Positions 1 through 64,000 of a stretch of DNA of 64,000 nucleotides are shown piece after piece. The translations under genes and the position numbers were made by a program. How positions within the stretch are numbered: position 1 is the first letter of the stretch; each line of letters starts with the position of its first letter. Origin of the DNA: Lunularia cruciata (taxonomy: Eukaryota; Streptophyta; Marchantiopsida; Lunulariales; Lunulariaceae); assembly GCA_948567375.1 (NCBI GenBank), contig OX419756.1, positions 50,978,333-51,042,332 of the forward strand, read 5' to 3'. The notes beneath the pieces are model-generated. The model worked only from the letters and a program-made list of their open reading frames with translations, searched no databases and was not told the DNA's origin.

Positions 1-907
1 CAGCTTCATCACGGACTTCCTTCACGCCCATGGAAGCCCAAGCGTCCAGCAAATCCAGTGACCGCTGACAGTTACGAATGAGGATACCTCCTGTACTGAT
101 CCCGAGATAATCCTTGAGCTCATGAAGTCTGTGATTGTCGCCAGCAACCACCAAAGTTTTCTTCTCAGCGGTGAATTTGTCGAATGGAACTTCGAAATGC
201 ATGTCTGTGAACACCGCATCAATGTCCATCCACCAAAACCAGTCTTTCTCGTAGTGCTTCACCATCAACATTCTCAGTAAAGGTACTTTCCCCCACCCTC
301 CATCGAAACCTACGTCGACAGTCGCCATATTGTGGTAGAACTCAATGTCATGGAGACGGCTGTAATCCAGTTTGTTCTTAATGGACTTGATTAGCAGGTG
401 GCTCCCAATACTCCTGTTGCACGGTGTGGGCAGGGTGCTGGTAACAAGCATGACCCTGGACTGCCTTCCAACTGGTGCTCTCGATGACGGGTTCTTCTTC
501 ATCAGCCGTGCCCGCTGTTTGTCCCAGTCGGAAAATTTTGGAAGAAATCGATAACCCCGGGTGTTCCATTTGGGCCGCATATTCAGTCCAGGCGCTGTGT
601 CCTCTTCTTGTTTTAGAATCAATAGCTTTTGCCGCACCTCAGCATCGTCCTCGTCACGTAGTATAACCTTCTCATGGAGAACAGGGTTTGATTGGAATTC
701 GTAATTGACTGGAATGGTGTCCGGACTGCGTGACGAAATTCTGGTTAAAACGCCCACGGGACCCCAGATGACAAGCACTGCGATTCCGGCCAGAATAAGC
801 AGGAGGAACTTCCAAAATCCCTTCTTGATATGGTCTCCACGAGGGAACAACATGCTAAGGATAGATGTCACTCCCCATGATGACCTCAATTTCAAGTTGT
901 CCTTCAT
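1..907 (-). CDS. GT34-family glycosyltransferase, N-terminal part (3' end beyond window)
   Basis: Golgi type II membrane glycosyltransferase of family GT34, the family of xyloglucan 6-xylosyltransferases and galactomannan galactosyltransferases, which use nucleotide sugars to decorate cell-wall hemicellulose. One open frame of 302 codons runs off the left edge. The start at 907 is the first ATG after an in-frame TGA about 60 codons upstream; a second ATG at 853 is also possible. Residues 35-54 form one membrane helix. The family signature PCNRSIGSHLLIKSIKNK lies near residues 162-179. The DxD metal-binding motif is in WWMDIDAVF (228-230), followed by the GT34-like block ISTGGILIRNC. No stop or frameshift is visible, unlike everything else in the window, so it is probably a functional host gene. 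Family members are usually about 430-460 residues, so about a third is missing here. Exact sugar specificity cannot be assigned. Confidence 0.9.
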   Translation of the reverse strand, partial: MKDNLKLRSSWGVTSILSMLFPRGDHIKKGFWKFLLLILAGIAVLVIWGPVGVLTRISSRSPDTIPVNYEFQSNPVLHEKVILRDEDDAEVRQKLLILKQEEDTAPGLNMRPKWNTRGYRFLPKFSDWDKQRARLMKKNPSSRAPVGRQSRVMLVTSTLPTPCNRSIGSHLLIKSIKNKLDYSRLHDIEFYHNMATVDVGFDGGWGKVPLLRMLMVKHYEKDWFWWMDIDAVFTDMHFEVPFDKFTAEKKTLVVAGDNHRLHELKDYLGISTGGILIRNCQRSLDLLDAWASMGVKEVRDEA

Positions 908-2900
908 GGTTCCACAACTTCGCCGTGAATAGCGTCCCGCGTGGAGTGGTAGGAATCGGTGCTGTCAGTGTCCTCTTACTTCATTCCCCGATAGTTTGGA
1001 CAATGAAGTCTCGTTATGCTGCTTCAGTTATTAGTCATGCTGCACTATGTACTGCATCCTGTGATCGTGAAGTGATGCCGAGAAATTGCCAATGAGCACG
1101 CAAGGAGCTGCAAAGGTCGTATGGCTACTTGTGGTGTACATCAATAATACGATAGTTTACGAACAATCGAAGCTCTCCACATCTACTGCTACTCAATACA
1201 TACAAGCAAATTCATGCATTGAATGTTCAGCTTTTCCTGTTTACGTGTAATTCGAGAGTGGGTGCGGAGGAACATCTACCATCCATCCCTCCCTACGTTC
1301 ATTATGGTAGCCGCCGTGATAGAGGGTAGCTTCTTTTCGTTCGTTTAGGAAGTTGTGCATGACACAGTCGAAACTAGTCTACAGAGGTGAAGGAAAGAGA
1401 AAACTAAGCATGGAAATCGTTTCCCGATAGCTTTCGGTGTCTCCAACCAAAAGTGTCGTTACTAGTTCTGGCTAATGAGATTCAGCCGTTATCAAGAATA
1501 TTATTTTGCGTGTTGTTAACGCTACAATCAGATGATTGGTCCCGTATTTGAACCAGACCAATTGCTGCAGGAATTCGAGGCAAAACAACTTTCTCGTTTG
1601 CCACGGCGAGCATGAATTTCGGCTTCATGGACTAAGTTTAAGAACGGCTCAAGTTCGACAAAACTTGATTTTTGTATGAGTACTAAAACGATGGGCATTC
1701 CAAATCTGCAAATCATGAGCACACTCAAGCACCAACTCTACCGCTGTTCGGCCCGCGGCTCTGTTTAGTTCTGCTTGGTAGGCCGCGAGAGATTGATCGC
1801 TCATCGAGTATTGAGACCCATGCAACTTCTGACAGGCCTCATAAATGCAGTTCTTTTTCAGGCTACGTGTATGCTTTGACACCTCCGGTTTCGTTTCAGC
1901 TCTCGGCCCGGGCATGTACTCTGGTCTGAAATGGAAGGCCTGTCGCTGCTGCTGCAATCACTTGAACACAACTCTTGGTCTAGTTGCTAACAACTGTTAA
2001 AAGAAATTCCTGAACCTCCCTAAATGAAACCTGTTCAGGCATATTCTCCCAGCAATTCATTAACTAGGTGGTCGCATTCACAAGTTCCCCGACCAGGCAA
2101 ACCTGCGGACTTTGAAACAGTAGTGGACGGTATTTCATAATTTTCAGCTATGTTGACCCATATCTACTCCCCAGCTATCCACTCTTTATTCACTATTTCT
2201 TAGACTGCACTATAAGCAATCCGTTAAATCAATGATCTATGTTGTGGATCAATGTCCTCAAATCACTCACCAACGTGTCGTACGTGTTCTGGAGTGCACC
2301 AGGAACATAATGATCCGAGAGGGCCCCATCTGCAGATCTTACTTCCTGAATTGTTCGAGGTGGTGCGGTAGTGCAGATCTTTCATATCGATATTATTGGG
2401 GCCTAGTCCCTTCTGCCTCGTTTGGTCTCCTCCCCCTTGTACGGCTTGATGGCTTCCCCTCCTTCTTGTGTTCTATGTGGTCGCCTTCTTTCAAATTGTT
2501 CGAGTAATTACCCATTACAAGGATCCAAATACACTCGACTCCCTCTAATAATAGTTCTATATTCACACTCTTCACTAAATGTTGCGGCTTTCAGTATTCC
2601 CTTGTGGTGGACTAAGGAAATCGTGAATTATGTTCTTTTGGGGAATGTTTTACCTCGAGTTAATTCTGCCCTCCTCATTACGCGTGAATAATTTCGTGAA
2701 AACTAACCATTCGCGGGCACTAGAGTGCGTTCCTAATATCTTCCTTTACGGTGGTATGCTTTTGTTTTTTGAAGCATGGCTGTACCACCTAGAACTATAC
2801 CAAGAACATTGGTAATTTAAATGTTTTGAATAGTAGTTATTTAAATGATATTTAGTAGTTACATAATATCAACTAATGAAAAAGCACGTTCTCTTTCACA
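908..2900. other. Upstream region of the GT34 gene, no confident gene
   Basis: This stretch precedes the GT34 start codon and should hold its 5' UTR and promoter. It is less AT-rich than the DNA to its right. A 102-codon open frame on the minus strand (1649-1957) has a plausible composition but no domain I recognise, and could be chance or an upstream exon. I see no transposon ends here. Confidence 0.4.
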
Positions 2901-4151
2901 AACAAGAGAGAGTCTATCCATGGATATCTATTATCAGCGAAGGTCCAAAATATTACCCCCTATTAGAGGGGCAAAGTGAACTTCTTGACTAATAATCTTA
3001 CTTCTTAATTGGGTTGAGTCAAGTAATTTAACCATGATCAATTTACTTGTGATGATATTTGAAAAAAAGTAAAAAATTAAAGAGTGAATTAGTTAACCAT
3101 GACTCAAAAGTATAACTATTTACTTGAAATATTCTGCAGGAGTCTGGAAATATAATTACATAATTATAATATTTGAGAGGACCCAAACAATAATCTTACT
3201 TTTTAGTATTGAGTGCTTTCCTAATATTGACTTGATACTACGTCGAGGAGATAAAAAACTAATACTATTTATTGTTATCATTTAACCATGACTTATTGGT
3301 CTAATTTAATTTCACTTGTCAATGAGATGACATTGAAGGTTTGGGGAAATAATCATATCAATCTACACTTCACTGAGGTTCAGCTTCACTTTCAAAAAGA
3401 GTTTCACGGACAAAGACTAAGTCAACTATTGAAACAATGTAATATGAGTCGGCAGGCTAGGTAAACTAATAAAATAATGCAATATGAGTACCTGGACTAT
3501 TAAATGATAAATTAGAAAGATCACTGAATTGTTTGAATATAGAATACATATTCTCTTTAATTTTTTCCATTGTTAGTTTCCCTAATTGTTACCTTTTGGA
3601 GTTACACTAGAGCACTAAACAGAGAGTTAGAGAGAGATTTATTTGTGACTGGTTTATTGTACACTTTCATTGGAAAATCAAACTTCGAATAGGTTAGTCT
3701 GATTGGCTGGACAGCTTCATAATAAACTTCGGGAACATTATAATAGTGTAATTTGAGTGAAAGATAAATACAATGTGTTGTGGTCCTGGATTTGTTCAAA
3801 TGCGGTCTTAGTAGGCGAGTGTTCTTTGAGAATTCCAAACAGAATATTGAAATAGAAAATTCTGTTTCTACTTGTTTAATTATATTACGAGGAAATATTC
3901 AAACCTCTCGTCCAAAGATTCTAAAAAGTGTCACATAATTGCTACAAAGCAAAACTTACTACTATCCTCACATCGACTCAGTTCTAAAACATGAACCCTA
4001 TGGGAAGTATCATTATACTTTTTACTCTTTTCACCACAACACTATAAATTAATTGCCACTGGATTAATTGCCACTGAACAATCTCGAAGCTGGAATTTGG
4101 AATTAAATGTAATGAAAATAGCAAAAGCTATTGAAAATAGCAGGTCCCTCA

Positions 4152-4171
4152 ATATATATATATATATATAT
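4152..4171. repeat. (TA)n microsatellite
   Basis: About ten uninterrupted TA units. Confidence 0.9.
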
Positions 4172-4580
4172 TCTACAGTTGTCTGCTTTGCTTTCCATCA
4201 GTGCGTTCTATGACGAGCACTTGAGCTCTCCAAAGTTATGGTGGATACTTGCGATTGGGGCTTTCCCAACACGACCTGGTGAGAAAGAGTGATCCGTAGC
4301 TGATAGACTTTAGACCCCATTCTTGAAATGCGGTTGGCGTCTTTGTTCCTATGGTTCGAAACCCTATATTCCAACTGCCATGATTTATCTCTCGCACTTT
4401 ATTCCATTATTTTGTTAACCGCTGATGTTTAAGGCTGCCGACAAACAGACATACAAAAGTCTCGAGAGTTCTAAGATGTCGAGGTCGACGTTTACCGCAG
4501 AAGCTCTCAAGTGCCCATGCCACAATCAAGCAAGAAGGATTGGGAAGACCTATCAACCCGTACAAAGATCAGACATAGAC

Positions 4581-4702
4581 ATAAAATAGGATTAAATTTC
4601 CAATAGTAGGGGTATGGAACATGTGTCCTACTGCATAAGAGATAAAATAGGATTAAATTCCAATAGTATGGCTATGAAACATGTGCCCTACTGCACCTAC
4701 AT
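4581..4702. repeat. Imperfect 61 bp tandem duplication
   Basis: Two adjacent copies of a unit starting ATAAAATAGGATTAAAT and continuing through CAATAGTA to CCTACTGCA; they differ by a few substitutions and one base of length. Confidence 0.75.
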
Positions 4703-5285
4703 GAGCACGATAGGAGGTTTCAATAATAGTTTCGTGAGTATTCATATAAGTCCCTAGACAATTATACGGGCATCTATAACAAGTTTTATGGGCTCCAGTA
4801 GGACAGATTTTGGAATGATTTACGGGCGAAAGGTAAGACTTTTACGGGTAAAGGTATTCATGACCTGTAAAATTTTAGTGGTCTATGGGCTAGCCTTGGT
4901 TGCCTGTAACGTTAATTAACTTTTAATAGAACAAGACAAGATAAATGAATGTCCTAATTCAAATATCTTTCCCTTTCTCATTTACTCTTCTATTCGACGT
5001 ATCAAGGTTTTTAAAAAAAAAAAAATTTAAACAAAAAAATTCCCTCCTGTCCTCTCGGCCAATTGAGCTTCAAAATCTCGCAGACCAACTCAGCTCGTGT
5101 TGGAGCTTCAATTTAGCGGCTAATGGTGTTCAACTTTTCAAGTTGACCTATAGAACTGAGCTCGAGATTTCAATTCAGCTCAGGCAGACCACACCGACTC
5201 ATTTGGGTTCGTTTCAGGTAGACTAGTTCGAGTTCATTTCATGCAAACTAATTCAAGTTTGTTTCACAGAATTACAAGTCTATTT

Positions 5286-5484
5286 CACCCAAATTTGAGT
5301 TCATTTCAAATGGTTACAATTATCTTATCTCAGTTAGATGTTTCCATATAAAATTATTTTATATGATTAGATTTTTTATTTCTTTTTGAGTCTATGTTTC
5401 ACTCAAATTTGAGTTTGTTTCACGGGTTACAACTATCCTATCCGAGTTAGATGGTTATATAAAATTATTTTATATGGTTAGATT
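5286..5484. repeat. Imperfect direct repeat, two copies about 113 bp apart
   Basis: The block CAAATTTGAGTT, GGTTACAA, GAGTTAGATG or CAGTTAGATG, then ATATAAAATTATTTTATAT occurs at about 5286-5372 and again at 5399-5484. The AT part is itself palindromic (ATAAAATTATTTTAT). Confidence 0.7.
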
Positions 5485-5889
5485 ATTATTTGTTTAGAGT
5501 TTATGTTTAATAATGGTTGATGCATGTAACTTTGGAATTTTTTTTTTATTTTTTTTTTGATTGACATTGGAATTGAATTACAAGATGTCGAGATGTAGTG
5601 ATCTGAGGAGCTTGAAGAAGATCAATACAAAATCTATCAAACAAAATATATGATTTGCAATGAAAAATGTAGAATTTAGCAATGATGATGAATCCGAGTG
5701 GAATGAGTGGAACTTGGACAATGAATGGGATGAAAACAAAAATACTATAAATTTGTTGTTCAGGTGGAGGAATGTGTAACGTGCTCTTGATTTTGCTACC
5801 AAGAGGACATGCAATTAGAAGTTCAGATATTGTATTAAAAATTTTCCACGAGTTGGATTCATGAGTTTTTAGGTAGCTAATCAGAATAG

Positions 5890-6830
5890 ACATACTATTA
5901 TTGCATGGACTAGTTGACATTATCACATATCACAATGTGTTCAAGAAAACTTCTAAAAGAGACCAAGCCCCTATATGGATTGAAGTTGCCATTGATTTGG
6001 ATAATCACAATAGAAAATGGTGCATTTGTAGCCTGAGGTATGAATATATGGGGTATTAGTGTCCGGTCCACCATCTTATTTACAAACAGAGTAATGTATG
6101 CAATTTCTTCCATGCTCGACGAGGAGGTGAAATGCTTAACTGGAAGAGAGACTACAAATTTCTTCCTTCTTTGGTCAAAAAGGATTTCTTGGATGCATCG
6201 GATTGGTGGACTGAACATTGTTCCCTTAATCACAAAGACCAACAATGGATTGAGAGTTATATTATAACACAAAGGGATCATATTTAGTAGATGGTCTAAG
6301 TTATTTCTGATTACAAGCACAGAATAATTCACCTCAATGGTGGTAAAGCTTTGTACCTCTAATCTGCAACTGATTGTTATTGTTGTTGTTGTATTATATT
6401 GATACTATATAGTTAATTTGGGATTTTTTGGATTTGCAATTGGGTATAGGGATGCCAAGCTCATGCCATGATAGGACTTGCTTGAAGAAATCCCCTCTAT
6501 GGTCCGATTTAAATCATCATGAAGTTTGTAGAAAATTCACACAAAATCAGTAATTAGTGTGCAATTCTGGTTATGTTCCTATGCACCATCTAGTCCACTC
6601 TTTGAAGGAAGTCATGATTGTAGAGAATTTTTTTAACAAATGTCTTGGTAGAACCAATGTACTTAATGAACATTGTATTGGTGTGTTAAAAGCACAATGA
6701 CATTAGTTGAGAGAGATCAAGGTGCAGCTAAAGGATCCAAGTAGGAATTCATATTTATCAAAATGGATTAGCTCATATGCTATTCTCCATAATTTGTTGT
6801 GTTGCAACACTATATTAGTTACAACATGCA
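5890..6830 (+). pseudogene. PIF/Harbinger-type (HARBI1-like) transposase, decayed
   Basis: Cut-and-paste transposase of the DDE_4/HARBI1 family. Shifting between frames, I see family hallmarks in order: an N-terminal helical block (GISVRSTILFTNRVMYAI), the first catalytic Asp region GFLGCIGLVD followed by TLFP and SQRPTMD then ELYYNTKGSYL (about 6180-6290), the second Asp region MPSSCHDR (about 6450-6480), LVCNSGYVPMHHLV (about 6555-6600), and the C-terminal NEHCIGVLK, LREIKVQLKDP and ILHNLL blocks (about 6660-6800). Several stops, including TGA right after the first Asp, and frame changes show it is dead. I found no terminal inverted repeats or partner Myb-like ORF next to it. Confidence 0.72.
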
Positions 6831-7139
6831 ATCAGGTGTATTACCTATAGTACTATTAGACCATGACATAAAAAGATGGTTTGGCTTTTATTTAAAGCTC
6901 TTGGAAGAGCTTCAATGGGTGGTATATGCATAGAGATTAGAGAGGTGAAAGTCTTGCAATTTCCCTTGTTTCATTTTTATTGAATTTTAGAGTTTTAACA
7001 AGGATATTTACAAAAGATTATTATTTTTAAAACATAAGTATGTTCTGTGTTTCGTGAGTTTAAAAAGTTTTGTGTTCTTTGATTTGTATTGTGAATTGTG
7101 AATTTATTTTGTGAGAATTGAATGAGTTTCTTGAATCAT

Positions 7140-8040
7140 GAGAGGGAAATCAAGACTATCAAAGTGTGAGAGAGACAACAAAACTGATTAAAATTGGAAG
7201 AGTGAGAAATAATCTATGAAGGAAAGGAGATGTTTGCTAGAACAAGAACTACCTAAAAGGATGAAGGGTTTAACGGAAGGGCTAAGTATGGGTTTATTAG
7301 AAGGTTTAGCAAGCAATATTGAGTGATATCCAAGAAGGCAAGAAAGAGAGTGAAACATGAGCAATATTCATGAGTGCAAGAAAGAGAGGCCAATAGGATA
7401 GAATATAAATTGAGAAGAAGGGTTTAGGGTAGAAATTGCATTGTATTCTAGAACAAAATTGAATTCAAGAATGTGTTATTATCAAGGGAGATTGTTGTAT
7501 TTTGAAATTTGAGACAAGATATCATTGAAGACCATTCTTGCAAATTCTAGAAATTCTTGCGCACAATCGATCACTAGTGGAGAGAGTTTAAGAAAGAAAA
7601 CACCAAAGAGAAAAGAGAAATAGTGGGAAGGGAAGATATAAAGAAATCAAAATCAAATCAAAGAGCTAGGGTGTGAGAGAGAAAGCGGGAGAGATACAAA
7701 GAAAAGTACCAAGGAGTGAGGTGAGAGAATGAGAAATTGCAAAGGAGGAGGAATGAAGTGAGAGAAAAAGAAGGAAGGTCATCTACAAAAGTCATCACTC
7801 CTGAGTCCAAGAGTGCCAAGGGAGAAGAGAAATCAAATTAAAGAGAGAAGCAAAGGAAGGTGCAAAAAGAGAGAGAGAAGTAAGATGAACAAGAAATCAC
7901 AAGGAGGAATGAGGAGTGAAGTGAGAGAATGGAAGGAAGGAAGAAATCCCAAGGCACAAACCTCCAAGGCAAGAGATATAAGGCACAAGATCCTAAAGAA
8001 GAGAGACCAAGAAGAGAAACTACTATGGAGTGAAGAGTGA
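7140..8040 (+). other. Purine-rich (GA) tract of about 900 bp
   Basis: The plus strand is strongly biased to G and A, with recurring words such as GAAGTGAGAGAA, AGAAAGAGAG and AAGGAGGAATGA. The open frame at 7813-8040 encodes only a Lys/Arg/Glu-rich low-complexity peptide and is a by-product of composition. Partly repeated blocks (around 7730-7770 and 7895-7945) suggest a degenerate tandem repeat. Confidence 0.6.
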
Positions 8041-8409
8041 ATGTAAATTTTATTATTACAGGAATGTAATATACATCAAAGAATGTCAAAATGTGTCATT
8101 GTAGTCTATATCTTCTCTGGATAGAGAGTAATCTGGTATAGGAAATTTGGGATTAGTGTTATATAACTATTGTAAGGCGTATCTATATCATATAACATTT
8201 GAATAATGCTTTTGATCTCTTTTGCAATTTTACCATATCATGTGGATTTTATAGCCATGGCATGAAATCTTTTGGCCTTTGCATTCCATTCCTTGTTGCT
8301 ATGTTTCTTTGCCTTAGAATGCATCTTCTCAGCCCATACCACCCTCTCAATCTCAACTTTGATTTCCCCTGCTTCAACCTTCACTCAAAGTTCTCTATTT
8401 TGATTGATT

Positions 8410-9403
8410 TCATTGCACAATCTTGACAAGTTTATGCCTCTTTCTTACTTCCAAACAATCATTCTTTAGTTTGTTATGTGTTGCTAAAACTTGAGAAAAA
8501 CATGCAATGGCTGAAGGAGTTGTCTTGGTAATTTGAGATACTCTTCTCCGCTTACAACCTACACCCTTCTTGCTTTCATTTATTTTCTCCTCCTCCTCCT
8601 GTCTTGAGAGGACACCCGCATCTTTTTTGAGTCCCATTTCAACATAATTAAAAGCTATCAATGCATAAGTATAGAAGTCTTCTTAAGGCACTTGCATGCT
8701 ATCTTCTTCTATGCCTTTTGCTCCTCTTGGAGTACAAGTTACATTAAATAAATTGAATCTACTCCTTCATCTAGATTTTTCTAGGTGGTGCTAGGTAGTG
8801 GAGTGTTGATATTGTCCTCTTCTACAAATCATTCACTTTGTTAATAATTCCTAAATTGACTATAATAGGTAGAGCAATGTTTTCCCTCCTACCAAACATC
8901 AAATCCATTTTTCTCAAATAGGAGTAGAGATGATTTAACTTATCCTTGACAATTTTTGTTCCCCTTTTCAAGTCCTTTTTGTCAATCCTTCTTTGGTTTG
9001 CTTCTCCTTCCACTCATGTGTGTCATTGTAGGACTTCATGTACCATTCTCATTTCTTATAAAATTTAAATCTTTACATTGAAATTAGGAATCCTTTCCCT
9101 TGTCCCACTAAAATCATAGCCATATAACTAAATTTTGTGCTCTTCTACACTAGATTTCTGCAAGTTCCTCCCGTATTTTGATCAAAATGCTCATGGTCCT
9201 CCAATTTATAAAGAATTTGACAATAGTGATGTCTCATCATCCAAAATCTCTCCTCTTTGAACTTCCCTTATCCTATTGTTGTCTACAATGGTGATGATGG
9301 TGTGGGCATAGAGGACAACACCATTTTCTGCAATAGCTCTTGGAAACCACCACCACTCAACAAACCACTCGGCAAACCCAAACTTGTCATAGATGAAGGA
9401 CAC
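8410..9403 (-). pseudogene. Unrecognised degenerate coding-like region
   Basis: Three consecutive minus-strand frames (9403-9206, 9013-8822, 8661-8410) have protein-like composition, unlike the flanking AT-rich DNA. The first contains FAEWFVEWWWFPRAIAENGV, the second IVKDKLNHLYSYLRKMD followed by LMFGRREN, the third a Lys-rich stretch. I do not recognise a family. The middle block is vaguely like the SANT/Myb-like domains of transposon partner proteins, which is a guess. Stops between the pieces indicate decay if it was one gene. Confidence 0.3.
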
Positions 9404-9419
9404 AATTCTTGACCAAGAA

Positions 9420-12400
9420 TAAAATACAAAAATGTACCATTAATGTTGTCTTCTATGATATCTACTCACCTCAAATTGTTACAACACCTTACCACACTCT
9501 ACAATCTAGCAAAACAAAATGAGCTCAATCTCAAATGTCACCTCACTTAAATTTGTAATTTTTGTTTGTTTCAATCGTGAGTGGCTTGGCCAGCATTGTG
9601 GAAGGAGAGAAAAGAGTCAAAGTTATACAAATTTGAAATTAGGAATAATCAAGTGGGAGAATACATGAAAATTTGTATTTATGCTAAGTCCACATCATTA
9701 CACTAATGATGTGTGTAATGAAAGGTAATGAAAAGTATCATTTATATATATCCAATCACATATGCTTGTACCAAGGTATTTCACACCACTAACATAAATT
9801 GTAAGATCTACTAACTGAAACTACTCCCCTTTTCACTCTACAAGTACCCATGAAAGTTCCTATGTGCATTACAAAACTATAGTCACTTGGACTATATAGG
9901 TATCCTTAAATTATTTTATGGGATGTTGCACTTTATCTATGGGGGCTATTATGGAAACCTCCTAATCTGCACATGCAACTCTTCCTTGTTTAGAGACAAT
10001 CCTCAAGTGACAAATGACAAGAAAGCATGAAAAAAGATGATACATAAGGTTGATGCTCAATTTCAATTTTCTTGTTTCTGGTAATCTGAACTTGGATTTG
10101 TGAGAACTGGTTCTTAGAGAAAGAGGGATGTTAGGAGAGTCTTTTTTACTTTTGAGTCTAATTAAAATTATAGATTAAAAGTAAAAAGGATAATTAATTT
10201 TTCGTTTGATTCTATTTATATTTAGATTGAATTTTAAAAAAACTTTTTTGAGGAAAATATAAATACATTTAGAAGTTTTGAGTGAGTATTTTAATATAAG
10301 AGTAATGGTTGTGGAATTTTATTTTCATCCCTTTCTCTTAATAGATTAGCCTTATTAGAAATTAATTATAAACATATAATAATAAACAATTAAAGTCAAG
10401 AGTGTCTTTAGTTTTTAGTGAGCATTTATCAATGAGCTAACATGTGGATAGATAGGAGTTTTACAAGTATTGAAAGATACAAGATCATTAAATCTCATGT
10501 TTTTATTGTTATTTTGGTGTTAGTTATGGATTCACTCCATGTTGAGTCACCTAAAATGGCCCAAGATATATCATGCACGGTGTATCAAAAACTCTTTATC
10601 TCAGAAGGACAAAAATCCATGTAAGAGAGATGCAAAAGAACTATGATCGAATGATTTGGGATACCTATGTGAGGCATGTGACTATATTGACACCGTGGAA
10701 TACACAAGTTATTTCTTGTTTTGGATATATGATCAAGTTTTAGAACTGGTTAGCATCCCAAATACATTGTACTCTATGGCTATTTGAGACTAGTTTCCAT
10801 GTTTATGCTTATTCTATTGGTCGTCTTCATGCACTTCATACTCACGTTAGACCTTGGATGAGTTAGCATCATTCTTATTTCCCTTACTACCATGATGGTG
10901 TCTTTGTTATACTAAAGGAATGCATTTGATGCAAAGAGAGATGGTTGCAAGATTTCATAGATTCCAAGTTGAAGATGGGGCTACCTTACCAAAAGAATTC
11001 ATTTGTGTTGTGTAATTTAAGAGAAAATTTTCAATCAAAATATACTACAAATTCACTCAATTACCATGGTGTAGTATCTTGGGATAGTTAGAGAGTACAA
11101 TAGAGAAAATGAGCCTTACACTCTTTTTTTGTGACTAGTCTCATTCATAAGACTAATTATTCCTTATGCTTATCACATCCTATGCTAAGAGAGAACCATT
11201 AAAGAACTTGGATTATCAACTTGAGGAGTTACAATATTTTGATAGATTGCTTTTTGCCCATACATTATGTACAATCTCATATCTCCCCAATGGGGATTTT
11301 CAGTGATGGTTTATGAGCATCTTAAAGATTGCTTCCAAGCAAATGATCTCTGTAGTGGTTTTACAAAGTTGGTTTAGGTAGTTGTAATACTAGCAAAGTG
11401 GAATTTCATGTGTTATTTAGTCCCGTGGTAATTGTTAATACACAGTTTTTGATAGAAAAGGACATTGGAAACATCAAATTGATTGATATTATAGTGGTCT
11501 TAATATACCTTGTTAGTGGTACTATTATCTTGTAGCATCTTTCTCACTCACTTCTAATAGTTCATATTAGTCTAGAATTTCTATACTAAATATTAGGACT
11601 TTGTATCTTTTGGAATTCAAGCACTCTTACATATCCACCTACATTGGATTTTTTAGCAAGTGGTTATTCAGATCACTTTCAATATTATCTTCTATGCATA
11701 ACTTTAGAGAGCTTGGGGAGATAAGTGTATCATTGTCAAGTCTTATTTCTTTTGTGCTATCTTTTTATTGTTCTCCTTCTTCTCTTTACTACCAATATAG
11801 GTTAGCAAAAAGGGAGTCATTGATCTTCAATCAACACTTAATACATGATAGTGAGATTCCTTTAAGAAAAATTTATTTGCCATAGATTAATTTTGAGCTC
11901 TTTTGTTTACTAATTTGGGCATGCCAAGTTATATCTTTTCCTCCTTGGTGGATGATAACATACTTTGTAGATCTTTGAACACCTAACTAAAAAGCTTCAA
12001 TTTGTTGACTTGGGAGTCAAGGTGTTAAAGTAGGGCTTATTTCCCTTAGATATTCTCTTCAATTCTATTTTTAAAAAAGATGTAATACATCTATAGATGG
12101 CTTTTAAATTCTTTGAGTGCCAATAGCATCCAAGGACATTATCATATGGTTTTGTAGCATTGCAGTTGTAGAGGATCTCATCGATGAGGATGATCCTCCT
12201 TTATTAGGAAATATATAAGTGGTATACTCGTTTGTAATACTACTCATTAATCAAACTACCTACTTCACATGGTTCTCTCTTTTTTAACCTTCTTACTACA
12301 ATTGAGAGTCTTTGATAGGAGGACCATGGTAGTCTTTTGTGATATCATTGGATCAAGAACTTTGGAATGTATGATAGTGGACTTGGTGCATAGGCCAATA

Positions 12401-13240
12401 CCTCTAAAGATCTAGTCTAGAGAAGTAGGTTTACTATCCATAGATGAGATGGTAACTATAGCATCTATTTGATTTTCTTTGCACCTTTTTTGCTTTCCAC
12501 ACTAATGGTTGCTTATAGGCCAATCTTTGTGACATATGTGATTGAGGTAGAGGACTGCTTTTTTTTTTCAAGTACAATTATGATAAACAAGAGACAATTT
12601 TTCTATTAGGTATGAGGAAGTCTTCTTTCCTTCACCTCTTTACCTTCTAACTTTACCAAAGGTTTGCAGTCTTTCTTGATGGAAAAATTATTTGATTAGG
12701 CTATACATTCTCTTCTAGTTACTCCTGCATTTCTTGTGCTACTAGGGCATGTCTTAGTTCTTGCTCTTAGCAAGGCTGCAAGCTCTTAGATTATAGCTCA
12801 ACCTTATATTAAGACATTTTGACTCACATCTATTGCATTTTTCTATAGCAATGAGATTTTTTTCACACATATGCATCTTCATCACTCACTTGTGCATATA
12901 GTTTTACCTTAGATGCAATAGAGGTCCATATAACTTATTGTCTTTTAGAGGGTAGAGGATTGATGTCAATGATACCATCATAGGTATAGTGTTTGCCATG
13001 GTATGAGATAATAAATACTTCTCTTGGAAAGAGTGTTAGTATGGTTGTAAATGATACATGTTAGTGAATATTTGTATTTGGTCTAAGATTCTAAGGTAAC
13101 AATAATAGATGTTTTATTATGAATCTTAATGCAATGCAATTTTTGAGAGGATAATTACCAATCCTCTTAGATGCTTGTGAGCAAACCAATAACAACCAAG
13201 ATCTCCAAGTATAGAATCATGCAACTAAGTTGCTTACCTT
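9420..13240. other. AT-rich intergenic DNA, no gene recognised
   Basis: Short open frames only (for example 10442-10624 and 11601-11885 plus), with no motif I can name. Probably old transposon remnants beyond recognition by eye. Confidence 0.4.
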
Positions 13241-13241
13241 G

Positions 13242-13303
13242 CATATTTATAGCTTTGAAATTACATGGAACTCATATTTATAGCTTTGAAATTACATGGA
13301 ACT
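13242..13303. repeat. Perfect 31 bp tandem duplication
   Basis: Two adjacent identical copies of a unit beginning CATATTTATAGCTTTGAAAT. Confidence 0.9.
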
Positions 13304-13552
13304 GCGGAGATAGTGTTCAATATGTTTATAAGTCATGGATACTTTGTTTGACATATTTGTAAGCAATTGCTCGAGAACTTACCGTCGTGAATGACAAGGT
13401 ATTACTAGATGATGTTTCTTTGCTTGCCTTAATCTAATATTTTGTACCATTTGACTTTTATATCTTTTACTCTTTAAGATAATATTGAAATTTAACGTAA
13501 TTTTACTTCTTAGGTTTTATTCTTGATGGAGTCATCCCATCCTTCTTGTTAT

Positions 13553-13596
13553 CCTATATGTATAGCTACAATCCTTCTTGTAGCTATACATATAGG
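13553..13596. repeat. Perfect inverted repeat, 19 bp arms, 6 bp loop
   Basis: Left arm CCTATATGTATAGCTACAA (13553-13571) and its exact reverse complement (13578-13596) around the loop TCCTTC. It shares the core TATAGCTACAA with the palindrome at 16089-16126, suggesting related fold-back elements. Confidence 0.9.
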
Positions 13597-14329
13597 TGCT
13601 TCTTGTTATCATATATAGTGTAGCTGCAACTTCTCCTTTCTCAGATTTAGCTTTTTCTATACCTGCAGAAATCTGTATGTGATTTTATGGGTAATCTGTA
13701 CAAATTGGGTGAGTATCCCATGGGAGTACACTATGGTAAAAGTCCATAGTTATACAAGAATTTATGGGAAATTAAAAACATGACCTGATAACTTTATGGA
13801 CTCATCTCTAAAATTTCATAATTTAAATTTCAAATTTTTCTATTCTAAAGTTGAAATACTTTTCTCCAACTCTAGAACTTGAAGGAACATTTCTTTTTCT
13901 AATCGAATCCTCTCGATAGAAACCCATACAAAATTTTACTGATGTCACTAAAAATCTGTAGAAATCCGAGACCTGAAGTCCCTATTGTACGTCTATTTCT
14001 TGGGGAATTTTCATTTACATTCATCGCCTAAAATTATTCTTGGAATGAAAGTGGAGAACAAGCGAGTGACTAGCGCGTGTCAATAACAAAACTCCATAAG
14101 GACAAAAGCGCAAGTAATGTAGAAATAAGTATTCCGGTCTAGAGATGATTGTATGTGATGGATGATAGAAAAAGGCGATCGCGTGAAAACTCAAAGGATG
14201 AGAAGACTCCATGAAGCCCAAGCCCTACAAGGGTGGACAAATGAGGTACAATGGGGCTAAGCTCTACTAATAATAATAATAATATCGTTATGAGAACACA
14301 ATCCAGATTTAGGTTCCCATATATATATA

Positions 14330-14418
14330 AAAAAATAAATAGATATAGATATAAATATCTATATATTTTAAATAAATATAAATATAAATATAAATATAAA
14401 TATATATATAAATATAAA
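14330..14418. repeat. AT-rich hexamer/dinucleotide microsatellite
   Basis: Runs of TATAAA/ATAAAT units; a short (TAA)n run lies just upstream at about 14267-14283. The open frame across it (14251-14571) is a low-complexity artefact. Confidence 0.8.
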
Positions 14419-16088
14419 ATTTGTGTAGAGTTTTCTACACAACGATTATATTGGGCTTTGTTCTCTAGCCTTATTGCCCCTTTTCCTAGAGTTTTAGACT
14501 CTTCTTTCTCTTTTGCACCTTGTGGTGCATTTGTATTCCTCCTCCTACTTTCCTTCGGGGTATTTTACTAGGCCAAACAATATAATCCTACATGTATTCA
14601 AAATAATAGCAGTAAATTGCCAGTAAATTCAAGATAATGTTTATCTATAGATAATAGAGCACTATGGTCATCCATACATTTTTCCGAAATGACGTCCATT
14701 TTATCCAACTTCGTCGGAAGTTGTTTCCCAATAAAGCAAATAAATATTGTAAATTAAGCAGACAAGATCTATGACAAGAATAAGCAGAAAGGCAGAAGGA
14801 AGAAAGTCAAACTCGGGACCAAAAGTTCTTAGTATCTTGAGTGTTGCGACCAAAATGTCTGTTAATTGTTTTTTGTCCTTACTTCGCTCCACGACGACAT
14901 TTCGGACTGCGCGCCTAAATTCTAGTAGAGAATGTTCACGTACTACATATCGTTCTTGAGATTTTTATTATCACTCAGATTTCACATGTGTGATGCTGCT
15001 CCTGGACTCGAGATTTTCTCTCTTTTCTCTGGTAAAGTTGGAAGAAGAAATTGCAACTATACATGGATGAGGATCCAGGATCTAGCTCAAAAAAGTAGAT
15101 TGACAACCAAGAGAGCACAATTGCTTAAAAGTGTTCCCTCAATCTGGGTCTGCAAATGCTTGTCTTATCGTCCTCTAGCTCTCACCCTTTTGTTTCGGTG
15201 TAAATCATAAGACACCGCTACCATATAAGACAATTGCTATCACTTTTTTTAACCTCTAGCTATGACGTCTTAAAGATAACATCTTGCGAAACCTTTTCTA
15301 TTGAGCGATGTCCATAATGACTCAACAGGAAGAGCAAGGCAAGTGCGAAAAAGTATTACGGAGCTCCTCTTCATGAACCCCATGTTGTCTCTCATTATTA
15401 GACATAGCTCCTCTTCTTCAGGATTTCTTGTTGCCTCTAAAAGGAGATCATCAACATGCTGATAAAAGTGCCCAAAAATATATATAGCCCAAGAGTAAAA
15501 AATTACCAAAGGATAGTCATGATGTTCTATACATGGGACTTTGTAGATCATAAGGTTTATGCTCCTATGTCCTTGATGGCATCATGAACTATAGTGGGTC
15601 GCTACATAAAGCACACTATAAAATATACATGCAGTGCATGTTGTATGAAGATCCTTAAAGGTGTTGGATGTAATACCCAATTGCAAGCAAAGTGCCATAG
15701 GAAACACCTTGGATGTGAAGCAAAAGTTCACAATCAAGAAGGAAGAATGGAGCTAAGCTAAGCTTTAGAACCTTCTCCTCCATAAGAGAGAATCCTAGCT
15801 CTATGGCATAAAGATGCATCAATGAAGATGTTGAGAGGATATAAATGTGTATATGCTTACTAAGTTCCACCCAAATCTTCTTAGAGTCTAAGATAAGAAG
15901 TTTATAAAAGATCACTAGCAAAACAAAGGTATGATTGAGAATCATAAGTGTTTGCATATGCTATTATACTAGTCGCTAAAAGAAATTGGCAACCATGATG
16001 GAAGAACCTATCTACTAGTATGGGAGCTACTAAAGCCCATGCACCTAAAATATCAATTGGTGCAATGGCCTCCAAGAATGTAACTCCT

Positions 16089-16126
16089 ATAGCTACAAGA
16101 AGAGCTATAGCTCTTTTTGTAGCTAT
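16089..16126. repeat. Near-perfect 38 bp palindrome
   Basis: ATAGCTACAAGAAGAGCTA followed directly by its reverse complement with one mismatch. A second palindrome, AAGAGCTATAGCTCTT, follows at 16151-16166. The whole 16080-16185 stretch can fold back and resembles a small fold-back/MITE-like element, though no target duplication was identified. Confidence 0.8.
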
Positions 16127-16189
16127 GAGAGTCATATTCTATTTAAGGATAAGAGCTATAGCTCTTCTCATAGCTCTTTTAACCCACAC

Positions 16190-19100
16190 TACTTATCCAA
16201 TAGCTATGGGAGCATACATGGCCCTAACAAACTAGAGAAATTCTACCATATTGGTAGACTTTGATATTGAATATATGGAGTTGTGATAGGAGTACATTTG
16301 TGGTTGAGCAAGTATGTGTTAGACAAAAGGTGCTAAGAATAGAACATCTTATCGAAATGGAGTAGTCCAATTGTGTATTCCCCAAAAAAGAAGTATATGA
16401 GTGTAATAATGGACCAATTTGAGATAAACAAGCTATAGAAATCATCCTCTCTTAGAGGAGAGCCGAAACCCTCAAATCTCATACTAAAAGTTGGAACCTA
16501 TTGGGAAGTCCACGAGAGTGAGTTTTGCTTCTAAAGTCCAAAATTTGCATTTAAAAATATGGACTCATAAACCAAAGGTCTATAAGTAGACTATAGAAGC
16601 AAAACAAAGCTCTAATTACATCTTCAAAAGGGCTCAATATATTGGTATCATTTGAAAATGAGGAGAAGAGGTATGATGGAGAAGTGGCCATAACTTTTCT
16701 CAAAGTAGTGAAGTGAGCTTTGGGAAATAGAGGCTCACTTAAGGGACCTCCCATGCACTCATGGCAAATGCCAAATATGGCAGATTCCTTGTGGTATTAT
16801 AGTGGCTATACAAACAAAGGTATCTCCATGCCATAAAAAGTATGTATAAATAGGATCAAGGAAGTGATCTAATCTCTTGTTGAGCAAAGAACACAAAACA
16901 AAGTGTTGAACAAGAAATGGTATTAATGGCACTCAAGACAGCAGTTGGACAACCAAAAAGTTGGGATGAATGTCCAAGAAGCTCAAATGGTTGCAATACC
17001 ATCTTGTAACCTCCAAAGGTAGCAACAACAAACCAATATGGACACAAAAAGGATGAAAAGGAGTGTGTCAAAGTCATAACCAGTAGTATGGGAGATTAGA
17101 CATAACAAAACATCCCAATAGTAATAGAGAAAATACCAAATACATTCTTTGAAAGAGCAAGGAGACAAGAAGCTACAATCAAATGTGTAGCTCTTGGTAG
17201 CACTAGAACCAAGGCAATGCTATCATCCGGGCAAAATAGCTATTGCGTGCCATGTTGACCACGTGTAAGTTAATATTGCACAAATTGAAGTGCAAGTTGC
17301 TATGGGACTCCTACTCTGGGATGTTTTTCTAATATGACTAAGTTTGGATGCAAGATTCCTCTCTATGGCAAACAAGAGAGCAGGTAGAGGTTGTTATAGG
17401 TATGTAAGATAATAGGACAAAATTAGGTAGATAATGAATCCAAAGGCGGTGTGCTAATGCACTTAGACAACGTAATGTAGATTAGAATTAATGATTAGGA
17501 GCCCATTGGCATTTATGGGGAGGTGGTCAATGAAGGAGATGGCCGCCATGGAAGATATATTGTGAGAAGAGTAGAAATTCTTTTTATGGTTTGACCCCAT
17601 CTGTATAAAGGAGCATAGATTACTTTGGTGAGGTTAGTTGGTGTATTTGCAGAGAGTTCTCATGAGCCAATCAATAGGATGTTTAGTAGAGATTGAAGGT
17701 TAACTAGCAAGGAGCACTATTCGGCCATAGGAAGGAAGATCAAGTGGTCTCAAAGTGTCCCTTGTAGGGAAGGAGATGACCCAATATTGTAGATGACAGC
17801 CTATAACCAAGACATATAAAGCTTAAATACCATGTCCATCATTTACTCTCAAATTCTGGTATGGATGATTGCCAAAATCAATGGGTGATTATGAAACTTG
17901 TATGATTTGGTGTTCTTGTTAATCCTCAAGACCTATCACCCCACTATGGAATATCCTATAGTTCTCTTGTAGTGTGAGGATTTATGAACATAGAGTGACA
18001 ACCAAGGAGATCAATGGGCTCTCTCAAGGGTGATAGACCTATAAGCCATCTCGTAGGTTAAGTGTCCTACAACAGACCTAGTCCGCAACATGACTATGTG
18101 CACTACAAGAATCCTACCCATAGTTCCTCCTAAAGCTCAAAGAAGGGCCAGCCACAAAAGGGTTGTTGCAGAATTCCTTTGTCCCACAATATCTCATAAC
18201 CAAACTACGTGTTAGGTCACATTCACCAACAAATGAACTATCAATAAGCTAGGAGGAAACCAGAATTTGGTGTGTCTAGATCTTGTGATACTCTTGGTTG
18301 TTGCTTGAGTTTGTATGCAAAGAGCTCAGAATTTTGCTTGCTAATGCTCTCCTTTAAGCCTTAATCATATTTTAGATATTATTATAGAGCTTTGGATGAC
18401 CTCCAACATTAAAGTTAAGGATTATCTACACCTTTTTGTTTCTTGTTCTGGATTAAGTCTTTAGATTCTAGCTTTCAGCCATTCTAACTTGAACCTTCTT
18501 GTTTTGTCATATGCATAACAATAGATTCAAATTTAAAGAGTTGATATGGTGATGATTTGTAGTCCATAAAGTTTGGTACAAAGAGATTTGATTGATAAAC
18601 AACACCAAATGAAGTCAAGAGCATCCAAAAACTCAAGCAACAAGTTCTTCAAGTTGCTTAAAATGAGATTGATAGATCTTTTGCTTAATTAGAGGCTAAA
18701 TAAGAGCAATGGATTGAATTAAGATATAATATTAACAACAAAATAATATTTATTGAGACTAAAGTATGAGGGATTAAAAGGAGTTAAGTATTATATTCTA
18801 TGGATCTTATATTTGCATTACACCTACTAGAATATCTAAGTCTTCACTATAAGAGTATGTGATTGATAGTATTTCTTCTATCTTTCACATTGATGCTTCA
18901 AATGGAGCAAAACCAAATAGGAAGCAAAAGTGCATACTTGGTGGAACTAGATGTCATGGGCAAGAATGTTTCATAAATTAAGATCTATGATTCAAAAGGT
19001 AGAGGAAAATAGAAAACATGTATATTTTGAGAGAAATGCCAAAGAGCTAGAGCTGTAGAATTAGCAACTCAAACATAAAGAGAAGAAAATGATTAATTAA

Positions 19101-21300
19101 CTTATATTTGCTCAATTTTAGTTTTAGTAAGAGTATTTAATAAGATAGGATGAAAATTACCTTTAGATTGCCTTAAAGTTGGTAAGTTTGGAATCAATAA
19201 GCTTCAAGTGATCATTTATTCTTTGTACATTGCAATCACCGTTGTGTTTGAAAGAGCCAAACAAGAATGAATACCATACATAGAAAAAAATAATATTTTC
19301 CTTAATAATGATGAATGAATGTATTTTGTATTGATCTAGTTAGTATAGAGGTTGAAAATGTGTTATTACCAATGGTCAATAATCCTTTGGTGTCTCTTGG
19401 TGTGCTTATCTAAATTTTTTTAGAGATTATCTTGCATAATACAATATGGAATCAAACTAAGAAATAAATACCACATATAAGAGTTACTATTTTTCTACCT
19501 TAATAATGGTGAAGTAATTCAATTTGGATTCTAATAATGGTGAATTAAATAATTCTGGATTGATCAAATTGGTTATGAAGCTACAAAATGTACTATTACT
19601 AATGTGTAGTAGCTTTGGGTATCTCTTGGTATGCTTTTCTAATGGTATTATTAGAGATTATGTTGATCTTATCATAAAATGTATTCTATGGAAGTAAAAG
19701 AAGCAAAAAAGAGATAGAAGAATGATATGATTAAAATAAAGTATCAAGGAATGTTTGATTCTCTTATGTATATATATATAGGATCAAGACAAAGTAGATA
19801 TAAGATTGTGTGTTTAACAATGAAATGCAACATGGTTTGGTCATTCTATGAAAATAATTCAAGGTAATAATAGGTCTATCCATTATATGAAAATGAGTAG
19901 AAACACTCTCTTTATCTTCTTCAAGAAGTGGGATATAAATTAAAGTATATGGATACACATTTTAATAAAGGTAAGATGAGTAGTAAGATTAGCAATTGTG
20001 ATAAACTATCTTGCATATGGAAAATTGGCTCCCTCCGAAGACAATAGAAAAGCTTTTCCTCAATTTTTATGTCCAGTATAGTAGATAAAAAAGTGTTTCT
20101 TGATATTAATCATATAATATCTTGGTGTAACATGATAATTGATGTAACTTCTTAGTGTAATTGAGTTTAATGATGAATCTATTTTTATAAAAGTGGAATT
20201 CCTAGTTTTTTACAACTATTGAGAGCAATTGATACCAGATTAGAAAGATAGGATTTTCAAACATTGATCTAAAATTCAGTTATAAGTTAAAATTTTGAAA
20301 GCCAAAGAAGATTTTTCTACAATTTTGTGCTCATTCCTTAGTGAGTACTCACAAACAATTTTACCTTGTTATCTCCTCTTTATATCTTTCTTTCTTTTTA
20401 AATTCCCTTTGGAGTAATTGTGGATTTTGAAGGCTAAAAATAAATTAATATTATGAGGAACATTTTGGTCATGAATTATTGCTCTTAAACACACAAAAAT
20501 TCCTTTCTTATGATGAATCAACCTGCCAAATTCAAAATTTATATAACAACTCAAATTTTCTAAAGAACTGCAAAATATTAGGTTGCAAAAGCTTGCCACA
20601 TCTTCAAAAATCTTAAACTTGCACTAAAGTTATTTAGGCTACAAGTTGCCTATAGCCAGCTTCAATAAAAGCTTAAATAAGTAAAAAATAAAGAAAGATA
20701 TTGGCAAACCAAAATGTACAAAAATTCTTATATTTTGATAAAATCACTTTTGGTTATTTTTGAATAGTAAGACTAAATTCTAGTACTTGTAGCTCTATTA
20801 TATAATCTATAAAATGAATACTAGATTAGTAAATTTGCCCCAATTTACCAAGTTATATATCAATAAACACATAACCAATCAAAAGCCTCAAATCAGAATT
20901 TGGGATTTGAAATTCTAAACATTTATGTAGCACAAAAAGAAATATTAGAAAAATGCCTTGATCATAAATTCCAAGTTTCTCATCAAAATAAAAAAAGAGT
21001 AACAAGTCAGAATTTGTGTCTTCATTCTTATTGTAATGATAATTTCAAGTTATACTCATCTCCAACTTAATATGCTTTTTGGGCAAAAGAATGTATGGCT
21101 TTCAATAGACTAGCCTATGGTAAGAATCCGTAATAATCTAGAACTAAGGTGAAATCAAATTACGGTTTTCAAGACAGTGAATCTTGGTAAGTACATTTGG
21201 GTAGATCGTTAATCATTTCTCACCTTGGAAGAAAAGCACTCTCTCAATTCAGCTCCTACAGTTCTATCCCATGCTTCTTGTGGTATTTAAGAATTTATTT
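16190..21300. other. AT-rich intergenic DNA, no gene recognised
   Basis: No domain or element end could be supported on either strand. A short TA run lies near 19768-19781. Confidence 0.4.
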
Positions 21301-21305
21301 TATTA

Positions 21306-21515
21306 TCATTATTTAAGGTTTGGCCTTTTTACATTAGATCATGGGATGTGCTATTTACACCACACTTAACCCAAAACATCAACATCCTAAATAGTGTATT
21401 GTATCATGTGTCATTATTTAAGGTTTGGCCTTTTTACATTAGATCATGGGATGTGCTATTTACACCACACTTAACCCAAAACATCAACATCCTAAATAGT
21501 GTATTGTATCATGTG
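21306..21515. repeat. Exact 105 bp tandem duplication
   Basis: The unit beginning TCATTATTTAAGGTTTGGCC and ending GTATCATGTG is present twice (21306-21410 and 21411-21515) without a difference that I can see. Perfect identity in decayed intergenic DNA implies a recent duplication or an assembly artefact. Confidence 0.9.
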
Positions 21516-22860
21516 TGAGGATGTTGGGTAAAGGTATGATGGAAATATTATATCCCTTAGATCATAGTTGCACAATTCTTGGGCATTTAGAACTAGTACA
21601 GCTTAGTTAGGCTTAAAATACAAGTTGATTTCCTTTTACCTTTAATATTATATATCTAAGGTAGACCTATGGATCATCCTTGGATGCATTGGATAATATC
21701 AATTACTTTGAACTTAGGAGATTGGGAGCCATATAGATCATTTTTATTCTAGATTCATATCTAGATAGATATAATGATCTTAGGCCCGAATACACCAAAT
21801 ATTTATATCCTTTATTGGTTGATTGTAGTTAACCACCTTTGGCCTACAAGCATGTTGTCCTCTTTATTTTCCAATTTTGTAGATTAGTTGAAGGTTAGGA
21901 AAGTTGCAAGGCTGGAACACAAGATTGTGCTACTTATCATTGGCCTAGAAAGTAACCACAAAAGAAGACAAGAAAATTATATACAAAAAACACCATAACT
22001 CTTCCATGTTTAATGATCATGAGGATAAAGATCCTAGTGATCATGACCATCTTGATCTTGGTGATAGTGAGTCCTCAACACAAATGACTCTTAGGTTGAA
22101 GTCCATAAAAGACAAATTCCATCCCAAATATAATCAGCCTAGACCATCAATGGTCTAATAGAGCAAAAAATCTCCTAGCTTATCCTATCTTAGTTCATAA
22201 CCTTTCCAACATTATCAAATCTAGCCAGTCTTGACTTAGTGTGGCTTATAAAACTCTCTTTCCTTGTATCTTATAAGATTTTCTTGGTCTTTAAATGGTA
22301 TGGTAGCTTATATTCTTCTATAGGAGGTTGGGGTTGGGATCTCAATGCTAGGTCATGGAGTGGGGGTCAAGTGAGGATCACCCTAAATTTTTTTTATGTT
22401 AACTTGTATGTTCATTGTAATGTAGTGAAAAAGACACTAATATTGATACATAATGGCATTTCATAACATCTTGAATTTGCACTAGAATATGCACTAGAAT
22501 AATGTAACTTTCTTTAATTTTGCAAGGATCAGGTCAAAAGAAATCAAGAATGGTGCACTATATAAGGTTCCTTATATGACTGCAAGACATGTAATCCTTG
22601 ATGTAAAAAATGCTATTCAATTGGTTTGTTTGGTCCTCATTTTGTTGTAGGAGAAAGAGTTCCACTATTTGTGCCACCCAAATTGTATCTTCTAGTTTGA
22701 CTTGTGGTTTCTCAATGCTTCCTCAACTTCATCTTTTCTTCAGAAGGATCTTCAAAAATTGCTTGGGCATTGTAAACACTCTAGAAATTCTTGATGATGG
22801 CTTGTTCTGTTCGAGTGTATCCAACTTCTTGCTCTGCTAGATAGTCAATGAGGTTGTAGA
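21516..22860. other. Intergenic DNA, no gene recognised
   Basis: Only short open frames with no recognisable motif. Confidence 0.4.
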
Positions 22861-22879
22861 TGTCCATAAGATTCAGATA

Positions 22880-24130
22880 TTGAAGATGTTTGACCTAAAA
22901 TTCAAGTCCTTGTATGACAACAAGTTTTGGCTCAACTTCAAGCATGCTTGGTTCACCTTGGTTTAGTGAGCAGATTTTGCAATGCCTAAAGCAATTTGCA
23001 ATCGTCTCAAACTTTACATCCTTCTTCCATGCCTCAACCGCAAGCATAATCCCTTGAACTATATCTATTTTCTCAAGATTAACTTGTTTGATTTCAAGAT
23101 TCTTAAGAAGTTTCAGGTTGAAATAGCAATGTTAGTATGCCTTGAAGCAACAAATGATCGTTATGTCACATGGCTGTAATTTTGAATTTGTATTGGGTGG
23201 GAGGTAATAGACAATTGTATTATGCAATTGCTGCAATGCTTCAACACGGAGATGACCGTAGAAATTGTCCATGATGAGGAGCACCTTATAATTACCCATT
23301 TTTGCATCAAGCCATTTGATCCTGAATAAAGATGATTTGAGTCATCCAAGCCTTTTGGTTTGTGTGGTAGAAACACCCAAGATTATCTCAATTGACATTC
23401 TTGAAGAAATAGAAAGTGAAATATTTTCCAATGACCAAGAGTAGATGCTTGTCACTCCAATCATCATTGCAGCATATGGCCAATGTTAGGCACTCTTTGC
23501 TATGTTTTCTTCCTTCAAGAAGCTTTGTTACAAGTGAATTTTTTGCTTGCATATGGTAGAATAGGCTAGTTTCATTCATATTATATATATATATATACAT
23601 ATTTGTTGAGTAGTTGCCATAGACAAGCCCATGCATCTACAACAATAGTCTTGCCAACAAATTTGCTTTTCCCAAATCAAAAAAATGACTTGATGCCAAA
23701 CCAAGCCTTGAAGCAATAAAGCCATCCATTAGAGAACTCAAAATTTATTCAAACATGTTTGGATAAAGTGCCTTGAGAGGAAAAAATCATCTTTTGACTT
23801 GAGCAAGTTGCCAAAGATATTCACTTGTTCTTGGTGAATGAGAAACCATTATTGCAAGGCAATCTCCATGAATGGATATGTAACAACCCGTTGATGTTTT
23901 TGACTAGAAATGTTGTAAGGTCCATCATTGTCAGCAAGAAGGATCTTTGCTTTTGCCATTCTTGTTGACACTATTATTTGCAATGTCTTGACTCCAAACT
24001 CATCAAACATCTAGGTAAAGAGGGATTTTTGCTTTAATCTTGGTTCAACTTGATGCTTCTTGCATAGTGCTTGACGCATCACTTGGGTAAGAACCTCATA
24101 TTTCTTTGGCACTTTCTACTTTTATTACTT
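22880..24130 (-). pseudogene. Pogo/Tigger-like (Tc1-mariner superfamily) transposase, decayed
   Basis: DDE_1 transposase related to pogo/Tigger and CENP-B. Reading the minus strand downward: a possible remnant of the N-terminal region (about 24100-23800); the first catalytic block NMNETSLFYHM (about 23590-23560, normally N-D-E-T-G-L-F); LTLAICCNDDWSDKH and LLVIGKYF (about 23490-23420); then VLLIMDNFYGH (about 23290-23250, the second Asp in MDN), YYLPPNTNSKLQPCD (about 23210-23165) and CFKAY. Frame changes and stops make it non-functional. The order and spacing fit the family well. No terminal inverted repeats or TA target duplication were identified. Confidence 0.75.
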
Positions 24131-24529
24131 TGGTTGCATTGATTATTAGGTTGTATTTACCATAGAAATGCTGAAGGGATGGAGGCCAAGAACAAGCAAT
24201 TTGTGTCTGCTACAAAAGGCATATGAAAAAAAAATGAAGATAGAAAGAAGAAATTTTTGTGTTGAAGACACACTCGTTGCATGATGAATTTTGCCACACT
24301 GCTTGTGATTTGGTTTCCTTATTGATTTACAAAGGAAAATGGTGTATAAGCTTACATCCTCATACTTTATAACCCCCTTTATCATATAAGCATTAAGCTG
24401 TCCATGTAGTACTGGCTACGAGAGGTTCTATTGTATGGAGAAGATTGATTATGTGAAATGAGCAAAGTGCTTTAGAGAACAAGCATGTTATCAAGCAAAG
24501 ATTCTTTTAGTTATAGATGAAACCCAGAG

Positions 24530-25008
24530 AAGAGATTGTAAGTTTTGTCAGCCAAGTAGAAATTCTTGCTAGTCAATTGAGTAACCTTGGTGTTAGAATA
24601 GAAAATTCCTCAATCATTATCAAGATTATTTGTAGTTTATCATAGACTTATCACCATATAATAACCACATGAGATAATGTACCTGAGGAGCAACAAGCCA
24701 TCAAGAGACTCACTAAAAGACTGCTCAAGGAAGAAACCTTGAACATATGTGTTTAGGGGAGAAAGAAGAGAATCTTGGAGAGAGAGCCTTTGTTACTGCC
24801 GATACAAGAAGCACTATAGGTAGCAACCATGGTAGGACTCAAATGAAGACTAACATCTTTAAATCAAGAAGAGACAAGCTGCAACAAGTGTGGAAAGAAG
24901 GAGCATTAGGCAAAAGAATGCAAATGTGAGCATAACTTCCCCCAAAGAAAGCTGCACAATGCAACTAATCCTAGAAGTCAAGCCAATGCTCTAACAACAT
25001 CGACAATT
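24530..25008 (+). pseudogene. Element F (Ty1/Copia) gag, first fragment
   Basis: Copia Gag (UBN2 type) with the hallmark order: VEILASQLSNLGVRIENSS (about 24550-24610), a TWDNVPEEQQAIKRLTKRLL-like block (about 24655-24725), and one zinc knuckle, CNKCGKK then EH and AKEC (24880-24921), with a TAG inside it. Several stops and frame changes. The frame is broken at 25008 by element C; the protease piece resumes at 46794 and integrase at 52885, so this is the oldest element of the nest. Its 5' LTR was not found. Confidence 0.7.
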
Positions 25009-25140
25009 TGTAATACCAATAGCTAGACATATTGTAACAATATGGAGTTTAGCAACAAAGTTAGTCGGGCTTACGAAGTAGCACATAAGACAAAGTAGCC
25101 TAGAATATTCTGAAAGTATCTAGGAAGCTTCCCGGTTAGC

Positions 25141-25316
25141 TTAGCTTGCACCTTAAGTAAGTAGCTTCTAGAAGGAAGCTTCTAGAAGCTTCCAACTAGC
25201 TTAGCTTGCACGCCAAGTAGGCGGCTTCTAGAAGGAAGCTTCTTGAGAAGCTTCCTAGTTAACTTGGCTTGCACTCTAAGAAAGCGGCTTGAGGAAGCTT
25301 CTTGAGAAGCTTCTCA
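25141..25316 (+). promoter_or_regulatory. Triplicated heat-shock-element array
   Basis: Three tandem units (anchors TTAGCTTGCA at 25141 and 25201, TTGGCTTGCA at 25264; period 60-63 bp). The first holds a perfect four-pentamer heat-shock element, GGAAGCTTCTAGAAGCTTCC (25174-25193, alternating nGAAn/nTTCn), preceded by CTTCTAGAAG. The second has CTTCTAGAAG and GGAAGCTTCT (25225-25243) then AGAAGCTTCC (25246-25255). The third has GGAAGCTTCT (25293-25302) and AGAAGCTTCT (25305-25314). Binding by heat-shock factors is inferred from the consensus. Confidence 0.8.
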
Positions 25317-25334
25317 AGGGCCTTGTATGCTACC

Positions 25335-25342
25335 TATAAATA
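25335..25342 (+). promoter_or_regulatory. TATA box of solo LTR G
   Basis: TATAAATA about 20 bp downstream of the last heat-shock element, a standard inducible-promoter arrangement. Confidence 0.7.
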
Positions 25343-26024
25343 CCAAAGCCAAAGCTCATGCTAGGCATTCAGAGTTTTCCCTCATTCAAGTGTCCCAATG
25401 TGAGTTTCCATTCTCCTATTTCTCTCCTCGGATTTGATCTTTTACACATATTTCTAGAGGTGAAAATTGGCTTTGTAACATCTAGAAGGATGTTGTGTAT
25501 TATGTGCTAGCTAGATCAGATAAAGGTGTCACCAAAAGAGTACTTCTACAAATAGGGCAGAAGTCAAAAATAGTATGGAAACTTCAAATTCAATTTTGAA
25601 GGCCTAAACAGATGAATTAAGCCTAAAAAATGGAACTTTTAAATGGCCTTTGGGAGGGAAGGCCTACCCTTCTCCCCATGATTTTTCTCATCAAGAGCTT
25701 TCCAATGATATCTCATCCATGTGATTTTGAGCTTCTTATAGGAAGCTTTCCTAAAGATTCTCTTTGGTCAAACATGTTTGACCAACTAAATAAGACAAGG
25801 ACCGACATGTTACCTATCTAGGCAACTAATGCAAGGGTGGAGCTTGCTAACATATCACCAATCCATGTATTTGATCCAAGGGTGCAGCTTCCTTTGAGTG
25901 GATCCTCTTTACTATATAATAAAGAGAAGGTGCTCCTTTGGAGCATTAGAGTATTGAGTGTGAAACTTATGTTTTCTCTCTTTTATCTCTCTTGGAGAGT
26001 TCTCTTGTCCTCAAAGTATTACAA

Positions 26025-26036
26025 TGCTATCAAAGT
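26025..26036 (+). other. Element C primer-binding site (tRNA-iMet type)
   Basis: TGCTATCAAAGT lies one base after the LTR end, a degenerate version of TGGTATCAGAGC. The sister element D has the better TGGTATTAGAGC in the same place. Confidence 0.7.
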
Positions 26037-26253
26037 AGGTGTTTTAATCCAAGAGAGTGGATCACCCCTCTTGGAAGAACACGGGCTACTAAAACTAAGT
26101 ACTTTGAGGGGAGAAAATGCAGTGCAATTGTTAGACTTGGAGGTGTCTTAAAGAGAGGATGGGATGGAGGCATATGGATGACAATTTCATGCACCTAACT
26201 TTCCATTCTTGAATCCATTTCACATCAACATTATGTACATCTAGTGTGAGCAA

Positions 26254-26814
26254 ATGAGAGTATCTTTCATTTATCATTTCGGAGCAAAATTCATGGACAA
26301 AGTGATGAATTCACCAAATCCGGTGATTCTACTTACGGTGGTTTACAACAAAGAGTGGGATTTGACAATCTACATCTATTGTGATGTTATGGATGTGAAT
26401 GAACCAAATCCTCACCCTTTCAGTATGCAAGTAGAAATCCATTATACGGTTAGACCAAAAGTGATGTTTAGGGATTTTGTAGTCCATAATTTTGATGAGG
26501 AATGATTATCAATGAGTGATAGCCTCTGAGGTCCCAATGGTAGTCCCAATAGTTTGTGCTCCCTCTTGAGTGACCTTATTAAGTAGAAAGTAACAATTGA
26601 ACATTGGCCATGTGTAGGAATCATGGATTTGAAGTTGCAAGAGTTGATAAGGAATGCAAGGGAATGTTGAATGAGTTTTGGGAGATCAAGATGACTATGG
26701 AGGAATTGACAAATCAAGTATGTTCTATCAAGAACAATCAAGTAATGCAAGAAGGGAAGCCGTCTCAACAACCAGCACCAATGATTAAAGTAACTAGAGG
26801 GTTACTCATGCTGA
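26254..26814 (+). pseudogene. Element C gag, N-terminal part
   Basis: Decayed Gypsy gag start in two frames: 26254-26505 (with PNPHPFSMQVEIHYTVRPK and VMFRDF) and 26604-26814 (with VDKECKGMLNEFWEIK). The first matches element D's minus-strand frame at 51583-51801 (PNPFPFSTQAE, RPKVMFRDF), which anchors the assignment. The frame is cut by element E at 26815-26819. Confidence 0.6.
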
Positions 26815-27371
26815 TGACATGTGGTACCCATATTTTTTGTTTTTTTTCAAAATGGAGAAGAAGAAGTGTATAGAGAAGTTGGATTGCACCTATATGGCCA
26901 AAGAAGGCAAAGAAAAGAGTTTTTGGGATGAAACCCAAGGTAACGTGGCTTCGGGTCATAAGGCAAAGTACTCGGACTTGCCTTGTCAGCATACAACCCG
27001 AAGTAAGAAGTTTTTGTATTGGGAGGTGCTCAACTCGAGGCGAGGACAATGTAACAACTTTTCTTTGGGGCAAGAAATTCAAGAAGGGACCGTTCAAAAA
27101 CCGGTGGTCATACGCATGAAGGACACTTGACAGTGACAAGAGCATGCAAGAGGTGTGATTTCTTGGTAGAAACTTGAATTGAAGAGCGACAAAGAAGGTG
27201 CGACTCTATAAAAATCAGGCTAACAACAAAGCAATGTCAAGCAATTTTCCTTCGCTGTTGAGGAGTCATCCTACAAGAGATCGTGGGAAGGGAAGTAGAG
27301 TTGAAGACGCATTGGTGTGTAGAGGAGAATTCAAGAGAGCTAATCCGTGAGATAGTGAAGAAGAAAGAAAG

Positions 27372-29303
27372 ATGGGAAGAGGAAAGAAGAACTTCAAATT
27401 TGTAGTGAGAAATCATGCAATTCGGAGGTTAGATGTGATTGCAAGAATCGAAGTCTTGAGCCGACTTTGGATCACATTCTTGGTGTGGAACTGGAATTTG
27501 AGCTTTCCAAGATTCATGACCGAGATAATCGAGAGTAAATGTCTTGATGGCCCCAAGGAAGAGGGGAAGAGAGGAAATCTGGCTTGTTGGACGGAGTCGG
27601 ATTGGAGATTAGTACTCGGAAGAGAGGCAAGCACGGAGCACGGTGCCACGTTCTTGGGGAAGGGAGAGGTAGCCAAAGAAACCCAAGAAGTGAGGGATGC
27701 ATTCTTTTTGAAGCATACGAAGAATGAGTACAAAGTAGAGAGTTACAAGGAGCCGGTCAAGAGAGGGATCGTGAGTGCTCTCATGGCAATCTTGAAGCCG
27801 GAGAGAACGACTTATGTGATGAAGCACCAAGCGGTGTTCTTCCATAAGATGTTTGCAAGAGAGCCAATTAACTGGGCGAGGTGCTTCCATGGGCGAACAA
27901 GACAAATGGTGTGGAACTTGCATGATAAATCACCTCCGCATTACATTGTGCCGTTTGTAGCACATTTCTACTTGGGGCTGAGTCTGCTCAATGCGGTAGA
28001 GCGCAACAGAATGGTGTCGCATTTTCATCCAGGCTTAAGAAAGGAGGTCGACGCGGAGGAGCAACAATACATTCTTTAGATCAAAAGCAGCGATGAGTAC
28101 TACGTGCAGACGGAGAAGAGTGTGCAGGTGGATGTGAGTACTCCAAAGTCAAAGAAGAGGAGTCGACAAGGAGAAGGCAAAGAAGTCAAGAGAACGAGAC
28201 CTCGGAAGACCAAAAGGGTAAACCCAAGGAAAGGTATGGTAGTAATCACGTCGTCAGAAGAAGACTCGCAAGGCAAAGCCGAGTGCAAGTCCAAAGACTC
28301 GGAACGTGAAGAAGAACCCGAGCTCACACTACAAAGTGGAGACACGAGTAGTGACAGCAACAAAGGCGGGGAGATGACGTTGGTTCCCACAGCAAAAGAA
28401 GAAGTCGGGATGGAGCTCAAGGAGGAAGGTAACGTGAAGTTAGAAGACAAAGTGCCAGAGCAGGAGGAGAGGAAGGTTACCATTCAAAGAGGAGTTTGGT
28501 CCAAGCATAAGGCAAAGTGTGAAGTGGGTCCAAGTAAGGTAAGGGAAGAGGAGAATGCCAGTTTGGGGAGTGAAGCATCCATTCCGATACAACGACTGCA
28601 GCGAAGAAGGCAAGTATCAAGAGAAGAAGAGGTAAAGAAGGAGATCACTCCACAAGTTGAAGTAGTTGCAAGTGACGGAATGGAGTACTTGCCTGAAGTT
28701 GTGTGTCCTCTGTTGGTGAAATTGGAACACAAGAAGAAAGAGATGCAGTCAAAGTGTCAGGAGGTGAAGACTATGTTGTAGGTGTTAGCCTGTTTGGAAG
28801 AAGAGAACTTGGAATTGAAAAGGAGTATAATCCAAGGAGAGGAGGAATAGGAGGTACTATGAGTAGAGGCAGTAGTATAGAGGCAGGTGATAGAGAGTGT
28901 AGAAGAGAAGAAGCAGCTGTGGCAACGAGAGTTGACAATGAGATATAGAGAAGAAGAGAGGTTGCAAGAGTTACTTCATAATCAGGAGGAGAAGATTGTA
29001 CAGAAGGAGAAGGAGAAGGAAGTTGTGAAAGCCGAGTTTGAGGTAGAATTGGCAATGTACCGAGAGGATTGGCTTGCAGATCGGGAACAAGAGAGGAAGA
29101 TGAGACTGGAGCCATTGAAGGAGATTGTAATTAGGATGAACGCAATGTTGAGTACAGAGGCCAGTGTGCATATTGAGGAGACGAGGCTGCACGAGTTGAA
29201 GTTGTTGGTGCAAGAGACAAGGAGGAGATATGCAAAGGACACCAATTTGAATGCGTTGTTGATTAGTCTCAGAACTCATGTAGATAGGAAGATATTGGAG
29301 TAG
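27372..29303 (+). pseudogene. Element E long ORF, function unknown, C-terminal coiled coil
   Basis: A single reading frame of about 640 codons, broken by TAG at 28077 and 28779 and by further stops between about 28848 and 28892. The first 235 codons are globular (including YVMKHQAVFFHKMFAREPI and NWARCF), loosely like the putative plant transposon proteins associated with retroelements; that is an impression only. The middle (28080-28780) is Lys/Glu/Ser-rich and probably disordered. The last 130 or so codons (28887-29303) are heptad-rich with many E, K, L and R and should form a coiled coil (LTMRYREEERLQELLHNQEE). No zinc knuckle, protease or DDE triad is seen. Gag-like or structural roles are possible but unproven. 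Confidence 0.6.
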
Positions 29304-30406
29304 AAGACAATATCACAATTTGATTAGACTTAGTAAAAATGGAGATAGATAAAATTTGGAAAGATGTTAGAGCAAAACCCAAAGTAGATGACGTAGGAGT
29401 ACAAATGTCTTTGGAGTTACCATTGTTGACATTAGAGAAGAGTGGGTTGAGATAAGGAGTTAGACAGATTACCCACTAGTGAAATTTCAGATCAGGAAAG
29501 AGAATTGTTAGATTTGGTAGAAGATGTAGGAGTTATGAAACCCAAGGACAGAGTTGTAGGAAGTGAAGTTACTTTGGGTTTGGGTTTGAAAGTCAAGGAA
29601 GAAGTAGACATCTGATTGGATTAGTAACAATTTTGAGATTTGAAGAGGTGCATTGTCATTTTGGATATGCAAGTTTGTAGAGTTGTTAGGAAGAGGTACA
29701 TTAGGAAGATAAATGTAGATTGTTTCACTATTTAAGAGTGACATTTGCAGACTTATGTTGTTTAGTGCTCATTATTTCTGAGAATAGATAAAGCAAAGTG
29801 CTGTGAAGTAGTGCTCGTCGCTTGAGCTTGATTCCAAGTATCAACTTTGTGTTTGTAATTGTGAATATGTGGAGAAATTTGAAGTGCAAGTCAGTGTGCT
29901 TGTTGGATGTTGGATTCCATAGCCTTGATCTTCATTCTATGTGTTTGATCCTGAGTGAGGTGCAATCAAAGCAATGCCTTGACAGATTTGAGAGGAATTG
30001 TAGTGTTGGTAGTATTCTGCAATTGTGAGTGCAATGCAAAGTTGATGTGAAGCAATTTCAATCAAGGAAGTTGTGCCTTCAATGGAGGGGTGGAACACAA
30101 TTCTGAGGTGAAGTCATTTTGCAGTGAAGTGTCATTTTTGGGAGAGCTTGAATCATCACAATCAAGATTGTTTGGAAAGAATTGAAGGTGTTGTGAGTAA
30201 GGAGTGTTACTTCGTGACAAGACTGCGAATCAATGCTTGTTACTCTCTTCTAGGTGTGGTTTCTACCTGAGAGATTAAAGACGCAACCAAGAAGAACTAC
30301 ATTGTGACTTTTGACTTCATATTTGGACATTTCTGACTCGTATCTCTGCAAGAACAAACTTTACTTACCTGATTACCGCAAAAGTGATATTTGCCGGGTT
30401 GTCACA
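29304..30406 (+). other. Element E 3' non-coding part
   Basis: No long frame; GT- and GA-rich up to the terminal GGGTTGTCACA. Confidence 0.4.
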
Positions 30407-30411
30407 TGACA

Positions 30412-31260
30412 CCAATCCCAATCAAAAACCAAGCCACATTGTTACTACAAAGGAAAAAGACGTGCAACATTAAGCCTTACAAGGGACATTGTTCTATGGA
30501 AGTAGTGGTAAATGGGATTTCAAGAGTGAATCAATACCTTTGATTATTCATAACTAAGATCATTTATAATTCTGCAAGTGTGTTTTTATGTGGGTACTTG
30601 ATCTATAAAGCCCTCACATGGTATGATGCTTGTGAACGATCATTGTTAGTAGAAGGAAGAGAGGTCACTTGGATAGCTATGCAAGAAGGGTTGCTCAAGA
30701 ATTTCCAATATGTGGATTTCATGCAAATGGCCCAAACTAGACTTTGGGAGTTGAAGTAGAAGAATAATATACAAGAGTACATGGAGGTATTCCTTGATCT
30801 ATAGGTTGTGATAACAATACGAGTCCAACCAAAGTTCTTGATAATTTCAAAAGGGGATTAAAAGAGCAGATTTGCCAAGAGGTAATGGTACAAAATCCTT
30901 GCACTACTTCTGAAGCCATTGCATGCACTCAAAGAATAGCAATGGCACTTGAAGAAGGTGAAACAATTATGCCAATGCAAAACTATCAGGCTGAGACACA
31001 CCATTTTGGTGGACCAATTCCTATGGAATTTGGCAACATTTGGTTTTGAGACCAAGGAGCAAGACCTCCAAGAAGAATGTAGATGGGTCAAAGAAAGGAG
31101 AGAAGGAGTCCAACAAGGAGAAGGGGCTTGAGCAAAACAACAATGCTATTACAATTGTGACCAAATTAGGCACATAGCCATCAATTGTCATGATTGTCAT
31201 CTTAGAGGCCCTCAGCCTCTACACAAACAACCTTTGAACCACATGGAGAGATAAATAAAA
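30412..31260 (+). pseudogene. Element C gag, C-terminal part with zinc knuckle
   Basis: Resumes directly after element E's target duplication. Shows the Gypsy capsid block ALTWYDACERSLLVEG, EVTWIAMQEG and LLKNFQYV (about 30609-30715), then a damaged zinc knuckle CYYNCDQIRHIAINC (about 31144-31188; element D has the canonical CYNCGHIVHISTNC). Many stops. Confidence 0.65.
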
Positions 31261-31294
31261 GATGAAGTTACTAAAATGACATCAAAAATAAAGA

Positions 31295-31890
31295 TTGCTA
31301 GTAAGTGCACCTCACAACATTATTGGCTTGGTGAAGAAGAGTAAAAGTGGGGGGAGGAAGAGGACAAGTGTGCAAAGGTGGAAGAAGACAAACACACAAT
31401 TAATTGTTGTAAATGGAGTGCTAGAAGGCAATCTAGTAAAAGGGTTGATAGACCTTAGAGCAACAAAGAATTTCTTGTCTCACTCTGTTGCAATAAGGTT
31501 AGGGATGGAACTAGAGAAGGATTAGAATGACAAAGTAGAGTTACCAAATGGTTAGACAAAGAGGATTGAGTCATTACCTAGAAAAATAGTACTCTTTGTA
31601 GGAGAGTATCAAGAAGCAATCAAGTGGCAAGTGATATAGTTAGCTTGTTTTAATGAAATCTAAGGCATGCCATGGATGGAGCACTACAACACCACAGTGG
31701 ATTGGAGAAAGAAAGTAGTGAGAACTAGTCAATGGAAGATCTTTGGAGTTAAAGAAAGATCACAAAGACAAGAGCTGCCTCTCTATGTCATGGAGATCAC
31801 ATCTTTTGGTAAGACATATAGACATTTCATGGGTCTAATAAGAGAGGTCCAGAGTGCCCAACATAATTCTTCTGAAATTGAAAGATGAGG
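31295..31890 (+). pseudogene. Element C aspartic protease region
   Basis: The retroviral-type protease region is at 31295-31525. The active-site motif, expected as DSGAT, reads DLRAT in GLIDLRATKNFLS, so the enzyme would be dead even without stops. The post-protease block MPWMEHYNTTVDWRKK follows at 31667, as in other chromoviruses. Confidence 0.65.
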
Positions 31891-33140
31891 TTAATGAGTT
31901 TCAAGATGTCTTTTTGGATGAATTACCCATAGGTTTACCACCAAAAAGAAGAGAAGATCATAAAATTGAGATACTTCTTGGGAAGACACCTCCTTGTAAG
32001 CCCCATATCAACAATCACCTCATGAGTTAAAGGAGTGTAAGGCTGAAATCAAAGATATGTTGTAGAAAGGTTTATCCAACCCAATGATCACCATATGGGA
32101 TTCCTATATTATTTGTGAAGAAGAAGGATGAAATAATATGCATGTGCATTGACTATTGGAGATTGAATCAAAAAATGGTGAAGAATAAATACCCATTACC
32201 TTGCATGGATGATCTATTTGATCAACTCAATGGGACAAGGTACTTCATCAAATCTGATCTATAGAGCAATTACAACCAAATCAGGATTGTGGAAGAAGAC
32301 ATAGACAAAATGACCTTTTGAACAAGGTATGTTTACTTTAAGTACTTGGTGATACTGTTTGGCCTCACCAATGCTCCAACCACTTTCATGAGTTTCATGA
32401 ATGATATATTTAGTCCATACTTAGATAAATTTGTTATCATTTTCCTCAATGACATCTTAGTCTACACCAAGACAATTATAGAGCACCAGCAACATGAACA
32501 AGAAGTCCTCTAGATTCTATGTCAGAATCAATTGTATGCAAAAGTTTCAAAATGTGTGTTTGGCAAATCTAAAGTAGACTACATAGGGCAAAGTAAGTGC
32601 AAAAGGTATCCATGAGCTAATAGATAAACTAGAGGTCATTCAAAAATGAGGCGCTCCAAAAGATCAGACTCAACTCAAAAGTTTCTTGGGATTGATGGGG
32701 TTTTATCATTGATTTGTCAAGGAATTCTCTAAGATTGCATAGCTTCTAACAATATTATTGGGCAAGAGGAAGAAGTGGATGTGGGGAACCACACAAGAAT
32801 TGGCCTTTCAAGAGTTGAAAGATGCATTACTACATGCACTAATCTTAAAATGGTATGACCCAAAATGTCCAATCAAGATGGCTATAGATGCATTAGGCAT
32901 AGAAATAGGAGCAATCCTACAACAAGAGTTGTAGGATGGATGGCACCCAATTGCATATTTCTCTCATAAGTTGTTACCAATAGAATACAACAATCACACC
33001 ACTGAATGAGAAGAGTTGGCTATTGTCCTTGCAACCAAGCATTGGAAGCACTATCTTGGTGAGAAGGTATTTGTGGTAGAGATAGACTACAAACCTCTAC
33101 TCTACTTCAAGAAGTATAAAGGTCTTTATCATCAATAGAT
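31891..33140 (+). pseudogene. Element C reverse transcriptase and RNase H, decayed
   Basis: RT blocks in order: [66 protein letters not shown], and the catalytic box as FLNDILVY (YxDD expected). RNase H follows with MAIDALGIEIGAIL, IAYFSHKLLP, EELAIVLATKHWKHYL and EIDYKPLLYF. In-frame stops are frequent, most of them TAG or TGA. Confidence 0.75.
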
Positions 33141-33369
33141 TTGATGGGGGCAAAGTGGAGACAACAATTCAACATGACAATCATATATGTGGAAAGTAAG
33201 AAGCAACTTGTAGATGCATTCACCCAAATGCCGATGGTAAACAATCTGGTGGTGGAAGTCAAGATAAACCATGAATTTTGGCTAAGGATTCTTGCTGCTA
33301 TGAAAATTAATCCACAGATTGTAGGTGCTCAATCAATCCAAAGGCGTCACCAACACCTAAGGACTAACC

Positions 33370-33675
33370 TTTTGTGATGACAGATGCCATAGATCTAAGA
33401 ACCACCATCCTAGAAAAATGTCATGATTCTACCTTGTAGGTCATGTTGGAGTGGACAAGACCTTAGATGCAATCAAATGACATTATTATTGGTCCAAAAT
33501 GAGCAACAATGTGATGAAATATGTTTGGAACTGCCTACTTTGTCAAAAAATAAAGCTTTTAATCAAGCTCTCACAATACTCTTTCAACTCTTCCACACTC
33601 TTACATAACATTGGGAACAAGTAAGCATGGATCAAGTTGGTGAATTGCCCAAGACCACCTAAGGGATTGACCGCA
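33370..33675 (+). pseudogene. Element C integrase, N-terminal fragment
   Basis: Remnant of the HHCC zinc domain (HVGVDKTLDAI and CLLCQK in shifting frames) leading to the catalytic-core start ...KGIDR. The reading frame is cut within the codons for I-D-R by element A and resumes at 42923 in IIVFVNQLKKMIHV. Confidence 0.65.
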
Positions 33676-33811
33676 TGTCACGCCATTTGTAGTTCCGCAT
33701 CTAGATGCTCGGACACTGGAGTTCCAGTGATGGTAGTTAGAGTTATTCTAGCTGTTTCTCAGGGACTACTTTCCGATGGTTAGATTTTGTGTTCGGGGTA
33801 CTGACTTCACG

Positions 33812-33822
33812 GTGGGGCCCAC
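33812..33822 (+). promoter_or_regulatory. Palindromic TCP-type site in the LTR
   Basis: GTGGGGCCCAC inside ACGGTGGGGCCCACCGT matches plant TCP binding consensus sites (GGNCCCAC and GTGGNCCC). It is conserved in the 3' LTR and in copy B. TCP binding is inferred. Confidence 0.5.
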
Positions 33823-33912
33823 CGTCACTTTGCACCGTTTGCACCGTCGAGTGTGCCGTCAGCGAGACCGTTAGGGTTTCAGGGCTAGCTCGAGTCCAGG
33901 GGGTATAGTTTC

Positions 33913-33938
33913 GAAGTGAGCTCCAGAGAGCTCACTTC
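33913..33938. repeat. Perfect stem-loop in the LTR (11 bp arms)
   Basis: GAAGTGAGCTC, loop CAGA, GAGCTCACTTC. Intact also at 42605-42630 and, in copy B, at 55655-55680. Conservation in three LTRs suggests a role in RNA structure or transcription. Confidence 0.75.
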
Positions 33939-34557
33939 TCTGATGTTGAGCCTTCGAGTTCCTGGCTATGGTGGACAGAGGCCGGCGAGCGTCACCTGGA
34001 TTCCCTATGCTTGAGTGGGTGTGGCTTGACTGTAATCAGTGCCCAATTGTTGGCAGTTTATAGAGTGACAGATCAAGTACTGATCTGAGTTGAGTTGAGT
34101 TGAGAGTGTTAAGCAATCTGATTACATCAGAGAAGTGAAGTCAGGGGGAAATTGGGTGCAGGAACGTTGAGTGTTGGTGGTATCTCCAAGCTCGGTGGAT
34201 CGTGGTAGCTCGATTCAGGTTCTGTGTTTCCCTAGTGTGCAGAAGCTCGTGTAGTTGATGCAAATTTGGCAGTTAGGCGGACGGTGTGCGGAAGTGCTGG
34301 CCAAATTTCAAGCAAAGAAGGAGCAATTTTCGAGCAGTGTTGTGATTTTGAGCTCAGGAGGTGAAGGCAGGACCAATTTGCTGCGAGTTGGGCTCAGAAA
34401 GTGAAATTGAAGGTGGAGTTGGAAAGCTCTTCTCATGAAATTGTGATTTGGAAAAACCCGTTTTGTCAATTTGGCTCGAGTGGAAAGTTAGCGAGGGATT
34501 TGGCGGACAGCTATCTTTAGGGTTTACGTCAGATTTACGTCAGATTTTGGGCCAGAA

Positions 34558-34660
34558 TTGGAGGAGTTTCGCTGTTTGGCCAGATTTGGAGAAGTTTCGC
34601 TAGTTTGGAGGAGTTTCGCAGATTTGGAGAAGTTTCGCCAATTTTGGAGGAGGTTCGAAG
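34558..34660 (+). repeat. Short tandem repeats TTTGGAGRAGTTTCGC
   Basis: About five imperfect copies of a unit of 20-25 bp in the leader of element A, ending in GGAGGAGGTTCGAAG. The right edge of the window ends in the matching part of copy B. Confidence 0.7.
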
Positions 34661-34852
34661 TGGCAACAAGAAAGGCCTCATTTGGCTGAATTTCGGCATT
34701 TAGAGGCTTCGAGGCATAGGGCTGTGGGCTATGAGAGGCTACAAAGGCCTAGAAGGGCCAGAAAGCCAGCTTGCTGGCGCGAGGCTAGCTAGTTTAGTGT
34801 AGATCTTGGTCATTGGTTGGCAAAATCTGCCTTTCTTGCTAGATTGTGCGCA

Positions 34853-34922
34853 ACAGGGTTTGACCCCTAGATCTCTTGTTCCTAGACTGGTGCCCTAGCC
34901 AACTGGTCCACCCTCACTTGTT
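34853..34922 (-). other. tRNA-like segment in the element A leader
   Basis: On the minus strand, TGGACCAGTTGGCTAGGGCACC resembles a tRNA D-arm/A box, and GGTCAAACCC about 40 bases on resembles a B box (GGTTCGANTCC). Copy B has the same on its opposite strand (63727-63781). It looks like the tRNA-related head of a plant SINE captured by the family. I could not fold a full cloverleaf, so it is not called a tRNA gene. Confidence 0.45.
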
Positions 34923-35414
34923 GTCATAGTGACTGTGCCACTGTTATCTATACACATGTAGCTTTGGCTAGGAGAGGCAGTTTGATCCCATTCTTGGTGA
35001 TCCTGGTAGCTTAGGACTTAGATACGAACTACTCTTATGTCAAATGCCAAATGGTGGCAGAGTTAGTCCCGTGTTGTGTTATGAGATGGAGGGTTTTCGT
35101 TTAGATTTCTTGTGATTGGATCCCCTCCATTCTCTGCTTCCTGTTTGTGCACCACGTTTGTGTGAGGTGCCTTGACTTTTGAGCGTTGGTGCTCTGGTGT
35201 GCTCTCGGTGGTGAGGCTGGAGTGATGACCAGTCAGACTACCTTTGTTTCTCTCCGGTGAGGCAGGAAGTGATTACCTGCAGACCGTGAGAGTGCGTGTT
35301 ATGATGGCAGGTTACAGGTTGCCCTTCCCCTAGTGTAGTTATCTCGGTTAGAGTTACATTAGTGGGTGGTGTCTAGTTGGTGTTGGCACTTGGTGGGGCA
35401 CTTGCAGTTGTGAC

Positions 35415-37133
35415 TTGCGGTTGCAGTTGGTGGTTCGGGTTTGCTGTTGCAGTTACGTGGTCACGACGGAGTTCTTTGGAGATTCCAGAGGAGTTAGCCC
35501 TGTAGTACGCAGTGGGTTTACTTGGAGTGGTGCTCGGTATCAGCCTGTATCTCAGGTCCCAGTGAGGGAGGAGATTGACTCTGAGTTGGAGTTTGACACA
35601 GGAGCTGATTCAATTGAGAGTGCACTTGGTGTGTCCGCACCGTTGTTGTGGGACATGGACGAGATTTATGGGGCCTCCAAAGGCCCTAGGCGTTACTCTG
35701 GTACAGTGGGTACTATTGAGTTGGATGATTTCATCTAGGAGTTCGATAGTTGGTGTGATCTGCAGCAGATGCGGAACCCGACTTTGTTCACACCCTTCAT
35801 GGCATGGAAAGGGTTGTTTCAGCACTTGGAGGGTCCATCGATGGACGACTACCATGAGTTCAGGAGAGCTCATTTGGAGGAGATTGAGTTATGGAGACAG
35901 TATTGGTCTCCACACTATGTCTCCATCACTTCAGGTTCGGTGGCCAGGAGTAGGTCGGCTGTATCTACGAGTTCTATCTCGAGTAGTGTTGGTGGAGCTA
36001 GTGGAGGTGCACTAGCTGGAGATAGTGCTACTACGAGTGGAGGTACCGTTGCAGGAGGTGGTGTGGTACCAGGGTTTAACCCCATGGTGGAGTTCTTCCT
36101 ATGTTTGAGGCAGAACTACTAGGGAGTGCGGACTGACAAGCTGAGGAGCTTGCAGGAGTTCCAGCGGAAGGCTGGAGAGAGCTTACGCGAGGCATACACT
36201 CGCATGAGGCGGCTGATCAGTTTCACTCAGGGAGTTACTGAGGCCCAGGCAGTCCAGTTTTGGTATGGGATACTGGACAGGGAGTTGCGACGTAGAGTTC
36301 GTGATGCTACGTTGTTGCAGGCTACTTCGCCCACTTTGGCAGTAGTCTTTGGTTTGGCTGAGCGTATTGAGCTCAACATGGTGGAGGAGAGAGTGGTGAC
36401 AGCTGGATTTGGTAGAGAGACTTCATCCACGGTTGTGACTTCTTCTAGAGTGTAGCAGAGTGCACCACGCCCAGTTGGTTTTTGAGGACAGGGTGGACAG
36501 CCCAGATCCTATGGAGCGAGTGGAGGGCCTAGTGGAGTTAGACCCTTACCCTCATTTTCGGGTCAGCAGCAGCCAGTGAGTGGTGGTGTTGCTTGTTGGA
36601 CTTGTGGTGGACCTCACCATAGGAGAGAGTGTACTCAGGGCAGCGGACCTGATACCTCTGGTGCATCACAGCCAGCACAGAGGCAGTGTGAGCACTGCCA
36701 TAGATTTGGTCATACTAGTGACCGGTGTTTTGACCTACACCCGGAGTTACGGAGTGGTAGGGCTGCTATGACAGGTAGTAGAGGAGCTCCAGTTCATGGA
36801 GGACGAGGTGGTAGAGGTGGTGGTAGAGGATCTACACCTAGTAGGGGTGCAGTACCTGCCCTTACTTCTGACACAGCTATGGCTACTCGGATTGAGCAGT
36901 TGGAGCAGAGATTGGCTAGTATGGCTATTGCTCATAGGAGATCAGATTCGGGTGCTGAGGCTTCCACCTCATATGCTGGTGATAGAGATGCTTTGGACTT
37001 CATGTGCGGAGCAGCACAGGTGGATGCATCTGGAGCAGTGACTAGGAGTGCAGTACGTGCTCCAGAGCCTAGAGGAGCATCAGTGGAGTTGGACCCACAG
37101 AGAGGAGAGGTTGGGAGACAGGTCAGACTTCCC
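35415..37133 (+). pseudogene. Element A gag with two zinc knuckles
   Basis: Nucleocapsid/capsid polyprotein in one frame from about 35415, interrupted by TAG at 35736, 36120 and 36453 and TGA at 36483. Capsid-like helical blocks are FTPFMAWKGLFQHLEG and LQEFQRKAGESLREAYTRM. A Ser/Gly-rich linker lies around 35950-36060. Two knuckles follow: CWTCGGPHHRREC (about 36595) and CEHCHRFGHTSDRC (about 36688). An Arg/Gly-rich stretch (36780-36850) may bind nucleic acid. At 35736 copy B has CAG where A has TAG, so the stop is recent. Confidence 0.85.
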
Positions 37134-37157
37134 TAGTCTTTCACGCTATCTGAGGCA

Positions 37158-38180
37158 TTGCAGATGACATCCATGGTTCCTAGACGTCCCAATGCAGGTG
37201 TGGTAGGTGGTGATGGAGTACCTGATGGAGTACCTGCTAGTCAGCCACCTGCTACTACACAGACTGAGTCTAGCATGATGTTGGGGGCGGCTCAGCTGAT
37301 TATGCGGCATCCTTTATTTTCAGCCAGTGACATGTTTACATTGGGAGTTGACCCAGCCCCAGTGTTCCGGTTGGCTGCCACGTTGTGTGAGAGTAGGGAT
37401 GGTGCAGTTCCTACTACTAGAGCAGAGGTGGTTGGTAGTGGAGCTGACTTGGTTGAGGAGCATGGGATCCGTTCAGCGACCAGTGGTTTATGGCAGGCAG
37501 CAGCGGCTAGATTGGAGGAGTTGCCAGCTAGACCGGCCTTTGAGAGAGCACGGTTTACACCTGGTGTTGTCCTATTGGATAACCAGAGGGGGATCTTTCG
37601 TTTGGTGGGACCTTCAGGGAAGGTCTATACACCACAGAGAGTCTTGTTAGACTCTGGTGCGCAGCCCCTTATGTTGGGGAAGGCTGTAGTTGTTGGTCTG
37701 GAGTTACGGAAGACCGATGTGGAGAGGTGTCCATTTCAGATCCAGACATCTCTAGGTGGTGGTTCGACACAGTACATCACACGTGGGGAGCTTGTTGTCC
37801 AGGTTCAGCCTGGTCATCCGACTGATAGCTCGGTGGTGAGAGCTCAGGCTATTGCGACGATAGCTGAGTCATATGATGTGCTAGTTGGGGGAGCAGTGTT
37901 ATACCCTATGGGTTTCAGTATTGACTATTGGGAGGAGACAACCTCTTTTAGACCTGGTTGGCAGTCTGGTGAGGGACGGGTATGTCGCCTACCAATACGC
38001 TTTAGTAGTGGCAGTCTTGGCTCACTACAGTCCGGGACCATGGCAGCATCAGTTTTGGCTTTCAGCGGTGTAGTTACTTGGCCTGGTGACTTGTTGGAGG
38101 GGATTGTTCCATCCACCTTGGATGTTCCATTGTGGAGTTCAGAGGAGGCATTGCAGCAGCATGCAGATCAGTTGGTGCAG
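37158..38180 (+). pseudogene. Element A aspartic protease region
   Basis: 341 open codons in the gag frame. The retropepsin active site is RVLLDSGAQPLMLGKA (about 37640-37690), followed by the flap-like region and YDVLVGGAVLYPMGFSIDYW (about 37872-37932; the G-A/V-L-Y-P-M block ends the protease). It would cleave the polyprotein. It ends at TAG 38181, which is CAG in copy B, and the frame continues into the methyltransferase. Confidence 0.85.
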
Positions 38181-38183
38181 TAG

Positions 38184-39581
38184 GCTTGGAGTGGAGCCTT
38201 CGTACCATCAAGGGATGAGTGTGAGGATGAGCCTCCAGAGGCGATTGCTTTGACACCTTTGGATACCACACTCATTGCTTGGCAGTATCCAGTAGAGGGG
38301 ATATGTCTATTAGAGTTGTTTGGTGGGATCAGCACCGGACTAGCTGCGGTGTTACAGGCGGGTATCCGAGTACAGAGGTACTTGTATGTAGAGAGAGATG
38401 AGACTGCTAGGCGAGTCTCTCTACATCATGTGGCACACTTGGCCTATCGGTATCCGGAGTTATTACCGATGTGAGCAGTCAGAGGTTACCAGAAGGCCTT
38501 ACCAGGAGACATTTCCTTATTGGGGGCGCATGACCTAGAGAGACATGGGCCTATTCACTTGGTGATTTCTGGATGGCCATGTTAGGGACATACACGTGCG
38601 GGCCGCGGTTTGGGTCTTCAGGATCCTCGTTCTGGTGTGTTTTGGGAGATGTTACGGATACTACGACATCTCCAGGTTCATCAGTCTGTTTCTCCAGCTT
38701 ACCTTTTGGAGAACGTTCCATTGATGGGTGATTCTCACACTAGAGTGGTGGCGAGTACACATTAGGTCCATTCTTGGATGGGACCTGCTGTATTGTTAGA
38801 TGCAGCCAGAGTGGGATCACGGGCTCATTGTCTTCGTCTTTGGTGGACAAACCTCTTACTCAGAGAGGTTCTATAGTGTGCTTATGATGGGATTCAGCGA
38901 CTGGACCACATTCTTGTTGATGATATCTTGGATGTTGGGCGTCAGTCTCAGACAGTGGTAGTGGCTGATAGGTCACCCATGGCAGTGGTGAACCTAGTTG
39001 GACAGCCTAGAGCTGCATTTCCCACACTCATGAGTTTCCCAGGCTCTCATGCTTTTCGAGAGGGAGGACCTGGACTTGTTTGGGACTCACAGTTACAGCA
39101 GTTGGTGGAGCCCAATGCTGATGAGAGAGAGCGGGCGATGGGTTTTCGCACCGGTATTACCGCTGTTCCAGCAGTGTCAGAGGCATCCAGGCGTCAGGTG
39201 TTAGGTCAGGCTATGGACCTGAACTGTTTGACCTGGATTGTGAGCCTTGGTTTGGCAGAGCAGCATAGGATGCACTTGATAGGCATCACCACTCGGACAC
39301 TTGTGAGCCCTGTGCCTATCGAGACGATTCAGGCACATGCTGGGGGCGATCGACCGAGTGGACATGGTATTCTTGGGACACATCTAGTAGCTACTAGGGA
39401 GAGTGGTCTACTTGGAGTCCATCCAGGTGAGCGTGGGCTACTTGGATTACACCCTTGGTCCACATGGGATGCAGCCAGAGGACATATGGAGCTTGCAGCC
39501 AGAGTGGAGGGAGTTTTTCACATAGAGGTTGGGACCTCTAGTGGTCGGGAGCATGACACCATTGCTCCCAAGGGCCCAGTG
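38184..39581 (+). pseudogene. Element A C5 cytosine DNA methyltransferase domain, between protease and RT
   Basis: AdoMet-dependent cytosine-5 DNA methyltransferase with motifs in canonical order. Motif I: LLELFGGISTGLAAVLQAGI (38307-38366, AdoMet binding); motif II region YVERDE. Motif IV: ISGWPC at 38565-38582 with the catalytic Cys; the next codon is TAG (CAA in copy B). Motif VI: LENVPLMGDS (ENV 38709-38717). Motif VIII-like GSRAHCLRLWWTNLL (about 38814-38858). Motifs IX-X: DERERAMGF and RRQVLGQAMDLNCLTWIVSL (39120-39250). The ENV...M, DAARV and RAH...WW-NL spacing is most like Dnmt3, but without the permutation seen in plant DRM enzymes. No recognition domain of known type was seen. Stops at 38472, 38583, 38763 and 38874 inactivate this copy. 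It shares the gag-pol frame, so it was probably made as part of the polyprotein. Confidence 0.88.
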
Positions 39582-39584
39582 TAG

Positions 39585-41429
39585 CAGCCAGTCAGTACGT
39601 CTTCCACTCCTACTACAGTTACAGAGGATACTTGGGAGCCAGATCTTGGACCCAAGCTTACTGGAGAGGAAACACGGAGGGTTTGGAGGTTCTTGAGGAG
39701 TCACACGAGTTGTTTTGCCTTCAGTATGAAGGATTTGGGTGCTCTGAAGGGACCTGGTATACGGATTGAGCTGACTAGCGACACACCTGTTTTCCGACGT
39801 CCTTATCGATATAGTGAGATGGAGAGGACATTGATTCAGAGCCGGAGTAGTGACCTTTTTGAGGCTGGTTTGGTGGAGATTTCACATGGAGAGTATGCAT
39901 CAGCGACAGTGATGCCAGCCAAGAAGGATATGCATGGCAACTTTATAGATAGGCGGATGTGTGGAGATTACCGTCCTATCAACCGACAGACCAGGGCTGA
40001 TCGGTATGCCATGCCTACACCGGAGGAGATTTTTGATGTGATTGGGCATGCAAAGGTCTTCAGTACTTTGGATCTTCGAGCGGGATATCATCAGTTGCCG
40101 ATCAGGGAGGAAGATAAGTCCAAGACAACATTTTGGGCTATTGATCCTCACGGCAAGGATGTGTTATATCAGTGGAGATTCTTACCATTTGGGTTGAAGA
40201 ATGCTCCTGCTGAGTTCCAGAGGGTCATGGATAGGATCCTAGCTGGACTGGATTTTGCTCGGTGCTATATTGATGACATTTTGGTGTATAGCACTACTGT
40301 GGAGGAGCATGAGAGACAGTTGTTGGAGGTGTTTGAGAGGTTGAGATCTCATGGACTCAAATTACATCTTGGGAAGTGTAGGTTCTTCCATGAGCAGGTT
40401 GAGTATTTGGGTCACACTATCTACCCCGGAGGACTTGGTGTTCAGCAGACCAAGGTGGAGGCTATTGCACGTATTCCTCGGCCTACGGATGTGAGCAGAG
40501 TGCGAGCATTCCTTGGGTTGGCGAACTTCTATTGCCGCTATGTTAGAGGATTTAGTGCCATTGCCAAGGCCTTGACGAAGCTGACCAAGCTTACACAGGA
40601 GTGGTGTTGGGGAGATGAGCAGGAGAGAGCTTTTATAGAGCTCAAGGAGAGGTTGACATCTGCTCCTATTTTGAGGAGACCGATTAGGGGACGACCATTT
40701 CAGGTTCATACTGATTGGAGTATGTTGGGGCTTGGAGCGGTGCTCACCCAACATGATGATGAGGAGGAGTTTGTGGTGGCCTATGCTAGTCGCTCCAACA
40801 ATTCAGCGGAGGCGAAGTATAGTTCATATGAGGGAGAGTGCTTGGCAGCAGTTTGGGCAGTAGCACATTTCCGATGTTACCTATTTGGTAACCCCTTCAC
40901 TCTCATCACTGATCATCAGCCGCTGAAGTGGTTGATGGAGTCCGACAAGCTTTCAGGGAAGCTTGCACGATGGGCTCTGATTTTACAGGAGTATGATTTC
41001 ACGGTTGTTCACAGACCTGGAGTGGTGAACCGTGATGCAGATTGGTTGAGTAGAAACCCATGTCCTAGCCAGCAGGATCAGACCGGAGCACGTTGGCATG
41101 GTGAGACAGATGAGGAGATGGTGCCAGGTTGGCATGCATCGGCCTTTCTGTGTATATTTGCAGAGACTTTGGTGGTATCTCTCTCGGCGCATACAGGAGG
41201 AGTTATTGAGGTCACAGATCCAGAGAGTGAAGATATTGGTACAGTTCAGCAAGACATTCATGATGATGTCTTAGTGATGGACTATCTTCGCACTGGTGTT
41301 GTGGGTGGCACAGTTGGGGCCAAGGAGAGAGACCGTGTTCTTCAGCGAGCCAGACGGTTCAGATTGGAGGGTAGGCACCTTTTGCGTGTATGGGAGGATG
41401 GTAGAGTGCGAGTAGTACCACTTCCATCA
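39585..41429 (+). CDS. Element A reverse transcriptase and RNase H, open
   Basis: The only long intact piece of element A: 615 codons without a stop, bounded by TAG at 39582 and TAG at 41430 (the first ATG is at 39693). RT blocks: SATVMPAKKDMHGNF, RMCGDYRPINRQTRAD, STLDLRAGYHQLPI, WRFLPFGLKNAPAEFQRVMD, and catalytic CYIDDILVYS (about 40264-40293). Then FLGLANFYCRYVRGFS, RNase H with QVHTDWSMLGLGAVL, ASRSNNSAEAKYSSYEGECL and LITDHQPLKWLM (D, E and D present), and HRPGVVNRDADWLSRNP. It copies element RNA to DNA and degrades the template. Part of a larger polyprotein, so not an independent gene. Confidence 0.88.
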
Positions 41430-41432
41430 TAG

Positions 41433-41659
41433 AGACCACAGTTGGTCCGTCATGCTCATGAGGAGCTAGGACATTTTGGAGTAAAGCGTACATATAGCTT
41501 ACTCTAGAGTCATTATTGGTGGCGCGGTATGCAAACCGAGGTATAGCAGTTTGTTGCCAGATGTGTGGTTTGTGACCGAGTTAGAGCATCATTCAATGCT
41601 CCTACGCCACAGTTACACCCATTACCTATCATGGGATTGGGTTACCGTTGGAGTTTGGA
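41433..41659 (+). pseudogene. Element A integrase remnant (zinc domain only)
   Basis: The HHCC zinc-binding domain is visible as HAHEELGHFGVKRTYSLL, SHYWWRGMQTEV and CVVCDRV, with TAGs near 41505 and 41544. After GYRWSLE the catalytic core is gone: the sequence jumps to the C-terminal part. In copy B the missing piece is 56609-57212 (604 bp), not a multiple of three, so the frame changes here. Confidence 0.8.
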
Positions 41660-42091
41660 GATACTTTACGCTATGCTACCATTCGAGGAGGAGGTTATAG
41701 ACCCTCGATCCGTCGATTTCATCCAGGCGACTATGTATATCTACAGCAGACAGCACCGACGACACTTGATGTTTCTACAGGCCACACTATCTTGAGAGTG
41801 CGCGAGGTTTTGCCATCTGGAGTCCTTGTGTTAGAAGGACATGATGGTGTTGTTTGGAAGGATCATGTGCGCAATTGTGCGCCATGCCACCTCCCAAACA
41901 TTGATGGTACTATGGACCCAAGCTTGGCACTTGTACGTGCAGGCTTGAGGTGTATGTTATGTGGCTCTTCTGGTGGAGCTGCTACTATGTTAGTGTGTGA
42001 TAGCTGTTCAAGAGGATGGCATATGGCATGTATGACTCCTCCCCTCACGGCGGTTCCTCAGGGAAAGTGGTTATGTCCTAGATGTACTTGA
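41648..42091 (+). pseudogene. Element A integrase C-terminal region with PHD finger
   Basis: Frame of 147 codons after the integrase deletion. FHPGDYVYLQQ and TILRVREVLPSGVLVLEGHD form an SH3-like integrase C-terminal fold. The last 47 residues are a PHD finger, C4HC3: RCMLCGSSGG (C-x2-C), LVCDSCSRGWHMAC (C-x2-C-x4-H-x2-C) and KWLCPRCT (C-x2-C), with the conserved Trp two residues before the last pair. PHD fingers read histone H3 tails (unmodified or methylated K4). Its place at the end of integrase is where chromoviruses carry a chromodomain, so targeting of insertion is a reasonable inference. Copy B retains all eight ligands. Confidence 0.9.
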
Positions 42092-42247
42092 CCTATAGCT
42101 AGTTCATTCTTTATATGGTATAGATTGCAGACAGGCGACTAACGATGGGGCTCCATAGCACCCGGCCTCCTGATCTTTGCCCATTAGAGGGTATACCATA
42201 TACTTAGAGTAGATGGCTATCTGGAGTTAGAGGGACCTAACCGCCAG

Positions 42248-42260
42248 CTAGGGGGGCGAT
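42248..42260 (+). other. Element A polypurine tract
   Basis: CTAGGGGGGCGAT directly before TGTGGCAC, i.e. before the 105 bp repeat and not before the LTR core. Copy B has the same arrangement (56008-56020 on the other strand). Confidence 0.65.
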
Positions 42261-42365
42261 TGTGGCACTTTAGATTCTATGTATGACTTATGTGTGAGTT
42301 GTGCTTTTATAGTGTATGATGTTGACAGCGATGTATGTTGTGTAGCGATGTATATACGCACGACA
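42261..42365 (+). repeat. 105 bp terminal repeat, first copy (R1)
   Basis: TGTGGCACTTTAGA...ACGCACGACA, followed by GC and then the LTR core. Repeats at 42818-42922 with one difference seen. The junction GACAGCTGTC is a perfect palindrome, like a joined LTR-LTR end. Confidence 0.85.
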
Positions 42366-42367
42366 GC

Positions 42368-42922
42368 TGTCACACCATTTGTAGTTCCGCATCTAGATGC
42401 TCGGACACTGGAGTTCCAGTGATGGTAGTTAGAGTTATTCTAGCTGTTCCTCAGGGACTACTTTCCGATGGTTAGATTTCGTGTTCGGGGTACTGACTTC
42501 ACGGTGGGGCCCACCGTCACTTTGCACCGTTTGCACCGTCGAGTGTGCCATCAGCGGGACCGTTAGGGTTTCAGGGCTAGCTCGAGTCCAGGGGGTATAG
42601 TTTCGAAGTGAGCTCCAGAGAGCTCACTTCTCTGATGTTGAGCCTTCGAGTTCCTGGCTATGGTGGACAGAGGCCGGCGAGCGTCACCTGGATTCTCTAT
42701 GCTTGAGTGGGTGTGGCTTGACTGTAATCAGTGCCCAATTGTTGGCAGTTTATAGAGTGACAGATCAAGTACTGATCTGAGTTGAGTTGAGTTGAGAGTG
42801 TTAAGCAATCTGATTATTGTGGCACTTTAGAGTCTATGTATGACTTATGTGTGAGTTGTGCTTTTATAGTGTATGATGTTGACAGCGATGTATGTTGTGT
42901 AGCGATGTATATACGCACGACA
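42368..42922 (+). repeat. Element A 3' LTR (core plus second 105 bp repeat)
   Basis: Core 42368-42816 matches 33676-34124; one base later the 105 bp repeat (R2, 42818-42922) closes the element at GCACGACA. Read as TGTCAC...CGACA the LTR is 555 bp, but the 5' LTR lacks R2. Confidence 0.8.
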
Positions 42923-42926
42923 CGCA

Positions 42927-43890
42927 TCATAGTCTTTGTCAACCAACTCAAAAAAATGATTCATGTGCATCCTATCACCAAGGATGCAACTACCTCACAA
43001 TTAGCTCAATTGTACTTAGATGCAATTTTTTCTCACCATGGCTTTTCTCAAGTGCTCATCATATATAGAGGTACTCAATTCACTAGTTTGTTTTAGAGAA
43101 GACTCTTTGGTTTCTTCAACCAAATTAGCCATGTCCATAGCTTACCATCCACATACTTATGAACAAATAGAGAGGGAAAATTGCACTATTGAGAACATGC
43201 TCTGGGCTTTACTTTAGATGAGAAAGAGAGGTGGGATACCTTACTCCCATTGGTGGAATTTTCTTACAACAATTCAATGAATGCCTCCACACAAGTAACA
43301 CTATTCTTCCTTAAAGCATCCTTTGACACCTTTGAGCTTGATGAAGATCCATCTAGTGGCTACCAAGGTTGATACTATCAACATTTTTGTTTTTAGAATC
43401 TAAAAGGGCATGGAGAATGCCAATCACATGTTACAAATCACCTTTAATCTATAGAATTAGTATGCAGATTCACACCGCCAACACATGGAGTTCAATGTTG
43501 GAAATCAAGTCTGGCTGTCAACCACCAATCTCAAGTTAGTTGGCCTTCATAAGCTTAGACCTTGTTTTATTAGACCTTTCTCTATTCTTCATCAAATTAG
43601 GGTAGTGGCCTACCACCTCAAGCTACCACCACACATAAAGATCCATCCAATATTTCATGTTTCCTTGCTACACAAATATGCACCATGACCACCCCACTTC
43701 TCTTCCATCCAAGAAAGTCAACCTTACCCAACCCTCATTGATGACACAAAGAAATATGAAGTCAAATGTATTCTCCAAAAATGCATCCATGGTACTCGCC
43801 ATCCACGTGTGGAATATCGTGTACATTGGAAAGGGTGCCCACTATATGAGGCAACATGGGAGCCAATTGCCAACTTGACTAACATATTGG
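42927..43890 (+). pseudogene. Element C integrase core remainder and chromodomain
   Basis: Continuation of C's integrase after element A: FVNQLKKMIHVHPITKDATT, YLDAIFSHHGFSQVLI and YRGTQFTSLF (second Asp region altered), AYHPHTYEQIERENCT (catalytic Glu region), then EKERWDTLLPLVEFSYNNSM. Further on, PPHIKIHPIFHVSLLHKYAP (about 43629-43688), and a chromodomain VEYRVHWKGCPLYEATWEP (about 43809-43868), the module that targets chromoviruses to heterochromatin. Stops and frameshifts throughout. Confidence 0.75.
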
Positions 43891-46132
43891 TGTCATGTTG
43901 TGGTTTCTTGAGCCATAGAAAAGTAAATTAGCATGGTTTATCTCCACATTAGCGGAGTAGGTTGTATGACACATCCCACGGTTGAGCTTTTGCCATATGA
44001 GCAATCTATGTACATGTATGTGATTGGCCATGTGGGTTATAATCTTATACTTTTCAAGGGATCTGATGTATATACATGGTGGAGAATTGAATCAAGGGGG
44101 GGGGGGTTGTTTTAGTTGGAGGACTCTTGAGCAAGAGTAAGACGTTGAGAGTGAGAGTTGTAGCAGAGCATGGAAATTGGGCATCAGAGAGAGAAGTTGA
44201 GTAGTAGATATCCCATGTTTCCGATTTGCCACTCGTGAATCCTTTTCTCATCAGGCTTCAAATTCTACACCATGACAACTTACAAGATTGGATGGTGGCA
44301 CATTTTGGGGTGGCATTCATGGAATTGGTGACATGAAACCTGGATCCTATAATCCTTCTAGTGCTTACTTATAAACAAGTCTAGGACTTAACTATTTATG
44401 TGCTCTTATAGATGAAAAACAACTCAATTTTGCTCATGAGCTTTGAGGTGGATTTGTGAGGTCCATTTGTCAAAAAGTGAAGAGACTAAATAACAAACTT
44501 GTAAGAGATTGGGTCCCAAGTGGAGAACTCAGGATTTTTTGGACCTTTAAAGGAGTTTGAGGAAGGAATTTGAGAATTGAAGTCCATGATTGGAGAGAAA
44601 AGCTAACAAGCTACAATCTGAAGAAAGAAATCAGATGATTTGAGCAAATTTTGTGAGGGATATGATCAATTGAATCAAGGGGGTAGAATTTCTACCCAAG
44701 AGCACAAAATAGGTAATTTGGAGAGCTTTATGAGATTTTTTCATAATCTATTAATGGGGTTGGAGAAAAGACAAAGTGCCCATAAGGCTGAGCATAAGAA
44801 ATTCTAATTTAAAGTCTATCTCAAATCAGATTTGGTTGATTGAAGTTGGTGCTTTTGGAATGTAAGGTGTTAGAGAAAAGCTGATGATCAGGTTTGGAGT
44901 TTTGATCACTCCCTAAGTTGTGATTTGAGTCACCTCATGAAAATTTCTATGTTGTTAGTGGTTAAGTTTTGCACCTTTGTGTGAAGGTTTCATGTGAATT
45001 TCTCAAAAGAAGAATTCAGGGTCTTGTGTCAAGTATACTTAGGTCTATAGAGCTCACAAGTTAGCTTAGCTCAGGAATTGATCCATATCTAGGGATTGGG
45101 GTTGGATTAGGCCATCAAACTCTACAAAGGGTTAGACAAGGACACAATCAGCACAAAAAAAAATTTGGTAAGCTTTGGGACCATGGAGAGTGAGAGTTGA
45201 TGCAGTAAGTGTTACTAAAATAATATCGTAAGGTTGGTAGAGCAATTCTATCTTCAATCATGAATGATTGGAGATTCTCATATCTTTTGTGATTGTGATT
45301 GAGGATTTTAAACTTCTGGAGTGTTTTTGAGAGTCAAGTGTTCCTCTAATTTAGAGGGTCAAGTGTACCTCTGATATGGAGAAGGTTGCCAAGAACCAAG
45401 AGCAAATCCTAAGTTAGTGATTTCAAAATTAGGATAAAAATTACAAAAAAGTGGCCAATTTTAAGAGCTTGTGAGGGGAGCTGTCATTCTCAGGTTGAAG
45501 ATTATTTCTTATAATTGAAAAGATGATCACAAGCTTTCCATTGAATCCAAGATCAATTGAATCCAAGTCACACACAAAAGGTCATGTCCATATGAGTTTT
45601 GTTGACTTTTCTTGTAAAAAAGACATAGAAGTGCCCCACTTGGATTAGAAGTTGGTTGAAATCTGAAGAAGAGATTAGAGGAGGCTTGGAGTACAGGTTT
45701 AAATTAGCTTAAAGACAAAGTAAGAAGGCTCTGAAGCTCTTTTTTGACAAAAAGTACAGAGAGTTATTGTCAAATTCTTGTGATCTAATTCTCTTTGTGC
45801 TTGCATGTTTGTTTGTATGTCCAATTGGCTTGGATTGGTGTGCGGGTGTTGCGCTTAGGTTACTTCCTTCTAGGTGTATTGTGTTTTTCTCCTTGGTAAT
45901 GTTGGAAGTTATGACCAATAGACCAAGAGTGCATGTTATGATGATAGGTTAGGTTGCCTACTACTTCTTTACATAGTAGAAGGAATCTTAAAAACAAGAG
46001 TAGAGGGTTCTACTGGTTGGGTACCACGTGTGCTCAGATTAGTAGTGACAAGTCTATGCACAATCTCTGATCCATGAGCTCCATAGCTAAGCACCTTGTG
46101 TGTTTCCAAAGAGAGAAAGGCAAGGTACGACA
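43891..46132 (+). mobile_element. Element H: probable 2.2 kb non-autonomous insertion in C
   Basis: Compared with sister element D, C has about 2.2 kb of extra DNA between the chromodomain end and the polypurine tract. The extra DNA begins TGTCATGTTG and ends GGTACGACA (TGTC/GACA, as in element A), with 4 bp flanks TTGG and CCGG that could be one duplication after two C-to-T changes. Near 45935 it has GTTATGATGATAGGTTAGG, similar to the leader of element A (about 35299). No coding domain or LTR pair was found. A G9-10 run lies at about 44098-44107. Confidence 0.45.
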
Positions 46133-46183
46133 CCGGTGTTAGTTCAATCTTTTGAACAACTTCACAACAAGGATATGGCACTT

Positions 46184-46196
46184 AAGAGGGTGAAGG
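46184..46196 (+). other. Element C polypurine tract
   Basis: AAGAGGGTGAAGG just before the 3' LTR; aligned with AAAAGGAGAGAAG of element D. Confidence 0.7.
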
Positions 46197-46198
46197 TC

Positions 46199-46793
46199 AA
46201 TAATACCAATAACTAGACATATTATCTAGAAGTGAAAATTGGCTTGGTAAAATTTAGAAGGATTTTTTGTATGATGGGCTAGCTAGATCAAATAGAGGTA
46301 TCACCAAAAGAGTACTTCTACTAATAGGGAAAAAGCCAAAAATAGCTTGAAAACTTTAGAGCAAATTTTCAAGGCCTAAACGGATGAATGAAACCTCAAA
46401 AATGGAAAGAATCCCCTTTTTTTGGAAAAATGGGCGCACCTTCTTCCCCCATGAGTTGACTGATCAAGAGGTTTCCAATGGTACCTCACCCATGTGATTC
46501 TTAGCTTCCTACAAGAAGATTCTCTAAAGATTCCCTTAGTCAACCTATTTGACCAACTAGATAGGACAAGGACAAACATGTCACCATTCAAGCAACTAAT
46601 CTTAGGGTGGATCTTGCTGGCATGTCACCAATTCATATATCTGATCCAAGGGTGGAGCTTCCTTTGAGGGGATCCTCTTTGCTATATAATAAAGAGAAGT
46701 TGCTCCTTTGGGGCATCGGAGTATTGAGTGTGAAACTTGTATTTTCTCTCTTGTATCTCTCTTGGAGAATTCTCTTGTGCTTGGAGGATTACA
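46199..46793 (+). repeat. Element C 3' LTR
   Basis: From AATAATACCAATAACTAG (the first bases mutated from TGTAAT) to GGATTACA, 595 bp, matching the 5' LTR once the solo LTR is removed. Contains TATATAATAAAGAG near 46683. Confidence 0.8.
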
Positions 46794-46942
46794 CTATTGC
46801 ATTCATTTCTAGTCCAAGCATTGGCACAAGGATCAAGCATCAAACATGATATTTGGTATTTTCATAGAGGAGCTTCAAAGCACATGAAACATAAATGATA
46901 GTGGTTCCAAGAAGATTGATGAAGGGAATTGGCCCATGTATG
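46794..46942 (+). pseudogene. Element F (Copia) protease fragment
   Basis: A 149 bp piece of Copia element F stranded between C and D. WYFHRGASKHMK at about 46854-46890 is the Copia protease active-site block (normally W-x-L-D-S-G-A-S-x-H-M); the catalytic Asp is His here. Confidence 0.55.
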
Positions 46943-47705
46943 TGTGATACACCAAGGATAGGAGACCTGAAGAGAACCACACCATGAGAAACACACACTT
47001 TCACACTCAAACTTCGATGCCACAAAGGAGCACCTTCTCTTTATTATGTAGACAAAGAGGATCTCTTCCAAGGAAGCTCCACCATAGGATTAGGTACACA
47101 GATAGGTGACATGTCAACAAGCTCCATCCTTGGATTACTTACTTGGATGGGTGACATGTCAGTTTTGGTCCTATTTGGTTGGTCAAACATGCTTTGATTA
47201 GAGGGAATCTTTTAGGGATTCTTCCTATAGGAAACTCAGAATCACATGGGTGAGGTACCATTGGAAAGCTCTTGACAAGAGAAACCAGGGGAGGAGGGAA
47301 GGCCAGCCTTTTCTTCCATTGAGAGAGAGGGGGAGAAACCTACATATTTTTGAAGTTTAATTCATCTGTTTAGGCCTTTGAAATTGCCTTCAAAGATTTC
47401 AAGCATATTTTGGTTCCTACTCTATTAGTAGAAGTCCACTTTTGGTGATACCTCTTTCTGATCTGTTCAGCCCATCATGTGTAACATTCTTCTAGATGTA
47501 CCAAACCAATTCTCACCTTTAAATCATATGTCTAGCTATTGGTTCTAAGGTTTTCAAATCTATATTGGTTTCTGCCCTATTAGTAGAAGTACTCTTTTGG
47601 TGATACTTTTATCTGATCTATTTTGACCATCATATATAACATCATTCCAGATGTTACCAAACCAAATTTCACATCTAGATTATATGGCTAGCTCTTGGTA
47701 TTATA
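46943..47705 (-). repeat. Element D 3' LTR
   Basis: Matches 52117-52884 along its length with scattered differences; its outer end has mutated away from TGTAATTC. A polypurine tract (AAAAGGAGAGAAG on the minus strand, about 47708-47720) precedes it. Confidence 0.85.
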
Positions 47706-47819
47706 AACTTCTCTCCTTTTAAGATGCAACATCCTCGTTGTGCAACTATTGCTCAAATGCTTGCACCGACATTGGTGCATGTGTCAAATTGGTAGCGGGC
47801 TCCCAAGTTGATTCATAGA

Positions 47820-47935
47820 GGAGGTAACCTTTTAACTGTACTAGATAGTCCACTTGTGGATGGCAAGTACCACACATGCATTTTTGGAGAATACGGTCCA
47901 CTTCATATTCCTTACTACCATCAATGAGTGTCGGA
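47820..47935 (-). pseudogene. Element D chromodomain
   Basis: On the minus strand: EYEVDRILQKCMCGTCHP, then GYLLYESTWEPATNLTHAP, the same fold and position as in element C. Confidence 0.65.
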
Positions 47936-48319
47936 CAAGATCAAATGTCTTGTGTAGAATGACACTGGCCTGATCAAGGAGACATCTGCATAGGAGGGAA
48001 ACTTGGAACACTAGATGGATCTTCATGTGTGGTGGTAGCTTGAGGTGATAGGCCATAACGTTGACATAATATAATAGAATAGAAAAGACCCAATAAAATG
48101 GGGTCTGAGCTTACAAGGTCCAACTAATGTGAGATTGGTTGGCAACAACTACAAATGATCCCCAACATTGAACTTCATGTGCCTATGGTGTGCATCAGCA
48201 TACTGATTTTATCTATTTTGCACAATCTATAATCTATGCTTGGCGCTTTCCACACCTTGTTGGATTTGAGAAACAAATGTGTTGATTGCGATGACCTTGG
48301 TAGCTACCGGATGGATCTT

Positions 48320-49010
48320 CATCAAGCTCGAAGGTGTGAAGGATGCTCACCATACATGAGGAAGAATGGAGTGGCATTGGTGGATACATTTACCAAATTT
48401 TTGTAAGGAAATTCCACCAATGAGGGTAAGGTGTCCCACCTCTCTTTCTCTTTTAAGGTGAAGCCGCATAACATGTCTTGAATAGTGCAATTAGCTCGCT
48501 TTGTTTGTCCATTTGTTTGTGGGTGGTAAGCTGTGGACATGGTCAACTTGGTTTTGAAGAAACCAAAGAGTGTTTGCCAAAACAAGGTGGTGAACTGAGT
48601 GCCTCTATTGGTCATGAGTACTCAAGACAAGCCATGGTGAGAGAAGACTACATCTAAGTATAATTGAGCTAGTTGTGGAGTGGTCACATCCTTGGTGGTA
48701 GGGCGTACATGAATCATTTTGTTGAGTTGGTCCACAAAGACCATGATGGAGTCAAACCCTGAGGTGATCTTGGGTTATTCATAGATGAGATCCATACTCA
48801 CCTGTTCCCACGTTGGGTAGGAGTGTGAGGTTGGGTAGGAGTGTGAGGTTGAAGGCACCCTATAGGAGCTTGATTAGGAGCTTTGTTTTGTTGATAAAAT
48901 AGGCAGCTATGCATGTAGTCCATCACGTTATTGCTCATCTTGGGCCAATAGTAATGGCACTAGATTGCATCCAAGGTCTTGTCCACTCCAACATGACCTG
49001 CAATGGCTGA
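48320..49010 (-). pseudogene. Element D integrase, decayed
   Basis: Minus-strand blocks: HCRSCWSGQDLGC (remnant of the zinc domain in a shifted frame), VFVDQLNKMIHVRPTTKDVT, YLDVVFSHHGLS, MTNRGTQFTTLFWQTLFGFF, TMSTAYHPQTNGQTKRANCT (catalytic Glu altered to Lys) and KERWDTLPSLVEFPYKN. Together they identify the GPY/chromovirus type of integrase. Confidence 0.75.
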
Positions 49011-49239
49011 ATCATGATATTCTGTTAGAATGGTAGTGCATAATTTTGGGACATTTGGGATCCATACTCTGCCATCACAAAAGGTGAGTCCTTGGGTGCT
49101 AAGTGATGCCTTTGGATGATTGTGCTTCTACAATCTATGGATCAGTTTTTGTAGCAGCCAAAATCTTTGGCCAAAATTCAAGGTTAATTTTACCCTCTAC
49201 CACCAAGTTGTTTGCCATCAACATGCGGGTGAATGCATC

Positions 49240-50556
49240 TACAAGTTGCTTCATCCCTTCCACATAGATGATTGTCATGTTGAAGCATTTTCGCCACTCT
49301 ACCCACTAAATCTAGCAATGGGATAGATCTTTTTGTGTCTCGAGATAGACTAGAGATTTGTGGTCTGTCTCTACTACAAATACCTTCTTGCCTAGAGAGT
49401 GCTACCAATGCTTGGTTGCAAGAGTGATGGCCATTCTGTGGTGTGGTAGTTGTGTTCTGCCAGTAACAACTTTTGAGAGAAATATGCAATTTGATGCCAT
49501 CCGTCATGCCACTCTTGTTGTAGGATTGCTCCTATTGCTATGTCTGATGCATCTATAGCCAACTTGATTGGACGTTTTGGGTCATACTACTTCAAGGTTG
49601 GGGCATGTAGCAAGTGACTTTCAATTCTTGAAAGGCCAACTCTTGTGTGGTTCTCCATGTCCACTTCTTTCCCTTGCCAAGTAGTGTCATTTAAGGCTAT
49701 GCAACCTTGGAGAAGTCCTTGATTAATTGATGATAAAATCCTATCAACCCCAAGAAGCTCTTGAGTTGAGTTTGATCTTCTGGGGCAATCCATTTGAATG
49801 ACCTCTATTTTATCTATCAATAGTTGACTACCCTCTGCACTTACTCTATGCTCCAAGTAGTCTATTTTAGACTTGCCAAACTTGCACTTTAAGATTTTGG
49901 CGTACAATTGATTCTATCTTAGAATTTGGAGGACTTCTTGTAGATGTTGTTTGTGTTCCATCATTGTGCTTCTACATACTAGGATGTTTTCTAGGAAGAT
50001 GATAACAGACTTATCCAAATATGGACAAAATATGTCATTTATTAGACTCATGAAAGTGGTAAGTGCATTGGTGAGACCAAAAGGCATCATGAGATACTTG
50101 AAGTGGCTATACTTGGTTCAAAAGGCAATTTTGTACACATCCTCCTTTGCAATTTGGATTTAATTGTAACCATTCTGCAAATCTAGTTTGGTGAAGAGTC
50201 TTGGTCCATTGATCAAACATGTCATCCATGCAAGGTAAGGGGTATTTGTTCTTCACTGTTTGCTAATTGAGACCCCAATAGTCAATGCACATATGCATTG
50301 TACCGTCCTTCTTCACAAACAAGACCATATCTCCTTATGGTGATATGTTGGGTTGGATGAACCCTTTTTGTAGCATATCCTCAATTTGATTCTTACAATC
50401 CTCCAACTCATGCGGTGATAGGCAATATGGAGTCTTACAAGGAGGTGTCTTCCCTGGAAGTGTCTCAATTTTGTGATCTACTCTCCTTTTTGTTGGTAAT
50501 CTTGAGGGTAGATCATTGGGACAGACATCTTGAAAATCATTTACCACATCCTTCAA
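49240..50556 (-). pseudogene. Element D reverse transcriptase and RNase H, decayed
   Basis: Minus-strand blocks: [71 protein letters not shown], later KILKCKFGKSKIDYLEH and RPIKLAIDASDIAIGAIL followed by QQEWHDGWHQIAYFSQKLL (RNase H). Several frame changes fall between the palm motif and RNase H. Confidence 0.75.
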
Positions 50557-50589
50557 TTTCTCAGGAATTTGTCTATCCAGTTGTGCATT

Positions 50590-51120
50590 CTAGACTTCTT
50601 TTATTAGACCCATGAAACATCTATCGGTCTTACAGATAGTTGTTGTCCTTATGACATAAAGATGCAATTCTTGCATGAGTGATTTTTCTTTAACCCCCGT
50701 GATCAACCATTGGTGGGTTCTCATTACTTTCTTCCTCAAGTCTACCATTGGATTGTAATCTTCCATCCATGGCATGCCTAAGATTGCGTCACAATGAGCT
50801 AATTGTATCACTCAATTACTTCTTGATATTCTCCTATAGAGAGTGTTACCCATCTAGGTAATGAGTCAATCCTCTCTATTTGCCTGTTAGGTAACTCTTA
50901 TTCTTTACTCTCATCTCTCTCTAGATCCATTCCCAATCTTATTGCAATAGAGCAAGACAAGAAATTCTTTGTTGCTTCCAGATCTATTAATACTCTCACT
51001 TGATTGCCTTCTAGGATTCCATTCACTACAATCAATTATGAGGTTGCCTTTTGGTACCTTTGCGTGCTTGTATTCTTCCTTCCCTTGCTTTTCTACTTCC
51101 TTATTGAGCTAGTAAGGCAG
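50590..51120 (-). pseudogene. Element D protease region
   Basis: Post-protease block HCDAILGMPWMEDYNP at about 50790-50740; the protease core upstream is scrambled by frame changes (EFLVLLYCNKIGNG near 50965-50930). Confidence 0.55.
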
Positions 51121-51133
51121 TGAGGTACATTTA

Positions 51134-51870
51134 CTAGCGATCTTCAATTTCCAAAGTGATTTCTACCTCCTCTTCTTCAGTGCATCTCTCCGTGTTGTTC
51201 AAAGATTGCCTGTATGAAGACCAAGGGCCTCTAGGGAGACAAGCACAACAGTTGGTAGATATATGCACAATATGACCACAATTGTAACAACAACATTGTT
51301 CTCCTTGAGTTCCTTCTCCTCGTGGGACTCCATCTCTCCATTCTTCTACCGATCCCGTTCTCCTTGAAATGGTTGTGCACCTCAGTCTCAAAACCAAAGG
51401 TTGCCCAATTCCATTGGTACTAGTTCACCCATGGGTGGCATTTCTGCCTGATAATGTTGATGTGGAACCACTCTTTCACCTCCATCCAATGCCCCTACTA
51501 TTCTTTGCACCAACTCCTACAACTACGGATCCATGGTTCTTGTAACACTCAATTGTTATTATCTACTTCAATAGAGAGTTAATCAATAGAGAGTTAATAT
51601 GATCACTCTGGAGGGTGCACAAACTATTAGAACTACCATTGGGACCTCAAAATCTACCACTCTTTGATAATATTCCTCACCAAAATCTCTAAACATCACT
51701 TTTGGTCTCCCTACATAACAAATTTCTGCTTGAGTGCTAAAAGGGAAAGGATTTGGGACATTCAAATCCATTGCAACAAAATGTAGATTGTCAAATCCCA
51801 CTCTCCATTGTAAATCACTACCGGCAGAATCATTGGGTTTTGACTATATCCACTCTGCTCCAAAGTGAAA
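51134..51870 (-). pseudogene. Element D gag, shortened
   Basis: N-terminal part at 51801-51583 (NVPNPFPFSTQAE, RPKVMFRDF) and zinc knuckle CYNCGHIVHISTNC at about 51285-51244. The capsid segment that element C carries at 26604-26814 and 30412-31000 is absent, so D has an internal deletion. Confidence 0.65.
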
Positions 51871-52103
51871 AACTAGATACACTCTCACTTGCTCACACTG
51901 AATGTACATAATCTTGATGTGGAATGGATTCAAGGACAAAAAGCAAGGTGCTGGATATTGTCATCCCAAAGCCTCCATTTCATCCTCCTTCTAGCACTCT
52001 TAATCTACCAATTACACCAAGATGTCTCTCCTCAAAATTACTCCGTCTTAGTAGCCCATGTTCTTCCAAGAGGGGTGATCCGCTCTCTTGGATGACAACA
52101 CTT

Positions 52104-52115
52104 GCTCTAATACCA
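52104..52115 (-). other. Element D primer-binding site (tRNA-iMet type)
   Basis: TGGTATTAGAGC on the minus strand, one base from the LTR end; 11 of 12 bases match TGGTATCAGAGC. Confidence 0.8.
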
Positions 52116-52116
52116 T

Positions 52117-52884
52117 TGTAATTCTTAGAGGATAGGAGACCTGAAGAGAACCACACCATGAGAAACACACACTTTCACACTCAAACTCCGATGCCCCAAA
52201 GGAACACCTTCTCTTTATTATATAGATAAAGAGGATCTCCTCCAAGGAAGCTCCACCATAGGATTAGGTACACAAATAGGTGACATGTCAACAAGCTCCA
52301 CCCTTGGATTACTTACTTGGATGGGTGACATGTCGGTTTTGGTCCTATCTGGTTGGTCAAACAAGCTTTGACCAAAGGGAATCTTTTAGGGAATCTTCAT
52401 GTAGGAAACTCAAAATCACGTGGGTGAGGTACCATTGGAAAGCTCTCAACAAGAAAAACTAGGGAGGAGGGAAGGCCAGCCTTTAACTCCATTGGGGGGG
52501 GGGGTAGGAGGGAGGAATCTACACATTTTTGAGGACTAATTCATTTGTTTAGGCCTCTGAAATTGCCTTCAAAGATTTAAACATATTTTGGTTCCTACTC
52601 TATTAGTAGAAGTCCCCTTTTGGTGATACTTCTTTCTGATCTGTTTAGTCCATCATGTGTAACATCCTTCTAGATGTTACCTAACCAATTATCACCTTTA
52701 AATCATATGTCTAGCTATTGGCTCTAAGGTTTTCAAATCTATATTGGTTTCTGCTATATTAGTAGAAGTACTATTTTGGTGATACTTCTATCTGATCTAA
52801 TTTGACCATCATGTATAGTATCATTCTAGATGTTACCAAACCAAATTTCACATCTAGATCATATGGCTAGCTCTTGGTATTACA
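52117..52884 (-). repeat. Element D 5' LTR with internal duplication
   Basis: 768 bp, TGTAATACC...GAATTACA on the minus strand. It is about 170 bp longer than C's LTR because its U3 start is duplicated: the block AGCTAG...GATCAGATAGAAGTATCACC...ACTTCTACTAATA occurs twice (about 52884-52735 and 52720-52590). The same duplication is in the 3' LTR. Confidence 0.8.
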
Positions 52885-54150
52885 ATATGTTGCTAATGAT
52901 CAAAAGGTTTGGGTTATTAGGGTGAGAGACATCCTGATTTCTTGTAAGCTTGGTGCAAGAAGACAAGAGGGATTATTTAGAAGAGTTCTTTACATACCAT
53001 AGTTGCAACGCAACTTGTTTAGTATTGGTCAAGCAACACACAAAGGTATCCAAACAACCTACACCAAAGAGGGCTGCTACATAAAGAAAGATGGAGCAGT
53101 GGTGATGAAGAGTGTTCATGACTTAAAGCTCTACAGACTTTAGATCAGAGTTACCTAGATAGGTAACATTTTCCAAGCCAATGCTATTGTTGCAAGCAAT
53201 GAGGAGAGTAAGAAACTAGATAAGCAAAAGGAATGTAAGAAGTTAGATATTGAACTTTGGCACCAAAGACTTGGTCATCTCAATCTTGTCTATGTTAGGA
53301 AGATGGAGAAAGAAGGACTAATAGAGGGTCTTTATTTGAAACTAGAAGAGTTCAGAAGTCAAAAGTCTCTAGAGTGTAATGGGCGTGCTCCTAGGAAAAC
53401 AACATCGATTACCTTTTGCAAAATTCAATGATAGTAGAGGCAAGTACAAGGTTGGGAAGTTCTTTCACAATGATATTTGTGGTCTTATGATGTGAGCTCA
53501 ATAGGAAGATCTAGATGTTATCTCCTTATTAAAGATGATATAGTGGTTTCAAATTTGTATTTCTCTTGAAAGAGAAGTCAAAAACTCTCTCTTGCTTCCA
53601 ACAAATTCACACATTTGTAGAAACTTAATGTGAAGTGAAGATCAAGAAACTAAAATTTGATAGAGTAGGTGAATATAGTGGAAAGGAATTGCTGGTTTTG
53701 CATAGAGTGTTGGATAAGTCCATGAAGTCAACACCTTACACTCTTGAGAAAAACAATATTTTAGAAAGAGATCATAAAACAATGTTTGAAGTAGCAAGAA
53801 GCATGTTGCTTTCTAAAAAACTGCCTAAAGAGTTGTGGGCAGAGTTTAGGGTTTAGGGTTTACACATGCTCTTACTAGAGTTTATAATAGAGTGTGAGAG
53901 AAAGCTCCTTGTTTGCTTTGGCATGGAACAAAACCAATAGTAGCATATTTGAGAACTTTTGGTTGCTCAATCTTTGTGCACACACCAAACGGCCTAAGAA
54001 AGAAGTTTGATCCAAAGGGACAAGAGATGTCTTTTGGGTATAATTCAGAATCCAAAGCCTTCATATTGTGGGATCAGATAAAGAAAAAGGTATGTGAAAG
54101 TAAGGATGTCATGTTTAGAGAGGAGCAACCCTATCATAAAAAATTATAGA
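52885..54150 (+). pseudogene. Element F (Copia) pre-integrase and integrase, last fragment
   Basis: Continuation of the Copia element after D. GAG-pre-integrase block ELWHQRLGHLNLVYVRKMEK (about 53254-53313). Integrase core remnant: LKFDRVGEYSGKEL (53653 on, second Asp region), LERDHKTMFEVARSMLLSKK and LPKELWAEF (catalytic Glu region), then LRTFGCSIFVHTPNGLRKK and FDPKGQEMSFGYNSESKAF (about 53948-54061). Stops and frame slips are common, and the first catalytic block is eroded. No RT or 3' LTR was found further right. Confidence 0.8.
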
Positions 54151-55357
54151 TGCTAAACTTAGACAAAAATTGTCTTCAAGTAAGAGATGGAGAGCAAGCC
54201 AATGCTATAATGAGCATTGATGAGATAGAAGTTGATGAAGACTTCCTACAAGCTTCTAGGAAGAAGGTGGTTGCAGAGGTTGCAGAGGAATCAACAAGTA
54301 CGATTATGTTGGCAGGTTAATCCAATCCCATGGGCAAGGGTATGGGTATAAGGCATGGAAGTATAGGACAATCCTTCCGTAGACTATGAGAAGAAGTTCT
54401 TGGAACCAATTACTAACAAATGATCATGTAGTGGTCTATGAGGAGAGTTCAGATAATGGGTAGAGATGCCATAGCAATCTTGACTATGGGATAGAGTTAA
54501 CACTTAGACACTCAACCCAAGAATAGATTCATAGGTTTGTCTCCCTATGAGCCCATTGACTTCCTTGGTTATGACTCTTTGGGTAAGTAAGCAATGCTAC
54601 AAGCAATGCAAATGACATTCTAAGATTTAGTAAAGAATGCAACCAAAGGGAATGCTATGGGCAATGCTTATTATACTCTAAGATCTAGACAAAAATGAAA
54701 AATAGGGAATACTACGGGCAATGAAATGACACTCCTAGATCTAGGCAATAATGCAACAAGCATAGCATCAATTTTATACATAATACACATTCAGGAATGG
54801 GAATGGGACTCAACACTCATTACATCAACAAATAGAATAAATTTTCTTTATTGTATTTGCTGCTCAAATAAAGTAGCAATGAGCTACAACCAGAGTGTCT
54901 CACAACCATGATTTGTATTCACTTCAGCCCATAGACTCAAAAATTACACAAATCACTCAATACCTCACTAATACTTGACTCAATCCAAATAGAGTTCCTC
55001 TCAAAGATAGAAGATGAACCTCAATCTCCTACTACAAAAAATGATGGTTACAATGCAAGGTGGAAAAACCCGCCCTTAGTGGCTTGAGCCCCCTTACAAA
55101 ATAGGGATCCTAAACCTAAAATGAATTTTCTACTTTTATTACAACCTACATTTCTTCCTTGTGATACCACCATGAATGCCAATTGGTTCCTAACCCCTCA
55201 TATCTAATAGATTACAACTTTTACATTATTAGAGCACCATTCTGGCTTTAATTAACTACCTAATTACTTTTCTAACATATTGCTTTGCAAAGGGCTCTTC
55301 CTATATCCGTATACAACCCCTAGAGGAGTTCTCTTGCATTTCTACTACTTTGCCCAT
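54151..55357. other. No recognisable gene (end of Copia F and unclassified DNA)
   Basis: The first 170 bp (DEIEVDEDFLQASRKKVVAE) may be the Copia linker after integrase. Near-repeats of GGGCAATG and CTAGATCTAGGCAATAATGCAA words occur at 54590-54760. Nothing else is supported. Confidence 0.4.
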
Positions 55358-55917
55358 TGTTGTGCATATATACATCGCTACACAACATACATTGCTGTCA
55401 ACATCATACACTATAGAAACACAACTCACACATAAGTCATACATAGACTCTAAAGTGCCACAATAATCAGATTGCTTAACACTCTCAACTCAACTCAACT
55501 CAACTCAGATCAGTACTTGATCTATCACTCTATAAACTGCCAACAACTGGGCACTAATTACAGTCAAGCCACACGCACTCAAGCATAGAGAATCCAAGTG
55601 ACGCTCGCTGGCCTCTGTCCACCATAACCAGGAACTTGAAGGCTTAACATCAGAGAAGTGAGCTCTCTGGAGCTCACTTCAAAACTATACCCCCTGGACT
55701 TGAGCTAGCACTGAAACCCTAACGGTCCCACTGACGGCACACTCGACGGTGCAAATGGTGCAAAGTGACGGTGGGCCCCACCGTGAAGTCAGTACCCTGA
55801 ACACAAAATCTAACCGTCGGAAAGTAGTCTTTGAGAAACTGCTAGAATAACTCTAACTACTATCACTGGAACTCCAGTGTCCGAGCATCTAGATGCGGAG
55901 CTACAAATGGCGTGACA
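55358..55917 (-). repeat. Element B 3' LTR (R2 plus core)
   Basis: 105 bp repeat R2 at 55358-55462, one base, then the core 55464-55917 beginning TGTCACGCC on the minus strand; conserved stem-loop at 55655-55680. Structure as in element A. Confidence 0.85.
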
Positions 55918-55919
55918 CC

Positions 55920-56007
55920 TGTCATGCGTATATACATCGCTGTCAACATCATACACTTTAGAAACACAACTCACACATAAGTCATACATAGACTCCAAAG
56001 TGCCACA
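55920..56007 (-). repeat. Element B terminal repeat R1 (88 bp)
   Basis: The second copy of the 105 bp repeat, 17 bp shorter, separated from the core by two bases (GACAGGTGTC junction) and preceded by the polypurine tract AGGGGGGTGAT (56008-56018). Confidence 0.85.
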
Positions 56008-56176
56008 ATCACCCCCCTAGCTGGCGGTTAGGTCCCTCTAACTCCAGATAGCCATCTACTCTAAGTATATGGTATACCCTCTAATGGGCAAAGATCAGGA
56101 GGCCGGGTGCTATGGAGCCCCATCGTTAGTCGCCTGTGTGCAATCTATACCATATAAAGAATGAACTAGCTATAGG

Positions 56177-56600
56177 TCAAGTACATCTAGGACATAACCA
56201 CTGTCCTTGAGGAACCACCGTGAGGGGAGAAGTCATACATGCCATATGCCATCCTCTCAAACAGCTATCACACACTAATATAGTAGCAGCTCCACCAGAA
56301 GAGCCACATAATATACACCTCAAGCCTGCACGTACAAGTGCCAAGCTTGGGTCCATAGTACCATCAATGTTTGGGAGGTGGCATGGCGCACAATTGCACA
56401 CATGATCCTTCCAAACAACACCATCACGTTGTTCTAACACAAGGACTCCAGATGGCAAAACCTCACGCACTCTCAAGATAGTGTGGCCTGTAGAAACATC
56501 AAGTGTCGTCGGTGCTGTCTGCTGTAGATATACATAATTGCCTGGATGAAATCAACGGATCGAGGATCTATAACCTCCTCCTCAAATGGTAGCATAGCGT
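56177..56600 (-). pseudogene. Element B integrase C-terminal region with PHD finger
   Basis: The PHD finger retains all eight zinc ligands: CILCGSSGG, LVCDSCLRGWHMAC and QWLCPRCT. Residue changes from copy A are few (for example P to S and K to Q). A frameshift lies between it and the integrase core near 56535-56582. Confidence 0.88.
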
Positions 56601-57440
56601 AAAGTATCTCTATGCTGAGCAATCGCCAAGTTCTCAAAGGCCATTGGCATCACTCTCCGAAAGATCTCTGCCCGCTGAGAACATGCGCTCATCCATACAT
56701 CAAGGTCATCCAAGTCCAAAACTAGAGTAGCATCTCGACAAATGGCTGTAGGTAAATCTGGATCTCGTCCATAGAGTAGAAAGTATGGAGAGAAGGATGC
56801 TAAGGAGGCTTGTTGGCTGAACCGATAGCCCATGGCCAACCAAGGTAATTGGAGATCCCAATCTCCCAAGTGGCCTCTCTGCAAACCATACTTTTGCAAT
56901 CCTCTCTTCATCATCTAAACCACCCTCTCTGCTAAGCCATCTGCCTTAGGGTGATCTCGGGATGTAGTACGATGATCAATCAAAGCCTTGTCACAGAAGA
57001 CCTGAAACTCCCCCAAGAACTCTATATCCTGATTAGTCAAAACCTTAGCTGGTGCACCAAAATGACTAAGAACTTGATCCAGGAACGAGTAAGCTGTCCC
57101 TTCACTAGACTTGTAAGGAAGTGCCACCAACTCAATCCACTTGGAGAAGTGCTCCACCATCACCTAAACATACCAATGATGTCTCACAATCAGCAATAAA
57201 GGTCCGGCGAAGTCCAAACTCCAACGGTAACCCAATCCCATGATAGGTAATGGGTGTAACTGTGGCGTAGGAGCATTGAATAATGCTCTAACTTGGTCAC
57301 AAACCACACATCTGGCAACAAACTGCTGTACCTCGGTCTGCATACCGTGCCACCAGTAATGACTCTAGAGTGAGCTATATGTATGCTTTACTCCAAATGT
57401 CCTAGCTCTTCATGAGCATGACGGACCAATTGTGGTCTTT
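56582..57440 (-). pseudogene. Element B integrase catalytic core and zinc domain
   Basis: Contains the DDE core missing from A: GYRWSLDFAGPLLL (first Asp), VMVEHFSKWIELVALP, then KVLTNQDIEFLGEF, where the second catalytic Asp (T-D-x-G in relatives) appears as Asn, and HPKADGLAERVV with the Glu, followed by a TAG (CAG expected). Then GDWDLQLPWLAMGYRFSQQ and PYFLLYGRDPDLP. It catalyses joining of element DNA to the target. Confidence 0.8.
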
Positions 57441-57525
57441 GTGATGGAAGTGGTACTACTTGCACTCTACTATCCTCCCAAACACGCAAAAGGTGCCTAC
57501 CCTCCAATCTGAACCGTCTGGCTTG

Positions 57526-59200
57526 CTAAAGAACACGGTCTCTCTCCTTGGCCCCAATTGTGCCACCCACAACACCAGTGCAAAGATAGTCAATCACTAA
57601 GACATCATCATGAATATCTTGCTGAACTGTACCAATATCTTCACTCTCTGGATCTGTGACCTCAATAATTCCTCTTGTATGCGCTGAGAGAGATACCATC
57701 AAAGCCTCTGCAAATATACACAGAAAGGCCGATGCATGCCAACCTGGCACCATCTCCTCATCTGTCTCACCATGCCAACATGCTCCGGTCTGATCCTGCT
57801 GGCTGGGACATGGGTTTCTACTCAACCCATTTGCATCACGGTTCACCACTCCAGGTCTGTGAACAACCGTGAAATCATACTCCTGTAAAATCAGATCCCA
57901 TTGTGCAAGCTTCCCTAAAAGCTTGTCGGACTCCATCAACCACTTCAGCGGCTGATGATCAGTGATGAGAGTGAAGGGGTTACCAAATAGGTAACATCGG
58001 AAATGTGCTACTGCCCAAACTGCTGCCAAGCACTCTCCCTCATATGAACTATACTTTGCCTCCGCTGAATTGTTGGAGCGACTAGCATAGGCCACCACAA
58101 ACTCATTCTCCTCATCATCATGTTGGATGAGCACCACTCCAAGCCCCAACATACTCCAATCAGTGTGAACCTGAAATGGTCATTCCTTGATCGGTCTCCT
58201 CAAAATAGGAGCATATGTCAACCTCTCCTTGAGCTCTACAAAAGCTCTCTCCTGCTCATCTCCCCAACACCACTCCTGTGTAAGCTTGGTCAGCTTTGTC
58301 AAGGCCTTGGCAATGGCACTGAATCCTCTAACATAGCGGCGATAAAAGTTTGCCAACCCAAGGAATGCTCACACTTTGCTCACATTCATAGGCCGAGGAA
58401 TACGTGCAATAGCCTCTACCTTGATCTGTTGAACACCAAGTCCTCCGGGGTAGATAGTGTGACCCAAATACTCAACCTGCTCATGGAAGAACCTACACTT
58501 CCCAAGATGTAATTTGATTCCATGAGATCTCAACCTCTCAAACACCTCCAACAACTGTCTCTCATGCTCCTCCATAGTAGTGCTATAAACCAAAATGTCA
58601 TCAATATAGCACCGAGCAAAATCCAATCCAGCTAGGATCCTATCCATGACCCTCTGGAACTCAGCAAGAGCGTTCTTTAACCCAAATGGTAAGAACCTCC
58701 ACTGATATAACACATCCTTGCCGTGAGGATCAATAGCCCAAAATGCTATCTTGGACTTATCCTCCTCCCTGATCGGCAACTGATGATATCCCGCTCAAAG
58801 ATCCAAAGTACTGAAGACCTTTGCATGCCCAATCGCATCAAAAATCTCCTCTGGTGTAGGCATGGCATACCGATCAGCCCTCGTCTATTGGTTGATAGGA
58901 CGGTAATCTCTACACATCCGTCTATCTGTATAGTTGCCATGCACATCCTTCTTGGCTGGCATCACTGTCGTTGATGCATACTCTCCATGTGAAATCTCCA
59001 CCAAACCAGCCTCAAAAAGGTTACTACTCTGGCTCTAAATCAATGTCCTCTCCATATCACTATATCGATAAGGACATCGGAAAACTGGTATGTCGCTAGT
59101 CAGCTCAATCCGTATACTAGGTCCTTTCAGAGCACCCAAATCCTTCATATTGAAGGCAAAACAACTCATGTGACTCCTCAAGAACCTCCAAACCCTCCGT
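57526..59200 (-). pseudogene. Element B reverse transcriptase and RNase H, interrupted
   Basis: RT: WRFLPFGLKNALAEFQRVMD and CYIDDILVYSTTMEEHERQL (about 58645-58560). RNase H: ASRSNNSAEAKYSSYEGECL and LITDHQPLKWLM (about 58095-57920). Breaks: TGA for CGA in DLRAGYH (about 58794), a stop/frame change near 58370-58150 that separates RT from RNase H, and TAG for CAG just after 57526. Confidence 0.85.
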
Positions 59201-59289
59201 CTTTCCTCTCCAGTAAGCTTGGGTCCAAGATCTGGCTCCCAAGTATCCTTTGTAACTATAGTAGGAGTGGAAGACGTACTGACTGGCTG

Positions 59290-60600
59290 CTACACTGGGC
59301 CCTTGGGAGCAATAGTGTCATGCTCTCGACCACTAGAGGTCCCAACCTTTGTGTGAAAAACTCCCTCCATTGTGGCTACAAGCTCCACACGTCCTCTAGC
59401 TGCATCCCATGTGGACCAAGGGTGTAATCCAAGTAGCCCACTCTCACCTGGATGGACTCCAAGTAGACCAATCTCCCTAGTAGCTATTGGATGTGTCCCA
59501 AGAATACCATGTCCACTCAGTCCATCGCCCCCAGCATGTGCCTCAATTGTCTCGATAGGCACATGGCTTACAAGTGTCCGAGTGGTGATGCCTATCAAGC
59601 GCATCCTACGCTGCTCTACTAAGCCAAGGCTCACAATCCAGGTCAAACAGTTCAGGTCCATAGCATGACCTAACACTTAACGCCTGTATGCCTCTGACAT
59701 TGCTAGAATAGCAGTAATACCGGTGCAAAAACCCATTGCCCGCTCTCTCTCATCAGCGTTGGGCTCCACCAATTGCTGTAACTGTGAGTCCCAAACAAGT
59801 CCAGGTCCTCCCTCTCGAAAAGCATGAGAGCCTGGGAAACTCATGAGTGTGGGAAATGCGGCTCTAGGCTGTCCAACTAGGTTCACCACTGCCATAGGTG
59901 ACCTATCAGCCACTACCACTATCTCAGACTGACGCCCAACATCCAAGATATCATCAACAAGGATGTGGTCAAGTCATTGAATCCCATCATAAGCATGCTG
60001 TAGAACCTCTCTGGGTAAGAGGTTCGTCCACCAAAGACAAAGACAATGAGCCCGTGATCCCACTCTGGCTGCATCTAACAATACAGCAGGTCCCATCCAA
60101 GAATGGACCTGATGTGTACTCGCCACCACTCTAGTGCGAGAATCACCTATCAAAGGAATGTACTCCAAAAGGTAAGCTGGAGAAACGGATTGATGAACCT
60201 GGAGATGTCATAATATCTGTAACATCTCCCAAAACACACCAAAACAAGGATCTTGAATACCCAATCCTCTACCAGCACGTGTATGTCCTTGACATGGCCA
60301 TCCAGAAATCACCAAGTGAATAGGCCCATGTCTCTCTAGGTCATGCGCCCCTAGTAAGGAAATGTCTCCTGGTAGGGCCTTCTGGTAACCCCTGACCACT
60401 GACATTGGTAATAACTCTGAATACCGATAGGCCAAGTGTGCCACATGATGTAGAGAAACTCGCCTAGCAATCTCATCTCTCTCTACATATAAGTACCTCT
60501 GTACTCATATACCCGCCTGTAACACCATAGCTAGTCCGGTGCTGATCCCACCAAACAACTCCAATAGGCATATCCCCTCTACTAGATATTGCCAAGCAAT
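59290..60600 (-). pseudogene. Element B C5 cytosine DNA methyltransferase domain
   Basis: Same domain and motif order as in A. Motif I: LLELFGGISTGLAMVLQAGI (60564-60505), followed by TGA where A has CGA. Motif IV: VISGWPCQGHTRAGRGLG (about 60314-60261), here with PCQ intact. Motif VI: LLEYIPLIGDS (about 60180-60145), where the N of ENV is Tyr. Motif VIII-like GSRAHCLCLWWTNLL. Motifs IX-X: DERERAMGF and VLGHAMDLNCLTWIVSLGL (about 59757-59610), with a TAA between them where A has CAG. Thus A keeps motif VI and B keeps motif IV, and both are inactive as they stand. Confidence 0.87.
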
Positions 60601-61740
60601 GAGTGTGGTATCCAGAGGTGTCAAAGCAATCGCCTCTGGAGGCTCATCCTCACACTCATCTCCTGATGGTACGAAGGGTCCACTCCAAGCCTGCTGCACC
60701 AACTGATCTGCATGTTGCTGCAATGCCTCCTCTGAACTCCACAATGGAACATCCAAGGTGGATGGAACAATCCCACTCGTACTCCAAAGCAGAGTCATCT
60801 CCTCTGGTACTGGAGTATCCTCTGCATGGGCATTCTCCTCCAACAAGTCACCAGGCCAAGTAACTGCACCATTGAAAGCTAAAACTGATGTTGCCATGGT
60901 CTTGGAATGTAGTGAGCCAAGATTGCCACTACTAAAGCGTACTGGTAGGTGACATACCCGTCCCTCACCAGACTGCCAACCAGGTCTATAAGAGGCTGTC
61001 TTCTCCCAATAGTCAATGTTGAAACCCATGGGGTATAACACTACTCCCCCAACTAGCACATCATATGACTTAGCTATCGTCGCAATAGCCTAAGCTCTCA
61101 CCACCGAGCTATCAGTCGGATGACCAGGCTGAACCTAGACAACAAGCTCTCCACGTGTGATGTACTGTGTCGAACCACCACCAAGAGATGTCTGGATCTG
61201 AAATGGACACCTCTCCACATTGGTCTTCCGTAACTCCAGACTGACAACTGCAGCCTTCCCCAACATAAGGGGCTGTGCACCAGAGTCTCACAAGACTCTC
61301 TGTGGTGTATAGACCTTCCCTGAAGGTCCCACCAAACAAAAAATCCCCCTCTGGTGATCCAATAGGACAACACCAGGTGTAAACCATGCTCTCTCAAAGG
61401 CCGGTCTAGCTGGCAACTCCTCCAGTCTAGCCGCTGCTGCCTGCCATAAACCACTGGTCGCTGAATGGATCCCATGCTCCTCAACCAAGTCAGCTCCACT
61501 ACCACTCACCTTTGCTCTAGTAGTAGGAGCTGCACCATCCCTACTCTCACAACGTGACAGCCAACCGGAATACTGGGGCTGGGTCAACTCCCAATGTAAA
61601 CATGTCATTGGCTGAAAACAAAGGATGCCGCATAATCAGCTGAGCCGCCCCCAACATCATGCTAGACTCAATCTGTGTAGTAGTAGGTGGCTGACTAGCA
61701 GGTAGTCCGTCATGTACTCCATCACCACCTACCACACCTA
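60601..61740 (-). pseudogene. Element B aspartic protease region
   Basis: DSGAQPLML active site at about 61295-61265, preceded by a TGA (TTA in A). Then ISDPDIS-like and DVLVGG...LYPMGF blocks in shifting frames; the post-protease part (61059-60601) is open into methyltransferase motif I. Confidence 0.78.
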
Positions 61741-62394
61741 CATTGGGACGTCTAGGAACCATGGCTGTTGTCTGCAATGCCTCAAATAGCATGAAAGACT
61801 GGGGAAGCTGACTTGTCTCTCAACCTCTCCTCTCTGTGGGTCCAACTCCACTGATGCTCCTCTAGGTTCTTGAGCACGCACTGCACTCCTAGTCACTGTT
61901 GCAGATGCATCCACCTGTGCTGCTCCGCACATGAAGTCCAAAGCATCTCTATCACTAGCATATGAGGTGGAAGCCTCAGCACCCAAATTTGATCTCCTCT
62001 GAGCAATAGCCATACTAGCCAATCTCTGCTCCAATTGCTCAATCCGAGTAGCCATAGTTGTGTTAGAAGTAAGGGCAGGTACTGCATCCCTACTAGGTGT
62101 AGATCCTCTACCACCACCACTACCACCTTGTCCTCTATGAATTGGAGCTCCTCTACTACCTGCCATAGCAGCCCTACCACTCCGTAACTTTAGGTGTAGG
62201 TCAAAACACCGGTCACTAGTGTGACCAAATCTGTGGCAATGCTCACATTGCCTCTGTGCTGGCTGTGATGCACCAGAGGTATCAGGTCCGCTGCCCTGAG
62301 TACACTCTCTCCTATGGTGAGGTCCACCACAAGTCCAACAAGCAACACCACCACTCACTGGCTGCTGTTGACTCAAAAATGAGGGTAAGGGTCT
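61741..62394 (-). pseudogene. Element B gag, C-terminal part with two zinc knuckles
   Basis: Knuckles CWTCGGPHHRREC (about 62340-62302) and CEHCHRFGHTSDRC (about 62247-62206), an Arg/Gly-rich stretch and the linker to protease. Open for over 200 codons. Confidence 0.85.
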
Positions 62395-62757
62395 ATGAGC
62401 CGGCATGTCTCTCACTCAGGATGAACCTCTGATGGCTATTATGGTAGCGCACCATGGACTAAGAAGGCAAGGAACCCGAACTTCATCATACTCCTCCAAG
62501 GCTAACACTCCAAGACTCAAGACATTGCTCACTAGAGAACTCAATGAGAGAGAGATAGTTGCAAATGAAAGGATGATGAGTACCTCCTCACCCCTTGTTT
62601 ATATACTTCTGAAATAGTTACGTACCAAAGTTACTAATTACCGTAGTAACTCAAGTTACTAGATTAAAAGTCAAGTAAAGTCAAAAAGTAGAAAGGAATA
62701 TCCATTCATATGGGCATATTCCCCTAAGCATGTGGTCTTATCTTGACCCAACCACTT
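62395..62757 (-). other. Foreign segment replacing part of gag in copy B
   Basis: About 360 bp that do not match copy A replace about 660 bp of A's gag (35880-36539). On the minus strand it has a TATA box, TATATAAAC (about 62598-62606), followed by CATTTGCAACTATCTCTC and ends near GGTGCGCTACCA, like an LTR promoter region. No target duplication was found. Confidence 0.55.
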
Positions 62758-63270
62758 CTCCAAATGAGCTCTCCTAAACTCATGGTAATCATCCATCGGC
62801 GGACCCTCCAGATGCTGAAATAACTCCTTCCATGCCGTGAAGGGTGTGAACAAAGTCGGGTTTTGCATCTGCTGCAGATCACACCAACTATTGAACTCCT
62901 GGATGAAGTCATCCAACTCAATGGTACCCACTGTACCAGAGTAACGCCTAGGGCCTTTGGAGGCCCCATAAATCTTGTCCATGTCCCACAACAACGGTGC
63001 GGACACACCAAGTGCACTCTCAACTGAATCAGCTCCTGTGTCGAACTCCAACTCAGAGTCAATCTCCTCCCTCACTGGGACTTGAGATACAGGTTGATAC
63101 CGAGCACCACTCCGAGTAAACCCACTACATACTGCAGGGCTAACTCCTCTGGAATCTCCAAAGAACTCCGTCGTGACAAAGTAACCACAACAGCAAACCC
63201 AAACCACCAACTGCAACCACAAGTCGCAACTGCAAGTACCCCACCAAGTGCCAACACCACCAAGCACCAC
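62758..63270 (-). pseudogene. Element B gag, N-terminal part
   Basis: Matches A's gag start but without the stop at 35736: DDFIQEFNSWCDLQQMQN, then FTPFTAWKELFQHLEG and PPMDDYHEFRRAHLEK at 62758, where the foreign segment begins. Confidence 0.82.
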
Positions 63271-64000
63271 CCACTAATGTAACTCTAACCGAGATAACTA
63301 CACTAGGGGAAAGGGCAACCTGTAAATTGCCATCATAACATGTACTCTCACGGTCTTCAAGTCATCACTTCCTGCCTCACCGGAGAGAAACAAAGGTAGT
63401 CTGACTGGTCATCACTCCAGCCTCACCACCGAGAGCACACCAGAGCACCAACGCTCAAAAGTCAGGGCACCTCACACAAACATGGTGCACAAACAGGAAG
63501 CATAGAATGGAGGGGATCCAATCACAAGAAATCTAAACAAAAACCCTCCATCTCATAACACAACACGGGATTGACTCTACCACCATTTGGCATTTGACAT
63601 AAGAGCAGTTCGTATCTAAGTCCTAAGCTACAAGGATCACCAAGAAGGGGATCAAACTGCCTCTCCTAGCCAAAGCTACATGTGTACAGATAATAGTGGC
63701 ACAGTCACTATGACAACAAGTGAGGGTGGACCAGTTGGCTAGGGCACCAGTCTAGGAACAAGAGATCTAGGGGTCAAACCCTGTTGCACACAATCTAGTA
63801 GGAAAGGCAGATTTTGCCAACCAGTGACTAAGATCTACTCTAAACTAGCTAGCATCACGCCAGCAAGCTGGCTTGCTGGCCCTTTTGGCCCTTCTAGGCC
63901 TTCGTAGCCTCTCATAGCCCACAGCCCTATGCCTTGAAACGCCAAAATTCAGCCAAATGAGGCCTTTCTTGTTGCTACTTTGAACCTCCTCCAAAATTGG
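63271..64000 (-). other. Element B 5' leader, cut by window edge
   Basis: Aligns with the leader of A (about 34640-35340). The tRNA-like segment is on the plus strand here at 63727-63781. The last bases reach the minisatellite region of the leader. Confidence 0.75.
63727..63781 (+). other. tRNA-like segment in the element B leader
   Basis: TGGACCAGTTGGCTAGGGC (A box-like, 63727 on) and GGTCAAACCCT (B box-like, 63771-63781), antisense to element B as in A. Spacing of about 44 bases suits an internal Pol III promoter. No complete cloverleaf could be drawn. Confidence 0.45.

What the first reader, a model, noticed from the sequence alone, without database searches (positions are those of the whole stretch)
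33676..42922. Gypsy retrotransposon family that carries its own cytosine DNA methyltransferase and a PHD finger
Seen: in one Gypsy polyprotein, in order, zinc-knuckle gag, DSGA protease, a C5 methyltransferase with motifs I, IV, VI, VIII-like, IX and X, YIDD RT, RNase H, HHCC integrase domain and a C4HC3 PHD finger. A second copy (55358-64000, minus) has the same order, so it is a family and not a chance fusion. Known: LTR elements that captured cytosine methyltransferases have, as I recall, been reported in dinoflagellates and a charophyte alga; I do not recall one with a PHD finger or in a land plant. Inference: the element might methylate its own or target DNA, to hide from or imitate host silencing, and use the PHD to choose insertion sites.
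Basis: partly seen in the sequence, partly recalled or inferred. Interest (0 to 1): 0.95.

Follow-up and report, generated by a model that had tools for sequence, protein, structure and literature searches.

The report
Jumping gene carrying a DNA methyltransferase
A common jumping gene, in what appears to be a non-flowering land plant, carries its own DNA-methylating enzyme and a histone-reading domain; such elements had been described from algae, and here a genomic parasite seems to own part of the machinery that hosts use to silence it.

Summary
Copy 1 is one insertion (33676-42922) with a 4-bp target duplication and a matching empty site. The methyltransferase is of the DNMT3 class by profile, fold and unrearranged motif order. 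In the window's own 566-Mb genome, 20 of 20 sampled methyltransferase copies carry the PHD, and 20 of 20 PHD copies picked without regard to the enzyme carry it upstream. Relatives lie in liverworts, Sphagnum and Closterium. Two corrections. It is not simply one polyprotein: gag-protease-methyltransferase ends at an in-frame TAG kept in 59 of 60 sampled copies (TAG-CAR-YYA in 54), then come RT-RNase H-integrase-PHD. And it is no ordinary LTR element: its repeats are split (A1...B1-A2-B2; 18 of 20 copies), as in DIRS elements. A Gypsy element with Dnmt3 and such repeats is published from Klebsormidium (PMC5890265), so this is a variant of a known kind. New, as far as my searches show: land plants, the PHD, the place before a conserved stop, and the depth of the lineage. 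What enzyme and PHD do is inferred.

The parts
33672..33675 (.). left target-site duplication CGCA
   Evidence: identical to 42923-42926. Elsewhere 14 of 17 copies with both ends found have an exact 4-bp duplication
33676..34124 (+). repeat A1 (449 bp), 5' end of the element, starts TGTCAC
   Evidence: 6 of 449 differences to A2. Elsewhere A1 was found in 17 of 20 5' pieces and a B in none
36594..36728 (+). two gag zinc knuckles
37644..37676 (+). protease active site LLDSGAQPLML
   Evidence: a protease-like motif precedes the methyltransferase in natural proteins of Marchantia, Sphagnum, Calypogeia and metagenomes
38184..39581 (+). DNMT3-class C5 methyltransferase, same frame as gag and RT, broken by 4 in-frame stops in this copy
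   Evidence: motifs I 38310, IV 38565, VI 38700, VIII 38814, X 39198
39582..39584 (+). conserved TAG between methyltransferase and RT, context GTG TAG CAG CCA
   Evidence: both window copies; 40 of 40 and 19 of 20 sampled copies
39585..41429 (+). reverse transcriptase and RNase H
   Evidence: RVT_1 9.3e-31, RT_RNaseH 1.2e-35
41433..41659 (+). remains of the integrase (zinc-binding part); about 600 bp of the core deleted at about 41659
   Evidence: by alignment to copy 2, which has H2C2 (57167-57364) and a weak rve match (56918-57163)
41951..42085 (+). C4HC3 PHD finger at the C-terminus of the integrase frame
   Evidence: (E 8.8e-12)
42250..42259 (+). purine-rich AGGGGGGCGA just before B1 (candidate plus-strand primer site)
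   Evidence: both copies; function inferred
42260..42365 (+). repeat B1 (106 bp)
42366..42367 (+). 2-nt spacer GC; B1|A2 forms the palindrome GACAGCTGTC
   Evidence: a 2-nt spacer in 18 of 18 copies in which B1 and A2 were found
42368..42816 (+). repeat A2 (449 bp)
42817..42922 (+). repeat B2 (106 bp), 3' end of the element, ends GACA
   Evidence: 1 of 106 differences to B1
42923..42926 (.). right target-site duplication CGCA
55358..64000 (-). copy 2, from its 3' end to about position 34640 of copy 1; 5' end outside the window
59293..60690 (-). methyltransferase of copy 2 (4 in-frame stops)
59290..59292 (-). shared TAG of copy 2
56180..56551 (-). integrase C-terminal part and PHD of copy 2
   Evidence: PHD 8e-10
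55464..55917 (-). A2 of copy 2, with a 5-bp insertion (B2 at 55358-55463; B1 shortened)

Best explanation
A multicopy Ty3/Gypsy-type retroelement family of a bryophyte-like land plant that owns a DNMT3-class cytosine methyltransferase and a PHD finger. SHOWN: order gag-protease-DNMT3, conserved in-frame TAG, RT-RNase H-integrase-PHD; split direct repeats A1...B1-A2-B2; TG...CA ends and 4-bp target duplications; catalytic motifs kept and purifying selection on the methyltransferase. INFERRED: the enzyme has been inherited with the RT since before the sampled relatives parted; the TAG (TAG-CAR-YYA, a leaky context known from tobamoviruses, recalled) is read through at a low rate, so that the methyltransferase is made in Gag-like amounts and RT-integrase-PHD in small amounts; reverse transcription yields a circular DNA whose B|A joint (GACA-nn-TGTC) is opened by the DDE integrase; the methyltransferase, packaged with Gag, methylates the new cDNA or circle, marking or protecting it before integration; the PHD, on the integrase tail, chooses chromatin by reading a histone H3 tail.
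Against: No activity, expression or methylome data. No RNA structure after the TAG (fold z +1.22). The first 135 RT codons of the same 11 copies give pN/pS 1.03 at pS 0.017, so constraint on the second frame is not shown there. Open methyltransferase frames are a minority: 11 of 40, in a sample whose second half was mostly picked for long frames. Not all relatives show a stop before RT: P0125 runs from methyltransferase into RT in one model, as do Marchantia and Closterium gene models, which may have introns. PHD is absent in 7 of 26 testable relatives.
Confidence: 0.6

Rival explanations
1. The methyltransferase acts mainly on the host genome in trans, or on the element's own inserted copies, damping or disguising them, rather than on free cDNA.
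For: PMC5890265 discusses host methylome effects and self-restraint (discussion read). Many copies lie in this genome.
Against: Its place in the gag-protease frame favours packaging; split-repeat (DIRS) elements, which make free cDNA, own other methyltransferases too (PMC5890265).
Confidence: 0.25
2. The enzyme is kept for nucleic-acid binding (chaperone, packaging) and catalysis is unimportant.
For: One retroelement Dnmt (SymbioLINE) did not methylate DNA in yeast (PMC5890265).
Against: Catalytic Cys in 65 of 68 proteins with the motif region matched; FGG, WPCQG and EN[VI]P in 11 of 11 open copies.
Confidence: 0.12
3. RT-integrase-PHD is made by re-initiation, splicing or a second promoter, not by readthrough of the TAG.
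For: Three relatives' second ORFs are predicted to start with MP close to the junction (P0057, P0058, P0060); no downstream RNA structure.
Against: In the window there is no ATG at the junction; RT follows in the frame of the TAG in 37 of 40 copies; TAG-CAR-YYA in 54 of 60.
Confidence: 0.25
4. Host methyltransferase and PHD genes landed beside or inside one old copy (chimera).
For: None found.
Against: 20 of 20 both ways; same order in natural proteins of Marchantia, Sphagnum, Calypogeia and metagenomes; the host DNMT3 exon lies elsewhere and lacks about 20 residues that the measured element enzymes have (spacing 64 versus 85-89).
Confidence: 0.01

Closest known systems
KnitGypsy-Dnmt3 of Klebsormidium nitens (PMC5890265, 2018)
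   Same: Gypsy element, unrearranged Dnmt3 enzyme in the coding region, repeat structure like DIRS (figure legend), purifying selection on the enzyme; two K. nitens RTs fall inside the same RT tree.
   Different: The main text holds no mention of a PHD (0 occurrences; the figures themselves were not seen), calls the enzyme part of the Pol ORF, and describes it as acquired in the K. nitens lineage. Here it lies before a conserved TAG, with a PHD, in land plants. Its enzyme sequence was not in hand.
SymbioDIRS-Dnmt3 of dinoflagellates (PMC5890265)
   Same: Retroelement with a Dnmt3; a DIRS element; enzyme active on CG.
   Different: DIRS elements use a tyrosine recombinase (recalled); here a DDE integrase, TG...CA ends and 4-bp duplications.
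Chromodomain Gypsy elements (chromoviruses; recalled)
   Same: Gypsy integrase with a C-terminal chromatin-reading domain.
   Different: PHD instead of chromodomain; methyltransferase; split repeats.

Membership tests
Ty3/Gypsy LTR retrotransposon | PR-RT-RNase H-integrase order with Gypsy-type RT and RNase H | tested here: met
   RT tree
Ty3/Gypsy LTR retrotransposon | Two full identical LTRs at the ends | tested here: not met
   split repeats A1...B1-A2-B2: Gypsy by domains, not by repeats
Ty3/Gypsy LTR retrotransposon | DDE integrase and short target duplication | tested here: met
   rve in copy 2 (26.6 bits, below its cut-off) and precomputed PF00665 in relatives; CGCA; exact 4 bp in 14 of 17 copies
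DIRS order | Split repeats | tested here: met
DIRS order | Tyrosine recombinase, no target duplication (recalled) | tested here: not met
   rve-type integrase and 4-bp duplications
DNMT3 class of cytosine methyltransferases | Closest by profile and fold to DNMT3; motifs I to X in unrearranged order | tested here: met
DRM class | Rearranged motif order | tested here: not met
   order I, IV, VI, VIII, X at 38310 to 39239
CMT or DNMT1 class | Closest match in that class | tested here: not met
   closest are DNMT3 chains; no CMT or DNMT1 chain among the 56 PDB sequences matched at E up to 1
KnitGypsy-Dnmt3 lineage | Common descent of both RT and enzyme with the K. nitens element | tested here: inconclusive
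   RTs in one tree; the K. nitens enzyme was not recovered
PHD finger | C4HC3 pattern and PF00628 above cut-off | tested here: met
   45.3 bits versus cut-off 24
UAG readthrough signal (TAG-CAR-YYA) | Measured readthrough | not testable with these tools
   sequence context only

The most novel reading that the evidence does not exclude
A very old streptophyte lineage of Gypsy elements carries a paired chromatin writer (DNMT3) and reader (PHD). The writer is made in Gag amounts because it lies before a conserved leaky UAG. The element replicates through a circular DNA whose abutted ends (GACA-nn-TGTC) are opened by a DDE integrase. The enzyme's task, shared convergently with DIRS elements, is to mark or shield that free circular DNA until the PHD-bearing integrase places it in chosen chromatin.
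Probability: 0.25. Interest if true: 0.92.

Novelty: new variant of a known kind. Interest (0 to 1): 0.74.

Why it matters
Retroelements that own a cytosine methyltransferase were described from one charophyte alga and from dinoflagellates (PMC5890265). Here such a family has many copies in what appears to be a bryophyte, with relatives in liverworts, Sphagnum and Closterium, so the capture looks old and long kept rather than a K. nitens oddity. Some copies look young (in two of 16 copies A1 and A2 differ at only 3 sites) and some have open, constrained enzyme frames, so the question why a transposon would methylate DNA becomes testable in bryophytes. The PHD, the conserved stop and the split repeats with a DDE integrase give three further testable steps.

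Tried and rejected
Pfam alone: DNA_methylase was below cut-off for the window copies, so profile, relatives and fold were used. Scans of viral contigs with P0001 and A2 confirmed no relative. Rfam and tRNA scans of the window: nothing. RNA fold after the TAG: no structure beyond chance. The K. nitens enzyme was not among the listed hits (both lists capped, 8000 candidates scored), so one capture versus two could not be settled. The careful methyltransferase tree did not finish; the quick one is used; the RT tree is quick too. Rows dropped: RT tree 103 rows of 122 proteins with an RT hit plus the window, short ones left out; methyltransferase tree 84 of 143. The AlphaFold model has mean pLDDT 64.3, so only the overall fold match is used; CMT and DNMT1 do not appear in its table, which proves nothing. 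Of three copies without a 4-bp duplication, two have extra repeat copies at an end (tandem or nested), so the end my script took may be the wrong one. Two of 20 copies show B1 without A2-B2; one of these has both ends and an exact duplication: either a one-repeat circle product or recombination between B1 and B2, not separable. The copy number was not measured: the genome searches cap what is scored. Considered and rejected: chance fusion; host gene insertion; ordinary LTR element; DIRS proper.

Full report
What was checked. The element at 33676-42922 is a true insertion. Its ends are TGTCAC and GACA, flanked by CGCA on both sides, and a related Gypsy copy in the same window (reverse of 48400-49100) shows the site without it. 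Copy 2 (55358-64000, minus) is 93-96% identical over the long matches and shares order and 3' structure. The listed domains are present; the integrase core is seen only in copy 2 and scores below Pfam's cut-off there. Both copies are dead: four stops each in the methyltransferase frame, and an integrase deletion in copy 1.

The family in its own genome. The window lies in a 565.8-Mb assembly; the eight contigs seen are 60-85 Mb long. A PF00145 search gave 123 matches (2161 candidates), a PHD search 150 (7345 candidates), the latter all at E 1.2e-26 or better and without a stop inside; both are lower bounds. Of the 123 places I read 48: 4 are host-type genes or fragments and 44 are the element. 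Forty of these 44 were compared, 20 from the upper part of the table and 20 mostly picked for long open frames. All 40 have a TAG between methyltransferase and RT, followed by CAG (my search expression required CAG, and all 40 fitted), then CCA 33, CTA 5, TCA 1, CAA 1; RT follows in the frame of that stop in 37 of 40. For the reverse test I took 20 of the first 25 rows of the PHD table, leaving out the window and four places already known to lie beside a methyltransferase: 20 of 20 have the methyltransferase upstream; 19 have TAG and one AAG at the junction; the next codon is CAG or CAA in 16 and TAG in 4. So TAG stands in 59 of 60 and TAG-CAR-YYA in 54 of 60. Frames of 1428 codons containing the methyltransferase (two places) and of 1037 codons containing the PHD (five places) recur in the tables.

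Repeat structure. In 20 copies, A1 was found in 17 of the 5' pieces and a B in none. In the 3' pieces, 18 of 20 have B1, 2 nt, A2 and B2; two have B1 only. The PHD was found in 20 of 20. Of 17 copies with both ends, 14 have an exact 4-bp duplication and none an exact 5-bp one. B1|A2 reads GACAGCTGTC in copy 1 and a purine tract precedes B1 in both window copies. A plain linear cDNA with equal LTRs would not give this arrangement; a circle opened at B|A would. That is inference, and the same repeat layout is in print for KnitGypsy-Dnmt3 (figure legend).

Selection and age. Methyltransferase: 33 of 40 copies without indel, 11 of 40 fully open, all 11 with FGG, WPCQG and EN[VI]P; pooled pN/pS 0.44, bootstrap 0.35-0.54. 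Between the two window copies dN/dS is 0.35 for the methyltransferase, 0.58 for RT-RNase H and 0.79-0.95 for gag, protease and integrase end with PHD. The first 135 RT codons of the same 11 copies give 1.03 at pS 0.017. A1 and A2 differ at 3 to 45 of about 449 sites in the 16 copies where both were found.

Relatives. Methyltransferase relatives are named from Calypogeia fissa, Marchantia polymorpha, M. paleacea, Riccia sorocarpa and three Sphagnum species; others are unnamed, many from metagenomes (only the 8000 candidates sharing most words were scored). In Riccia, neighbouring locus tags hold the enzyme and the RT-integrase; a Marchantia protein (P0025) holds methyltransferase parts and the PHD. 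ORF1 of several relatives ends at the corresponding place. In Closterium the enzyme is upstream of RT in the same protein model; in P0125 too. In four unnamed proteins (P0150, P0158, P0160, P0166) it lies after RNase H. PHD: present in 19 of 26 relatives that reach far enough, absent in five Closterium and two unnamed ones; the Closterium gene models end 10-29 residues after the module, so a missed exon is possible. The RT tree (quick) places the window element among liverwort elements, with two K. nitens RTs in the same tree; the methyltransferase tree (quick) agrees broadly; distances correlate at 0.868 over 15 rows, one of them joined only by equal contig length (P0030 with P0057), 0 of 2000 shuffles reaching it.

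Host. A gene like plant xyloglucan xylosyltransferases at the window's edge, a separate DNMT3-like gene, and an element nested among liverwort elements point to a bryophyte, perhaps a liverwort; this is inference and the name is not known to me.

Known or new. Of PMC5890265 I read the abstract, passages, the Klebsormidium section with its legend and the discussion; its figures and supplements were not seen. Searches of the held open-access library listed no report of such elements in land plants or of a PHD in a Gypsy integrase (other papers seen only as listings). Most subscription papers and all preprints are outside that library.

Mechanism. Structure and conservation are shown. Stop-codon readthrough is likely from context and conservation. 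A circular intermediate is likely from the repeat layout. Methylation of the element's own new DNA is plausible by analogy to the published retroelement enzyme. PHD targeting is plausible by analogy to chromodomain integrases (recalled). The PHD's best matches among solved structures include CHD4, PHF12, KMT2D, DPF3, KDM5 and PHF21A fingers; from memory these mostly read H3 N-terminal tails.

Noticed in passing
window 31285-33675 and 42923-43438; 48225-51150 (inverted): A second Gypsy-like family, into one copy of which copy 1 inserted; the inverted copy gives the empty site.
   Followed up: partly
window 2-964 (-): Open frame of the GT34 family, like plant xyloglucan 6-xylosyltransferases (PDB match 9.2e-54).
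   Followed up: partly
window 21306-21516: Perfect 105-bp tandem duplication.
   Followed up: no
window 25443-26105, 46181-47723, 52035-52885: Dispersed repeats with internal units of about 155 bp, perhaps LTRs of further elements.
   Followed up: no
L001 (G000:C7:31989837-31990154): Host DNMT3-like exon behind a cysteine-containing stretch, a gene class absent from flowering plants (recalled); L004 looks like a decayed relative.
   Followed up: partly
proteins P0150, P0158, P0160, P0166: Gypsy proteins of unnamed hosts with the methyltransferase after RNase H instead of before RT: a second placement of the same enzyme family.
   Followed up: partly
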